From NCBI GenBank assembly GCA_037043015.1, contig CM073326.1, positions 6,642,345 to 6,706,344 on the forward strand: a stretch of DNA of 64,000 nt, read 5' to 3'. Shown here piece after piece: positions 1-64,000 of this stretch. Source of the stretch: Bryum argenteum (Eukaryota > Streptophyta > Bryopsida > Bryales > Bryaceae). The notes under the pieces are model-generated. The model did not search any database and was not told where the DNA came from. It worked only from the letters and a program-made list of their open reading frames with translations. Each line of letters starts with the position of its first letter. Position 1 is the first letter of the stretch. A program made the translations under genes and the position numbers.

Positions 1-1080
1 AAGCTCTAGAGGGCCAATGTAACTAGAGAGCCAATTTTGTCCCTAGTTAGAAAAAGAAAGAAAGAGGAATAGTACTCGGATGGATGACCTATGTGGAAGC
101 CCCAATGTTGCATCATTTTTAAAGTTCTCTCAATTGATTAATACATTAATTGGCTAGGAAATAATAAAAGAAAATGAAAACTCATAACCGCTAAAGGAAA
201 GCTTTGTAGTGACCTCTAGACAACCATATCCACATTACCTGAACAAATATTCTTGAGAAAATTTCGGTCAAACACAACCTATCTTCTTTCAACAAATCGA
301 CTACAATGTGGTCAATTTTGACTTAAGGAGTTGAAACGGCTACTAGTAAAATAAAACAACAACTCATAAATAAGAATGTGGGCTCTGACAATGTCCACGT
401 AACAGCCCCAGCCAGGTGCTTACTAAAATAAACCCAAATATTAAAGGGTCTAATGAAAGATCAAAATTTGACTTATTGCCTTCAAATTTACCCACCACCG
501 ACGCAACAACGTTCATGCAAAGTAAATAGATTCTAGGGAAACCCTAAAAAAAAAAATGTGGCCAGCCCAGCCCAGCCAGCCCCCAATAATGCAAAACCTC
601 ATTTAGAAGGGACAAAAACCACAATATCAGAATAGGATAACTGATTGGAGGATCTTATTGCCAGTCCGCCATTATACTATCTTAAGGAATATGACTTTCC
701 AATCCTGTAAATATTCGGTGGCTTAAAAGTGCACTTGGTTAATATTACCCTTCATTATTTTATTTCATGGAAATTCAAAACGTGTTGGATGATTTTATTT
801 TTAATTTTGTCACTTGTCAACGGCCATTAGTTAGATTTGGCTAACGTCTTTGGGGAGAAGATGTAAAAGAAAAAAGTGACAAAAGAAAAGAAAAAGAAGG
901 GGGACCCCAAACCTTGTGTTTATTGTTAGAACACAAGCAATAAATGAGTGGGACTTAGGTCAACCTTTTACCCCCTAAGAGCCCATGGTTGATTCCAATT
1001 TTGAGGAGCTGTAGATACCTAAAAAGGATTTTTTTTCTTTTTCTTTTTCTTTTTCTTTCTTTTCTTTTTTTTTTTTTTTT

Positions 1081-1112
<32 letters not shown>

Positions 1113-1144
1113 TTTTTTTTTTCGAGGTTTTGAGAAGTTTGGAA
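1..1144. other. AT-rich non-coding stretch
   Basis: I see no gene. The stretch is AT-rich with stop codons in all frames. It ends in a pyrimidine tract of T runs broken by C (about 1029-1122); the apparent Phe/Leu-rich reading frame through it comes only from that tract. The motif near 127-151 (TCTCAATTGATTAATACATT) recurs at about 62194-62213 inside a CACTA-type element, so an old element fragment may lie here. Confidence 0.6.
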
Positions 1145-1606
1145 GGGACGCTTTACATGGGGAGTGAAGGCCAATAAATCTTCAAGGCATTTCACTCACA
1201 TTTTGAGCCCAATTGGCTCCATGAGCCACTTGGGGGCACACACTAAACAAGTAATAAAGTGGGGGTAAATTCCCCCATGAGTAAAGTCCTTGGGGCTGAT
1301 TTCTAGAAGGAAAACCAAGGTCATGGGGCCAGTTTGTGATTAAAGCTGCATTCCATGCTTTTGATTTGTTCACATTGAAGTATTGTTGTGAAATAATGAT
1401 TTTGTATTGAAATCGAGAAACAACCTCTAGGCCATAAATTAACCTTCCATTCTTGAATCTCCCAACTTTTGTAGTGACATCAGAAAATTGGCCTTGACTC
1501 CCCATGTAGTCCTTGGGGCCAAATTCTAGAATTGGACTAATCACAAGACAGGATTTGGCCATGAATTGGCCCCATCGATGACTTGGCCCCTCGTGTAAAG
1601 CGGCCC
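1145..1606 (+). mobile_element. MITE family 1, copy A, with inverted terminal repeats
   Basis: The left end reads GGGACGCTTTACATGGGG and the right end is its imperfect inverse, CCCCTCGTGTAAAGCGGCCC. A second copy lies at 21224-21715 in the opposite orientation, sharing internal blocks such as the 'TTTGAGCCCAATTGGCTC' region and the block around 'AAAAGCATGGAATG'. There is no coding capacity: the open frame across it on the minus strand is broken in the sister copy. I could not find a convincing target-site duplication, so the superfamily is unassigned. Confidence 0.7.
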
Positions 1607-3765
1607 TGAGTTGAGAACCACATCCACTTTACAAAACCTTGTGTTTGGAATCATAGATTGTTTACACCTAGCCTTCAAACACAAACAAGACAAGGTTTTT
1701 GTAGGGTTGTAAAACCTACTATTTTGAGAAACTAATGGTCATGTGGTTAGGTTATTTGTGACCTCTTTCTATTTTATCATATATTATAAGGTCTAGCCAA
1801 TAGCATTAAGTATACAATACTAAAGATAGAAACTGTAATTTTTATTGATTTTAAAGGTTTAGTCTCTTGAATTTATCATAGTTTAGATATTTACTATTTT
1901 GAGAAAGTTAACCGTACCAATGTGATCTAAGCAGTAAAATCTTCATATTGTCTTTCTAACAAAGCTTCACAAGAGTTAGGAAATACCCAATTAGAACACA
2001 TCTAAGTTTCTCTTCAAACCCCTTGGGCCTTTAGGGATGAAACGCCTATGGGGCCTCTAACGTGCAGCAAGACGAATCATTCAAGGGAATCTACATGTGG
2101 ATTGTTCAACTCCTTAAAATTCTTGAGTTTTTGAAAGCTTGAAACCTCAAAAGTGCAATTTTCTACCTCTATGTACTGCCGTGGGTGTGAACCAATTTTT
2201 AGAACTTTATATTTCACTTTCAACTCTAAAATCTTGTACCTAACCCTATTTTAGTTTATTTCCAAAAATTGATTGTTGGATGTTTTTTATTTTCAAGATC
2301 ATAACACCTACAATTTGTGAGACATTGTCACCATGGTGCAAAGGGAGATCTGAAAATTGTAATCCCAAAAAAATTGGTTTTTTTCTTCTCCATGTAGGTA
2401 ATCAAGTTGAGTGCGCTCATGCAAAATTTAGAGACTCATTCCGCTTCTTCGTGCAAATTGTTTTTTTAGAAAAAGGCCTCAAACCAACTATATAAAAAAA
2501 CATGAAGCACGTCAAATATATTTTTTCTTAGAATTGTTGAACAGTGAGTAGGTGCCTTTATGAGTTTCTAAATCTCAAATTTTTTTTAAAAAAACTTTGG
2601 TAAAATCCCTGAATTCAATTAGATTTTGGCTTTGCAAATTTTACCACATACACTTTGCACTATAGGGATCACCGAGTAAAATTCCTAGGAAGAAACAATA
2701 ATTTTAACCCCTTCAAATGGACTGCCCAAAATTCCAAAAACCCAATTTGGGTTTTGAGGATTATTATGGGTTAATTCAAGTGGTCGGTGATAGTTAGCTG
2801 CAATAATAATGAAGGTTTTTCATAAGGTAGCAACATTATGAGAAACCCCCATTTGAGAACTTTTTTAAACTCAAACATCTTTAAAGCAATGAAAATACTA
2901 ATAAACATTTGTATTCATAGACAAGGGGATAAAAGAGGTGAGTGAAAATTCAAATGCAAATTCTTAATGAAAGCTACCAATTATTAGAGCTTGAGTTTCT
3001 TCCCAAATATTGCTTTCATGTGAAGCTTATAAATTAGATTATTGTTTAGGTCTTATTTTATGCACGTCAAAATTTAAAGATTCTATTAATGTTCTTTGAA
3101 ACATACAAATTATAATAAAAGATATGCATGATATCAAGGAGTTTGATTGTTCTAACGTCAAGGCCAAATTTAAATATCTTAGTACTATACGTTATTGAAT
3201 TTTGTATGATAATAAACAAAAATTGTGCCTGAGAAATTATGTAAGAAAATGTTTAGATTTTAAATTTTCTATGTAATCCACATTTCTAATTTTCCAAGTT
3301 AGAAAATCTATATAAGAAATTGATTTCAAACAAAATCACTTGGCCGGGGTCCCAAATCGAGTCTAATTTGTGGGATAAAAATTTCTAACCCATTCGAGAA
3401 AGAATCAATTTATAGAATGCATTTTAGTTAATGCACCTGTTTTTGGGTTTTCAAACATTAGGCATGATTTACCATTAGAAGCCAATTATGTGCAATCCAA
3501 ATTAGTCTTTATGAGATCTTATGCAGAAATGTGAACTTATGATGAAATCCAACAACTTTGTTGTTGGAAAAATCTGGATTTGAATACTTTAAGCATTAGA
3601 TTTGCAATTAAAAAATACATGGTTTTTGAGAAGATGTTTTTCCTCCATTTATTGTTGGATTTCAATTCTTTTTGTTAGGTTGGAGTCCAATTTGAATCTA
3701 GTTTTGCAAATAGGAACCTTAATTTCTTTCATGATGTGCGTGAGGAAACATGTCATGCATTTTAG
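1607..3765. other. Non-coding, repeat-derived stretch
   Basis: I see no gene. It contains one copy (about 2278-2575) of a dispersed repeat that returns at about 17858-18185. The rest is AT-rich sequence without recognisable features. Confidence 0.55.
2278..2575 (+). repeat. Dispersed repeat family 2, copy A
   Basis: This stretch is alignable by eye, in the same orientation, with 17858-18185. Both begin at 'GGATGTTTTT', pass through 'ATCATAACACC', 'CCATGTAGG' and 'GACTCATT', and end in 'TGAGTAGGT'. Divergence is considerable with several small indels, so the copies are old. I see no protein homology and no terminal repeats; the parent element type is unknown. Confidence 0.65.
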
Positions 3766-4697
3766 TTAACCCCTAAAAATCCAGGAAAGCCGATTCGGTT
3801 TTCTGAGATTTCGGGCAGCTCATTTTAAGCATTTAAACTGATATTTTTGCCTAAGATTTTTATTGGGTGCTCCACATACAGTAATGTGTATGTGGTAAAA
3901 TTTTCAAAGTCAAATTTTAATTTTATAACCTTCATCTAGAAATTTTAGGTTTCAAGTCCAAATCGGGCAGTTTAAAATAATTTTTTTTAATTTTTTTTTT
4001 TTTAGAAATATGTTCATTACCAAATTACTATTCAAATTCCAATGTGTCCGAAGTCAAAAAGTTTACCAATTTTACAAGGGCAGCCTCCAAAACTTTCAAA
4101 AACAATCTTCACAATTTCTAGTAATTTTACAATTTTTCTTTCAAAAATTGCCAAAATTCGAGATTTTGGATTTTTTCCAAGATTTTTTTCAAAATTCACA
4201 TTATCATAAATGCACCTTCTCACCGTCGAGATTTTTCTCAAACTAAATATATCATACGTGGTGCTTGTTTTACTATATGGTTGTTTTTAGACCTTCTTTC
4301 ATAAAATATTTTACATTAAGGTCAAAAAGTGGAATTGGTCTCTAAAATTTTGCATGAGCATAACCAACTTGATTACCTACATGAAAAAAAATGAGGGAAA
4401 AATATTTGGAATAACAATCATCAAGTTGCCCTTGGCACCATTTAGACAATGCCTCTCACGCAGTGGCAAAAAAAAAGTGTTGGTCAAACTTTGATTGTTA
4501 TGATCTCACAAATGAAAAACATCCAACGGCTGAAATTTTGACCAGTCCTTTGTATACAAGTTAGGTACAAGATCTTACGGTTCAAAGTCTAAAACCAGAA
4601 AAAAAAGTTTCTCCATTTCCCCATCTCCCAACGAAGGTGAAAAATGGCAGTTTTTGGTTCTGGAGGTCGAGGAAACCCCTGGATTTTTAGGGGTTAA
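3766..4697. mobile_element. TTAA-flanked TIR element, copy A
   Basis: The ends are a perfect 20-bp inverted repeat: TTAACCCCTAAAAATCCAGG at 3766-3785 and its exact complement at 4678-4697. If the outer TTAA is read as the duplicated target, the element starts CCCCTAAA, which is the piggyBac arrangement (TTAA target, CCC start). It is non-autonomous: no open frame over about 80 codons has a known domain. A core near 4460-4600 (ending about 'AAGATCTTACGGTTC') recurs in other members (14961-15209, 23025-23291). Confidence 0.75.
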
Positions 4698-7600
4698 AGA
4701 GGTCTAGTATTGGACATTTTTCTCTTTGTAGATTTTGAGGGCAAGTTTTAACAATTGCAAGGCCATTATTTGCACAAAGAGATCCTTCTCATGGTTCAAG
4801 GATATTTTTATTGAGAGCAGGGTATACATATTCCTAATTGACAGTTTCTTGATTGCAACAGGTTTATTGATAGCATTGTCACTTCAAAGTGAAAAAGATA
4901 AAATCTTGTGATATTTTTTAAGTACTATTACATTATGATCTTGCAATCTTTGAGGCCTTATGACTCAAAATTAAGTACCAAAATTAAGTAGTAACTTCTT
5001 CTTATTAGACTTAGGTAGCAATACATAGCATAAAATCATCTCAAGGTGAGAATAAGGATCTAAATTGCTTCTGTCAAAATTTATTATTTCCTGAAATGAT
5101 GGGTTTGTGACAAAAAGGAGCTTCCTCAAAAATAATCTTTTTGAAGTAGGGCTTTCCCAAAATAAATGTAATATATGACTTTAAAAATTATGGCTTAGAT
5201 TTATAAAATACGGTAATAAAAAATATAATATGGCTTTCAACATAGGGATTTCTTGATGTGTGGCTTTTAAAACTACTAAAAAAAATAATTGATTAACAAA
5301 AAATGAAGAAAAAGTAACAAATATATAATTGTATTTTGATGTCATTAGAAGCACAATCTAAACAAGTACACTTTTGATACTAGGAACAAGTCACTTAGGA
5401 TGTCACTTTTCTGCCATTTTCTACTAGTGCAAGGCTACAAAGGCCAAAGTTTTTGCTTCATCGTGACATTATAGGCAAGAGAAGCTTCAAGTAGCAATAA
5501 ACATGGGGCATGCAAAAAGCGCTCCCTAACTAAATGCATTTGAAACCCGTCATCTCTGGTAATCATCTTCTCTTATATGGTTAACTGAATAAATAGTTTC
5601 ATGACACATACATTCACTACAAAAAATTGGCCAATGGGCACTGAAGCTCTTGCACTCAAGAGATTCGTAGAGCAACAAACTCAAAGTTGCCACAAGGCCA
5701 ATAGAAAGCATAATATCAAAAAATCTTGGAATAAATTAGATAATTGCACAGGTTTGTATGTTCGAGATTGTCGCAATCCGGACTATTCAATATAGGAACA
5801 GAAAGTTACGGTAAGATAACCTACTTCATTCAAAAACTCTACTACTAGAATTCTATTCACCTTTATTTGAAAAACACACTTCTTGCCCAAAAAAATTCAA
5901 AAAAAAATCTTAGCTTGAATAATAGCCTTGCAATGGACAAATTTGCTCCAAAATAATAAAAAAGAATAGATTTTACAACTACATGCCTTGCACTACAATG
6001 AATGCCATGTCTTCTTTATATCATGGATTGAGCAAAGAATATTGCGACAATAACTATAATAGATTCCAACACAACAAATTATGTTGAAATTCAAGAGTGG
6101 ATAAAGGTAATATAACTCTTCAAGGACCAAGTATTTTTCATAACTTTTTGAATGTTAACCCTTGAACTTGCATGGCTATTTTGAGTCAAAAAACACATTT
6201 TTGAAAAAAGTGTTATAGATCAAAATGAAGGCAATTTCTTTAGATCTCAACCAAACAAAAATGTAATATACTTATTGTAAACCATGTGGACCAAAATTTG
6301 AGTCATGAGGCAGCATAGATTGGGAGATTGCAACATATTAGTACCCAAAACAAAGTACAAACTTCTATCATTTTCACTTTGAAGTGAAAATACTACCAAC
6401 AAACCAATTGCAACAAAAAAACTCACAGACAAGAAAGATGTTCACATTCATCTCATGATCACTCTTGTATTAAGAAAAATTTAGTACAATAACTTCTTGG
6501 CTAAAAGAATAGCCTTGTAGTGGTGAAAACTGCCAAAAAGTTTACAAAAGCAAAAAGTCCAAAACTGGACCTCTTGCACTCAAATCTCTGCCTTACCTAC
6601 AAAACACCTTCAATTGGATCAAGGTTTTTACCACTTAAACTTGAATCTATGTGGAATCCATCCCAAAAATAAAGATGAAATCAAACAGTGGATGAAGGAA
6701 ATAAATCTCCTCAAAAATCATTCATTTTTTGACTTTTCTCATTGTAAAAACATCATTACAAATGTGGTAGCAAAATTATTTGGATAAAAAAATTCCATCT
6801 AGAAGTTCTTGATAATCAACCTTAGATCACACTTAAGAAAAAAATTTATGAGAAAGAATTTCTTGATTTGAATTAAGAAACCAGAATAGAAAAATATGCC
6901 ACATGTTTGAAAAAGTAGAAACTAATGAAATGTCACAAGAATTTTTGACATAAAATTAAAAAATCTTGAATTGGTGTAAGGCTTTCATGACAAGAAAGTA
7001 GATTCCATTTGTTATCCAACACAACAAATTTCGTCAAAAATGGAGTTTGGGTGAAGAAGATATGGCTCTTCAAAGTTTTGGATTGTCATCCAAAATGATT
7101 AAATTCAACATCTGGCGCGTTTAGGGGTTAAACTACTATTGCGCATTAAATACCAAATTTATTTGGATTTACCCCCAAAGACCCAATTAATTCAAAATTT
7201 TAATAGCATTGATAGGCTATATGTAGCTTATTTTAAAAATGAAACATGTTTTATTCTGAAAATTTTGAGAGTCTAGTTTCATGTGCAATTTACAAATCTC
7301 TATTTGGCCTTGTGGTCTTTTCATCATAAGCATCTAAATACAAGCATGGTAGGAATTTTCTTGGGCAATTCGGACCGATCAATCAAATGAGACCTTTTTA
7401 ATGAGGCCTCATTCTAATATAATTAGAATTAGTCTATTACAATTAATTAACATTGCCCAATTTCTTGTAATCATTTTCATTTTATTCCATGATATCGAGT
7501 TCTTGAGTATCTATAATGATTGTAAGCCACACTAATGTTTGTATATGTATCCAACACTTATAAGACTTTGTGTAGTGGTAGGTAACTCTTTCACTCTCTT

Positions 7601-7871
7601 TTGAAAAGAGGGTGCGACTTCGGCATAGTATGTGATTGTAGTGCATGCTCAAAGTCCATTAGAGTTTCTTCAGTGTTGATTTTCATCAGATGCATGGATC
7701 TCACAATCTCTATGGTGAAATAAAAAAATAAAATTGGTAGAGCGTTTGATCTTAATACCCAACAAGATATTACAATTGTAATTTTAGTGATCATGTTAGA
7801 AAAAACTTGGAAATTCACAAAGTTCTTGCTTATTTTGGAAGAAAGTTAAAGGTTGCTATCTCTTGTGCATT
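4698..7871. other. Non-coding, AT-rich repeat-derived stretch
   Basis: I see no gene. A block around 4850-4990 ('CATTATGATCTTGCAATCTTTGAGG') recurs at about 22500-22620, and inverted at about 6280-6440, so it is a dispersed repeat. 'TTTAGGGGTTAA' at about 7128-7139 looks like a lone right end of the TTAA family. Everything else is AT-rich sequence without features. Confidence 0.5.
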
Positions 7872-7874
7872 TAA

Positions 7875-8124
7875 GGGCATTCCCAAGAGACTCCAACCAC
7901 TCCAACTCCAACTCAAACGCGTACTTTACTTCATGTTTAATTTGACTTTGGGAGATTTTATACCCTTGTTGGAAAACCTTAAATCTTTTGAGCTTTTGCC
8001 ATAATGCGGTAGACGACATAATACAACAAGGTCAATTATCCACCCCGTTGTAAACAAATATATAGTCAAAGGGGTGTTACGTTTAGTAACTCCTCTTCCT
8101 TTAGCCAATCCATTGGGAATGCCC
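7875..8124. mobile_element. Harbinger/Tourist-type MITE
   Basis: A 250-bp element with 12-bp perfect inverted ends GGGCATTCCCAA / TTGGGAATGCCC. It is flanked by TAA on both sides (7872-7874 and 8125-8127). A three-base TWA duplication and a GG start are the known signature of PIF/Harbinger (Tourist) elements. It is non-coding; the short open frames across it are chance. Confidence 0.75.
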
Positions 8125-8127
8125 TAA

Positions 8128-9205
8128 GGGTTAAGTATCTCTTGACTACAAAGTTTTTGGAATCAATCTTGAGATTGTATAATTGGCTTGAAAACATACA
8201 ACTTGCACCACCTTTGATAATCTTATAACAAATGTTGCCTTCACTAACATGCATGCCATAAATTTGGACCATATTGAATGAATTTGAGACCTTTACACAC
8301 AAACAAGACTTAATCTTCAATCAAGCTCAACAATCTTTGGTCAAAAACAAAGTTTAGATGTAGAAGGTATGGCTCTTCAAAGTTTCAACTGGTCATCCAT
8401 AATATTGTATTCCGATATTCAGCTTGTTTAGGGGGCTAAATATGGAAAGGATATTGGAGGCCCAAACCACCTCTAAACAATCCCCTTTGATATTGCCATT
8501 TAATTTTTTTTATAAAATCTTTGAGATTTCAAAGCATTTCAAATTAGTCTTTCTTGCAAGTTCTAAACCAAAAATTATTTTGGCTATTTTAAAATAATGT
8601 GATAACCAACATGTTTCTAAAAAGCAATCCAAAAATATGATGTTTATAATTTTGAGCTATTAGAGATTGGCAATAACCGTAAAGTCGTTGATTGGGCATT
8701 TAGGGTTAAAAAGTGAGCAAATTGACTTAATGTTGTGAGTATAATAAAAAAGTTACCTTGCACTAGTGGAAAGGTGTGTAATTCCCACCAAGTTGAAGTG
8801 ACTTATTCCACGAGGATATGGTGAATGAGACATTCTTGATGTAATTATTAGTTGAGAGCTCAGTAAAAACCATATATTGTCTACTACATAAAAGTTGTTC
8901 ATACGATGTTGTGTGATGATTAGTGTTACTTACCAAAAGTCAAGTAAAACACTAGCTTGGAAAAATTTGAGATTAATGTTCAATTTTTGCCACCATTGCA
9001 ATCACTGCTCTCTTTACTTTCTTAGAGCCACTATTTTAACTTATTCCTTTGTTTTCTTCTTCTTCTTCTTCCTTCAAATTTTCAAAATTTCACATGAAGT
9101 ATTATGTCTTGAAGGTTAGTGTTCTAACAGTAAGGTGACATGAGATTTAGTGTTTAAATTTTGCAATTAACATTTGCAACACTAATCAATAACGCTTGTG
9201 TGGTG
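8128..9205. other. Non-coding stretch
   Basis: No gene seen. AT-rich sequence with no RNA gene and no convincing repeats apart from a possible TTAA-family end near 8430 ('TTTAGGGGGCTAAA'). Confidence 0.5.
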
Positions 9206-9736
9206 TTGGATAAGAAACAGGCATTACAAGCCTTAGCTTCATGGTTGGGGCTTATGGCCCCAAATGAAGAGGTTGTGGGTTTCCTTCTTCATGCCGGCGT
9301 GGTGCTCACCACCATACTCCATATAACTATGATAGGGGTATTTGGACCTTATTGTATGGATACCTCAAAGTCCTTTGGGGAAGATTATGTTAAGTATTTC
9401 TAAGGCAATTACAGTAGCCACCTAGGAACTCGCATAGAAAAGGCTTAGTAGTCCCACCATTTGTGTAGTGACCTCCGAGTATACATCCAAAGATTTCACT
9501 TCAACCTCAAATCATGGTTACCGGAGTACACAAAATATGCCGTATTTATTTCAAGTACCTTTCACATAAATACAAATTATCCGTACTTCTGAAGTATTTA
9601 GAATATATGATGATGGGTATTCACAAGTATGAAAAATAATATGTAAGCACTTATAATCCAACCAGAAAAACTTCGCCATAATTTGAAAATACAAGAATAT
9701 TCCTGTACTCCGGTAACCTTGCCTCAAATAGATTTG

Positions 9737-9788
<52 letters not shown>

Positions 9789-9789
9789 C
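9206..9789 (+). mobile_element. tRNA-derived SINE, copy 1, carrying a nested hAT MITE and a poly-T tail
   Basis: The head, 'ACAAGCCTTAGCTTCATGGTTGGGGC', corresponds to the tRNA A-box region of the better copy at 25090, followed by 'GAGGTTGTGGGTTTCC' in the B-box position. The body then matches the other copies ('GCCGGCGTGGTGCTCACCACC', 'GGTACCTCAAAG...TTTGGGGA', 'GTGTAGTGACCTC'). The match is interrupted at 9513-9721 by an inserted MITE and resumes with 'AAATAGATTTGGAGT', ending in about 50 T. The long T tail continues the 'GGAGTTTC...' 3' end of this family. Confidence 0.8.
9513..9721. mobile_element. hAT-type MITE inserted in a SINE
   Basis: A 209-bp element with 18-bp terminal inverted repeats, CATGGTTACCGGAGTACA at the left and the complement of CAAGGTTACCGGAGTACA at the right (one mismatch). 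It is flanked by a perfect 8-bp duplication CCTCAAAT (9505-9512 and 9722-9729). An 8-bp duplication and a CAxGG start are the hAT signature. It is non-coding. It splits SINE copy 1, so it is younger than that SINE. Confidence 0.85.
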
Positions 9790-11094
9790 ATTCTATCTAC
9801 TCATTGCATTTCCTTGAATTTTGTGTAACCTCTGCTTGCATCATGATCAATCTTTCCATCCTTTGATAACTCTAACTCAATTTTTTTCTTTGCATAGTCA
9901 TCTTCATCACAAGCAACATTCTCAACCGAGATTGTTTCGTGCTGCCCACATCACATAGGATTTTTTTTATTTTTTTTTTTCTTTTTTTTTTTTTGGAACA
10001 AGTGGTGGATTTCCATTGCAGAACCAGGCTCGAGTATGATTCGGACCAACGGATACCTATTTTTGGAGTTTGCTACCTGATAAGAACTGAATACCCTGTT
10101 AGGACCTAGTACCCTGATGGAAGGCCAGTCCAGGGCCTTACTTTGGTGGCCATTTTAAGGCATGATGTCCCACCTTATTATACTAATTTGTTACAAACTC
10201 CCGGGAGGCACCGAACACAATTCTTACCTCGAAGAATGTGAAGGCAAAGACTTCCCATAAATCTCTTTACAGTTGTCATCCTACAGACTTCGGATTCTTC
10301 ACATAACGGTGCCCAACGATTTGACTTTCTAGACTCAGTTTGACCACTACACAGTAACATATAATAGTATAAAAAAACCTTTGGTTGTCTAGTTCAACAC
10401 AAACCCAATGATCGAATATATATAGCCCTACCAATATATGTCAACCTGCTGTGGGAACTGCGATTAAATTGATTGGTATGCAAGCTCATTGATTCTCAAT
10501 AATGAAGGGAAGTATATACTTCTTTTTCATATTGCATAACATGTGGAATTAGAAACGAGAGTCGGTTTCAAAGGTGACCGACCAAATAGAGACAAACGAA
10601 GTATGATTTTGTATAATCAACATGAAAGCCCACATGATATTGAAAGGAACGTGGAAACTACGTACATAGCAAAAGTTTTGACTTGTGAACTTCGTCTATT
10701 AGCGTTTGAATCAGCCAATCTTAAAAAGGGTGTCAAGTTCCAACAAAAAATGAGTGGTTAGGTGGCTAGTTCTAATCATGAAACAAAGTACGTTTGACCT
10801 TGAAAAAAATGTGGGCCTTCTTGCAAATTGTTTTACCATAATCTCCACCCTCAGACATGGACACTTTCCGACATAAATATATAAGAATAGGGTAAATGAA
10901 CACTCTATTCACGCCGGTCTCAAATTAGGTTTACAATTCTCCTTATTCTTGAGCAAAAGTAACATCTTACTTGTTGCATCAGGTATCAAATAGTGTGCTC
11001 ACTCTTATGATCTCAAAGGAAGCTCATATAGCAGAACGAGATAATATTGTTGTACATGAATTTCATAGTGTTCACCCCAAATCTCACCATTTGG
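9790..11094. other. Non-coding stretch
   Basis: No gene recognised. It includes short T/A-rich tracts near 9960-9995. Base composition is somewhat less AT-rich from 10.0 kb on, but no open frame here shows a known domain. Confidence 0.45.
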
Positions 11095-11207
11095 CATTAC
11101 AAGAGAAACAAGGTTTGATGATTATGGGTGTAGTCATAACGACTAAGAGTAAGTGACTGAAAATATGACTACGCCCATAGTCATAAAACCTTGTCTCTGT
11201 TGTAGTG
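11095..11207. mobile_element. CACTA-type MITE / foldback hairpin
   Basis: The 113-bp element is almost entirely an inverted repeat: arms of about 44 bp (11095-11138 and 11164-11207) with a 25-base loop. The right end, read inward, is CACTACAACAGAGACAAGG and the left is CATTACAAGAGAAACAAGG. It is flanked by TGG on both sides (11092-11094 and 11208-11210). The CACTACAA terminus with a 3-bp duplication is the CACTA (EnSpm) signature. It could also be transcribed as a hairpin RNA. Confidence 0.75.
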
Positions 11208-11701
11208 TGGTGTTAGAAACTCCAAGCATAAGTATCCGAAAGAATGAGTATTATATTCCGGCAGGTATGAAGTTCATTTTTTCATTGTTTATATCTTCGA
11301 GTGTCCAGTATCCAAGGGTATAGTTGAAAGGAATGATTAATTACAGTTGAATTTGTGATGGAATCATGTCATTGTTTACTTGGCACCACTCATGCATTAG
11401 GTGGCACGATCAAAAGCCTTTTCTGGTCACCTGCTAGCCACCCATGCAAAGAGCAAACACCACCAGAAAACAGAGAATATGTACACACAAGAGTGCATCC
11501 AACAAACAGTTGAATCTCTCAACGACAAGACAACAATAATGCAGCCGACGGCTAAGCCTATAATTTTGGCAACAACCAATACCATTCAAACTTTCTAAAA
11601 TTGCAAAAAGCAAATGGCAAAGGTCCCGTCCGGAAGACAAGCTAAATAATTCAGCCCATCTCGTTGTTTTCCCGAGACAGTACAATCATGGTGAAATGAC
11701 G

Positions 11702-11707
11702 TTTATT
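11702..11707 (-). terminator. Polyadenylation signal AATAAA of the CslA gene
   Basis: On the minus strand AATAAA lies about 240 nt downstream of the CslA stop codon (11945). This implies a 3'UTR of roughly 250-270 nt. It is the only perfect signal I noticed at a plausible distance. Confidence 0.5.
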
Positions 11708-11944
11708 GAATTTTTATGATACAGGGGAACCGAGGGGTTGTGGTATGGCTTCGATAATCCCGCCACTCACAGCTTTTATAATTGCTAGATTCTATTGCAT
11801 TACGAGGCAATATACCTCGAATATGAAGAAACTACTCGAAAATTGGGAGTGGTGGTATTGATAACGATGATGGTGATTCTCAAAGCTTTGCAATGAGGTA
11901 GAAGTTGAAAAGCATTCGATCTGCTGCTCTGATCCGATCCTCTT

Positions 11945-14002
11945 CTATGAGTAAGACGGGACGAAGGTGCCGACATAGCCCAAGCCCATGATGATAAACG
12001 CACACGATTGTAGAAACAAGTAGACGAAGAAGTGGTTGCGTCCTTGGAAGTAGAAGTCATACCACGCGCAGAACATCAAAAAGCCCCCTGTCCACAGCTC
12101 CAATATATGTACCCTGCAGTTCATGAATGCGACAAGCTTAGTTGCACTGAAAAGGATCTAAATTAGCACTAATAATGTGCGAGTTGGGGTTGGGAGATTG
12201 TTTACCTTTCGGACATCTTCCATCCTCTGGCGAGCAAGTTGCTGGCCATTCGCTGCAATGTATACTTCTTTCCGTATTTGGCCGATCTGTATTTCATGAG
12301 GTTTCCGAGCTTCTCAGTCACAACCCACTCGTTCACGTTTCCGATGTCGAGCAAGCCGATGATGGTGGCTTTTGTTCGGTGGAGGGACATGACATTCTCG
12401 AAGACGATCCAGAACACCAGCAAGTGCAACGACCTGAAATCAAGCTTCAGAAGATTAGTATTCTGGAATGGGGGGGGGGGGGGGGGAGTTTTGGTTGTGG
12501 TGAGATCGATCGATGGGTAGAGGGGGGCGTACTTGGGGGTGGTGATGGCGTTGAGGAGGGTGATGATCGAGGGGACGTAGACAGCGCCCCAGAATGGGAG
12601 GTCGACTTCGGGGACCAGCACGGAGGCGGGGATGACGACGCAGTAGAAGGTGAAGGTGACGATGTGGGCGACGATTTTGCGCACGAAGAAGAAGGCGTAG
12701 ATCATGTGCAGTCGTTTCCAGAGCTTGAGCTTGGTGCTGCCGAGGACCTGGGGTAGCACTTTGCGGAACAGATTGGCGGGTCCACATGACCATCTGTGTT
12801 GCTGGAAGCGGAAGGCCTTGAAGGTACTGGGAAGCTCGTTCTTCACTTCGAGATCGTGCAAGTAGACGAACTTCCACCCGCACAGACCGGCCCGCACTGC
12901 CAAGTCCATGTCCTCCACTGTTGTCCGATCGTTCCAGCCTCCTGCTTCCTCCATGGCTCTGATTCGCCACACTCCGGCTGTGCCATTGAACCCGAAGAAG
13001 CCGTAGGATGCAGATCCCACCCTCTGTTCCACTGAGAAGTGGTAATTCAAAGAAACCTCTTGCATCTTCGTCATTAAACACTCGTTCCCATTCACTGGCA
13101 CAGGCAACATCAATAAATTAGCAACCGATAAGATTTCATGTCATTAGTGTCAGACCTCGTAACTCGGTTCACATGAGAGTGCCAGTGCAGTGATTTAACG
13201 TTTCCAATCATACAGGACACAGTGCCCGTCAGCTTTTGACCATTTCCCTGGGTCCACGGCGGGGAGAATCATACCAAATTTCCAGCGGGCTTGCACAAGT
13301 GCGAGCTGCGGGTTGTGAACCAGGAACGGGACTGTGCGCCACAAAAAGTCAGGCTCCGGCTGGAAGTCTGCATCGAAGATGGCCACATGCTCACAAGTAG
13401 CCACATACGAATGCTTCATCCCTTGCTTCAACGCACCCGCTTTGTATCCCTTCCTGTTGGACCTCGTCTCGTACTTGATGTTAATCCCCTTGCTAGCCCA
13501 TCGTTGCACCTCCATTTGCACCAATTCCTGCAATCCAAACATCAACGTGAGCACATTCCCCATCTAGCACAACAAAACCACAGCGCCATCGATTCGCACA
13601 AACCTTGGTGGTTTGGTCAGTGGAGTCATCGAGCACTTGGATGATGATCCGATCGGCAGGCCACGACAAGCCACACGCAGCTTGAATCGACAACTGGTAA
13701 ACCTCCCGTTCGTTGAACATGGGAATCTGAACAAGCACCATGGGATACGCCGAGTTCCCAAACTCCAGATCATCACGAATGGGCTCGAACTTGTACGTAG
13801 TCTCCGGCGTGCGTCTGAGGAGCTTCACAAACACCATCACCCCGCACATGAAAATCCTCTCGACGAACAGCATTGTCACCATTATCAAGCAGCAGTTGAT
13901 GGCGAATTGCAGCAGGGGAGCCACAATGGGCGCCCGAATGTCGAGCCAGAGCTGCAGCAGCCGATCGACCAGCACAGAGACCGAACCCATCATGTCCGCC
14001 AT
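11945..14002 (-). CDS. CSLA: Cellulose synthase-like A: (gluco)mannan 4-beta-mannosyltransferase
   Basis: Five exons join in frame: 14002-13604, 13527-13275, 13094-12533, 12433-12206, 12113-11945, giving 536 aa, the usual CslA length. All introns are GT...AG. CslA is a Golgi-membrane family-2 glycosyltransferase that builds beta-1,4-mannan or glucomannan backbones from GDP-mannose and GDP-glucose for the cell wall. Visible features: an N-terminal membrane segment (about 31-60), the DDSTD motif (125-129), DAD (185-187), the TVED catalytic aspartate region (276-279), QQHRW as the QxxRW motif (315-319), and C-terminal membrane segments beginning about residue 340. The ATG at 14002 has a good context (GCGATGG) and starts the family's typical short leader. 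No frameshift or missing key residue; it looks functional. CslC is the nearest alternative, but the length and the absence of a long N-terminal extension favour CslA. Confidence 0.95.
12434..12532 (-). other. CslA intron 3 with a long C run (G run on + strand)
   Basis: This 99-bp intron contains 17 consecutive C residues in the transcribed strand (G on + at about 12471-12487) shortly before the acceptor. The upstream donor is AA|GTACGC and the acceptor TTTCAG|GTCG. The C run may serve as part of the pyrimidine tract. It is also a likely site of length polymorphism and assembly error. Confidence 0.8.
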
Positions 14003-14400
14003 CGCTCACACACAGTCCCGATAATCCCCACAAGCAGAGATCGTGCGCTCACTCCGGCAGGAAACAGACTTCCTGACTAGCAGGAAGCGACCAATTTAGG
14101 CGACCACATGAGGATTGTTCGACCAATGTAGCTGATCGATCGATCGATCGATCGATTGAGAGGAGGGAGGAAGGGAGGGAAGCTAGTGCTTGAGGAGTGA
14201 GGAGCCGGGCTGTGGGATGTAATAAGATGACGAGCGGGACGAGGAAGCAAGGGTGGCGGTGGTGGGGCTCCTATGATGGCCTGAATCATGCAAGCTCGGT
14301 GGGGTCCTCCGCCTGCATAATTCAGCTGCCCACTCACTCGGTCCGGTCCGGTCCAGTCCAGTCCAAGGCTTCCCTCCCCTGCTTCCCTGCTTTGCATTAT
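14003..14400 (-). promoter_or_regulatory. CslA 5' leader and promoter region with a (GATC)n microsatellite
   Basis: The region upstream of the CslA ATG is GC-richer than the neighbouring intergenic DNA. It contains about six GATC units at 14134-14156 and CT/GA-rich tracts, typical of a plant 5'UTR or core promoter. I could not place a clear TATA box. The open frames on both strands here have no recognisable products. Confidence 0.45.
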
Positions 14401-14960
14401 TATTCTCGTTGCATTTCAGTATCAACGTCGTCGTTGATGATCGCTGAGCACCAGCCCTGCCTTTCCATCGAACGCCACTGTTGCCATTTGCTTTGCTTTC
14501 TCGATTCCAGCCACACGCACCTTCCACGACTTTGCTCTTCCAGCTAATTTTTCCCTACCGCTGGTAAACTGATACAGTGCTGCAGCACAGTACTTCACCG
14601 TCCTCAAGCATCGGTCCCTGTGTGAGATAATTTGGAGTTGTGACATTATGGAAGCCGCCGTCCCAGGTAATTTCTCATCGCCGGTAACTGATACAGGACT
14701 TCCTTCACCGTCCTGATACGAGCTCTGATTTGTGAAGAGCCGCTGTTTCCAGTTGGTAGTAACTTGAGTGATAATATGGAGTTCTGACAACGCACATAGT
14801 TGTGACTGATACTCTACAGAACAGTACTTCCTTTACCGTCCTTAAGCATCCCTAAGCGTGTGATAATATGGGGTTCTGGTATGTTATGACATTACGATAT
14901 CCGCCGTCCCAGTAAACTAGGTGATAATATGGAGTCCTAACAAAACAGAATGTTGTGACT

Positions 14961-15209
14961 TCAACCCCTAATGCTCCAAACGGCTATAAAGTGGCCGTTT
15001 TGACAATTACAAATACTAGAACTTTGACTCAATATATCTTAAGATCCGCATGGTGAAATATGACAAGAATTGGTAGATGAACTAATTAAACAGTTATAAA
15101 CAAGATCCTACGGTTCGATTTCCCAAAAATCAAAATTTTCTTTTAAAAAAAAATGTTGACAGATTTATCTGTCTGTAGATCACTGTAGAGCTGGAGCGTG
15201 AGGGATTAA
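14961..15209. mobile_element. TTAA-flanked TIR element, copy B
   Basis: The left end is TCAACCCCTAATGCTCCA (14961 on) and the right end the inverse of TTAATCCCTCACGCTCCA (ending 15209). Inside it carries the family core ending 'AAGATCCTACGGTTCGATT'. The left TTAA is mutated to TCAA. At about 250 bp it is a deletion derivative. Confidence 0.65.
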
Positions 15210-16112
15210 AGAAACTCAAGCATCTTCTCTAGAACACCAGTAGCAAATACTGTTAACCCCAATATTATATTAAATATATAATTATAAGACTGACCAAGAA
15301 GATTACGTGTCTGAAGGATGGTCAGTCCAGGATTAAAATAAACAAAAAAAAACCTAAGTGGATATACATAGCTAGAGTTAAATCTCAATGGTAAGTTACC
15401 AACAATGAAGAGCTAAATAGTGTTTTCCCATGCATATTTAGATCCCAAATGTTGGGAAGATAGTTTTCAAATCTGCCACATGCAAATTCCCTCCCTGCCC
15501 AGAAAATTATTTATGACGCAAAGTGGCTCTCTACAGGAAACATTTCAAATTACAGTAAAATAAACTAACATGGGAACACATAGTAATAAAACGGTTACAC
15601 TATTTGCAATAAAATGGTTTGCGATACCCTAATGTGAATGCTTTGAAAACGTCTGTAGCAAAGAAAAGATCAGGCTTCAACAACTTAGGACTCTCACGCG
15701 TTTTTGCACTTTGGAGCATCGTTATCACCAAATTAGGTGGGTTTACCATAAAAATTGTTGAATATTCAATATTATGTTGTTCATATTATGAATTGGTGTT
15801 GATGGGGCACCTACCTGAACATACTCCTAAATGTATGGACATGGATAGAAGAATTAATGGGGAGTGTCAACTATCTCATTCTTTTTGTTTGTGCAAAAGA
15901 CCCTTTTTAAAAATCCCTTTTTGGATATGAAAAGGGACCAATATAAAGCCTAGGGTGCCAAGTCTCATAGGAGATCTAACATAACTTGGAAAGCCATGGT
16001 TATAATGTTTAAAAACAAAAATCAAAAAATAAATAATACCACTATGTTTCAAAAAACATTAAAATGTTGTGGAATTTAAACTGCTCACGGTTGAATTGTT
16101 TTTTCTAAAGTG
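15210..16112. other. Non-coding stretch
   Basis: No gene recognised. AT-rich, with stop codons in every frame; the longest open frame (about 100 codons at 15619-15930, +) has no features of a real protein. Confidence 0.5.
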
Positions 16113-16372
16113 AAAGGTACCACAAGCTTAGCTTGTGGTGCCTTGGCTTGATGGTTAGGGCTCATGGCTCCCAATGAGGAGGTTGTGGGTTTTATTCCCC
16201 ATGCCGGCGAGGTGCTCACCACCATAGTCCACCCAAGTATGGTGGGAGTTCTTGGACCTCCATGTATGGGTACCTCGAAGCCCTTCGAAGGATACCATGT
16301 CAGGTATCTTTAAGGCAATAGTAGCTAAGTGGGAACTAGCAGAGTGTTCATCCACAAAGAATGTTGGAGTTT
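16113..16372 (+). mobile_element. tRNA-derived SINE, copy 2
   Basis: Contains 'TGGCTTGATGGTTAGGGC' (A-box region) and 'GTTGTGGGTTTTATTCCCC' (B-box region), about 40 nt apart, followed by the shared body through 'GGTATCTTTAAGGCAATAG'. It lacks the normal 3' end; the match fades after about 16350. A short palindrome ACCACAAGCT/AGCTTGTGGT sits at the very 5' edge (16118-16138). Confidence 0.75.
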
Positions 16373-17127
16373 ATATCTCAAATTTTTACAAATAATCCCT
16401 ACATGACCACAACCTCAGAATTGGACTTTTAAAAAGTCTCCATAGGAGCCTTTATACTTTGTTAGATCCCGACGACTATACCATGTAGTTGAGACAAGAA
16501 TATGGTAGAAGAAGAAGAAGAACACCAGATCATATGGGTTTGCGTGAATATAGTGTTTGTTCAACATACCCTTGATGGTATGCCCACAAGACTCAATATG
16601 GTAGACTTTCTTTTTTCTTTTCTTTTTTTTTTCTTCTTTTGCATAATTCCATTTTTATTCTATTGGTTTCCAACTTATTATGGCTGAATGATTCAAAGAG
16701 GCATAAAGCAGGTAATTCTGGTGACTAATTGAACCCCATGATTAGCTATTTGTTTTTTAATTTGTACGAATATTAATGTGCTTATTAATATGCCATGTGT
16801 TCACTAGTAGCAAGCAGGAGCATAATTTGATTTGTGCGATCTTGTGTTGGGAGACCTAATCAACCCCCAGCAAAATCTCAGAAAATTTCATTCTGCCCGC
16901 TGCCCGCTGCCCGGAATTTTGGGGAACAATTCTCTTGCTTGGTATCAGTGGGTAGGATCTTACACGGATTTAGTGTGTGTGAATCATTGTGGTGCATGTG
17001 GGGTTTATTAGTGTGTGTGATTTATTTTTTAAGGCACGTGGAAGTCATTGGCAAGTGTTGAAACCTGTCCTGGTGATAGTGGTGCATCTTACAATAATTT
17101 GAGACTCATTTTCTAGTGGATTTTATA

Positions 17128-17129
17128 AT

Positions 17130-17160
<31 letters not shown>

Positions 17161-17240
17161 AAAAAGAAAAAAGAAAAAAGAAAAAAGAAAAAAGAAAAAA
17201 GAAAAAAGAAAAAAGAAAAAAGAAAAAAGAAAAAAACTGC
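17128..17240. repeat. Microsatellites (AT)n and (AAAAAAG)n
   Basis: About 13 AT units are followed by about eleven 7-bp units of GAAAAAA. The Phe/Leu-rich open frames on the minus strand across it are artefacts of the repeat. Confidence 0.9.
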
Positions 17241-17319
17241 CCTGGCTCGAAAAATCCTTGATATATGAACCTGTTGGCGGGACCCTCGGTTTCCATAGGA
17301 ATATTCTGATTTGCTAAAT

Positions 17320-17768
17320 GCCATGTCGTCATTCGGTCAATGTCATGTTTTGATTTGGTTAATCCCTAAAGGTCTGAGCGTGCCGTGGCGACCAGTAGAA
17401 TATGGTGTATTTTGGTTGTATTTGGAGTGAATGCACACCTTTAATGGGTTTGAGTTCAAAGAAGAAGTTGACATTTGAATTAATGCGGTTCTAGTGAGCT
17501 ATTACAATCCCAGTTTAGAGTTTCTTGTTGGTAGCAAATCCTAATTATACGACAACGTACATACTATCCCCAAGGGACTTTTAAGGGTTAATGTCCTGTC
17601 TTCATTTGGTAAATGTCATGTCTTCATTTGGTAAATGCCATCTCTTCATCTGGTCAATGCCATGTCTTCATTTGGTAAATGTCATGTCTTCATTTGGTAA
17701 ATGTCATGTCTTCATTTGGTAAATGTTATGTCTTTGTTGGGTAAATGCCATATCTTCATTTGGTACAT
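17320..17768. repeat. 22-bp minisatellite, split by a TTAA element
   Basis: Units resemble GTCATGTCTTCATTTGGTAAAT. One and a half to two units lie at 17320-17358 and eight at about 17592-17768; the gap is the TTAA element at 17359-17591. Some units differ by one or two bases (for example CATCTCTTCATCTGGTCAAT). It has no spacer/repeat structure and no coding potential. Confidence 0.9.
17359..17591. mobile_element. TTAA-flanked TIR element, copy C (target proven)
   Basis: Bounded by TTAA at 17359-17362 and 17588-17591, with inverted ends TCCCTAAAGGTC and GACTTTTAAGGG. It sits inside one 22-bp minisatellite unit. Deleting the element together with one TTAA leaves a unit of exactly 22 bp (GTCATGTTTTGATTTGG + TTAAT). 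This is direct evidence for insertion at, and duplication of, TTAA. Confidence 0.85.
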
Positions 17769-17857
17769 GTGAACCAATATTTATTACTTATCATCTCTCA
17801 ATCGTAAGATCTTATTCTAAAGCCTATTTTTAGTTACTATTCCATAAAATAACCGTA

Positions 17858-18185
17858 GGATGTTTTTCATTTGTAAAATCATAACACCAAAAGTTTATGC
17901 AGAAGTTTTTTTGGGCACTGTTCAAGAGACGTTGTCTCCATGGTACACATGAAGATTTGAAAATTGTTACCCCAAGAAATTTGGTCATATTTTTTTCCAT
18001 GTAGGCAATTAAGTTGGGTACGCCATGCAAAACTTTAGGGACTCATTTTGCTTTATTGACCTTCATGTGAATTGTTCTCTAGAACAAGGGTCAAAATAAG
18101 TATACAAAAAACATGTACCACGTTAGATATATTGATTTTTGAAATATATTGAACAATGAGTAGGTACCTTCATGAGTTTGTAAAT
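17858..18185 (+). repeat. Dispersed repeat family 2, copy B
   Basis: Second copy of the repeat at 2278-2575, same orientation, with the same block order. See that entry. Confidence 0.65.
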
Positions 18186-18386
18186 ATTAAGAAACATAAA
18201 ATAAAAAATAAAAAATAAAAAATGAGGAAAATCTCTATGAGTCTCAAATTTTGACAAATTTAGAAAGAAAACACCCGTATAATTACTAGAAGTTGTAAAG
18301 ATTGTAAATTTTAGAGGCTGCCCGTATAAAAGTGGTCAACATTTTGGCTTAGGTCACTTTGGAATTTGAATATTGATTTGGTAATG

Positions 18387-18388
<2 letters not shown>

Positions 18389-18473
<85 letters not shown>
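18389..18473. repeat. (AT)n microsatellite
   Basis: About 42 uninterrupted AT units. Such tracts are unstable and are common assembly breakpoints. Confidence 0.95.
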
Positions 18474-18479
<6 letters not shown>

Positions 18480-18714
18480 GAAATACACTAAATTTGAACT
18501 ACGTGACCAATGATTCATTACATGATTGATAATGTACCTTCATTTTCGTGTGATACTTTTTGAAATGTTGTGTTCCTAGGCTAAAAATAGCACTTGACCT
18601 CTTGGAATCTACCCATAAATGCCCAAGCACTCATTTTTTGCAACACGTAAGACTTTCTCCAACATCCATTTTTTATTTTCCATAAATGTACAGAGGAAAA
18701 TATTTATCATATAA

Positions 18715-19052
18715 AGAGAAGAAAAGAGAAACTCCAACCTATTTAGAGGTTGGCGTGTATAGAGTGTTGGTTCGACCTATCCTTGGATGTATGCCCGTAG
18801 GTCATCACACCAATGATGTGCCTACTAACCCCTCTCGGAGTCAATACTATGCTAGTTCCTACCTAGCCACTAGTGCCTTAGAGATACCCGACATGGTATC
18901 CCACAAAGGGTTTTGAGTTACCCATACAACGAGGTCCAAAAACCCCACCATAGTTAAATGGACTATGATGGTAAGCGCCACGACGGCATGGGCACGACCT
19001 CCTCATGAGGGGACATGAGCCCTAACCACCAAGCCGAGGCTTATGATGCCTT
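18715..19052 (-). mobile_element. tRNA-derived SINE, copy 3 (minus strand)
   Basis: Read on the minus strand it starts 'AAGGCATCATAAGCCTCGGCTTGGTGGTTAGGG' in pieces matching the A-box region, then the shared body. It ends 'GGTTGGAGTTTCTCTTTTCTTC' in pieces matching the family 3' end, so it is near full length (about 340 bp). I found no clean target duplication; TTTATAATATA on one side and TTTATCATATA on the other is a possible decayed one. Confidence 0.75.
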
Positions 19053-21223
19053 TATAATATATTATTGTAATAATGCTATGGAACCCAATGGTGTGATGAA
19101 AATAAAAAATTAATCTTTCAAATCTAGTGATTCAATTTTATTTAATATTTTTATGTGGGTTGCTTTATAAACTGGGTATCACCATCATTATCATGAAGAA
19201 TCCATGGGGGCAGGGGGGGGAGGTGCCCAGCAAGTGAATTATTAGGGAGCCAAAAAGAGGGGATGTAAACATGTGAACACTTCCCTATCACCTCCCAAAG
19301 ACTTTTTCCATTTCTTGTTCTCTTTTTCTCTCACAGGCTGTCCTCATTGTTCACTGATTTACAACTTTTTCAAGCAACTCATAAAACAACACATTCAGTT
19401 TGTGTATTCCAACAAATGGTACACCTTACCCAACTTTCCACTAACCCCATAAACGCGTTGAATGTTGAATAGTAACAATTTGGAAAACAACCCACAACTT
19501 TGAAGACCCATATTTGCTTCATTCAAAGTCCGTTTTTGACGAATATTGTTGATTTGGATCCCAAATCAAGTCTACTTTGTATAGCGATAATTGCAAGCCC
19601 ACCCAATATTTTGTGCATATACGGTTGAAGTACCCATAACCACCAACATAAGAAAATTCGCCCATTTGTAGCTGGTCTATTTATAGTGGGTAATTTTTTG
19701 GGGGTGGCAAGATAGTTTTTAGGAAGGTTTGTAATACATAAATTAATACAAATTTTCAAACAGTAAAGTATTGCAGGACCCGCAATCAACCTATAGGTTA
19801 TGCAAAAACCACCTTAGCTGGTACAAGTTTCCATTCATGATTCGACCCAAAACCACCAGCTTTTTTATTGTTTTGATTGGTCAGTTTGAATTGAGTGTTC
19901 TGACAATGCTAGTTCAGGCTAGGTGCGGTTATGGGGAGACCTATAGGTTGATACTGGGGGTGCTGGTGGTTTTAGGTACTTCTACTTTATGACACGCATT
20001 TTAGTGCAGGAGCTTCTGAGTTAGGGTTTTCAAACATGAAGCACGTTTCATCATTGCAATGTGAAATCAAAATCACTCTTTAATGAAAATCCTTACACAA
20101 GTATGATCCGAAAATGAATCCCAATAGTTGAAAAGCTTTCGTTCCGTGTCAAATTTACAATAATCTTTCAATACTAAAAACAACATACAAAAGATACATG
20201 AGTTTCAAGGAGCAATATCTCTATCAAACACGGTTAAATCTCAACTTTATTTGTTGGCTTCAAGAGCTTAAAATTCAACAAATTCAACGGAAGCTCCTCA
20301 CCATAGCCAAGTATATCCAAAGCGTATTAAAAGTTGATGTCACACTCTATGGGTAGTATTATGTGTGGAGACAGGTTGCACATACTAGACTTTTTAACTT
20401 AATAAACCAGCAATAATTGCCTTTAAGTGTGTTTCCTTTGGAATCCCTGAGTTTCAGGACTCCAAAAGCAGTGCAGCAGCATAGCCCTCCATTTCCATGC
20501 ACTTCCATTAGCTGCACGCCCCCACATGAAAAAAACCCATTTATTTTATTTTATGGTATTTTTTGGCATATGATTGAAGACACGCATAAGCAATTCTAGT
20601 CATTCTAAAATATATATAGTAACAAGTATTCATTTCTCAAATTTGAATTTTACTATAAAAGCTTTAAAAGCTTTGAGAGAGAGAGAGAGAGACAGCCAAA
20701 AAAATCAGGTCGTGTGATTGAACGTCACCGCAAATAATTGATACGAGTGTCGTCGTAAAATTTTCTTCCGGTCGGTCACTCTCTCTCTCCATGACGAAAA
20801 TGGTTTTTTTGTCGGGTGGAATGTGCACTTTGTCTTCATTATGGGATGTGAAATTGGAAAGTAGAGGCATGAAAGTAAACGTTTGGGTGGGACGCGGTTT
20901 TGAATGGGAAAATAAACGGAAGGCGGATGGACGACTTTTTTGAGGGACGGGTTCCTCAAAGTGAGTGTATTATCCTACCATGGCCATCGACGCGAGAAGC
21001 TTCTGTGACATTTTCACATGGAGTCAAGGACGTACTACTTGTGCATCATTAGCACCTAGATTATGTACATTAGGTTGATGTAATCGAGGTTTGTAATGTA
21101 ATACTTTTTCTAAGGTAGAGGCACATAGGATGGTACATACTTGTTACATAATTTTTGAAAATTGAACATTACACTATTTTTGAAAATTGAACATTACAAC
21201 GTTACACTATAGTTCTAAGCTAA
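19053..21223. other. Non-coding stretch
   Basis: No gene recognised. A GA run lies at about 20674-20693. The 20.70-20.96 kb minus-strand open frames overlap each other and show no domain. Confidence 0.45.
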
Positions 21224-21715
21224 GGGCGGCCTTATGCGAGGGGTGAAGTTGTTGATGGGGTCAATTCATGGTGAAATCCTCTCTTGCGATTGGTCGACTT
21301 TTTAGAATCTGCCTGAAAGGCTTTACATGAGGAGTCAAGGCCAATTTGCTGAAATTATATTATAATAGGTGGGGGACAAGTTATGACACGGCATGCGCTC
21401 TAAAAGGTAGGAGATAAAAGTATGGAAGGCCCTGAAGGCTGTTGTTTGATTTCATTACAAAGTTATTATTTCACAAATATATTTTATTGGGAACATATCA
21501 AAAGCATGGAATGTAGTTATTAATATGAATTGGCCCATGGCCTTGTTTTCCCTTCTACAAATTGGCCGTAAGGGCTTAACATATGGGGGAATTGGCCCTC
21601 ACTTTATTATTTGTTTATTGTGTTCTCTAAGCAGTCCATTGAGCCAATTGGGCTCAAAATGTGAGTGTATTGGCTTGGAGATTTATTGGTCTTGACTCCC
21701 CATGTAAAGCGCCCC
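21224..21715 (-). mobile_element. MITE family 1, copy B (inverted relative to copy A)
   Basis: The left end GGGCGGCCTTATGCGAGGGG and right end CCCCATGTAAAGCGCCCC form imperfect inverted repeats. The reverse complement aligns with 1145-1606 through several blocks, including 'GAGCCAATTGGGCTCAAAATGTGAGTG'-type sequence in shorter pieces. Non-coding. Confidence 0.7.
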
Positions 21716-23024
21716 TTAGTTTTCAACTTTGATCGCCATTGCAATGAATGCTCTCTCTCTTTTTTAGCCCCTAAACTTCCCTAATGTCGTTTTTCTACAT
21801 TTTGGATGAAGGGCAAAAACTCTGAAGAGCCATAACTTCGTTATCCAAACTTGGTTTAAACAAAATCACTTGGGTTGGATTCCAAATCAAGCCTTGTTTG
21901 TGGAGTAGAAATTGCGATCCATACAATGAAGTATGAATTAGTGGCACCTATTTTAGTAAATGCAGCTTATGGTTTTGTGTTTTCAAACATCATGCATGTT
22001 TTACCATTGCAAGCCAATTATGTGAAACGAGAAATAGTTTTTGATAAATTTTTTTTAACAAGATCATGGTCATAAGATAAAATCTAACAACTTTTTAGTT
22101 GGGAGATTTTTGCTCCAAATACCTTTGGTACTAGATTTGCAATGATGTTTCATGATTGAAAAAAGTGAAAAAAAAAAATGTATGATTTTGAAGAAGCTAT
22201 ATATCCTTCATCCACCATTAGATTTTGACTTTAGTTTTTGGGATGGATCCAAATTACAGTGAAGTCTTAGTACTAGAAATCTTGACCAAACCAAAGATGT
22301 TTTATAGAAAAAAGGTAGATTTGAGTGCAAAGGGTATAGTTTTGGATTGGTTTCTCTTTGTAAATTTTTTATGCAGTTTTCACCATTGGAGGATTGTTTT
22401 CTAAGCCAATAATTATGTTTTGATGATTTTTTTGGGTGCAAAGGTACTATTAAAATTAAGGTGAAAAAAACTTCCCAGTTGGAGATTTTTTAATTGGAGT
22501 AGCTTTGTTGATAGAATTTCCACTCTTAAGTGAAAATGGTGAAATTTTGTAGCCTGTTTTGTGTGCTAATACATTATGATCTTGCAATCTATGATACCTC
22601 ATGTCTCAAATTTTAGTCCACATCACCTACAACAAGTCTATTACAAATTTGTACCGATGAGATCTAAAAACCTTATGTTCATTTTCATTTACGACACTTT
22701 AAAAAAAATGAGTTGTTGGCTAAAAATAGGTTGGGATGTTTAGGGGCTAGGAGTCACGAGCTCCAATAATATATTATTTTTAATTATTTGAAAAACTAAC
22801 TAACAAGAGGATTCCAACATGAAAGGCCCATGCAATATCAATATCAACATCTCAAATTTAGGGGATGTTGAAGTTTTAAGTACACAATCACAACATAGCT
22901 CATCAACATAGCATGGTGGATTTTAGGAAGAATGTTCAAATCACATGAAGACAAGCAAGTCAACGAAAAATCCTTCTAACAACCAAATTGTCACATTAGA
23001 CAACCTGTAATTTGGTTTTATTCC
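21716..23024. other. Non-coding, repeat-derived stretch
   Basis: No gene seen. It includes a copy (about 22490-22620) of the block also found at 4850-4990 and, inverted, at 6280-6440. Confidence 0.5.
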
Positions 23025-23291
23025 TTAACCCCTAAAGGTCCAAGAAAGCGGAAATCGCTTTTTGGAATTTCCGCGGGGAGAAAATTCAGCCAACTTTGAC
23101 CATTATAATCTCAAAATTGGAGAAAAATTACTCTTCAAATTTGACATTCGAGAAAAGGGTCGAGTTAACTTCAAGATCCTACGGTTGGATCTTCTAATCA
23201 ATTCTTAGATTGATTTTCTTTGCACCTGAAGTAGAAGAAGGTTCTTTTTGATAATTTAAACAATTTTGTATCAAGGATCTTTAGGGGTTGA
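23025..23291. mobile_element. TTAA-flanked TIR element, copy D
   Basis: The left end is TTAACCCCTAAAGGTCC and the right end GGATCTTTAGGGGTTGA (TTAA changed to TTGA). Inside is the family core 'CAACTTTGACCATTATAATC ... GATCCTACGGTTGGATC'. About 267 bp, non-coding. Confidence 0.7.
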
Positions 23292-23915
23292 AGTCATAGT
23301 TTGATGCATATATTTTGTCTAAATACCCCTTGTTTGTATCATTGTCAAAAGTCTAATAAAGTGAAGGATTGTACACATTTTATGTTAGGGACCTGAAGAA
23401 AGTGTGAGTTCTTACAACAAAATTAAGTGCTAACCTTTGTTACAAGTATTCGGTGAAGCATTTACAAGCTTGGAAGGTGTTGTGTCAAATATGGTATCAT
23501 CCTTGATGCGAAATTGTCTGAATTATCAAAAAATGACCTTTTCTACTTAAAAACTAGAAAAGTTTGATCTAGATATTTTATGATAGATTCAACCATAGGA
23601 TCTTAAAGTCAACTTTACTTATTGAATATTAAACCGTCGATTCTTCTTCATTTGAGAGATTATAATGGTCCCCGTTGCTTGATCTTTTCCATACTCGAAC
23701 CTTAGAAACCCCTCTCAGGATTTTGGGATTTTTGGGTTTAATTTACAGTAATGTGGTGATATCATTTTGGATTAAGGTCATGCAATTTTTAGAAGATTAT
23801 TTATAATTCATCAAGAAAATATTCACACTTTTCAAGCAAAATGGGCAAACTTACTAAGTTGTGGACAAATAACAAACACCATATTTGTGTGCTTTTAGGA
23901 GCTTTTTAATTAGAT

Positions 23916-23963
<48 letters not shown>

Positions 23964-24402
23964 TTGAAGCTAATCGGCGTGGATTTAAAATTCCAATCTT
24001 CTTTAATGTGATGTATGTTAGTATAATCTAGTTGAAAGTATAAGTTATTTCATCGTGACTTCATAGCTTATAAATTCATATTTAAAAACATCGTAAATGT
24101 ATATGAGCTTATAATGATGCAATTTGATGTAATGATCAATGGTTTCATCCTAATTTTCCCTCCACCCTCCTCGTCTAGGGATTGTTTATAGTGTTGCCCT
24201 CATTGCAAGTGATTGCTCAACGTGGATAATGTAGGATGAACACACCGCCGGAAGGTGAACTAAAGTGTACAACGGGTGAATGTACAACAAAATCTCGTAA
24301 TCACGTGTTACGGGGGGAAAATCCGGGTAACGAGGTGATTACGTCTTGTTACGAGCCCCGCGGATTGTATAAGAAATTTAGCCGCAGGTGTTTACAAATG
24401 AG
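23292..24402. other. Non-coding stretch with a poly-T run
   Basis: No gene. A run of about 43 T lies at 23918-23960. The segment around 24.23-24.37 kb is less AT-rich and contains CG-rich words (for example 'TTACGGGGGGAAAATCCGGG') but has no open frame. Confidence 0.5.
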
Positions 24403-25590
24403 TGACCCCTAAAGCTTCAGGAGGCCAAAATATGGCCGTTTTGACTTTGGTCAATCTCCAGTTTACTATATTTAGATCATGTGAACTTAAAACTTTTCAC
24501 AAATCCTAAAATTTTCTTATACGTTTCCAACAAAACCATTCATGCTCCAAAATTTATCATAGTTTAGGTAACATTCACCCTCAAAGTTTGAGAACATTAA
24601 TAAGGCATGCTGGAATCTACCCAAAAGTGTTGTATATCCGTATATAATCGTAAAACTTTGCCCAAAAACAATTAGATTACATTAACTCCAAGCATTTACC
24701 AAAATTAAGATTTTACTTTAATAACTGAAAAGAAATGTGTGTGTAAACAAGGTACCATGCAATTTTCTCACAATTCGGATTTTCTTCATGATAATTCTTC
24801 ACATGCCTTAAAAATAGGCCTTTGTATATGTATTTCACCATACCCCCATGTGAAAAATCAAGCTTTTCTCTATGTTTTTTATGTTGCATGAGGGTAAAAG
24901 TTATATGAACATGTACCTAACCCATCTAGGAACAAGGAAAGAGAAGAGGCTCAAATCAAATGTGCTCCTGAATTGGTATTTTTTGGGGCCCCAAATAACC
25001 GAGTCTCCTTTTTACTACAAGACAAGATAACTTTTTTTCAACTTTGAACATTACAATCTCACTAATGGTGAGGAGTTCTAGTTTAAGATGAGGCATCACA
25101 AGCCTTGGCTTGGTGGTTAGGGCTTAGGCCCCCAATGAGGAGGTTGTGGGTTTTATTCCCCATGCCGGCATGGTGCTCACCACTATGGTCCACCCAACTA
25201 TTGTGGGAGGTCCTTGGACCTTGTTGTATGGGTACCTTGAAGCCCTTTGGGGGGATACTATGTCAAGTATCTTCAAGGCACTAGTAACTAGGCTAGAAAT
25301 TAGCGTAGTTATAGTGTCCACCCTCGAGAGGGGGAAGTAGTATTGTTCTAATTTCCCCTTGTCCGGTGGTCATCGGGATATTAGCATTACGAACGGACAC
25401 TTCATTCACGCCGGCCCCTTAGAAAGGGACTGGAGTTTCTATCTATCTATCTCAGGAGTTCTAGTTTAAGATCCGGTGTATATAATCATAAACAAGTTAG
25501 GTACTAGATCCTACCGATACAATCGTGAAATCTCACTACAAAGTGAAAAAAAATTAGCTTGCATTGAATGATGGCGGTTTGGGGGGTAAA
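24403..25590. mobile_element. Probable TTAA-family element, copy E, hosting a SINE
   Basis: The left end reads GTGACCCCTAAAGCTTCAGG and the probable right end GGTTTGGGGGGTAAA. The family core ('CAACTTTGAACATTACAATC ... AGATCCTACCGATAC') is present but is split by the SINE at 25090-25453. The terminal TTAA is mutated on both sides, so the limits are less certain than for copies A, C and D. Confidence 0.5.
25090..25453 (+). mobile_element. tRNA-derived SINE, copy 4, full length with target duplication
   Basis: Flanked by a perfect 19-bp direct repeat, AGGAGTTCTAGTTTAAGAT, at 25071-25089 and 25454-25472. Such long duplications come from LINE-driven retrotransposition. The head has 'TGGCTTGGTGGTTAGGGC', close to a tRNA A box, and 'GGGTTTTATTCCC', two bases from the tRNA B-box word GGGTTCGATTCCC. 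It ends with 'GGACTGGAGTTT' and a (CTAT)n tail. No coding capacity; transcription would be by RNA polymerase III using LINE machinery in trans. Confidence 0.88.
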
Positions 25591-27693
25591 TTAATAAAAA
25601 CATGCCTGGTAGCTTAGCGATTAAAGCCTAGTGCTGTGGTTCCAACTTTGGGCTGCCCGCGGGCGCTTAAGGGTTAAGATCTGCAATGGTCATTTGGCAG
25701 GCAAGGCAAGGGGGGCCATGGGCATCATAGTTGCATGCCCACCAACTGAATAGAGAACGTACACTAATCACTACCCAGTTGAGCCTTTTGTCAGATGCAA
25801 AAAAGCCAATTCATATACTAAAAGATAAAAATACTTTGTATATATATCATTCTATACTTGAGCATATGAATTCTATTATGTACTATTCATAAGAATGTGA
25901 TTCCTCTGACAATTGACAGAGCTCAGTGGCTTAGGAACTAGATTTTCTTTACTAACTTAAAAGCAATCTAGTTTATGATTAATCAAAAGCCGTACCGAGA
26001 GCGCGAGAGGGAAGGTTCCAACACGGGAGGACCGGGTTCAACATTAAGGTTTAAAGAGTTCATGCAAATATTATGGTTGGCTGCCCGCGCGACGATTATT
26101 GTGTGGGGGGCACTCACATACACACACACACACCATTGGATATCGGCACCTACCAATACCACTTGCAATGATTAGGTGCCTCCCTGCATGCCTTCGACTC
26201 CGCCCTTGCTCGCACCGGCCCATGCCATTATCGATCATCGCCAAAAAGCAAGGTAATCATGTACATCATTTGTCAGCCATCGTCGTCGCCACGGCCGGGC
26301 TTTTGCACTACCAGGCATTGACTTTTGCATTGGACAATGGACCCAACGGAAAAAAACAGGCCTCCGGGCAAAAAAAAAAAAACCAAGAGGAGCAAATCAA
26401 GCTGCCTTATTGCTTGCTTGCTCGCTCCATTTGGTACTCAAAACTGTTGAAGCATGCGAGCATGCCCATTTTTGGTTTTTATGGCAATTGCCAGCGTTAG
26501 GCCCCATGTTTTAAAAATGGTATTGTCAGTTGCTCATTGCAGCTGTTGCTTCTGACTTATTGGAACGAGTGTGTAAGAGAGTGCTCCTGGAGCGTCACAG
26601 TGATTGACAGTATCATCCCAGTTCTGCACATGAAAGTAGAGCCCTGTTTTAGGATATGGCAATTTCTTCCTTTTTTATGTTTCATTAGTTGTAAAGATGA
26701 AGGACATTTTTCTCCGAGATAAGCTGCTCAATAATGACGCAAATTCTAGTATGGCTACTTGTCTGTGCATGGATAACGTACGTAGATGATTGTACCAACC
26801 AGAATCATCAAATTTGGATCGTCTGAAAGTTGTTCTGCGATTTTTGGAGTTGGACTTGAAGGTGCACCTAATATGCATTGATGTACAATCAGGAATGTTC
26901 ACAGTGAATACACTGAAAATCAGCCTTCAATGCTATTATGTACCTCTCGTGGAGTTTAACTTAATGCTATTACGTACCTTCTGCAAAGTTCACCTTAGTG
27001 AGGCATCTTTGGTACGGCGCCATTATTGGACATGCTACCTTTTGTCAATGTTCTGCACAAGATTGGACTGGGCGCTATTCAGAACGTGTTTACAGCACAG
27101 GGAAGCTATTCAAATTTCGATGTTAAAATTGTTCACTAAGATTCAGCTGTAAGCAACATGGCTAATCATTTCTGAGCCAGAGAATGTTTCCGAGGGCATG
27201 AGACCCAAGGTTACGGAAGTACAGAAAATATTCTATGATATGAGATATATAATCTTTCGATCATGAATTGTCTCTTTCGTACTTTCGATAATCGTTGAAG
27301 GGTTCAGATTGAAATACAAATCTTAGGTTTTGTGTGATATACGTACAGGTTTGAAATTCGAAGGCCAGAGAATATTCTTGCATCCTGCTTGTGATTCACA
27401 CAGAGCTCAATATAATCATGCAATAATTCATCACCTGAAGTGACCCATTGCCCACAGTCCAACAAGTTCAGATTCCGAGCTTTGCTTTGAATTCCACGAA
27501 GACAGCTTTCCACAAGCTAAAATGAAGATCCGACTATCGGAGGCACACCAGTGGGGTTTCCAAAAGTCCCACTTATTCGTAAACAGATGCCCCAGTGTCA
27601 GGTGAAGATAAGACAATCAGGAACAGTTGCATCTACAGTGTAATTAATTCAATTTAGTGGTACAGGAGCGATGATTCTGTGATCGTGAGTTTC
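25591..27693. other. Intergenic stretch downstream of the NDB1-type gene
   Basis: No gene recognised. 25.98-26.50 kb is less AT-rich, has a (CA)n run at about 26116-26132, and carries weakly tRNA-like words ('AGCTCAGTGGCTTAGG' at 25920, 'GGTTCCAACACGG' at 26014) that do not fold into a tRNA. The 3'UTR of the dehydrogenase gene should occupy the right edge; I could not find a perfect AATAAA for it. Confidence 0.45.
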
Positions 27694-30220
27694 TTACATT
27701 CGTGATGAATCTCGTCCGAATATGAACCGCTTGGTCCAGTCGAAGACCACAAGCGCACGAGTGCGCCAGCTCACCTGCTTGCTGGCATACACGGAGTACC
27801 ATAACCACTGGGTACTTCGGCCGATGGAGACCCAATCTCCAGGTAACTCAGCCGCAGTTGTTTCGCCTCCCAAAGGAGCGAACTGACCAAGATGGCGGTA
27901 GCGGAAAGGCTGGCAGCGATGCTTTCCCTCTCCTCTGATGCGCATGGGGCCTTCATCAGGATTTGTTGAAGCTAGATGGTTGAAAGCATGAGCAAGGTAT
28001 GCGCCTTGTTGCGCAGCCACTTGTGCTGTGGCTGGACTAGATTTCATCTGGGTGTCAACCTATTAACACACACACACATACATGTCAGATAGAATTAGAT
28101 GAAGGAAGTCTTTAACTTTGGACATACTATGTGTGCTAACCTTGCAGATGGCCTGGCTGAAATGGTCAATGTCGAGCTTTATATCTTTCCCTTTCTGCAT
28201 GGCTTCATCCAGAAGCCCAACAACGCCTTTCATATGCTGCCGCTCCATATAATACTGAATTTGAGGGTAACGAACTTTGACTTTGTCCATGGTGGTCACA
28301 AACTCCGGGAGAGATAAGAAACCGTCATTATCAGCGTCGGCTAACTTAAATAAGTAAGCGATATCTTCAGCGATCTTCCGTTGCTCAACAGATGCACAAT
28401 CTCCTAGTGCATAAACCCCCTCCGTATTCTTGACACGAAGCCATTCGTCAGTTGCCAGCACCCTACGATCGGTCTGTCCGATTTGTTGCATGTAGTCAGC
28501 TATCACTGGGCGAGTGCCGATTCCTGCAACACCAGCAAAGGATGTTCTATTACTTCCGAGAGCTACATCTACGAAACAGAAATCTTCCAGTTCTCGAAAC
28601 TTCAATAACCGAAAGGCAAAACGCAAATGATGCAAGAGGACTGTAAAGATGTACATCAGCCTTGTCAATATCCCAACAGAGCACCCAGTAGTGTTAAGGC
28701 GCGACTTCTCCTAGTGGTCTAAATTAAGAGGTTGCCACTATTATCCCAATATTGCCAAAGCACGAAGTTGGAAGACTCCAGCAGTGACTACATGTGAAAA
28801 TACCTGTTGACCAGACAATCATGCCGTAAGGCATCTCAACGTTTTCTCCGGTTTTTTTTGACTTGTAGGAGATATGTTCGTCGGTGACTTCCAAAACCCG
28901 ACTTCCAATCTTCAAGTCAATTCCATCTCTAGAGAACTTCTGCTCCGCATATTCACTGATACGCCCATCGAATGTGTTGAGGATGTGATCACCTGATTGC
29001 AGAACGGTTATAGCAGCATGCTTCTTCAGATCTGGGTACAAACACAATAAATCTTCGTGAACGAGATCGTGGAGCTCGGCAGCGAATTCAACTCCTGTAG
29101 GGCCTCCACCAACTATCACAAAGTGGAGCAATTTATTCCTGAGTGGCAATGCAAACGAACATCAGAAGACAAGAACATGGATATCGGATCAAAGTTAAAA
29201 TAGGGAAATGATGTGTGCACCACCTACTGTTGATCATATCTAATAGCACATTACAAGTCGGCACTAGTTTGAGTTCAATGAGGTCGTCGTCATTTGATCA
29301 CTGTGAAGCAAAGTGGAAGCTAGCGGAGAGGGCGGGAGCATTATAGCACAAAAGGATGACAAGGAAGGAGAAAAAGCTGACCTGTCCTCATCTGATAGAT
29401 GTGGCAAGCTTGCGGTCTCAAAGCAATCGACAATTCGTCCACGTATCTTCTCAGCATCTTCGATCTCTTTCAGGAAAAGGCAGTGCTCATGAACACCCTT
29501 CGTTCCGAATGTATTAGAAGTAGCTCCAACAGCCACAACCAGATAGTCATACTCAAGTTCAAATTCTTCTTTTCCTTTACAACTAAGACTAGAACTATCT
29601 CTGCAGCGAACCTTCTTATTTGCTGCATCAATCTTTATACATTCAGCCTCGAGGAACCTCACGTCTTTCTTTCGTATGATCCGTCGAATTGCCTCTGTGA
29701 TACTCCGAGCCTCCACTGTGCCAGATGTTACACTAGGCAGCAAGGGAGTGAACACAAAATAATTTCGGGGAGATACCACTGTCACATCATACTTCTCTGG
29801 GTCCAAACTCTTGAGGAAACTTATTCCTCCCCATCCAGTGCCAAGAATCACGACTTTCCTTTTCGTAGAAGAATTCGATACCGCGCCATCTGTGCCAACT
29901 ATGGAAGTCGAGGGGGGAACATTATCCTGTCCAGCATCTGCGAGCACGACAAGAAGACCAGCTCCCATACAACCAGCGGCAGCAACTGCGAAGAGGTAAG
30001 ATTTTCCTTGAACTTTCTGCTTCCCGTACGTTAAGATCCTAAAGAGCATTCCATGTTGCTGCTGCGAGGAGGAGCTTTCTGCTCCAGCACGCGTGCTGAG
30101 AGGATTTGACCTGGGTACTAAACCCTGCTGCGTGTTGTGAGTGATGAGCTTCGGTGGAGAATATACACGCCTCTGCAGGCAGGACCTCGCCACAGTCCAT
30201 AGCAGTCGATTGCCAGGCAT
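27694..30220 (-). CDS. NDB1: External alternative NAD(P)H dehydrogenase, NDB1 type, calcium-binding, mitochondrial
   Basis: Four exons join in frame: 30220-29382, 29138-28804, 28523-28141, 28059-27694, giving 640 aa. It is a rotenone-insensitive type II dehydrogenase that passes electrons from cytosolic NAD(P)H to ubiquinone without pumping protons, at the outer face of the inner mitochondrial membrane. Visible features: an Arg-rich presequence (1-45), a hydrophobic segment (74-96), the FAD fold GTGWGG (127-132), the NAD(P)H fold GGGPTG (290-295), YALGDCA (429-435), an EF-hand loop D454-x-D456-x-D458-G to E465, and the family C-terminus FGRDSSRM. Residue Q327 (VLQSGDHIL) stands where NDB1 has Gln and NDB2 has Glu, which predicts NADPH preference. 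Met58 is an alternative start that matches the shorter N-terminus of other NDBs. No broken motif is seen. Confidence 0.95.
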
Positions 30221-32010
30221 TTTGATATGTACAGCGCAAATGCTCAAACTTGCCAAATCAAGCGTTGATACTCCTGCTCAAGCTCCTTAAGTACTCCCTC
30301 GTCGTATCTAACTTGTCGGTACACATTCTGCAAAATTCACCGGAACAAGGCAATCGTGTAAGTTTTCTATACTTCAGCCACAACCCTGCCTAACTCTTGA
30401 GTCGCAAGGTTATACAATCCGATTACAGCCCTCTATACTTGATGAGCCATTAAAACAATTGATTCAGTTATAAAAGGTTCTTGTGCATAATCTTCGTCAG
30501 CAGCCGCACGATAGTATTGAAAATGATGGCTTGCGCTTCCCAATAGATACTACTGCCGGATGTATGAAGAAGTATCCTGACGATATGAAAGAAAACATTC
30601 GACATACATTCGATATGAAAGAAAGCATTCTACAGAGGCTCATAGAAAATTTCAGAAGTACAAGACAGTACAATCACATGAGCTGTTTTGGAGGAGAGAT
30701 ACTGAGCACTTCGCGAAAAGGCATACCCAGATGCGACGGAGATTAATTTCGTAACGCAACAGATCGTGTTTTCAAAGGATACTAAACTTTGCGACGATTT
30801 CGACGAAGCAAAAAATATTTCTCAAAATGTCGTCAAGAGATGTAGAACTAGAGTAGCATCCTCTTGTGACCATATCTAAAACTTGCACACGGGATACATC
30901 AAGAAGACTAACTGAAAATAAAACACCTTTACCCAGCATATGAACCCTAAGAATGTCAAAAACATAATTCTCATTCTAGAAGTAATGGCTGCTGGTTGCA
31001 TCACGATGATAACAGGAGCACAAGCAGGTCCGAACAAGGATAAGCCTGACATGTAATCACTGCAGTGATGAAAAACTAACCGGATAGACCTCTTACTTCC
31101 TAACTAAGATGCTCGTGCTCATCTCGGATCCATACATGGCGATCGGCAACAAAACATCTAACTCTCGAACAGGAACCGAATTTTCCTCTAAATGCAGCAA
31201 CATCGCAATAAATTTTTCCACAACAATTTTTCCACAACAATAAATTTTGCAGCAACAACTAACCTGGCATTGCGGCATACATCCGACAACCTAGCGCTTA
31301 CTCTCAGTCCAAGCTTAAATTCATTCGATACACGAAGGAATCTAATGCGCGAGTGAAGATTGATACCTAAACGCCAGAGTAATCAAACCGAAATGCCTAT
31401 CCGTTAAGTAAAACAAACAAACAAACAATGCTCGTCATACGGGATGCAATTTCACACGCAAATCTCGATCCAAATCTGGCATCCGACAAGTAACATACAC
31501 TCCCAGCCGAAGAATTCGAGAACTAACTCTTAGTTCGTCAATCCAGCGCAAAATGAGTGTAGCAATCAAACTGAATCGCCTACCCAGAAATCAAAGAAAC
31601 AAACAAACAATGCTCGTCGTACAAATTGCAAATTTCACACTTCTTGAAACAAGAAACAAATCTCGATCCAAATCTGCCAGTCCGAAGGGAACGTACTGTA
31701 CCGGCAGAAAATTCAAGAACTAACGCTTACTAGTATGTAAATCCAGCCTTCGTGCACATACAGAATTTAGTAATCGCTTCGCCAATCCAGCCTTCGTGCG
31801 CAAACAGAGTTTAGTAATCTAAAGGCTAGGCGCAGCCACACTTACCAGAACGGCGAATAATCTTCCACGAACAAAATCTCTGAGGAAGAGTCCACGAACA
31901 AACCTCCCCGTGCTAAATGTGCATCGAAGTTCGTATAAGAACATCAAATTCCAAGAAACAAACAGTGAAACTAGGCAGAGGAGTGACTACTTCCTGAAAT
32001 GGTAGAGGAC
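30221..32010 (-). promoter_or_regulatory. NDB1 5'UTR with a probable 1.5-kb leader intron and a uORF
   Basis: On the minus strand a strong donor CTG|GTAAGTG lies at 31846/31845 and an acceptor TTTTGCAG|A at 30328/30327, with no coding sequence between. This suggests a leader intron of 1518 bp. The second leader exon would carry a 22-codon upstream ORF (ATG at 30326, stop at 30258), ending 37 nt before the main ATG at 30220. Transcription would begin somewhere near 31.9-32.1 kb. Leader introns and uORFs commonly set expression level in plants. All of this is inferred from splice-site words only. Confidence 0.5.
31300..31830. repeat. Diverged tandem duplications inside the NDB1 leader intron
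   Basis: Blocks 'AAACAAACAAACAATGCTCG' followed by 'AAATCTCGATCCAAATCTG' occur at about 31411-31478 and again at about 31592-31678, a spacing near 180 bp. Shorter blocks ('CCAGCCTTCGTGC...AGTTTAGTAATC') repeat at about 31743-31775 and 31788-31820. These are local tandem duplications, not mobile elements. Confidence 0.7.
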
Positions 32011-32370
32011 TACGACTACTTCCTGCATAAGGAGTCTAGTGGTCCGGCACTGACAGTGAGGGTGCGAACCGATCAAAGCACAAACCCTGGCGGATTGAGC
32101 GAATGAGAGGGAGGTGCGAGACTAAAAGGCGCCGAAAAGAGCGCAAGGAGGGAGCGGGAAGATGCTCTGCTCTGGAGTAAATTCATGGTCAATCCAGAAA
32201 ATTGGGTTGTTGTTGAGGGGATTGCGAATTTGCGAAAGGGGTGCTTTGCATCGCTGTTGCAGTGCTGCTGTGGGGAATGTGGATGACGAGCCACTTGGAT
32301 TGCAAGCATTGATGCATGGATTGTTCCGACTTACCAGCTCTCCTCTCCCCGCCCGCCCCTTCTGCTGCTG

Positions 32371-32805
32371 TCACGTGTATAACATTGGTCGACCCAGCTC
32401 CTTTTCTTTTCGCTGGCCCAGCTCTTTTTCTGTCCGCTGGCCCAGCTCCTTTTCTTTCCGCTGGCCCAGCTTCTTTCCCTTCCGCTGGCCCAGCTCCTTC
32501 TCTTTCCGCTGGCCCAGCTCCTTTTCTTTCCGATCGCCCAGCTCCTTTTCTTTCCGATCGCCCAGCTCCTTCTCTTTCCGCTGGCCCAGCTCCTTTTCTT
32601 TCCGCTGGCCCAGCTCCTTTTCTTTCCGCTGGCCCAGCTCCTTTTCTTTCCGATCGCCCAGCTCCTTTTCTTTCCGATCGCCCAGCTCCTTTTCTTTCCG
32701 ATCGCCCAGCTCCTTCTCTTTCCGCTGGCCCAGCTCCTTTTCTTTCCGCTGGCCCAGCTCCTTTTCTTTCCGCTGACCCAGCTCTACTTCAACTTTGACA
32801 GCCAT
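32371..32805 (-). CDS. Hypothetical protein of Lys/Glu-rich octapeptide repeats (doubtful gene)
   Basis: An open frame of 144 codons from ATG 32805 (context AGGATGG). After MAVKVEVE it consists of about 16 copies of ELGQRKEK or ELGDRKEK and ends ELGRPMLYT. The protein would be highly charged and could form a helix or coiled coil. However, the underlying 24-bp repeat is a multiple of three and is open in several frames on both strands, so the frame may be a by-product of the minisatellite. I do not recognise the protein. Confidence 0.25.
   Translation of the reverse strand: MAVKVEVELGQRKEKELGQRKEKELGQRKEKELGDRKEKELGDRKEKELGDRKEKELGQRKEKELGQRKEKELGQRKEKELGDRKEKELGDRKEKELGQRKEKELGQRKGKKLGQRKEKELGQRTEKELGQRKEKELGRPMLYT
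32394..32784. repeat. 24-bp minisatellite with two alternating unit types
   Basis: About sixteen units of CCCAGCTCCTTTTCTTTCCG followed by CTGG or ATCG. The two junction types occur in blocks: five CTGG, then two ATCG, three CTGG, three ATCG, then three CTGG on the + strand. This indicates duplication of multi-unit segments rather than single units. It lies about 400-800 bp upstream of the presumed NDB1 transcription start. Confidence 0.95.
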
Positions 32806-32842
32806 CCTGTACTTCTTAGCCAGCTGAAGTCTGTTATGTACT

Positions 32843-32916
32843 AGAGAGCGGTCAGGGATCTGCTGATTCTGCAGACTAGCGAGGTCTGCAGAATCAGCAG
32901 ACCCTGACTGCTCTCT
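32843..32916. repeat. Near-perfect 33-bp inverted repeat (hairpin)
   Basis: Arms 32843-32876 and 32884-32916 are complementary over 33 bp, with one G-T type mismatch and one bulged A, separated by a 7-base loop TAGCGAG. No target duplication was found. The transcript of either strand would form a long, very stable hairpin. Confidence 0.85.
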
Positions 32917-33134
32917 TGCGTTAAGCTTTGAGGCTGAGTATTCCAAAAATATACGGTCTAATATACCATATACGATTAAATGATGGAATGAACGATGATT
33001 ATAAACGACTGTTGAACTTCTAGATCCGTGAATGCCTTGCAACTATCAGTAGTAAAAATAATCGGCAAAGCGAGCCGATTCTGGAAAACAATCAAGCTCG
33101 AAATGAGCGGAATACGCAGCCTCAGAGTTTAACC

Positions 33135-33326
33135 TCAAAGCCATTCGGGGATACCATGTCGGGTATCTTTAAGGCACTAGTGACTAGGTAGGAATTAGCA
33201 TAGTGTTCACTCCGAGAGGTGTTAATAGTCCCGCCATTGGTGTGATGACCTCGGGCATACATCCAAGGGTAGGCTATTCATGTCGGCCTTTAAATAGCTT
33301 GGAGTTTCTTTTTCTTTAGGAGGCTT
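33135..33326 (+). mobile_element. 5'-truncated SINE fragment
   Basis: Only the 3' half of the SINE family is present, from 'GGGGATACCATGTCGGGTATC' in shortened form through 'CGGCCTTTAAATAGCTTGGAGTTTC'. The tRNA-derived head is missing. Five-prime truncation is usual for reverse-transcribed elements. Confidence 0.75.
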
Positions 33327-34767
33327 AGTAATCAATCCGCATATTTACTTGGGAGTGGCTAAGGGAATCAATATCGGGAAATGTGTAGAGAATTTAGGAA
33401 ATTAAATCACTAGAATCACAAAAGTTGAATTTATCTCCAAAAGTTATGAAATCTAGAATCGGTAACGAAAACTACACAAGAGTTGTTGATAAGTGTTACA
33501 ATTGTGAGTTGAGCCATTGGATGTCACATGTCACCATAGTCTTACAACACTAATTTTCAAGATGTGACAACCTGAACAATTCCTTGGTAGGAGAAGAAGT
33601 TTTTGGAATTGGTGTAATTTGTGATTTTTTAAGAAAAGATATAGCATTGATTGTTGTAGGGGCTCAAATGAAACATCAATCTCAAAAGAGTTGATAAATA
33701 TAAGAAGGTGCTCAATAATGAGTCAATTTCTCAGCTCGAAAAAATATAGGGGTGAGACTAGTGCATGCAATTTTTTTGTGCATAGAGAAAATCTGTAGAA
33801 AGGTGGAGCGAGTGGAATCATCATTTTTGGACTCCCTACAATGAGTTAAGAATTCTTTAAGTTGGAAATAAAGGTTATTCTAAAGCGGAGACCTAAAGTG
33901 GCACCCTATTATGTTTGCAGTGAATATACATGGTATTGATGTATGGCAAAACTATTATGATAAGTGCACCTATTTCCTGACACTTAAGCCATTCACCTAC
34001 TTGGGAGTGATGACATGTGTGATTTACTATTTTTTAGTGATTAACAAATAGAAAAAACAAGTTCTCCTTATTTTTGTAGTATTTAAAAGCACTTACAAAT
34101 TTACTTACAAATTTTAGAGATGGCTAATGTAGTTACACCTATAGTCGTTCACCCTATTGCATGTGCATATTAATGGACATACTATTCAAGAAAATCATCA
34201 TTTCATCCCAAGAAAGTCTTCATTTTGCATTGTCAGAATATGAGGGGCCAGTCGGATTTAGGTGTACTTACCCTACATAGCTTTGAGCAAAGATTACTAG
34301 AGCTCTAGTATGGGACCTGCTACTATAAACACAGAATTAGGAATTTTTGCACTTGGGGGTAGAATCATGCACTTGCAAATGGATGGTTCAAAAAATCACA
34401 TTTAGTGAAATTAGGTGTACCATTTCATCCTTGAATGTCGTATCCTATTTTAATATCAAAATTCTAAAGAAACATTCATTTCTGGTAATTATTGAACCTC
34501 ATGATTGGATGCAATGTATCTTGAAAATTTTCATGTGTAGCATTCATTTCCCAGAGTTTAGACCCCTTCAAGTGGTATAAATGGCCATGTTATCCAAAAC
34601 TTTATCGCATCTTTGTAACAAAAAAGACATGTAATGTATAAGAAATCTAATACTTCTAAAACTCCTTTAGTTAGCAACCATAATTTATGATTACCACTAA
34701 AATAAACTTACACTGCTAAAAGTACACATTCTCTTCTCTAAATATTTATTTCTCCCTAATCTCTATA
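33327..34767. other. Non-coding stretch
   Basis: No gene recognised; AT-rich with stop codons in all frames. Confidence 0.5.
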
Positions 34768-37700
34768 CTAATAACGGTCTATATCATTTTGAAGGCGTTC
34801 GTTATCTATGTATTCAACTTGCATTGCAATGTATGCTAGAAGGTGTGGTTTTGCAAAAATTGGAATTTTGATGTTTCGCTCCGTTGAAACATCGTGTATT
34901 GGAATACAAAGTTGTTGCGGTTCTTTGGTTCTTGCATGTTGTGTTTCATCCACCCATGAATAAATCGATGCTTCTTTCTCCACCCATCCATGTCTTTCAC
35001 CCGATGGCTCCCACTTTGACTCCATGCAATTCGAATACCGTTGTCTATCAAGAACCGATGATATTTCTTGGGATCCCCTCCATTGCGGCCAGTACCACAC
35101 TACTTTCATTTTTGTTGCCCACCTTCCATGACCAAATTCCAAAACTTTTCCAATATAAAACGGTACACCTGCTTGAACTTCCGTGGGATCCACCGTCAGC
35201 GCTACAAAGTGTCCAACCTTCACATCATCATCTGGACAAAAATGGGTAAACGGAGCTTCTCCGTTCTCTGGTGTAATTAGTACATGCGACTCTAGTATTG
35301 AAGTTCTACGTCTTGTTGGTGCTCTTGTCGCAACCTCTTCTGATGGTCTCTCCCTACGAGGACCAAAATATTGCCTTCGTTTCTGGATCAGGCATTGTTC
35401 TCATTATAAGATCCACCGTGCTCGTGTCCAACGTTCCATCTTGATTTTCGATAGAAGTTGCGGTGCATTTACGGTTTTGCTCTGTTTGGGCTTTGATTGT
35501 CTTACGGCCAAAAAGGGGCATTTGTTGCCGTGCTCCTATCTTGTTCGGAAAGTGTTCCAAATAATCGCCAACCACTTTGCTTGATCAATGGCTTCCAAGT
35601 TCTTCTCCACGTTTTGGAATCGTTCTACACACTTCTCCTTGTAGGCCACAAAATCTTCTAATGCCCTTAGTTCCCTTGCATCACCCCCAAATACCTCGGC
35701 TAGCATTGGCTTCGCGGCTCTAGTAGGCATTGATCTCAAACATGGATGCCCATCCGGCTGGAACCCAAGCATCTTTCTTGAAAGTCTTAGATCGTACTCG
35801 AGGCATTCCACCCACCATGTAAAATCGCATGTGATGTGGGAACGTTATGCCAGTCAAAGTATCGCCACCGAAGCAAATGAGGAGTGATGAAAGACTTCCA
35901 ATCCCTCACATTCTCTAAATGCCTCGCACTCACATACGCTTGATATACGAGGTTCCTCTCTCGACTAGTGATAGTAACTCCTTCATAGAATCAATGTCGC
36001 TCCTCTTTAACGTATTTGAAATGGTACTAAAACGTTGGTCTATATCTTCGTGTGTGTGCCCAACCAATAGAAAACATAGCCCCACCTCTTGAAAAAACCC
36101 CATACCCACTAGTGCAAAGACACAAGGCGAACATGTATATGTTCTTGTTCTCCCAGCGTCGTATTATCCGCTTGAATTCGTAAAGTTGGTGGCAACATTC
36201 CTTTCCCTTCTCTTCACATCCGTAATAACATGCATCAACGAGGTAACAACTTGATTGCTATCGTGCTTGTGGTGTGCATCGAGCCATACATCCGCATAGA
36301 GGCCAATCCCCGTGCACAAGCACTCCGCATAGGTGTGTCTTCACGAACCGCCATTCAATGTTTTTCTTTGTTTGCTTCATCTTTGGCACCATTGTTGTAT
36401 TTTGGTCCATCCCATCTACGATTATGCTCATGAAAAGATCCGGAGTTATGATAGGTGACCTTTTGAAAATCCAATAATCTCGACGCTCTTCCATTTGACG
36501 GTTAATGTGTACCAAAAACAATTTTTGATTTACGCCTTGGCCGCCTCATTCGTTGTGGATTCCATGCCACATTTGTACTCCCAAAGAATGAAAGCACTTT
36601 GAAAACCTTGAGAATGGTGGAATTTGCACGTGGGGAAAGTCGAGTCCTCCACATTTTGTGAAACGAACTTATTGATATTGGATGTCCATCAACTAGCTTC
36701 TTCACCTCCTCATTCACATAATGAAAGACATCGAGTTTTTGTCGTATTCATTGGCAATAGTATCAACGGCAATATTGCATCGTCGATCTTCTCTTCACTT
36801 GTCGATGCGATGCGGTTGGGTACACCCCACTTCATTGACAAACACCGCAAAACTTTTCGTCTTCTTGAGATATCTTCCTTGCTCCTTCTCGCTTACCATT
36901 ATTCCCATGTACGCATGACTACCTTTCCATACGGTGATCGTGCTTGCTTGAGTTGTTTGAAACGCCTTTGGGAGTATCCTAATGCTCGAGCATAGCATGC
37001 GTTGCATACACGATGACCATCAAGCTTGGTGTCAAACTTTTCCTTCCGTTTGGTATTTGTTCGTGTGTAAAATGAATTCAGCATTTGCATGATCCATGTA
37101 GCTCTGCTCTCATACTTTTGTGCCCATGCCATGTACCGATTGTCCAAAATTACTCTCTCGTTCACATGCTTCAAACAATTTAATGTACAACCTCCTGTGA
37201 CCTTTTCACGCCCGTGACGCTTTCAATTGTCACTTTTGTTTATTTGATTCCCCCTTCTCCCGTACTCTTGTTGGTCGACTCCTCCGGTTTTGCATCAAAT
37301 ATTTTCTCCGAGGTCTACCTTCCACTTTGATCCTTCCACTTCAAATACACCTCCAACACTAGATTGTGACTCGGTGTCACCTGGTAATGATCGTTCCCGA
37401 CATCGCCGCCCACTAGGTTGCTTTTGAGACATCCGAATCGGCATTCCATGATTAACTTCATCGTCGAAATCAAACGCAGATGTTCCCACATTTTGAAACG
37501 TAAATGATTGCCTTTCCTCTAAACCAATGTTTCTCTGTGGCAATCCACATTTTTTTCGCAAGTTTGACGCCTTCCAACGAATGACCAAACCTACACATTG
37601 TTCAAGGCGTTCTCCAACAACTTCACCAACCCAAAGTGAACCTTGAAAGACTTCCGTTACACACACCGCAACCTCGTCAGGGTTAATTTCAAATAATGTA

Positions 37701-37942
37701 ATTCCATCCCTGGTTTGTAGGTTTGATCTACGAATCCTTGCCCTACCAATACGTCGTCCTCTATAAGAAGCTCTACAACTCCATCTGGCGTACTCAAGTT
37801 CCGTTGCTCTCCAAGAGTTTGTCTGTCAAAGTCTCATTGCAAGACTACGTACAAGTCTTCTACCCACCGTATTTGTTCTTGTTGTGGGAGGTGCTACATT
37901 TTGATACCCAACAACCGGACTTCCAAAACCCAAATTCTCCAT
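34768..37942 (-). pseudogene. Decayed mobile-type gene of the DUF7869 family
   Basis: Minus-strand pieces in different frames line up as one protein from about ATG 37942 to stop 34768. In order they are: an N-terminal region; a Cys-pair segment with HRVCNACYARALG (about 37000); SISSFHKMWRTR (about 36660); the hallmark IIVDGMDQ (about 36410) then THLCGVLVHG (about 36320); QADNTT and, shifted, ENKNIYMFALC (about 36130-36180); the hallmark VGHTHEDIDQRFS (36064-36026); and a C-terminal VGDFVAL-like segment (KVGHFVALTVD, 35219 down). DGMDQ, QADNT..ENKN and GHTHEDIDQRF in this order are what I know from DUF7869 proteins, which are multicopy and element-like in many eukaryotes. Several frameshifts and stops show that it is dead. 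Family name from memory, moderately sure; its enzymatic role is unknown. Confidence 0.7.
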
Positions 37943-39404
37943 CTTTATCTACCAACAAGAAACCCACAAACACTATGTCATTCATAATGTGAAGCTTAGA
38001 AATCTCAAGGTAAGCATTGTTTTTCAAACTCTACTAATAATGTCCAAATCATCAAGTTCACTTGATTTTGAACCACAAATTGATGTAATACCTATGAGAT
38101 CCTAGTTGGACACTTTGGATGACAAGCTCAAATTCATTAAGAGACCCGAAACTTATTGATAGCATTCAATATTGGGAGATTTGGATTAGGTTGAACTCCA
38201 AATCACGTGTAGGTTTTTTGCTACAAGTTACAAAGTTGAAGAAGACCATATGAACGTATAGCATGCAATATATGAAGGTAGCTCTATTTTGAGAGACTTA
38301 AAACGTGAGGTATGTTTTACAACTCGAAGCCAATTAAATTCCAAATACCCGATAAGGGTGTTACACATGCCACAATCTTTAAAAATAAAACTAGTAAATT
38401 TTGTATAGTGTATGACATACACTCTATATGTCTCGCATATGGAAATGTCATTATGTCGTAAGAGACAAAATTACATATTTGTCAATATCTTTGATTCTAA
38501 GCATAAATTATTATTAGTATAATATGTGCATGCCCCTTGTACCTCAAAGCTTGTAATCACGTATGGAAATTTATAAAGAAAACTACTAGAACACTACTAG
38601 GGATTTGCAAGGTTTTTTGGAAATGTTGTCCAAGCAAAACAACATCTTGGTACTTGCTCTAGCAATTTTTCCAATTTTAAATACTTAAAATAGTAAACAA
38701 AGTTTTTCATCAATATAATAACTTTACTTAATTTTGTAGGAACATTACTAAAGCAAGACCTAGGACATTCCTTTACTTGCGTAGCGTTTGACAAAAAAAC
38801 GTAGAGATTCCCCTTTTAATTTTTGGTAATGTAAAAATGTATATTTTGGTTTGATAATACAAATGAGAGTAGATTATAATACGAGGTTGTCTACATGATT
38901 TTAATTCACTATAAAATGTCATATTTATGGAAATTCTATTTTATTTCTAAAAAATCGAAAATCGTCGAAGGTGCTATTAATATAGTGCCACCGGCGCTCC
39001 CAAAAAATTTCAAGTCAATATCATCAAATTTGAGTAAATTAGAGCCATACGAGACTTGGGAATCTCACAACACAAAAGTAAACTAAAATTTGAAATAAAC
39101 GGTTGCTTGAAATATTTTATGAGAATACTACATGCATGCTATTTATCCATACTAAATAACATGAAGATGCAACTTCCCAATGCAAATATTAGAGCAAACC
39201 ATAGAAAGTAATAGAAAATAGAAAAGGAAAAGAAAAGAACAAAAACTAGAAAAAAATCAAAATAAAAAATCAAATAAAAATAAGAAAACAAGATCAATTA
39301 CTAAACAGAAATGAAAAAAAAAAAAAAAAAAATGAAAAAAAAAAAAATGAAAAAAAAAAAAATGAAAAAAAAATGAAAAAAAAATTTAAAAAAAATTTAA
39401 AAAA
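37943..39404. other. AT-rich spacer between two divergent decayed genes
   Basis: No gene. It contains a decayed CACTA-type MITE (38592-38830) and ends in a strongly A-rich tract with repeated ATGAAAAAAA words (39305-39405). Confidence 0.55.
38592..38830. mobile_element. CACTA-type MITE, decayed copy
   Basis: Starts CACTACTAGGGATTTGCAAGG and shares with the element at 62029-62621 the inner blocks 'GGTACTTGCTCTAGCAA' near the left and 'AAGACCTAGGAC...GTAGCGTTTGACAAAAA' near the right. The right terminus is diverged and I see no matching target duplication. Confidence 0.55.
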
Positions 39405-39720
39405 AACCTGCCGCCCTGCGGCAGCGCAGACCTCCGCACGCGCGGAGGGGTGCTGGCCGGCAGCAGGCAGGCTGCCGCAGCAGCTGGCCGGCAGCAGCTG
39501 GCTGGCTGCCTTGCCGCAGCAGCTGGCCGGCAGCAGGCTGGCTGGCTGCCTTGCCGCCTGGCTGCCGGGCAGGCTGGCTGCCTAGCCGCCGCCCGCCGGG
39601 GCAGGCTAGCCGCCGCCTAGCCGCCGCCCGCCCGGGCAAGCTAGCAGGCATGGGGAGGGTATAAGTACCCCTCCCCACATTTTATTTTCATCAGTTGAAA
39701 ATTTGCAAATACCTTGGAGG
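39405..39720 (+). promoter_or_regulatory. GC-rich island with a TATA-like palindrome, likely promoter of the ParB/MTase-like element gene
   Basis: About 245 bp of very GC-rich DNA (CTGGC/GCCGC words, including a 40-bp tandem duplication at about 39473-39552) stands out in AT-rich surroundings. It is followed at 39651-39677 by TGGGGAGGGTATAAGTACCC, part of a near-palindrome centred on TATAAG. Downstream, CTTGGAG|GTGAGA (39719/39720) is a good splice donor and CACAATAG|AAACATGG (40807/40808) a good acceptor four bases before the ATG at 40812. The layout therefore suggests a TATA promoter, a short first exon and a leader intron of about 1.1 kb. Confidence 0.5.
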
Positions 39721-40811
39721 TGAGATTTTTTTGAAACAACAAGAACTAACCACCATTTCAACCTTTTATACCAAACAAATTAGGGTTTCATGATTAAGAA
39801 TCTAAATTTTACATGTTTTTTCAAGTTCATGTAAGTTTTCTTTTACAATGTTAGGGTTTCATTGCAAATTAATGTTTTTGTAATTTTAGGGTTTTGTATT
39901 TTATTTTATTTTTTTGGTTGTTTCATTGTTTTTTGTGTTTATATAAATTTTTCATGAGATACTAGGGTTTCATTGCAAATTTATTTTGGAGCTTTAAGAA
40001 TTTCCATAGTTTGATTTTTTTAATTTTTTCTTTTTTTTTTCTTTTTTTTTCTTTTTTTTCTTCTTCCATATTGTTGTGGTTTTATAGATTTTTGTGGTTT
40101 ATTTTGGAATTTTAGGATTTTATTGCAATGCTTTTATGTGGTTATGGGATTTTGTGTCGTTTGTAGTTTTTTGGACTTTTTGCTATTTTTGTAGTTTTTC
40201 TTTTTTAGCAATTTTAGAATTTCATTTCAAGAATATTTTCAAGTTCTAGGTTTTTTGTTTGATTGTGGGTTTTTGTGGTTTTGGTATTAATTGTTGTATT
40301 TTGAGCTTTGAAGTTTCTTTCAAGTTTTAAATTTTCTATTAAATCAAAGCTTTATGTAACTCATGACTTTCATTGCAAAATCATTCTTTGAATTTACTTG
40401 TGATGGTTTGTAGCCTTGAGGTTTTTTGTAATTTGTGGATTTTTGTGGGTATAGATCTTTTTTAGATTTTTTTTAGTTTTGATATTTGATTTTCCAAAAC
40501 CTACGAGAAAAATTTGATCAACTCAAAAGTTATATGTGTTTGTGAAATCATTATTTCTTACAACATTGTTAAATTCTATCTTTCAAACTTCTAGAAAATA
40601 AACAAATAAAATTACTTTTACAAAAACCAATGTAAAAGTACAAACTTTTATTTTTTTTCATTTTACCCACTTTTAAAATAATAAACATTTATAAATATAT
40701 TACATTGATAAATGTAAATTATCACATGATAATTTAGTACTTAAGAACTTTATTTTTTTATATATATACCGATTATCGTTTGTTTATTAGATATATCTAC
40801 ACAATAGAAAC

Positions 40812-43800
40812 ATGGCACCTCAAAGTCAATGGAGTGAAGACGGGTGGATGATATTGGCTCCAAACAAGGACCAAGCTCGATTATGGATTTTGGACTACCC
40901 GTTGGTACGTGGTCGGAGATTTGTGCAATCGGCAAGGACGTCGGGCAAATTGAGAAAATTGTAGCGATTCCAGAGGGGTTGGTTAGTGAAAGTCCGAACT
41001 CGTGCGCATGTAGTGACCCTATACAAGATTGAGAAGGGAATATCTTTGTGAAATTCCTAATTTGTTGTTTGAAGTCGCAAAACCGCTCCGAACATTGCGC
41101 TCTTTAGCATCATTTTGGAAAGGTTTGATCAAGACGTGAGAATGGAACGTCTTCTTTGCCATTGTGAAAGCTAGGCGGTGCAATCACGAGGAGATATTGG
41201 AACCGAGAAATCAAGTATATTCAAAGAAAGAAGGGATTTAATCGGCGGCAAAGAACGACCTAACGCACTGCATTTTCGTGAGTGTCGGGAGCGGCATCAC
41301 ATGGACCTCACACTAGTCCGATCGATCGTATGCAGATGTGGTTAGTAATAGAGTAAGGAATGATATTCTATCACAACAGGGCATGTCACACATCCAATGC
41401 TACAAACAGAGCCAGAGAGAGGCACCTTCTTCACAAACACAACCTCCAAGTGCCACGAGACCAACACCAACACGTAAGGCTACGAAGTGGGTCCGTCTTC
41501 TAGCGTGAGGAGGGCAAGAAGTGCAAAGACGTGCTTCTACTCAAAGTCCAAAGATCAACATCACGTGTGCCAAATGTTGCGGTATCGGGGAAACAATTCA
41601 AGTGGAGGAGGAATATCACGAGGACGACCAAAGCTCAAAACAGTACACATAGTGGAGCTCCATTTGCCAGGTTCGAAGCGCTCATAATATTACTACTCCT
41701 ACGAGTATTAATATTTCAAGGAGTGCAAGACTAGCTACATCGATAGCACCAACTCGACTCGGCGGTCGAATCAACTAGAGGACGTGGAAGACGATCACCC
41801 ACATCAAAGAGCTCCACAAACTCAAACACCGCTAGAAGGCAAGCACGCGTGTTGTACAACAAAACACAATACTAACAGAAACTCCGGGAGCGGGAGCAAG
41901 AGGCGGGGATCGAGAAGATTTGGACAACCCTTCTTCCGATGAGGAAGAACCAAGAGAAGTGGAGAAAAGTACTAAAGGCCCTGATTGCATTCCCATGAGA
42001 GGAGGAATTTAAAGTTCTGGATATGTGTGGGGATGGAGGCGGTGTTTAAGATTCGCACGGAGAATGTACGGCGTGCGATAAGTGCAGAAACCAACCATCG
42101 GGCATTGTCAAAGAAGCGTATGGTCGAGATATATGAACGTCTACGAGGAGATGATGAGGACCTCGTCCCCCATTACACTTTCGCCGATTGCATTTCTTGA
42201 AAAGAGAGTGGATGGTGATGGCAATATAGTAGAAAAAGAGGTTCCATTCGGGAAGGAGGATCTGATGGACCATTTCAAAACCGTATTTGAGAAGTATCAA
42301 AGGCAACAAGACAATACAATGGACATTTTAAAGACGGAATGGTTACGAAATGCAATAATATGGGAACCGGTGGATGGGCAACACATTATAGAAGCATGCA
42401 AGTTTGCAAAACAACAATTGGCGGCCCAAAGACTCTCTCAAGAAGAATATGCAAGTATATTTGCAGAACGGGCAGCAAAATTTGTTGTATACAACAACCC
42501 TCAGTTTTACATTGAGGCCTCTGTGCGGATCAATGCAAAGCAGTTTGAGAGAAAATTTTACATGTCACTACAAGACCAATTGGTGAAGCTCAGGCAGATC
42601 TGGGAGTCTTGTAGGATGCTACAAAGCTATTTTGGAGGTGTGCAAAGACTACAAAGATGGTTGTTTATGGTATAGTAAAGCAGATGAGAAAAAGTGGAAG
42701 AAGTATGCTAAGGAGAAGGGGTTGGATAGTACGAGGGATCTAAGACCAAAAAGACCAAAGATGGAGAAAACATGGTTGAGGCCTTTAACAAGGGTACCAC
42801 CCTGAGAGTACCTACAATTGGCTAAGGAGATGGTAGCTAAACCTATTGTAAATGGAAAGAGGAATTCCCGTAAGTTCTATTTCAATAGGGCTCATAGGGG
42901 TTTTATGGAAAAACAAACTCGAATGGATAGTAGATCGACTACAACGTCGACGCGCCAGATTCAAAATGCATTGCGGTGGTTGATAGTATCTAAAGGAATG
43001 GAGCACCCAACATCCATGGAAGATTTTTACAACATAGATGTTGTGCGATGCAGTGGAGAGAGAAGGCAAGACAGTTTCAAGCGCTTGCAGAGAGAAATAG
43101 ACAAAGACATGAAGAATACTTGGTCAATGCCATCGTGAAAACCATGGGGAGTTTGGTTAAATTTGGAGAGAAAATCAACGCCCATGTGAAACAACATTTC
43201 AAGACGTGAATGTTGGTGGTAGAGGTTACGAAGGTTTGGGAATAAGAGGAGATCAAGAGGAAATTTCCAATGGGATTGGAGAGTTGATGTCAAGCAAGGA
43301 GATGAAGACCATAGTGTGGGAACGATTCCAATCGATAGTTCAGATTCTTTAGTGATGAATACCATGAAATGCAAATGCCTTGTTTGTGGGTATTCGATTG
43401 TCGAAGGGGAGTATGGATGGCGGGACAAAGCTTGGACAAGAGGAGAATACAAAAGCGTCTTCGTAAGGTACGAAAGTGGATGAGTAAGATTTTAAGGTGG
43501 ACTATAGTCTTTTTATTTCCACCAGGAGAAACCTATGGCGACGAGATGCAGGATGTTCTGGGTGACATAGAAGGAATGACGTGCGTGAGAGGGATTTGGG
43601 CGTTCCAATCAGACACCGTTAAAGATTACAAAAAGAATTTTAGGGAGGGCGGCAGGGTTAGACGCAAAGTACAAGCCCTTGGAAATATTGTAGTGTTGAT
43701 GGAACACCCAGTTGATACAGGAGCTATCAAGAATTTGCCGAAGAAAAAAGATGTACTCCCAACCCTTTTTCAGGACTCTTGGACAGCTGGAAGGGTGCCT

Positions 43801-44876
43801 TCAAGCGTTGACAAGCTAGAGAGAGATCCTATGGAATTGCGTAGACTTGTTCAATCGTATTTGCATCCTAAATGGACGTTGGTGGCATTTGGGATTAAGA
43901 CATCCATTCCGGAGATACTGACAGGTGGATTCGAAGGGCAACAAATTTTGTCTTGATCAATCTCAAGCCCGAACAACATTTTTGTACAATACCCTAGTAC
44001 AAGAATTCAAGGGCTTCATGAGACAATCACCACCACAAAATTTGGCGGACGTAGCGGGACCTTCAACAAGACATGCGAGGAGGATCACGAAGATGAAATT
44101 GAAGAGGACATGAAAGAGATTCGAAGAAGAATCAAGAAGAAGAAAGGTTTATTACAACCGATGAAGATGATAGTGATGATCATGTTTCCGATGATTACAC
44201 GAGTCGAGAATCTTTGGAGCCATTGGAGAGAAGAAGGCGGAAGACGGTTGTACAATCGGCAATAGTAGATGATGATACCCAACCAAGAACAACGAACGCA
44301 TCGAGGATGAGGACGGCAAGTACCAATGATGGAGGGGCGGAAGAATCTCCGATACCACTTGATGCGGTACCGGAAGTCGGTTGGTAGAGGGGAGGGCATT
44401 ATTGGAGAAGTGTTGGTAATAGTCCAATTCATAGAGCACATCAAGAACCGGTTTACAAGGGATTTACCGCTACCAAGAGAGAGACAACGTCTTGTGATCA
44501 CCTTTTGAATGGGCAAACACCGAAGCACGCAATGATCCCGGGGAATGAGGGTTTCTACTTCAATCCGAGGGGGTGAGGTTTCGCCGCATTGGTGAAGAAG
44601 GCAACCATACTTTTGTGGAGGCATCGTCTATTTTGGAGGAAAATTCGGGGTTGGAACGAGTGCCATCCGGGGTGATAGATGCTATGGTGGCGGAAGGGGC
44701 AATGGATTATGCGGACCCCTCGATTCCATGGGAGATGCGGCCACGTGAAGGGCGAGGAGTTTTTGTCATCGAGAGAGGAACGACCGCAATCCGAAAGTGT
44801 CGAGTTAATAGCGGAAACTCCTCCGGACTTGCATTGATAGGTTTTAATATATTTGGATGGTGTCAAATATATATTT
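40812..44876 (+). pseudogene. Decayed element gene with ParB-like and methyltransferase-like segments
   Basis: A broken reading frame on the + strand starts MAPQSQWSEDGWMILAP at 40812 and continues through several frames. 42196-42620 is open and resembles the ParB/Srx fold: EPVDGQHIIEACKFA (from 42364), then AAKFVVYNNP and SVRINAKQFER. Next come Lys-rich segments (42650-43130), a Cys motif CKCLVCGYS (about 43369), and FPPGETYGDEMQDVLG (about 43515). 43700-43956 reads LERDPMELRRLVQ...WTLVAFGIKTS, and after a frameshift FCLDQSQARTTFLYN. This order resembles motifs X, I and II of N4/N6-type DNA methyltransferases. The last piece (44573-44876) is unrecognised. At least five frame breaks. The segment assignments are my inference by pattern; no DPPY-type catalytic tetrad was found. 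Confidence 0.5.
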
Positions 44877-46500
44877 GATTTGTGACATGAAAGCATGTAA
44901 TGTTTTTTTTGGAGTAAAGTAATGAAAGCTTTCTTTCGTCATGATGTATTTGAGTTTGAAATCGCAATAATTGCATGTTCTCATATGAACGATTCTTACC
45001 AAAATGTTGATAAAATTTCATGAGCGTTTTAAAAATTCTTGTATAAAAGTTTTGCTTGCTGCAATGACATTTATTAAGTGTACGTTGTCATGACGAAGAT
45101 AGGATACCTACATTGATACTGGTTTGGTATACCAATTTGAAAAAATTAGGGATTTTGGTCAAAACCGATTGCAAATGTACATTGCACTTCTTGGGTGCAA
45201 AATTAACGAATTCGGTGTTTATAGTGTAATGGGTAACTTTTGGTAAATAACGCTAATCTCCAAATAACACTAATCAACAACTCTTGTGTGATTAATACAC
45301 AGTGTAAATCATGATTACATTGGAGATTGAAGGTAGAAGCCCCTATGTATTTCTATTTTAAATCAAATTAATGTGCAGTTTTATAATGCTATGTAGATTT
45401 TGAGCCACCTACCTTACAAAATGGAAAGGAAAGAAACAATAATTACAATAATAAACTTACCTCATCCATGAGTAAGTTTACTGCAAAAAATTGTTTGGCC
45501 ACGTATTGTATTTGTGAATTGGCATAAATAAAACCTTATACTTGTAGTGTAAGTATTAGGTTATGTTTAGGGCTTCAAAAGAATTTAAATGTTTTATTCT
45601 TCTGATTTGTACAACTCATCATCATTTCAACGAAGACTTTGTTAATTATAAAAAATGCATTTTCTTGTAATCTTGATATTGCTCTATATCGTTCTTTTGT
45701 TGGTGTTAACATTCAAGGCATTCTTTTATTTCGAACAAGGCATTCATCATGTGTAATGAAATTCACCTTTACTGTGATCAGTGTTCAATAATGATTGGGA
45801 AAATCTATGTATTGTTCAAACACTTTTACTTCATTTTGAACAAATAAGTTGAGTATAGAAGGCATATACTTTGTTTTGTCAGTTTGTGAGGACGGTGAGA
45901 TCTAGGGCACTGCCGATCAGATCAGGGTGGAGAGGTGTCATTGGAAGCGGGTATTATAGCAATGGTGTGAGCAACGATTGAGTCGGAAATCAAGCCTAGG
46001 CTTGTAGATCTCAAGCTACTGAAGTTCATAGTATTTATGACCCCAAAAATATTGAAATTACTAGAAATTCTGAATAATGACCTAGTTTATATCAAGAAAA
46101 ACAAGAAAGACCCAACCATGCAAGAATTGCGTCCTTTGGAACCTTATAAAATTAATAACAATAAAAAAGTGAACTAGAAGCTTAGAAACACGCCTTTTTG
46201 AGATAGTAGCAAGGATGGGGTGAGAGACTACGAAGATGGGGGCATCTATGATTGAAGTAGTTATGTGGAAATGGCAACGCCGTGCACCGACGTACTAGTA
46301 CAACCTTGTGTGTGAGTTATCAAAATCATGCAATGTCTCAACCAATCTTGTACATGTAAGTAGCGACCTCAATGTATCTAAACATTCAATTTTAAAAAGA
46401 AACAATCCTTAGTATAAAAGAAAACATTCCACGTACTGGGGAGGGGCAATTTCCACATCAGATTTGAAATGGTCCACGACATTCTAAATGAATTAGTACT
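44877..46500. other. Non-coding stretch
   Basis: No gene recognised; AT-rich. The last 100 bases grade into the upstream region of the DExH1-type gene. Confidence 0.5.
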
Positions 46501-46970
46501 TGCCATGTGGCAGCCTTGAGCAACTGTAACAGATTGTTTTCGTTGAAGCTGATCGTCGTCTTCGTCGTCCGGCGCTCCGGCGTCGTCAGCGTCGTCTTCA
46601 GCAATTACCGTCGTCGTCTTCATCAATTATCGTCGTCGTCGTCGTCGTCAATTATCGTCGTCGTTTGCACCTGCACATCGTCAATCAGCCTGACAGGCTT
46701 GAAGACTTTCACGACTTCGTCTCTGCAACTGGATCGTCACGAGCCACTGATCATGAATTGAAGCTTCGTCACCTTGATTTTGTTCTTCTCCTTGATTAGA
46801 GCTTCTCACAATTTGAGATTACAGAGCTTGCTGTTAGCAGAGGGAAGTTCTAGTTGAGAGGGCTGGCCGTCGGAAGGGTTTCCTTGCTAGGACACGCAGC
46901 GACAGCGTTCCTCTACAGCTGCTGTAGTCAGCGAGCTCCTTCTTGGAGGAGGTTAAGCGCCACCGCTGCA
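46501..46970 (+). promoter_or_regulatory. DExH1 upstream/5'UTR region with an imperfect (GTC)n tract
   Basis: The 470 bp before the helicase ATG contain an imperfect GTC/CGT trinucleotide tract at about 46553-46672, including six CGTs in a row, and TC-rich sequence typical of plant leaders. Its frame on + reads through from a TTG at 46854 into the helicase without a stop, but there is no ATG before 46971. Confidence 0.5.
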
Positions 46971-49900
46971 ATGCCTGGAGGGCCGAATTCGCAAGGGCGC
47001 GGTAGAGGAGGCGGAGGTGGTCGAGGTGGCCGAGGAGGTGGTGGCGGCGGTCGCGGCGGCCGAGGTGGAGGAGGTGGAGGCGGAGGCCAGCGATGGTGGG
47101 ATCCTGCGTGGAGAGCCGAGAAGCTCAAGCAGATGGCAAGCGAGGTAGCTCATCCCTTCTTACATTCAGAACTCTTCTCCCTACATTGATCCTTAGCTTC
47201 AAATGAGGACTTTCCAGCCTTCTTTCTGATCACTTTCAAGTGAACTTGAGGCAGCTGATCGTTGATGAAGGGTTAGGGTTTTGGAAGATTTTGCAATTCG
47301 GAATGCTTAAGCAATGTATACGTTGCTTTTCTCCGAGTGAGAAGAATCAGGAAACTCGTTTACCTCATCGCATCTAGATTTGAAAGAGAGAAGGCTCTCT
47401 CGCAACCAGTAACGCTCCATTGCAACTTTGAGCCTTGTTCGGGTCATTACTGCTTTCTGGTTCTCCAAATTGATGTAGGCAAACTTGATCAGCTCGGAGT
47501 GAAACAACTCGGCTTGATAGAGGGTTTGGTTCTAGGGTTTTAGAGAAGTATATGTTTGACTCTTCCTGTGAGTAGAGTCGTACCAAATTGACATAATGCA
47601 AATTTTGAGTGAATGTTGATGACAAGAATGGTTTTCATAGAATTGTCTTGCACTTGTGAGCCTTCTCTAGAGGATTTGAGCCTTTTCGAGTAGTACAGGC
47701 AAACGGAGTGCTGATACTCTAGGTAGAGTGTTTGACTCTAAGGTTCTGGAAGATTCTCCATCTTAACATTCTGAAGGACCTATTTCACCATACGCTGAAT
47801 TGGCATGAAACGTAATACCTCATAGAGAGAGTATGACACCAAGTCGTGAGCTCAATCTGAACAATTGAGAGCACCGAGCTATCGCCTCTGCCTTTAAGAG
47901 CATGATAGCTACAATCTTGAGAGAATGGTAAAGGTTACTTCTGGAAGCCAAGCTATTACTTATTAATGCTCAGTTGATTGCTTGCACAAGGTTCTGATTT
48001 TGTCCAATTGATAATGCAGGGTCCGAAGGAGGAAGTCCTGGATGAGAATGAGTGGTGGGATCGTTTGGAGAAATTGAAGGTTGCCACGGATCAACAGGAG
48101 GTGGTGATCAAGCGGAATTTTGGTCGTAGTGGCGCAGAGATTCTGGAGGATTTTGCACACCAGCTTGGCCTTCACTTGTAAGTCCTTACAGACCTCCAGG
48201 TTCACTTGGTTGACTTTGCAGCACAAAGGCTAGAAGCAGGGGTATTCAAAGCATCGGGTACACATGTAATGCCTTGTTGAGGGTCATGTTGTGCATTGTC
48301 TTGAAGGTGAGGTTGGTGGGAATTGTTGGGAAGGAAGTCACGCGTATAACAAAGGGAGGAATACAGTGCTGGTAGTGAGCCAAGTACCGTTGCCGAATTA
48401 CCGAGCGGATCTTGACGATCGTCATGGCTCTTCTCAGCGTCAGGTTGGTGCTCTTCCTATCCTGTACCATTAACGCACATTTCGGGTTGCGACCAACAAC
48501 ACATCAATCTCTAAGTGCAGGTGGAGGACGAAACTTTCATGATTGTGAAGTGACCAAGTGTGAAAAAGATAGTGCAGACAGAGCTAGTGAAATATCACCA
48601 AATCATCGTGTAGAAAATTATGGATTGCTTGAAACATGAATGAAACTGAATGAGTGACCTTCTCTCAAAGATTCAAGCACGAGGATAAATTGCTGTCGAT
48701 TGAATCAATCCGAAGGGGATGGAATATAATCATGCGTGGGAATGTCATTAAATTTTCTTGTCAGGAATGAATTTAGCGCTAGATAATCAAATCTGACAAG
48801 TATCAACTCTATATGTTGACGGAATTTGGTGTGCATAGAATGCCATGCTGTCTAAAGCTGCTGGTGTTATCAACTGCAGATATCGATGTCTGCCACTACG
48901 GAGACTCGGGTGGAGAACATGCTTGCAAATATCCGTAGTGCAGATACGCCATCGTCGTCCTCGAGTGTACCTCAACCGCGGTCGAGCTCGGGACAAGCAG
49001 CCCCCCAAGGGCTGGCTTCGGGAGCAGACAAGGAAAGGGTGAACTTAGAGCTCAGAGAGAGTCAGCGGCAGCTAAAGGTTGTAGCCTAAGGCGCACGCAC
49101 ATTCTTTTCATCATTTTTAGGACATGCTAGGTGAGAGATTTGTGGTTGTTAACATTTGTGACATATCTATCAGGCTAGAGTTACTGAATATGTGATTCGT
49201 TGTCAATAGGCAAGTGGAGCAGTGAAGGCCTTGGAGGTGTTTCGAAAAAAATTACCTGCATTTAACATGAAGGCGGAGCTTTTGGATGCCGTGAAGAATA
49301 ATCAGGTGCGCTTCCTCCGATGCAAATTAAAAACACTTGAAGATCTGTTGTCGTACTGAGGACTAATGCTGATTGCACAAATGTTGCGGTCAGGTGGTTG
49401 TAGTCTCTGGGGAGACAGGTTGTGGAAAGACAACCCAGTTACCTCAATTCGTGTTAGAGGAAGAGATAGAGGCTGGTCGGGGTTCCGATTGCAACATAAT
49501 CTGTACTCAACCTAGGCGGATTTCTGCTATGTCGGTGGCAGCTCGTGTTGCCGCGGAACGTGGGGATGCACTGGGCCAGAGTGTGGGTTACCAGATCCGC
49601 TTGGAAGCTAAACGATCTGCACAAACGCGTCTATTGTTTTGCACCACTGGTGTGCTACTCCGACGGCTGGTATGTTCTCACAGTGCCATATTGTTGTATG
49701 TTGTGGCACAACTACCCAGCTTCTAGTACGAGTACATAGACACTGTTGCTCAAATTGGCACTGCTGAAATTTACTATCTGCGCCACTTCAAGCCTTTTGA
49801 CTTATCTCTTGTGATCTCTGGGAGAGCAGCACTAGGTGGAGAAATCTAAGGGTAGAGAGCGAATTAAGTAGAGATCATTACGTGTCTTCAATGCAATTGT

Positions 49901-52900
49901 AAAGTGGGAGGTTGTAGACTTCTAAAGGTGACAGTAGACAATATTTTACCATTCATAGTTGAGGGGCCTAGACATACATGCTCACGCCACTTAAAGCAAA
50001 GGCTGATCAAGTTCATGGCTACATGAATTGCTGTTAGTAACTCCGGTCACGATAGGAGACGCGATCAGGTCCTTAGCTTAGCATCTACTATCTTTGTTTT
50101 TGAGCAGTGGCATTGTTGAGAGCAGGTCCAGGAGCCCGACCTGAATGGTGTGAGTCACGTCATGGTGGACGAGATCCATGAGCGCGGCATGAACGAGGAC
50201 TTCTTATTGATTATTTTGCGGGATTTGCTACCTCGTCGCCCTGACCTGCGACTGGTGTTGATGAGTGCTACCATCAATGCGGAGTTATTTTCAAAATATT
50301 TTGGAGGTGCACCGATGAAGCATATCCCTGTAAGGCTCCTTTCCCTAGGGTATGTACTCATATTGTTCTGAGGCGTACTCCTAGACGTATCTTCGCCCGT
50401 CTTTGTGAGATCCATCTCTATATTTGTGTACTTCTTCACTGATTCCTACTATATTACTAGTCCTCATATCCTTGATGATATGAGGTTATTTATTGAAGAA
50501 GTGTTCGTTGGACGCAGGGGTTCACGTTTCCAGTAAAAGAGCTGTTTTTGGAGGATGTGCTGGAGCTGACTCGCTTCAATATTGTTGCTGATCAAGGAGG
50601 ATTCAGTAGTGGAGGTGGAGGAGGTAGAAGACGGAAGGCACAAGAAAAGGCACAGGATCCAATCCTTGAAGCGTTTGAGGTACGACTCTTGTCAAAGTGC
50701 TGAGACCACTCTTGGGTCTGAATTTGAAACCTGCACTAGATTTCTTCTGACTTGTGAGACATCTATAGGTGTTGTTTTGTGGTATGGACGCTTCGATGTT
50801 GTTTGAGAGTGCATTTCTGACAACGAGACATTTGTGACGCAGGGAGTGAGCGTAGATTCTGAGTATCGTAAGTACAGCCGGAGTACTCAGCAGTCACTGC
50901 TAGCTTGGAATGGAGATCAGATCGACTTAGGACTGGTGCGTTTATGATTTCCGGCTTAATGTGCTTATACAGTTGCCTACACGTTGTCGACGATTACTTT
51001 GGACTTTAATAGGAGATCGACTGCTCATTTTCGGTTTGACAGGAGATGGTGACCAACCGCTTATTCTTTTATTCGATGTTAAATGTGATGTTGTAGGTGG
51101 AGGCAGCTCTGCAGCACATTTGTGTGAAGGAGGGGGAAGGTGCAATTCTCGTGTTCTTGACGGGGTGGGATGAGATCTCGAAGCTCGTAGAGCGTCTGAA
51201 AGGGAATTCCATGTTTAGTGATACTAGAAGGTGTCTTCTGTTGCCTCTTCATGGGTCCATGCCGACCATCAACCAGCGAGAAATTTTTCAGAGGCCTCCA
51301 GCTGGTGTGCGGTAAGTGTGCTTTTCAACTCTAGAACACATCATCTTGCTTATCTGAAAAGTCTTTTTCCTTTATGTTGAGTTCAAAGAGAACTAGTTGC
51401 TACCGTTTGTGATTTTCTTATGACCATTGATTGGATGATGCGTGGTCCGAACCAAGACTGTTGTAGATTCTCGTTAAAGTAGCAGAATGTTTATATTTCT
51501 GTCATCTCTGTTTGCAGGAAGATTGTGTTAGCCACCAACATTGCTGAGACCAGTATCACGATTGATGATGTAGTTTACGTGATTGATTGTGGGAAGGCGA
51601 AGGAAACCAGTTACGACGCATTGAACAAACTTGCATGTTTAACACCAGCCTGGGTTTCCAAGGCTTCTGCACATCAGGTTTGTGTATAGATTCACATACT
51701 CTCGATCATGTGAATGTCCATTTTGCCATATTATTATTTTATACTGTACACGCCATCGTATATACAGCTTTTACTGATTTTGTGATTTTGTAATTGTCGC
51801 AGAGAAGAGGAAGAGCTGGACGAGTCCAACCTGGTGTTTGCTATCATTTGTACCCGAAGCTAGTGTATGATTCCATGCTCCGTTACCAGCTTCCTGAGAT
51901 ACTAAGGACACCTTTGCAAGAGTTGTGTCTTCAGATAAAGAGCCTACAGCTGGGCAACATTGCTAGTTTCTTGTCGAAGGCCTTGGAGCCACCTGAAGTT
52001 CTTGCAGTACAGAATGCCATCGATCTACTGAAGACAGTTGGTGCTTTGACTCCTGAGGAGGTTTTGACGCCTTTGGGTACGTTTCCCTAGACTTGTGATC
52101 TCCTTCTATGCGGTCCTTACACTAAGGTGTGTATCGTGGTAGTCATGTACATTGACCGTCAATTATTCAGGATCTGTAATTTATCTTTCTCCTTGCGTCT
52201 CTGTCCGTGTAATATGCGGAGGCTATCCTCAATTCAACCATTGTATTTTGAGAAATTGGATAAATATATCATACGTTGTACATCGTTGTTGACTCCAACC
52301 GGCATGAATCCACAGGTTGTCATTTGGCAAAACTTCCTGTGGATCCCAAAGTGGGCAAGATGCTTCTTATGGGGGCAGTCTTCCAATGTCTCGGACCTGC
52401 TCTTACCATTGCAGCAGGCCTTGCCCACCGAGACCCGTTTGTCCTTCCCCTCGAACACAAAGAGGAGGCAGATGAGGCCAGACGACACTTTGCTGGTGAT
52501 TCTCGCAGGTACCAGTTCATCTAACCTCAAAGCTCTATCGAAGTTGGTTCTCTTGTACAAAATCAGCTGAAGTATATCCGTTCCCGTGATCATGCTATCA
52601 AGTCTGGTGTCAAATTCTACGTAGGAGTTCCATTGAATTTCTGACGGGATCATCACTGTGTTGCTTTGCAGTGATCACATCGCGCTGTTGAAAGCTTTTG
52701 AAAGCTGGCAGGAAGCGAAGCGAGCAGGACGGGAACGCAATTTTTGTTGGGAGAATTATCTGTCTTCAAACACACTCCAAATGATGGACGACATGCGTCG
52801 CCAGTTCCAGGACTTACTTTCCGATATCGGATTCTTGGATAAATCCAGAGGTCCTCAGGTGTGCATACCACGTACTTGTAACCACAGACTCTAGATGAAC

Positions 52901-53662
52901 TGTATGTTTTTCCATCAATTCTGCATTCACTGAGATCTGGTAGAATGGGCAGGAGTGTCAATTTCGAGATTTCTGGAGTGTGGTCCATCAAGCATGAGAG
53001 TTTTTGAGAGCTGATTCACTTACTATATTAAAACCACGATGTTGCAGATCTACAACCAGTACAGTCAAGATTTGGAGATGGTTCGAGCCGTTTTGTGCGC
53101 GGGTCTGTTTCCTAGCGTTGTCCAATGTAAACCTCGTGGTAAAAGAACCGCATTTTTCACGAAGGAGGATGGCAAAGTGGAACCACACCCGGCATCCGTG
53201 AATGCACGTGTGAATTCCTTCCCACGGCCATGGCTGGTGTATGGGGAGAAAGTGAAGACGAGTGCAATCTATGTTCGAGATTCAACAAACGTGTCTGATT
53301 ATGCGCTGCTCATGTTCGGAGGAAATCTAACAGTCAGCAAAAACGAGCAAGGTGTTGAGATGTTGGGAGGGTACCTGCAGTTTCAAGCTTCGAAGAAGAC
53401 TCTTCAGTTGGTTCAAGTAAGTTCATCTCTCACTTTCCCAAAGTGCTATTTGACTTGTATTGTTCCAATTTCTCACGATTTTTATTGTAAACAGGAGCTG
53501 CGGAGACAACTTGATCTGCTCCTGGACAGGAAAGTTAAAGACCCTCAGTTTGATATCCACAAAGAGGGGAAACCAGTAGTCACCGCCGTGCTTGAGCTTC
53601 TTCAGACAAATGGCAGAGACGAAGGTAATAATGGTTATGGAAACTATAGCTCTAGGAGATAA
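46971..53662 (+). CDS. DExH1: DEAH/RHA-family ATP-dependent RNA helicase, DExH1 type
   Basis: Sixteen exons join without a frame conflict: 46971-47144, 48020-48177, 48338-48443, 48880-49077, 49210-49305, 49394-49669, 50126-50329, 50518-50679, 50843-50935, 51097-51311, 51518-51677, 51803-52076, 52316-52508, 52672-52858, 53048-53416, 53495-53662. They encode 1010 aa. The N-terminus [14 protein letters not shown] and the following Gly/Arg-rich stretch (1-38), then QRWWDPAWR, match plant DExH1. Motifs: Walker A GETGCGKT (250-257), DEIH (351-354), SAT (383-385), TNIAETS (567-573), QRRGRAGR (614-621), then winged-helix/ratchet and OB-fold regions. The family (related to animal DHX36) unwinds RNA or G-quadruplexes with ATP in 3'-5' direction. 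The specific RNA target is unknown. ATG 46971 has the context GCAATGC. It looks intact and functional. Confidence 0.95.
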
Positions 53663-53879
53663 TGCATGCCAGGATAGGCATGAATTACGTGAAACTGAAA
53701 AAAACTGAAAGAAAGAGAAGGTGCTCAGCTTGCCCATTTGCTTAGCTTGTGCTTGCTCCATCGAACCATCTCCCATTATATATTGTCACTTGATTGTTGT
53801 TGTTTGTAAAATCTCTCAACATTTCACAAGGAAAGGAGCTTGCCCATTCAGTGCTTATGACCGTGCAATGATTGACCAA

Positions 53880-53990
53880 ATTAGTGGAGTGGCTAGGTAG
53901 GGATTACCATAGTGTTTGCCCTCAAAGGAGGTCAGATTCCCACCATTTGTGTTATGACCCAGGGGCATAAACATTCAAGAACAGGTTGAA
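53880..53990 (+). mobile_element. SINE fragment downstream of the helicase
   Basis: About 110 bp match the 3' portion of the SINE family ('GTGGCTAGGTAGGGATTACC', 'CCACCATTTGTGTTATGACC'). Both ends are missing or decayed. Confidence 0.6.
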
Positions 53991-54410
53991 CGAACAATCT
54001 AATCACAAGAGATTTGAAACAAATGTGGAGTTTGAAATAGGTTTGAAGTTTTTTCTTTAGTCAAAGGCATTACAAAACCTACTTCTATACAATCAATTGA
54101 ATTGGAAAACCACTGGTTGAATGACTTCAATTGGAATGAGCACAAGAAATGAGCACAAGATCTTGAAGTTGGCTTACTATTAAGTGAAATTGCAATGATG
54201 GTTTTAAAGAGTTCTTTTGTTGGTGTCCAATTAACTCCATATTTATTATAAATCCCTCCAATTTTCTTTGTTTTTTGTTCTCCCTGAAGATTTTACCAGC
54301 ATCCAACAAAAGTTGTTTCTCAAACTCTTGGCCCTTGCCTTGACCATTATTTTTACATTTTGAATCTTGTTTGTTACTTCCTTCCTCCCTGTTTCTTCTC
54401 GTCTACTTTG

Positions 54411-54488
54411 TAGACCATAGCTTACTAAATAAGAGTAAAGTAACCCTTGTAGACCATAGCTTACTAAATAAGAGTAAAGTAACCCTTG
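54411..54488. repeat. Perfect 39-bp tandem duplication
   Basis: Two identical 39-bp units starting TAGACCATAGCTTACTAAAT, at 54411-54449 and 54450-54488. Being identical, the duplication is recent. It lies just outside the proposed end of the protease gene (54563), possibly in its 3'UTR. Confidence 0.95.
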
Positions 54489-54562
54489 TGTTATTGTATA
54501 TTTGTCATAGAATGTAATGTCATGTGTGTAACCTTTCTGTCTCCTTAGTCCAACGTTTAGGA

Positions 54563-59621
<5,059 letters not shown>

Positions 59622-59699
59622 CTGCAGATAAGCATGTCAATCACAAAACGCACTTTTAGTGATTCAACTCTTATACACAAACTGAGAGTTTAGTATACT

Positions 59700-62028
59700 T
59701 GTACAAAGAGGATTAAGCACTTCTATAAATAAAAAGATCCATGCATCAACAACGTTACCAAAGGTAGATTATCACATTGCCTCCTTGATGCTTGGAAGGG
59801 GTATGTACTACCTCCTCGCCTCATTATTTATAAAAGACATAATAAAATATGTGACTTTGATTAATTTTTATCGATCCATTGATTAATTGTCTTTCACAAT
59901 GCCTCAAATATTGAATTATAGGTTTATTAGAAGCTCTTCTATGATACATTCTTCAATCTTTTACATCTTCAAATAGAACCTTATTTCTCACAAAGTTCAC
60001 GATTTGAACATATGCATACAAAGTTTTAAAGTGAATACCAAAAGCTTCTATTACTGCAACCACCACCCTATCGGCACAAGGTGACCTACTCAATAGTGGT
60101 GCAAATTTCAGCATGAAAAATCCGTAGTGAAGTTTATTCTATTAACAACTTTTGTGCATAGGCAAAGTGAGTCCAAAGATAGACCAAGTAGAATCATCAA
60201 TTTTGAACTAATCTACAATTTACTTCAGAATTTTAAATCGAGGCTTATAGGTGTTCCTAAAATGGTGCCCTAAAATAACACCCTATTTGCTTGGGTAGAT
60301 GGAAAATTGGATTGCTAACTTATTATGTACCGGCCAGTTATATAGCTCCATTATCGGTAATAGACCATTTTAGACAACCTTAGACACCTCAATGAATCAC
60401 TAGTAGCATCTCAAACTGAGATCTCTAGTACCCATGTCATTACTCCAATATTAGCATGCTTAGCTATTAACTTGAAAGAAAGAACAAGACAAAAAATCGC
60501 ATTAAAAAGCTCACCGGAAGTTCATAAGAGAGTGGTTCAACTTTATATCACTTGGGCAAGTGTTCAAAACTGACAAAATACCATAATGGCTCAATGCACC
60601 TCTTAACTTAGAGGTAGATGATAGTTTTGAAGTTCCATTCTCCATGTACCAACGACAAATATTTTAGGGTACCATTTTTTCATCTAATGTTTGTTTTGAC
60701 AAAATTTGATGGGATTCAAATCAAAATTAAGTATAATCTCTATGATAAGAATACTTAGTCATCAAAAATGGTATTTGAGCATCTTGCAACTAAAGGGATT
60801 AAAAACAAGATTAGGAAGAAAATAGTATCCATTTTACTGCTTGTAAATATGATTACAAGAATTGAATCTATTACATAAAAGTAGTTATTAGTTAGTGAGA
60901 AATGTGAGTATGGTAATTAACCAAAAAGTCTACTACGCTACTACTACGTTGAAATTAGGAAAAAATTCTTGTACATATGTTTAATTATATAATTTGAACT
61001 TAAGAATATAATATATAACCTAAGAGAACTTTCAACCTCAATTTGAAATAGTTAAACACTTGATGACGTCACTCAAATGGCACTTGAATACCTCCCATTG
61101 AGTATTAGTTTGATCAAAATAGTAGCTTACATAGTTTGGAGGAAAAGCAATGAAAGTGTTACTCGTCAATAATTCAACATTTAAATGATGTCCGACAGAA
61201 TGCCACATAACATAATTGATGGGACAAGTAGGATCAACTTATTAATGACAATCCAAAACCAAATGCAACACATCATAATTGTAACCATCAATCCTCTATC
61301 TAGAGGTACATGATGTTAGTATATAGCTATCATTAACATAGCTTGTTGAAAGAGACTAATTCTCATGTTCTTATTCCCAGCCTAGTCCCTCTGTCGGTTA
61401 CAAGGTATGGTTTTGTCTTGTTATAGTTTCTCTTCCAATACAATTTTGTGCATGATCCTTAATCTTGTTACATTGGGTACAATTTTTGTAAAGATTCGTG
61501 TGGAGTAAGATTGACTCTGCTATTTCGTACTACTTTACCACAACAATTTACGTGTTAGCTTTTGATATTACAAAGTATCAAAACAATTCAGTTTTGGAGA
61601 TTGAGGTTGTTTCTTTTCAATTTGAAGCACGATCGTTCCCAACGATATGGAGGGGGGGAGCAAGTGGAATGTCGGGTTTCAAGAGCCACATACAAGCATC
61701 AAGTATATATATACTCATCACTTCTATTCTGTCAAGATTCGCACATTGCAATTAGGATTGTCTTATCAAACAAAGTTCTTAATCATTTGTCATACACAAT
61801 TTAGTTTGTAGATACCTTTCAAGTAGTCCGACCTTAGAGAATTGCAGTCAGACTCATGCTGTCATACTAAAATATTCTCCCATCTTCATGTATCGTAGCA
61901 CTGAACTGTAATGAAAATAATCAATCCTACATTGAGCACTGGCAAACATGCCCCAAACATTGCATGAAGAATTTTTAGGGGTTAAAAGTGGGCTGATGTT
62001 CTGCCACGGTGATAATCAAATGTATATG
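59700..62028. other. Non-coding stretch
   Basis: No gene recognised. At 61752-61803 there is a half copy of the hAT MITE arm ('GATTGTCTTATCAAACAAAG'). 'TTTTTAGGGGTTAA' at about 61972-61985 looks like a lone end of the TTAA family. Promoter elements of the protease gene, if it is active, should lie at the left edge. Confidence 0.45.
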
Positions 62029-62621
62029 CACTAGAAGGAAGGGGGTTGGCAACTATTCTTTTGCAACGTTTTATAGAAACATTGCTAAAAAGTAGGGATA
62101 TCTTTGAACTTGCTCCAACAATCTTTTAACCTAAAACATATGAATTTTTTTGAAAATATAGCTCATCAGTATGGTAATAATATGTATTTCTCTCAATTGA
62201 TTAATACATTGATTGTTTTAAGAAAAAATCGTTAAAGAAAATGAAAGAAAATAAAAATAAAATGCCATAATTAACTAAATCCAAATTCAATATCAAATTC
62301 CGAGGCCAAGAGAGATTTTGGATGATTTGATTGTGAAGTGTTAAGTATGCTAATCAAAAATGAACTTAGGGGAATTTGAGTATTATTATAATTTTGTGGG
62401 ATCCTCCAAAAAAAAATTTCTGCTTCAATTTTATGTTTTCAAAGCCATGGGGAAGCCCCCCTTGTGTTACTTCTGGATTGCTTCTAATCGAGAAGTAGTT
62501 AAATGTAGCATATATGATTAATTTGCTAAATGCATTCTCAAAGCAAGTTCTAGGACGTTACTTTATTTTAGTAACGTTTGGCTAAAAACGTTGCAAATCT
62601 CCCTCCCGAATTGTAGTAGTG
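62029..62621. mobile_element. CACTA-type MITE
   Basis: The left end is CACTAGAAGGAAGGGGG and the right end, read inward, CACTACTACAATTCGGGAGG. A further inverted block TTTGCAACGTTTT ... (left about 62060) and its complement (right about 62584-62596) follows. ATG occurs on both sides (62026-62028 and 62622-62624) as a 3-bp target duplication. At 593 bp it is non-coding; a relative lies at 38592-38830. Confidence 0.7.
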
Positions 62622-62624
62622 ATG

Positions 62625-63554
62625 GTGTTGATTATGATGATGTAGTCTTATTTACAATGTCCATCCGTAAGCTATCAAATTTTAGCATCTAGCTCATTGT
62701 GGGATCAAATATTAAGAATAGGGAGAAAAATAAAATTCTATCCTACTGCTTGTGAATTTTTTTACAAGAATGAAATGTTAAATATATAATACTTATTCTT
62801 TCGAACATTACAAATAAAAATAGGAATATATAACAAATATAGTATATTTAAAACACTTCTAAGATAAAGAATTCTCTCAACACTCTTATAAACTATTAGG
62901 TTGATTATAGTATCAATATTTTGTACTTGGTTGTGGTATATTTTGCTACTTAATTGACATGTGTAAATAGAAGTACTTAATGAGAAGATGTTAAAATGGC
63001 AATGAACCAAAAATTCTACTACACCGACTTGTTGATTTTAAAAAAATTGTACATATATTCAATCATAAAATATGAGGTTTAGTTTAGAGTATGTAACTTT
63101 GTAGTTTTTATGACCTTGATTTAAAATAATAAATAACTTGATGATGTCACTCAAATTTTACTTGATGATTTGTCATTGACTGTTGCTTTGATAAAGATAA
63201 ACAATACACAAATTTTGGTAGAAAATTGATGTCAGTGTAAGTAGTCAATTATATAGCATTGAATTGATGTCCCACAACATGTTTGGTATTGATTGGACAA
63301 GTAGAAAAAATATTTATTAATGAGAAACAAGAACTAGATTCAGCATGTGCATCAAAATATATTTATTATATAATCACTAATATTACATCAACTAATAGTA
63401 ATATATATGATGTTAGTCCAACTCCTATATTCATTGTCAACAACAAAAAAATATCATCATAACCGAACGACTCATCGTTCTCATCTATTACAACATCGTC
63501 TACATCAAGAACAATGAACTCCACTTTGGAACAAGACATATGACAAAAATCAGC
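62625..63554. other. Non-coding stretch
   Basis: No gene recognised; very AT-rich. Confidence 0.5.
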
Positions 63555-63802
63555 ATTCTCATCTCTTACATCACGCTCTGGACTCAAGAAACCTTCCTCT
63601 TCTAGAAATGAGGTGAATCAAAGATGCCAAGATTGGAATAACACATTTCTCGTTATGGACCCTAGAAAGTGAAATATCATTCTCATCTCTTACATCACGC
63701 TCTGGACTCAAGAAACCTTCCTCTTCTAGAAGTGAGGTGAATCAAAGATGCCAAGATTGAGATAACACATTTCTTGTTATGGCCCTCAAAAAGTGAAAGA
63801 CC
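63555..63802. repeat. 124-bp tandem duplication
   Basis: Two head-to-tail units of 124 bp, 63555-63678 and 63679-63802, starting ATTCTCATCTCTTACATCAC. They differ at only a few positions, so the duplication is fairly recent. Part of it is open on the minus strand (LSPERDVRDEN), but I recognise no protein and 124 is not a multiple of three. The remaining bases to 64000 hold nothing recognisable. Confidence 0.85.
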
Positions 63803-64000
63803 TACGCTTCCTTCATTGACTCCATTCTCAAGAGAGAGTTGCGCTTAAGTTGCCCTCTGAGCTAATCTGGTTTAGAGAAGAATGCCAACAAACTCCGACT
63901 TTTGCACAAAGTTGTGCTTGAGAATCGCTTGCGCACTTGCGCTAAGCAAGCGACATCGACAACTTTAAGAAACTTTTTGAAATGACATGTTTCTTGCTTC

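Follow-up and report, generated by a model that had tools for sequence, protein, structure and literature searches.

Second proteins act as helpers in MuDR and CACTA elements, and the transposase of the Sola superfamily is of the DDD type. VANDAL21, a MULE, encodes a transposase and a second protein, VANC, which carries DUF1985 and DUF287, and contains non-coding tandem repeats (according to an excerpt of PMC5735166). The virus-integrated elements Mariner-2_PGv and Mariner-1_OLpv also combine a transposase with further proteins, including a methyltransferase with domains recognisable by database match, and Sola2 elements combine short terminal inverted repeats with 4-bp AT-rich duplications (both according to an excerpt of PMC3627910).

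The window, i.e. the whole 64,000-nucleotide stretch of Bryum argenteum DNA analysed here, contains a DNA transposon of 10,892 bp (34328-45219) that likewise encodes a putative transposase (gene 1) and a second protein (gene 2), with a tandem repeat separating the divergently oriented genes. Its features are as follows:

34324..34327, no strand: left target-site duplication TATA, identical to the bases after the right end (45220-45223)
34328..34352, plus strand: left terminal inverted repeat, 20 of 25 bases matching the right end
34771..37825, minus strand: gene 1, a decayed putative transposase gene; a series of broken open frames with DUF7869 within
35957..36115, minus strand: DUF7869 (PF25273) match, sequence LLVGHTHEDIDQRF (Pfam E=1.4e-18, 67.6 bits, cut-off 26)
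39473..39642, no strand: GC-rich tandem repeat between the divergent genes (Tandem Repeats Finder)
40812..44837, plus strand: gene 2, a decayed partner gene (ATG at 40812, stop at 44837); relatives have one long open frame
42142..42615, plus strand: conserved block 1, the ParB-like block of the earlier note, with IIWEPVDGQHIIEACK (tblastn of relatives)
42616..42617, plus strand: point of a 167-bp deletion relative to copy L025
43369..43963, plus strand: conserved block 2, the methyltransferase-like block of the earlier note (tblastn and 8-sequence alignment)
45195..45219, minus strand: right terminal inverted repeat, pairing with the left end
45220..45223, no strand: right target-site duplication TATA

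The inverted repeats, which match imperfectly once the right end is reverse-complemented, and the target-site duplications place the element among DNA transposons with terminal inverted repeats. The duplications are 4 bp long, AT-rich and identical on both flanks in all four copies in which both ends were read (TATA in the window copy; TAAA, TATT and TTTA in the three others). Similarity to the window breaks off on the left at 34326, 34322 and 34324 in copies L037, L038 and L039, respectively, and on the right at 45219-45227 in 14 of the 20 fetched copies and at 45217 in a fifteenth. Relatives of the element DNA occupy 40 rows (41 in a second listing) at 74-100% identity, including the window itself and some fragments. 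The 4-bp AT-rich duplications agree with those of the Sola superfamily, a likeness of the element's ends to those of Sola2, whereas the sequences given for Sola2-Fanzor in the excerpt of PMC3627910 are AWWT, ATAT, AAAT and ATTT. Nothing resembling Fanzor matched gene 2 in Pfam scans.

Gene 1 clearly belongs to the DUF7869 proteins. The Pfam description of PF25273 names no function, and a full-text search within a limited literature collection found no mention of DUF7869. The gene 1 product is most likely the transposase. Between the genes, the region 39410-39660 has 78% G+C and 24 CpG and consists mostly of the tandem repeat, at which the alignments of most fetched copies are interrupted. The GC island that the earlier note described as promoter-like is real, but it lies outside the segment 40812-44876 with which it had been associated.

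The gene 2 protein, the linker and tail of which were read from relative L040, comprises about 1,400 aa: after an N-terminal part come a linker rich in Ser, Thr, Pro, Gln and Gly, a conserved core of some 700 aa and a C-terminal tail that is acidic. A 1402-aa open frame in L040 traverses both blocks, and a 1042-aa frame in L025 traverses block 1 and enters block 2, confirming that the two segments belong to one gene and not to two unrelated ones. The stretches on which the earlier note had relied are also present. Its open segment at 42196-42620, with a claimed motif and a short hydrophobic strand, lies in a frame open from 42082 to 42672 that contains EPVDGQHIIEACK, followed by AAKFVVYNN. Its methyltransferase-like stretches, which it had placed about 1.3 kb further on, lie about 1.2 kb past 42620, with RDPMELRRLVQSYLHPKWTLVAFGIKTS within the open segment 43339-43953 and FCLDQ continuing in a different frame (43922-44113). 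Block 1 has 28 invariant columns among seven relatives (29-48% identity to the first), and the consensus of block 2 in the 8-sequence alignment is LW.(V/I)DCRRG ... LERDPMELRRLVQSYL.P.W.LVA. Across eight gene 2 proteins, two of which are 95% identical, 44 columns are invariant.

The window copy is 93.6% identical to L025, from which it differs by 48 small frame-breaking indels and the 167-bp deletion; the missing bases are present in 16 of the 17 copies reaching both sides and are also absent from L021. Small indels were seen in more than one of 14 sequences at 73 of 219 sites, some in G-rich runs, and because of this recurrence a portion of the frameshifts may have arisen in assembly. The copy, previously called dead, is disrupted, but some of its frameshifts are perhaps not genuine.

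Gene 2 forms a repetitive family in this genome, as had been proposed, with 150 rows at 136 distinct places, 28-100% identity and open frames of up to 1411 aa, so that relatives with long open frames exist. DUF7869 partners were taken from the best 150 of 1,809 candidates. A DUF7869 gene from this set lies within 20 kb of at least 73 of the 136 gene-2 places, compared with a mean of 3.1 and a maximum of 14 in 500 shifts, and in 70 of the 73 pairs it is upstream on the opposite strand, among the matches listed. The pairing involves at least 22 of 34 places at 64% identity or more, 3 of 16 at 44-63%, 30 of 57 at 35-43% and 18 of 29 below 35%, and thus at least 48 of the 86 places in lineages below 44% identity. 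In at least three pairs both genes have long stop-to-stop frames (1402/1125, 1411/974 and 1055/1099 aa for gene 2/DUF7869). No listed DUF7869 gene was found near the other 63 places, including 13 of the 16 in the 44-63% band, which may be due to fragments and to the use of the best 150 of 1,809 DUF7869 candidates. Gene 2 was near only 5 of the last 55 DUF7869 rows, suggesting that not every DUF7869 element needs it. Purifying selection was detected in the three of nine gene 2 pairs for which both methods worked (omega 0.21-0.27, 0.13-0.15 and 0.15-0.18); four of the remainder gave no synonymous rate, and two gave results by one method only, with saturated rates. Gene 2 has long accompanied the probable DUF7869 transposases as a partner, and this lasting pairing, together with the computed selection on its sequence, shows that it serves the element.

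No described domain was found above cut-off in single members of the gene 2 family in Pfam, NCBIfam or PHROGs, and searches of the PDB by sequence or profile were unsuccessful. Of the 38 IMG/VR stretches and 13 GTDB stretches that emerged as possible relatives of block 1, none was confirmed. Matches to Mpp10, TFIIF, CDC45 and similar Pfam families were weak, below cut-off and located on the acidic tail, and ABhydrolase-like_N matched one member only, also below cut-off (E 0.0011 or 0.011); none of these candidates was adopted.

The earlier note had read block 1 as a ParB-type domain and block 2 as a beta-class N4/N6 methyltransferase, and neither identity was borne out. In Pfam scans of family pieces (E limits of 1, 5, 10, 10 and 10, with HMMER filters discarding most matches above about 0.1), no piece matched PF02195 (none of seven block-1 members with E up to 10) or PF01555 (none of eight block-2 members with the same limit), whereas three of four phage controls matched PF02195 at E≤0.01, two of them above cut-off. 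Over the whole genome, PF02195 gave one weak match (E 1.49) away from any gene-2 place, and PF01555 matched 32 places, none of them a listed gene-2 place. Family profiles retrieved no ParB or methyltransferase from the PDB. The arginine of the G(H/N/Y)xR motif is absent from all seven block-1 members, which have DGQ(H/Q)(I/V) instead, versus its presence in 13 of 13 ParB references unselected for the motif (67 of 67 in all references, 54 of these pre-filtered for it). Neither (D/N/S)PP(Y/F/W) nor DxFxG(S/T)G occurs in ten family entries, six of which cover each place; seven methyltransferase references unselected for motifs contain DPP(Y/F) in five cases, DLPY in two and GSG in all seven, and a count of 54 of 54 references is partly by construction, DPPY having been a filter.

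Profile-profile comparison with wide references (23 ParB domains and 17 methyltransferases) gave 12.45 for block 1 against ParB (17 of 60 shuffles as good) and 15.8 for block 2 against methyltransferases (12 of 60), with swapped pairings at 15.2 and 11.3. Held-out members scored 73-271 (11 of 11), the ParB ones 73-171 (5 of 5), but these controls are much closer relatives and the family alignment is shallow, so that the comparison says little on very distant kinship. Narrow references gave 13.5 (17 of 60 shuffles as good) and 15.6 (23 of 60), with a swapped pairing at 21.0. Single-sequence structure models of blocks 1 and 2 (mean pLDDT 42 and 34, respectively) were of insufficient quality for searching fold libraries. 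Judged by eye, gene 2 carries its stretches in an order parallel to that of a permuted N-methyltransferase.

These results bear on whether gene 2 could derive from a ParB-methyltransferase fusion of a phage or bacterium and, its active site lost, now work as a DNA-binding protein. By eye, the stretches of gene 2 (TNHR, DGQH with a hydrophobic strand, LW.(V/I)DCRRG, further strands, LERSPxEL-RLIxxYLP-W-LVA and VIVID) follow the order of motif-like stretches in the permuted phage fusions (L047, L049, L050 and relatives), and the methyltransferase-named family TRM13 gave weak matches between the blocks (E 0.026-0.031, below cut-off) in two of four proteins, which are near-identical copies; it was not found in other gene 2 lineages. 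However, sequence or profile kinship with the phage fusions is undetectable, the Pfam, PDB and profile-profile results and the missing arginine, DPPY and GSG all argue against such descent, and about 60 residues separate the first strand from DGQH in gene 2 versus about 8 in L049. We therefore regard this origin as improbable, and the fuller scenario, in which a DNA transposon lineage anciently acquired such a fusion whose active site was then lost, leaving a non-catalytic protein that binds DNA as partner of a DUF7869 transposase at more than 100 places, as quite improbable. That gene 2 encodes an active methyltransferase (N4-cytosine or N6-adenine) which marks the element is suggested only by the earlier motif reading and is extremely improbable given the absence of DPPY and GSG from members covering these places. 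Unlike the Mariner-2_PGv and Mariner-1_OLpv methyltransferases (PMC3627910, excerpt), gene 2 has no recognisable methyltransferase domain match.

The stretch is probably what remains of gene 2 in a cut-and-paste DNA transposon that carries two genes, with a non-catalytic helper as the product of gene 2; the sequence and profile searches made gave no indication of enzyme activity. Cleavage by the DUF7869 protein would occur at the inverted repeats, yielding the 4-bp AT-rich duplication. Gene 2 begins, opposite gene 1, across the shared region with the GC-rich tandem repeat. Our best guess is that its product binds DNA or the transposase and that the element depends on it for movement or for evading silencing, much as MuDR, CACTA and VANDAL elements would use their second proteins. 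Recent capture of a host gene, merely carried as a passenger, is conceivable because plant DNA transposons frequently capture host gene fragments, but it was rejected as very improbable on account of the DUF7869 pairing in the same layout in deep lineages and the selection in three pairs. It is rather unlikely that gene 2 is specifically a VANC-like anti-silencing factor that binds non-coding repeats of the element and removes host DNA methylation. The GC-rich tandem repeat between the genes varies between copies, and VANC targets sit in non-coding tandem repeats (PMC5735166, excerpt), but gene 2 has no Pfam match to the DUF1985 or DUF287 of VANC. In addition, a motif search confined to the ends of the element found no enriched short motif and hence no evident binding site.

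In this genome, one abundant group of transposons thus has a second gene that is under selection in the testable pairs and matches no described domain above cut-off in the searched libraries, and the pairing with DUF7869 marks this gene as a working part of the element. The unsupported ParB-methyltransferase label is also kept off its annotation. The DUF7869 group can now be tested as a two-component system, which may bring to light a previously undescribed transposition helper or anti-silencing factor.

The decayed gene that the earlier note had placed in a repetitive mobile family (gene 2) is part of a transposon, whose principal features in the window are as follows:

34771-37825, minus strand: gene 1, a run of broken frames containing a DUF7869 domain
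39473-39642: GC-rich tandem repeat between gene 1 and gene 2
40812-44837, plus strand: gene 2, from ATG to stop, enclosing both segments described in the earlier note

At the right end, similarity to the window stops at 45219-45227 in 14 of the 20 fetched copies and at 45217 in a fifteenth; in the remaining 5, it stops earlier or falls short of this end. The upstream pieces of three fetched copies stop at 34322-34326, which defines the left end. The element spans 10,892 bp and is flanked on both sides by TATA; its ends form an imperfect inverted repeat that begins with AACAC (20 of 25 bases matching). Three other copies in which both ends were read carry TAAA, TATT and TTTA, respectively, on both sides, consistent with 4-bp duplications. 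No enriched motif was found in the ends of the element. DNA queries of the host genome (258.8 Mb in 25 contigs) returned 40 rows for block 1 (42142-42615; 74-100% identity, including the window and some fragments) and 41 rows for block 2 (43369-43963). Near the element, window positions 25000-33000 and 46000-54000 show raised G+C (0.42-0.53) and perhaps contain other repeats. An open frame on the minus strand (32192-32788) consists of a short repeated unit (SERKGAGR/PAERKGAG) and represents a coding-like tandem repeat.

The two genes are divergently oriented. The GC island between them, previously read as promoter-like, is a real GC-rich stretch (78% G+C at 39410-39660) that is explained as the tandem repeat. 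Gene 1 gives a clear match to DUF7869 (PF25273; Pfam E 1.4e-18; LLVGHTHEDIDQRF). The Pfam description of this domain gives no function, and a full-text literature search for its name found nothing; from its position within the element, the DUF7869 protein is a putative transposase.

The reading frame is uninterrupted at 42082-42672 and 43339-43953 and contains the residues quoted in the earlier note. These segments belong to one gene, because a single 1402-aa frame of the relative L040 crosses both blocks and a single 1042-aa frame of another relative, L025, spans block 1 and enters block 2. In L040, S, T, P, Q and G are frequent in a linker of the protein, where they account for 41 residues per 100 both at positions 201-300 and at 301-400. 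Beyond this linker come a conserved core and then an acidic tail, with 22 and 21 D+E per 100 residues over positions 1101-1300. The window copy is 93.6% identical to L025 (3743 of 4001 aligned bases) and is disrupted by a 167-bp deletion at 42616 and by 48 small frame-breaking indels, counted without this deletion or a terminal alignment gap. The description of the copy as dead therefore stands as far as this disruption goes, but some frameshifts are possibly long-read errors. When 13 of the 20 fetched copies (among L017-L031) were aligned with window positions 40812-44850, the small indels were unevenly distributed, from a single one in L017 to 59 in the window. Of the 219 indel sites, 73, some within G-rich runs, recurred in more than one of the 14 sequences. 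The uneven spread and the recurrent sites may reflect systematic long-read errors in the assembly. Recurrent indels could also be explained by shared descent, and the count of intact copies may thus be an underestimate.

The proposed ParB and methyltransferase identities of blocks 1 and 2 gained no support from the searches and comparisons made. Pfam scans of window pieces, long copies and every member of the block alignments yielded no match to PF02195 or PF01555 at E limits of 1, 5, 10, 10 and 10, HMMER filters discarding most matches above about 0.1. Between the blocks, the methyltransferase-named model TRM13 matched two near-identical copies below the cut-off (E 0.026-0.031) and no member of the other gene-2 lineages. 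Across the whole genome, PF02195 matched once (E 1.49) and PF01555 at 32 places, two of them at or just above the cut-off, and none of these matches coincides with a listed gene-2 place. The PF01555 rows, 29 of which cover only the C-terminal part (model positions 163-214) and are mostly weak, look like another repeated gene with methyltransferase likeness (e.g. C4:20498341-20498493 and C7:9878472-9878624). Family profiles gave no relevant match in the PDB, and structure models from single window sequences had mean pLDDT values of 34 and 42, too low to speak for or against either fold.

Profile-profile comparisons used phage ParB-methyltransferases and their relatives as references. Pfam scans of four of them gave matches to both models (E<=0.01) in three, of which two exceeded both cut-offs, and no match to either model in the fourth. 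With narrow references, block 1 scored 13.5, a value that 17 of 60 column shuffles equalled or bettered, and block 2 scored 15.6 (23 of 60), versus 21.0 for a deliberately swapped pairing. With wide references (23 ParB domains and 17 methyltransferases), the scores were 12.45 (17 of 60) and 15.75 (12 of 60), versus 15.2 and 11.3 for swapped pairings. Held-out members scored 73-171 (5 of 5) and 147-271 (6 of 6). The profile test has limited power, because such controls are related far more closely, the alignment of the family has little depth (Neff about 2) and folds of this kind can diverge widely. The signature residues are also absent. The G(H/N/Y)xR arginine occurs in 0 of 7 block-1 members, versus 13 of 13 ParB references not selected for the motif; a DPPY-type motif is absent from every family member examined, and GSG from all 6 members covering the motif I place. 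The seven methyltransferase references not selected for motifs have DPP(Y/F) (5) or DLPY (2), and all have GSG. The full motif score of 54 phage fusions is partly by construction, because they were pre-filtered for DPPY and G(H/N)xR. Judged by eye, the order of stretches in gene 2 parallels that of a permuted N-methyltransferase, and we therefore retain a small chance that gene 2 is a degenerate descendant of a ParB-methyltransferase. According to passages of one report (PMC3627910), virus-integrated Mariner elements encode recognisable methyltransferases; a transposon carrying one would thus be no first.

Relatives with long open frames exist, as the earlier note had anticipated: a block-1 family search of the genome gave 150 rows (the best 150 of 363 candidates) with 28-100% identity and frames up to 1411 aa. 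After 14 rows representing fragments of places already counted were dropped, 136 gene-2 places remained, 73 of which have a DUF7869 match within 20 kb among the 150 DUF7869 matches listed, versus 3.1 on average and at most 14 in 500 circular shifts. In 70 of the 73 pairs, the layout matches that of the window, with the DUF7869 gene upstream of gene 2 and on the other strand. Among the matches listed, pairing was found at 22 of 34 places with >=64% identity, 3 of 16 with 44-63%, 30 of 57 with 35-43% and 18 of 29 with <35%. Conversely, gene 2 lies near 40 of the 50 highest DUF7869 rows listed, near 26 of the 45 below them and near 5 of the 55 at the bottom, and is linked to only part of the DUF7869 family. 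Those last rows (96-150) form a second set, many on contig C1, mostly with no gene 2 within 20 kb.

In at least three pairs, both genes have long stop-to-stop frames. Nine gene-2 pairs were analysed for selection by two methods each. Both methods gave a value in three pairs, with omega of 0.21 and 0.27 for L040-L042, 0.13 and 0.15 for L040-L214, and 0.15 and 0.18 for L042-L214. Two further pairs gave values by one method only, with saturated rates (0.08 and 0.27), and the remaining four gave none by either method. Taken together, the pairing, the shared layout, the long paired frames and the omega values below 1 indicate that gene 2 is an old partner of DUF7869 and a working part of the element rather than a passenger.

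Second proteins of MuDR and CACTA elements bind element DNA. As passages of PMC5735166 describe, VANC of VANDAL elements binds non-coding repeats and reduces methylation. In its ends, the element resembles Sola2 elements, for which PMC3627910 describes short inverted repeats and 4-bp AT-rich duplications. Literature searches on ParB with methyltransferase in transposons, eukaryotes or bryophytes, on DUF7869 and on transposon-encoded methyltransferases brought up no account of this element. We propose that the DUF7869 protein would cut and join at the inverted repeats, and that the gene 2 protein would assist it or shield the element.
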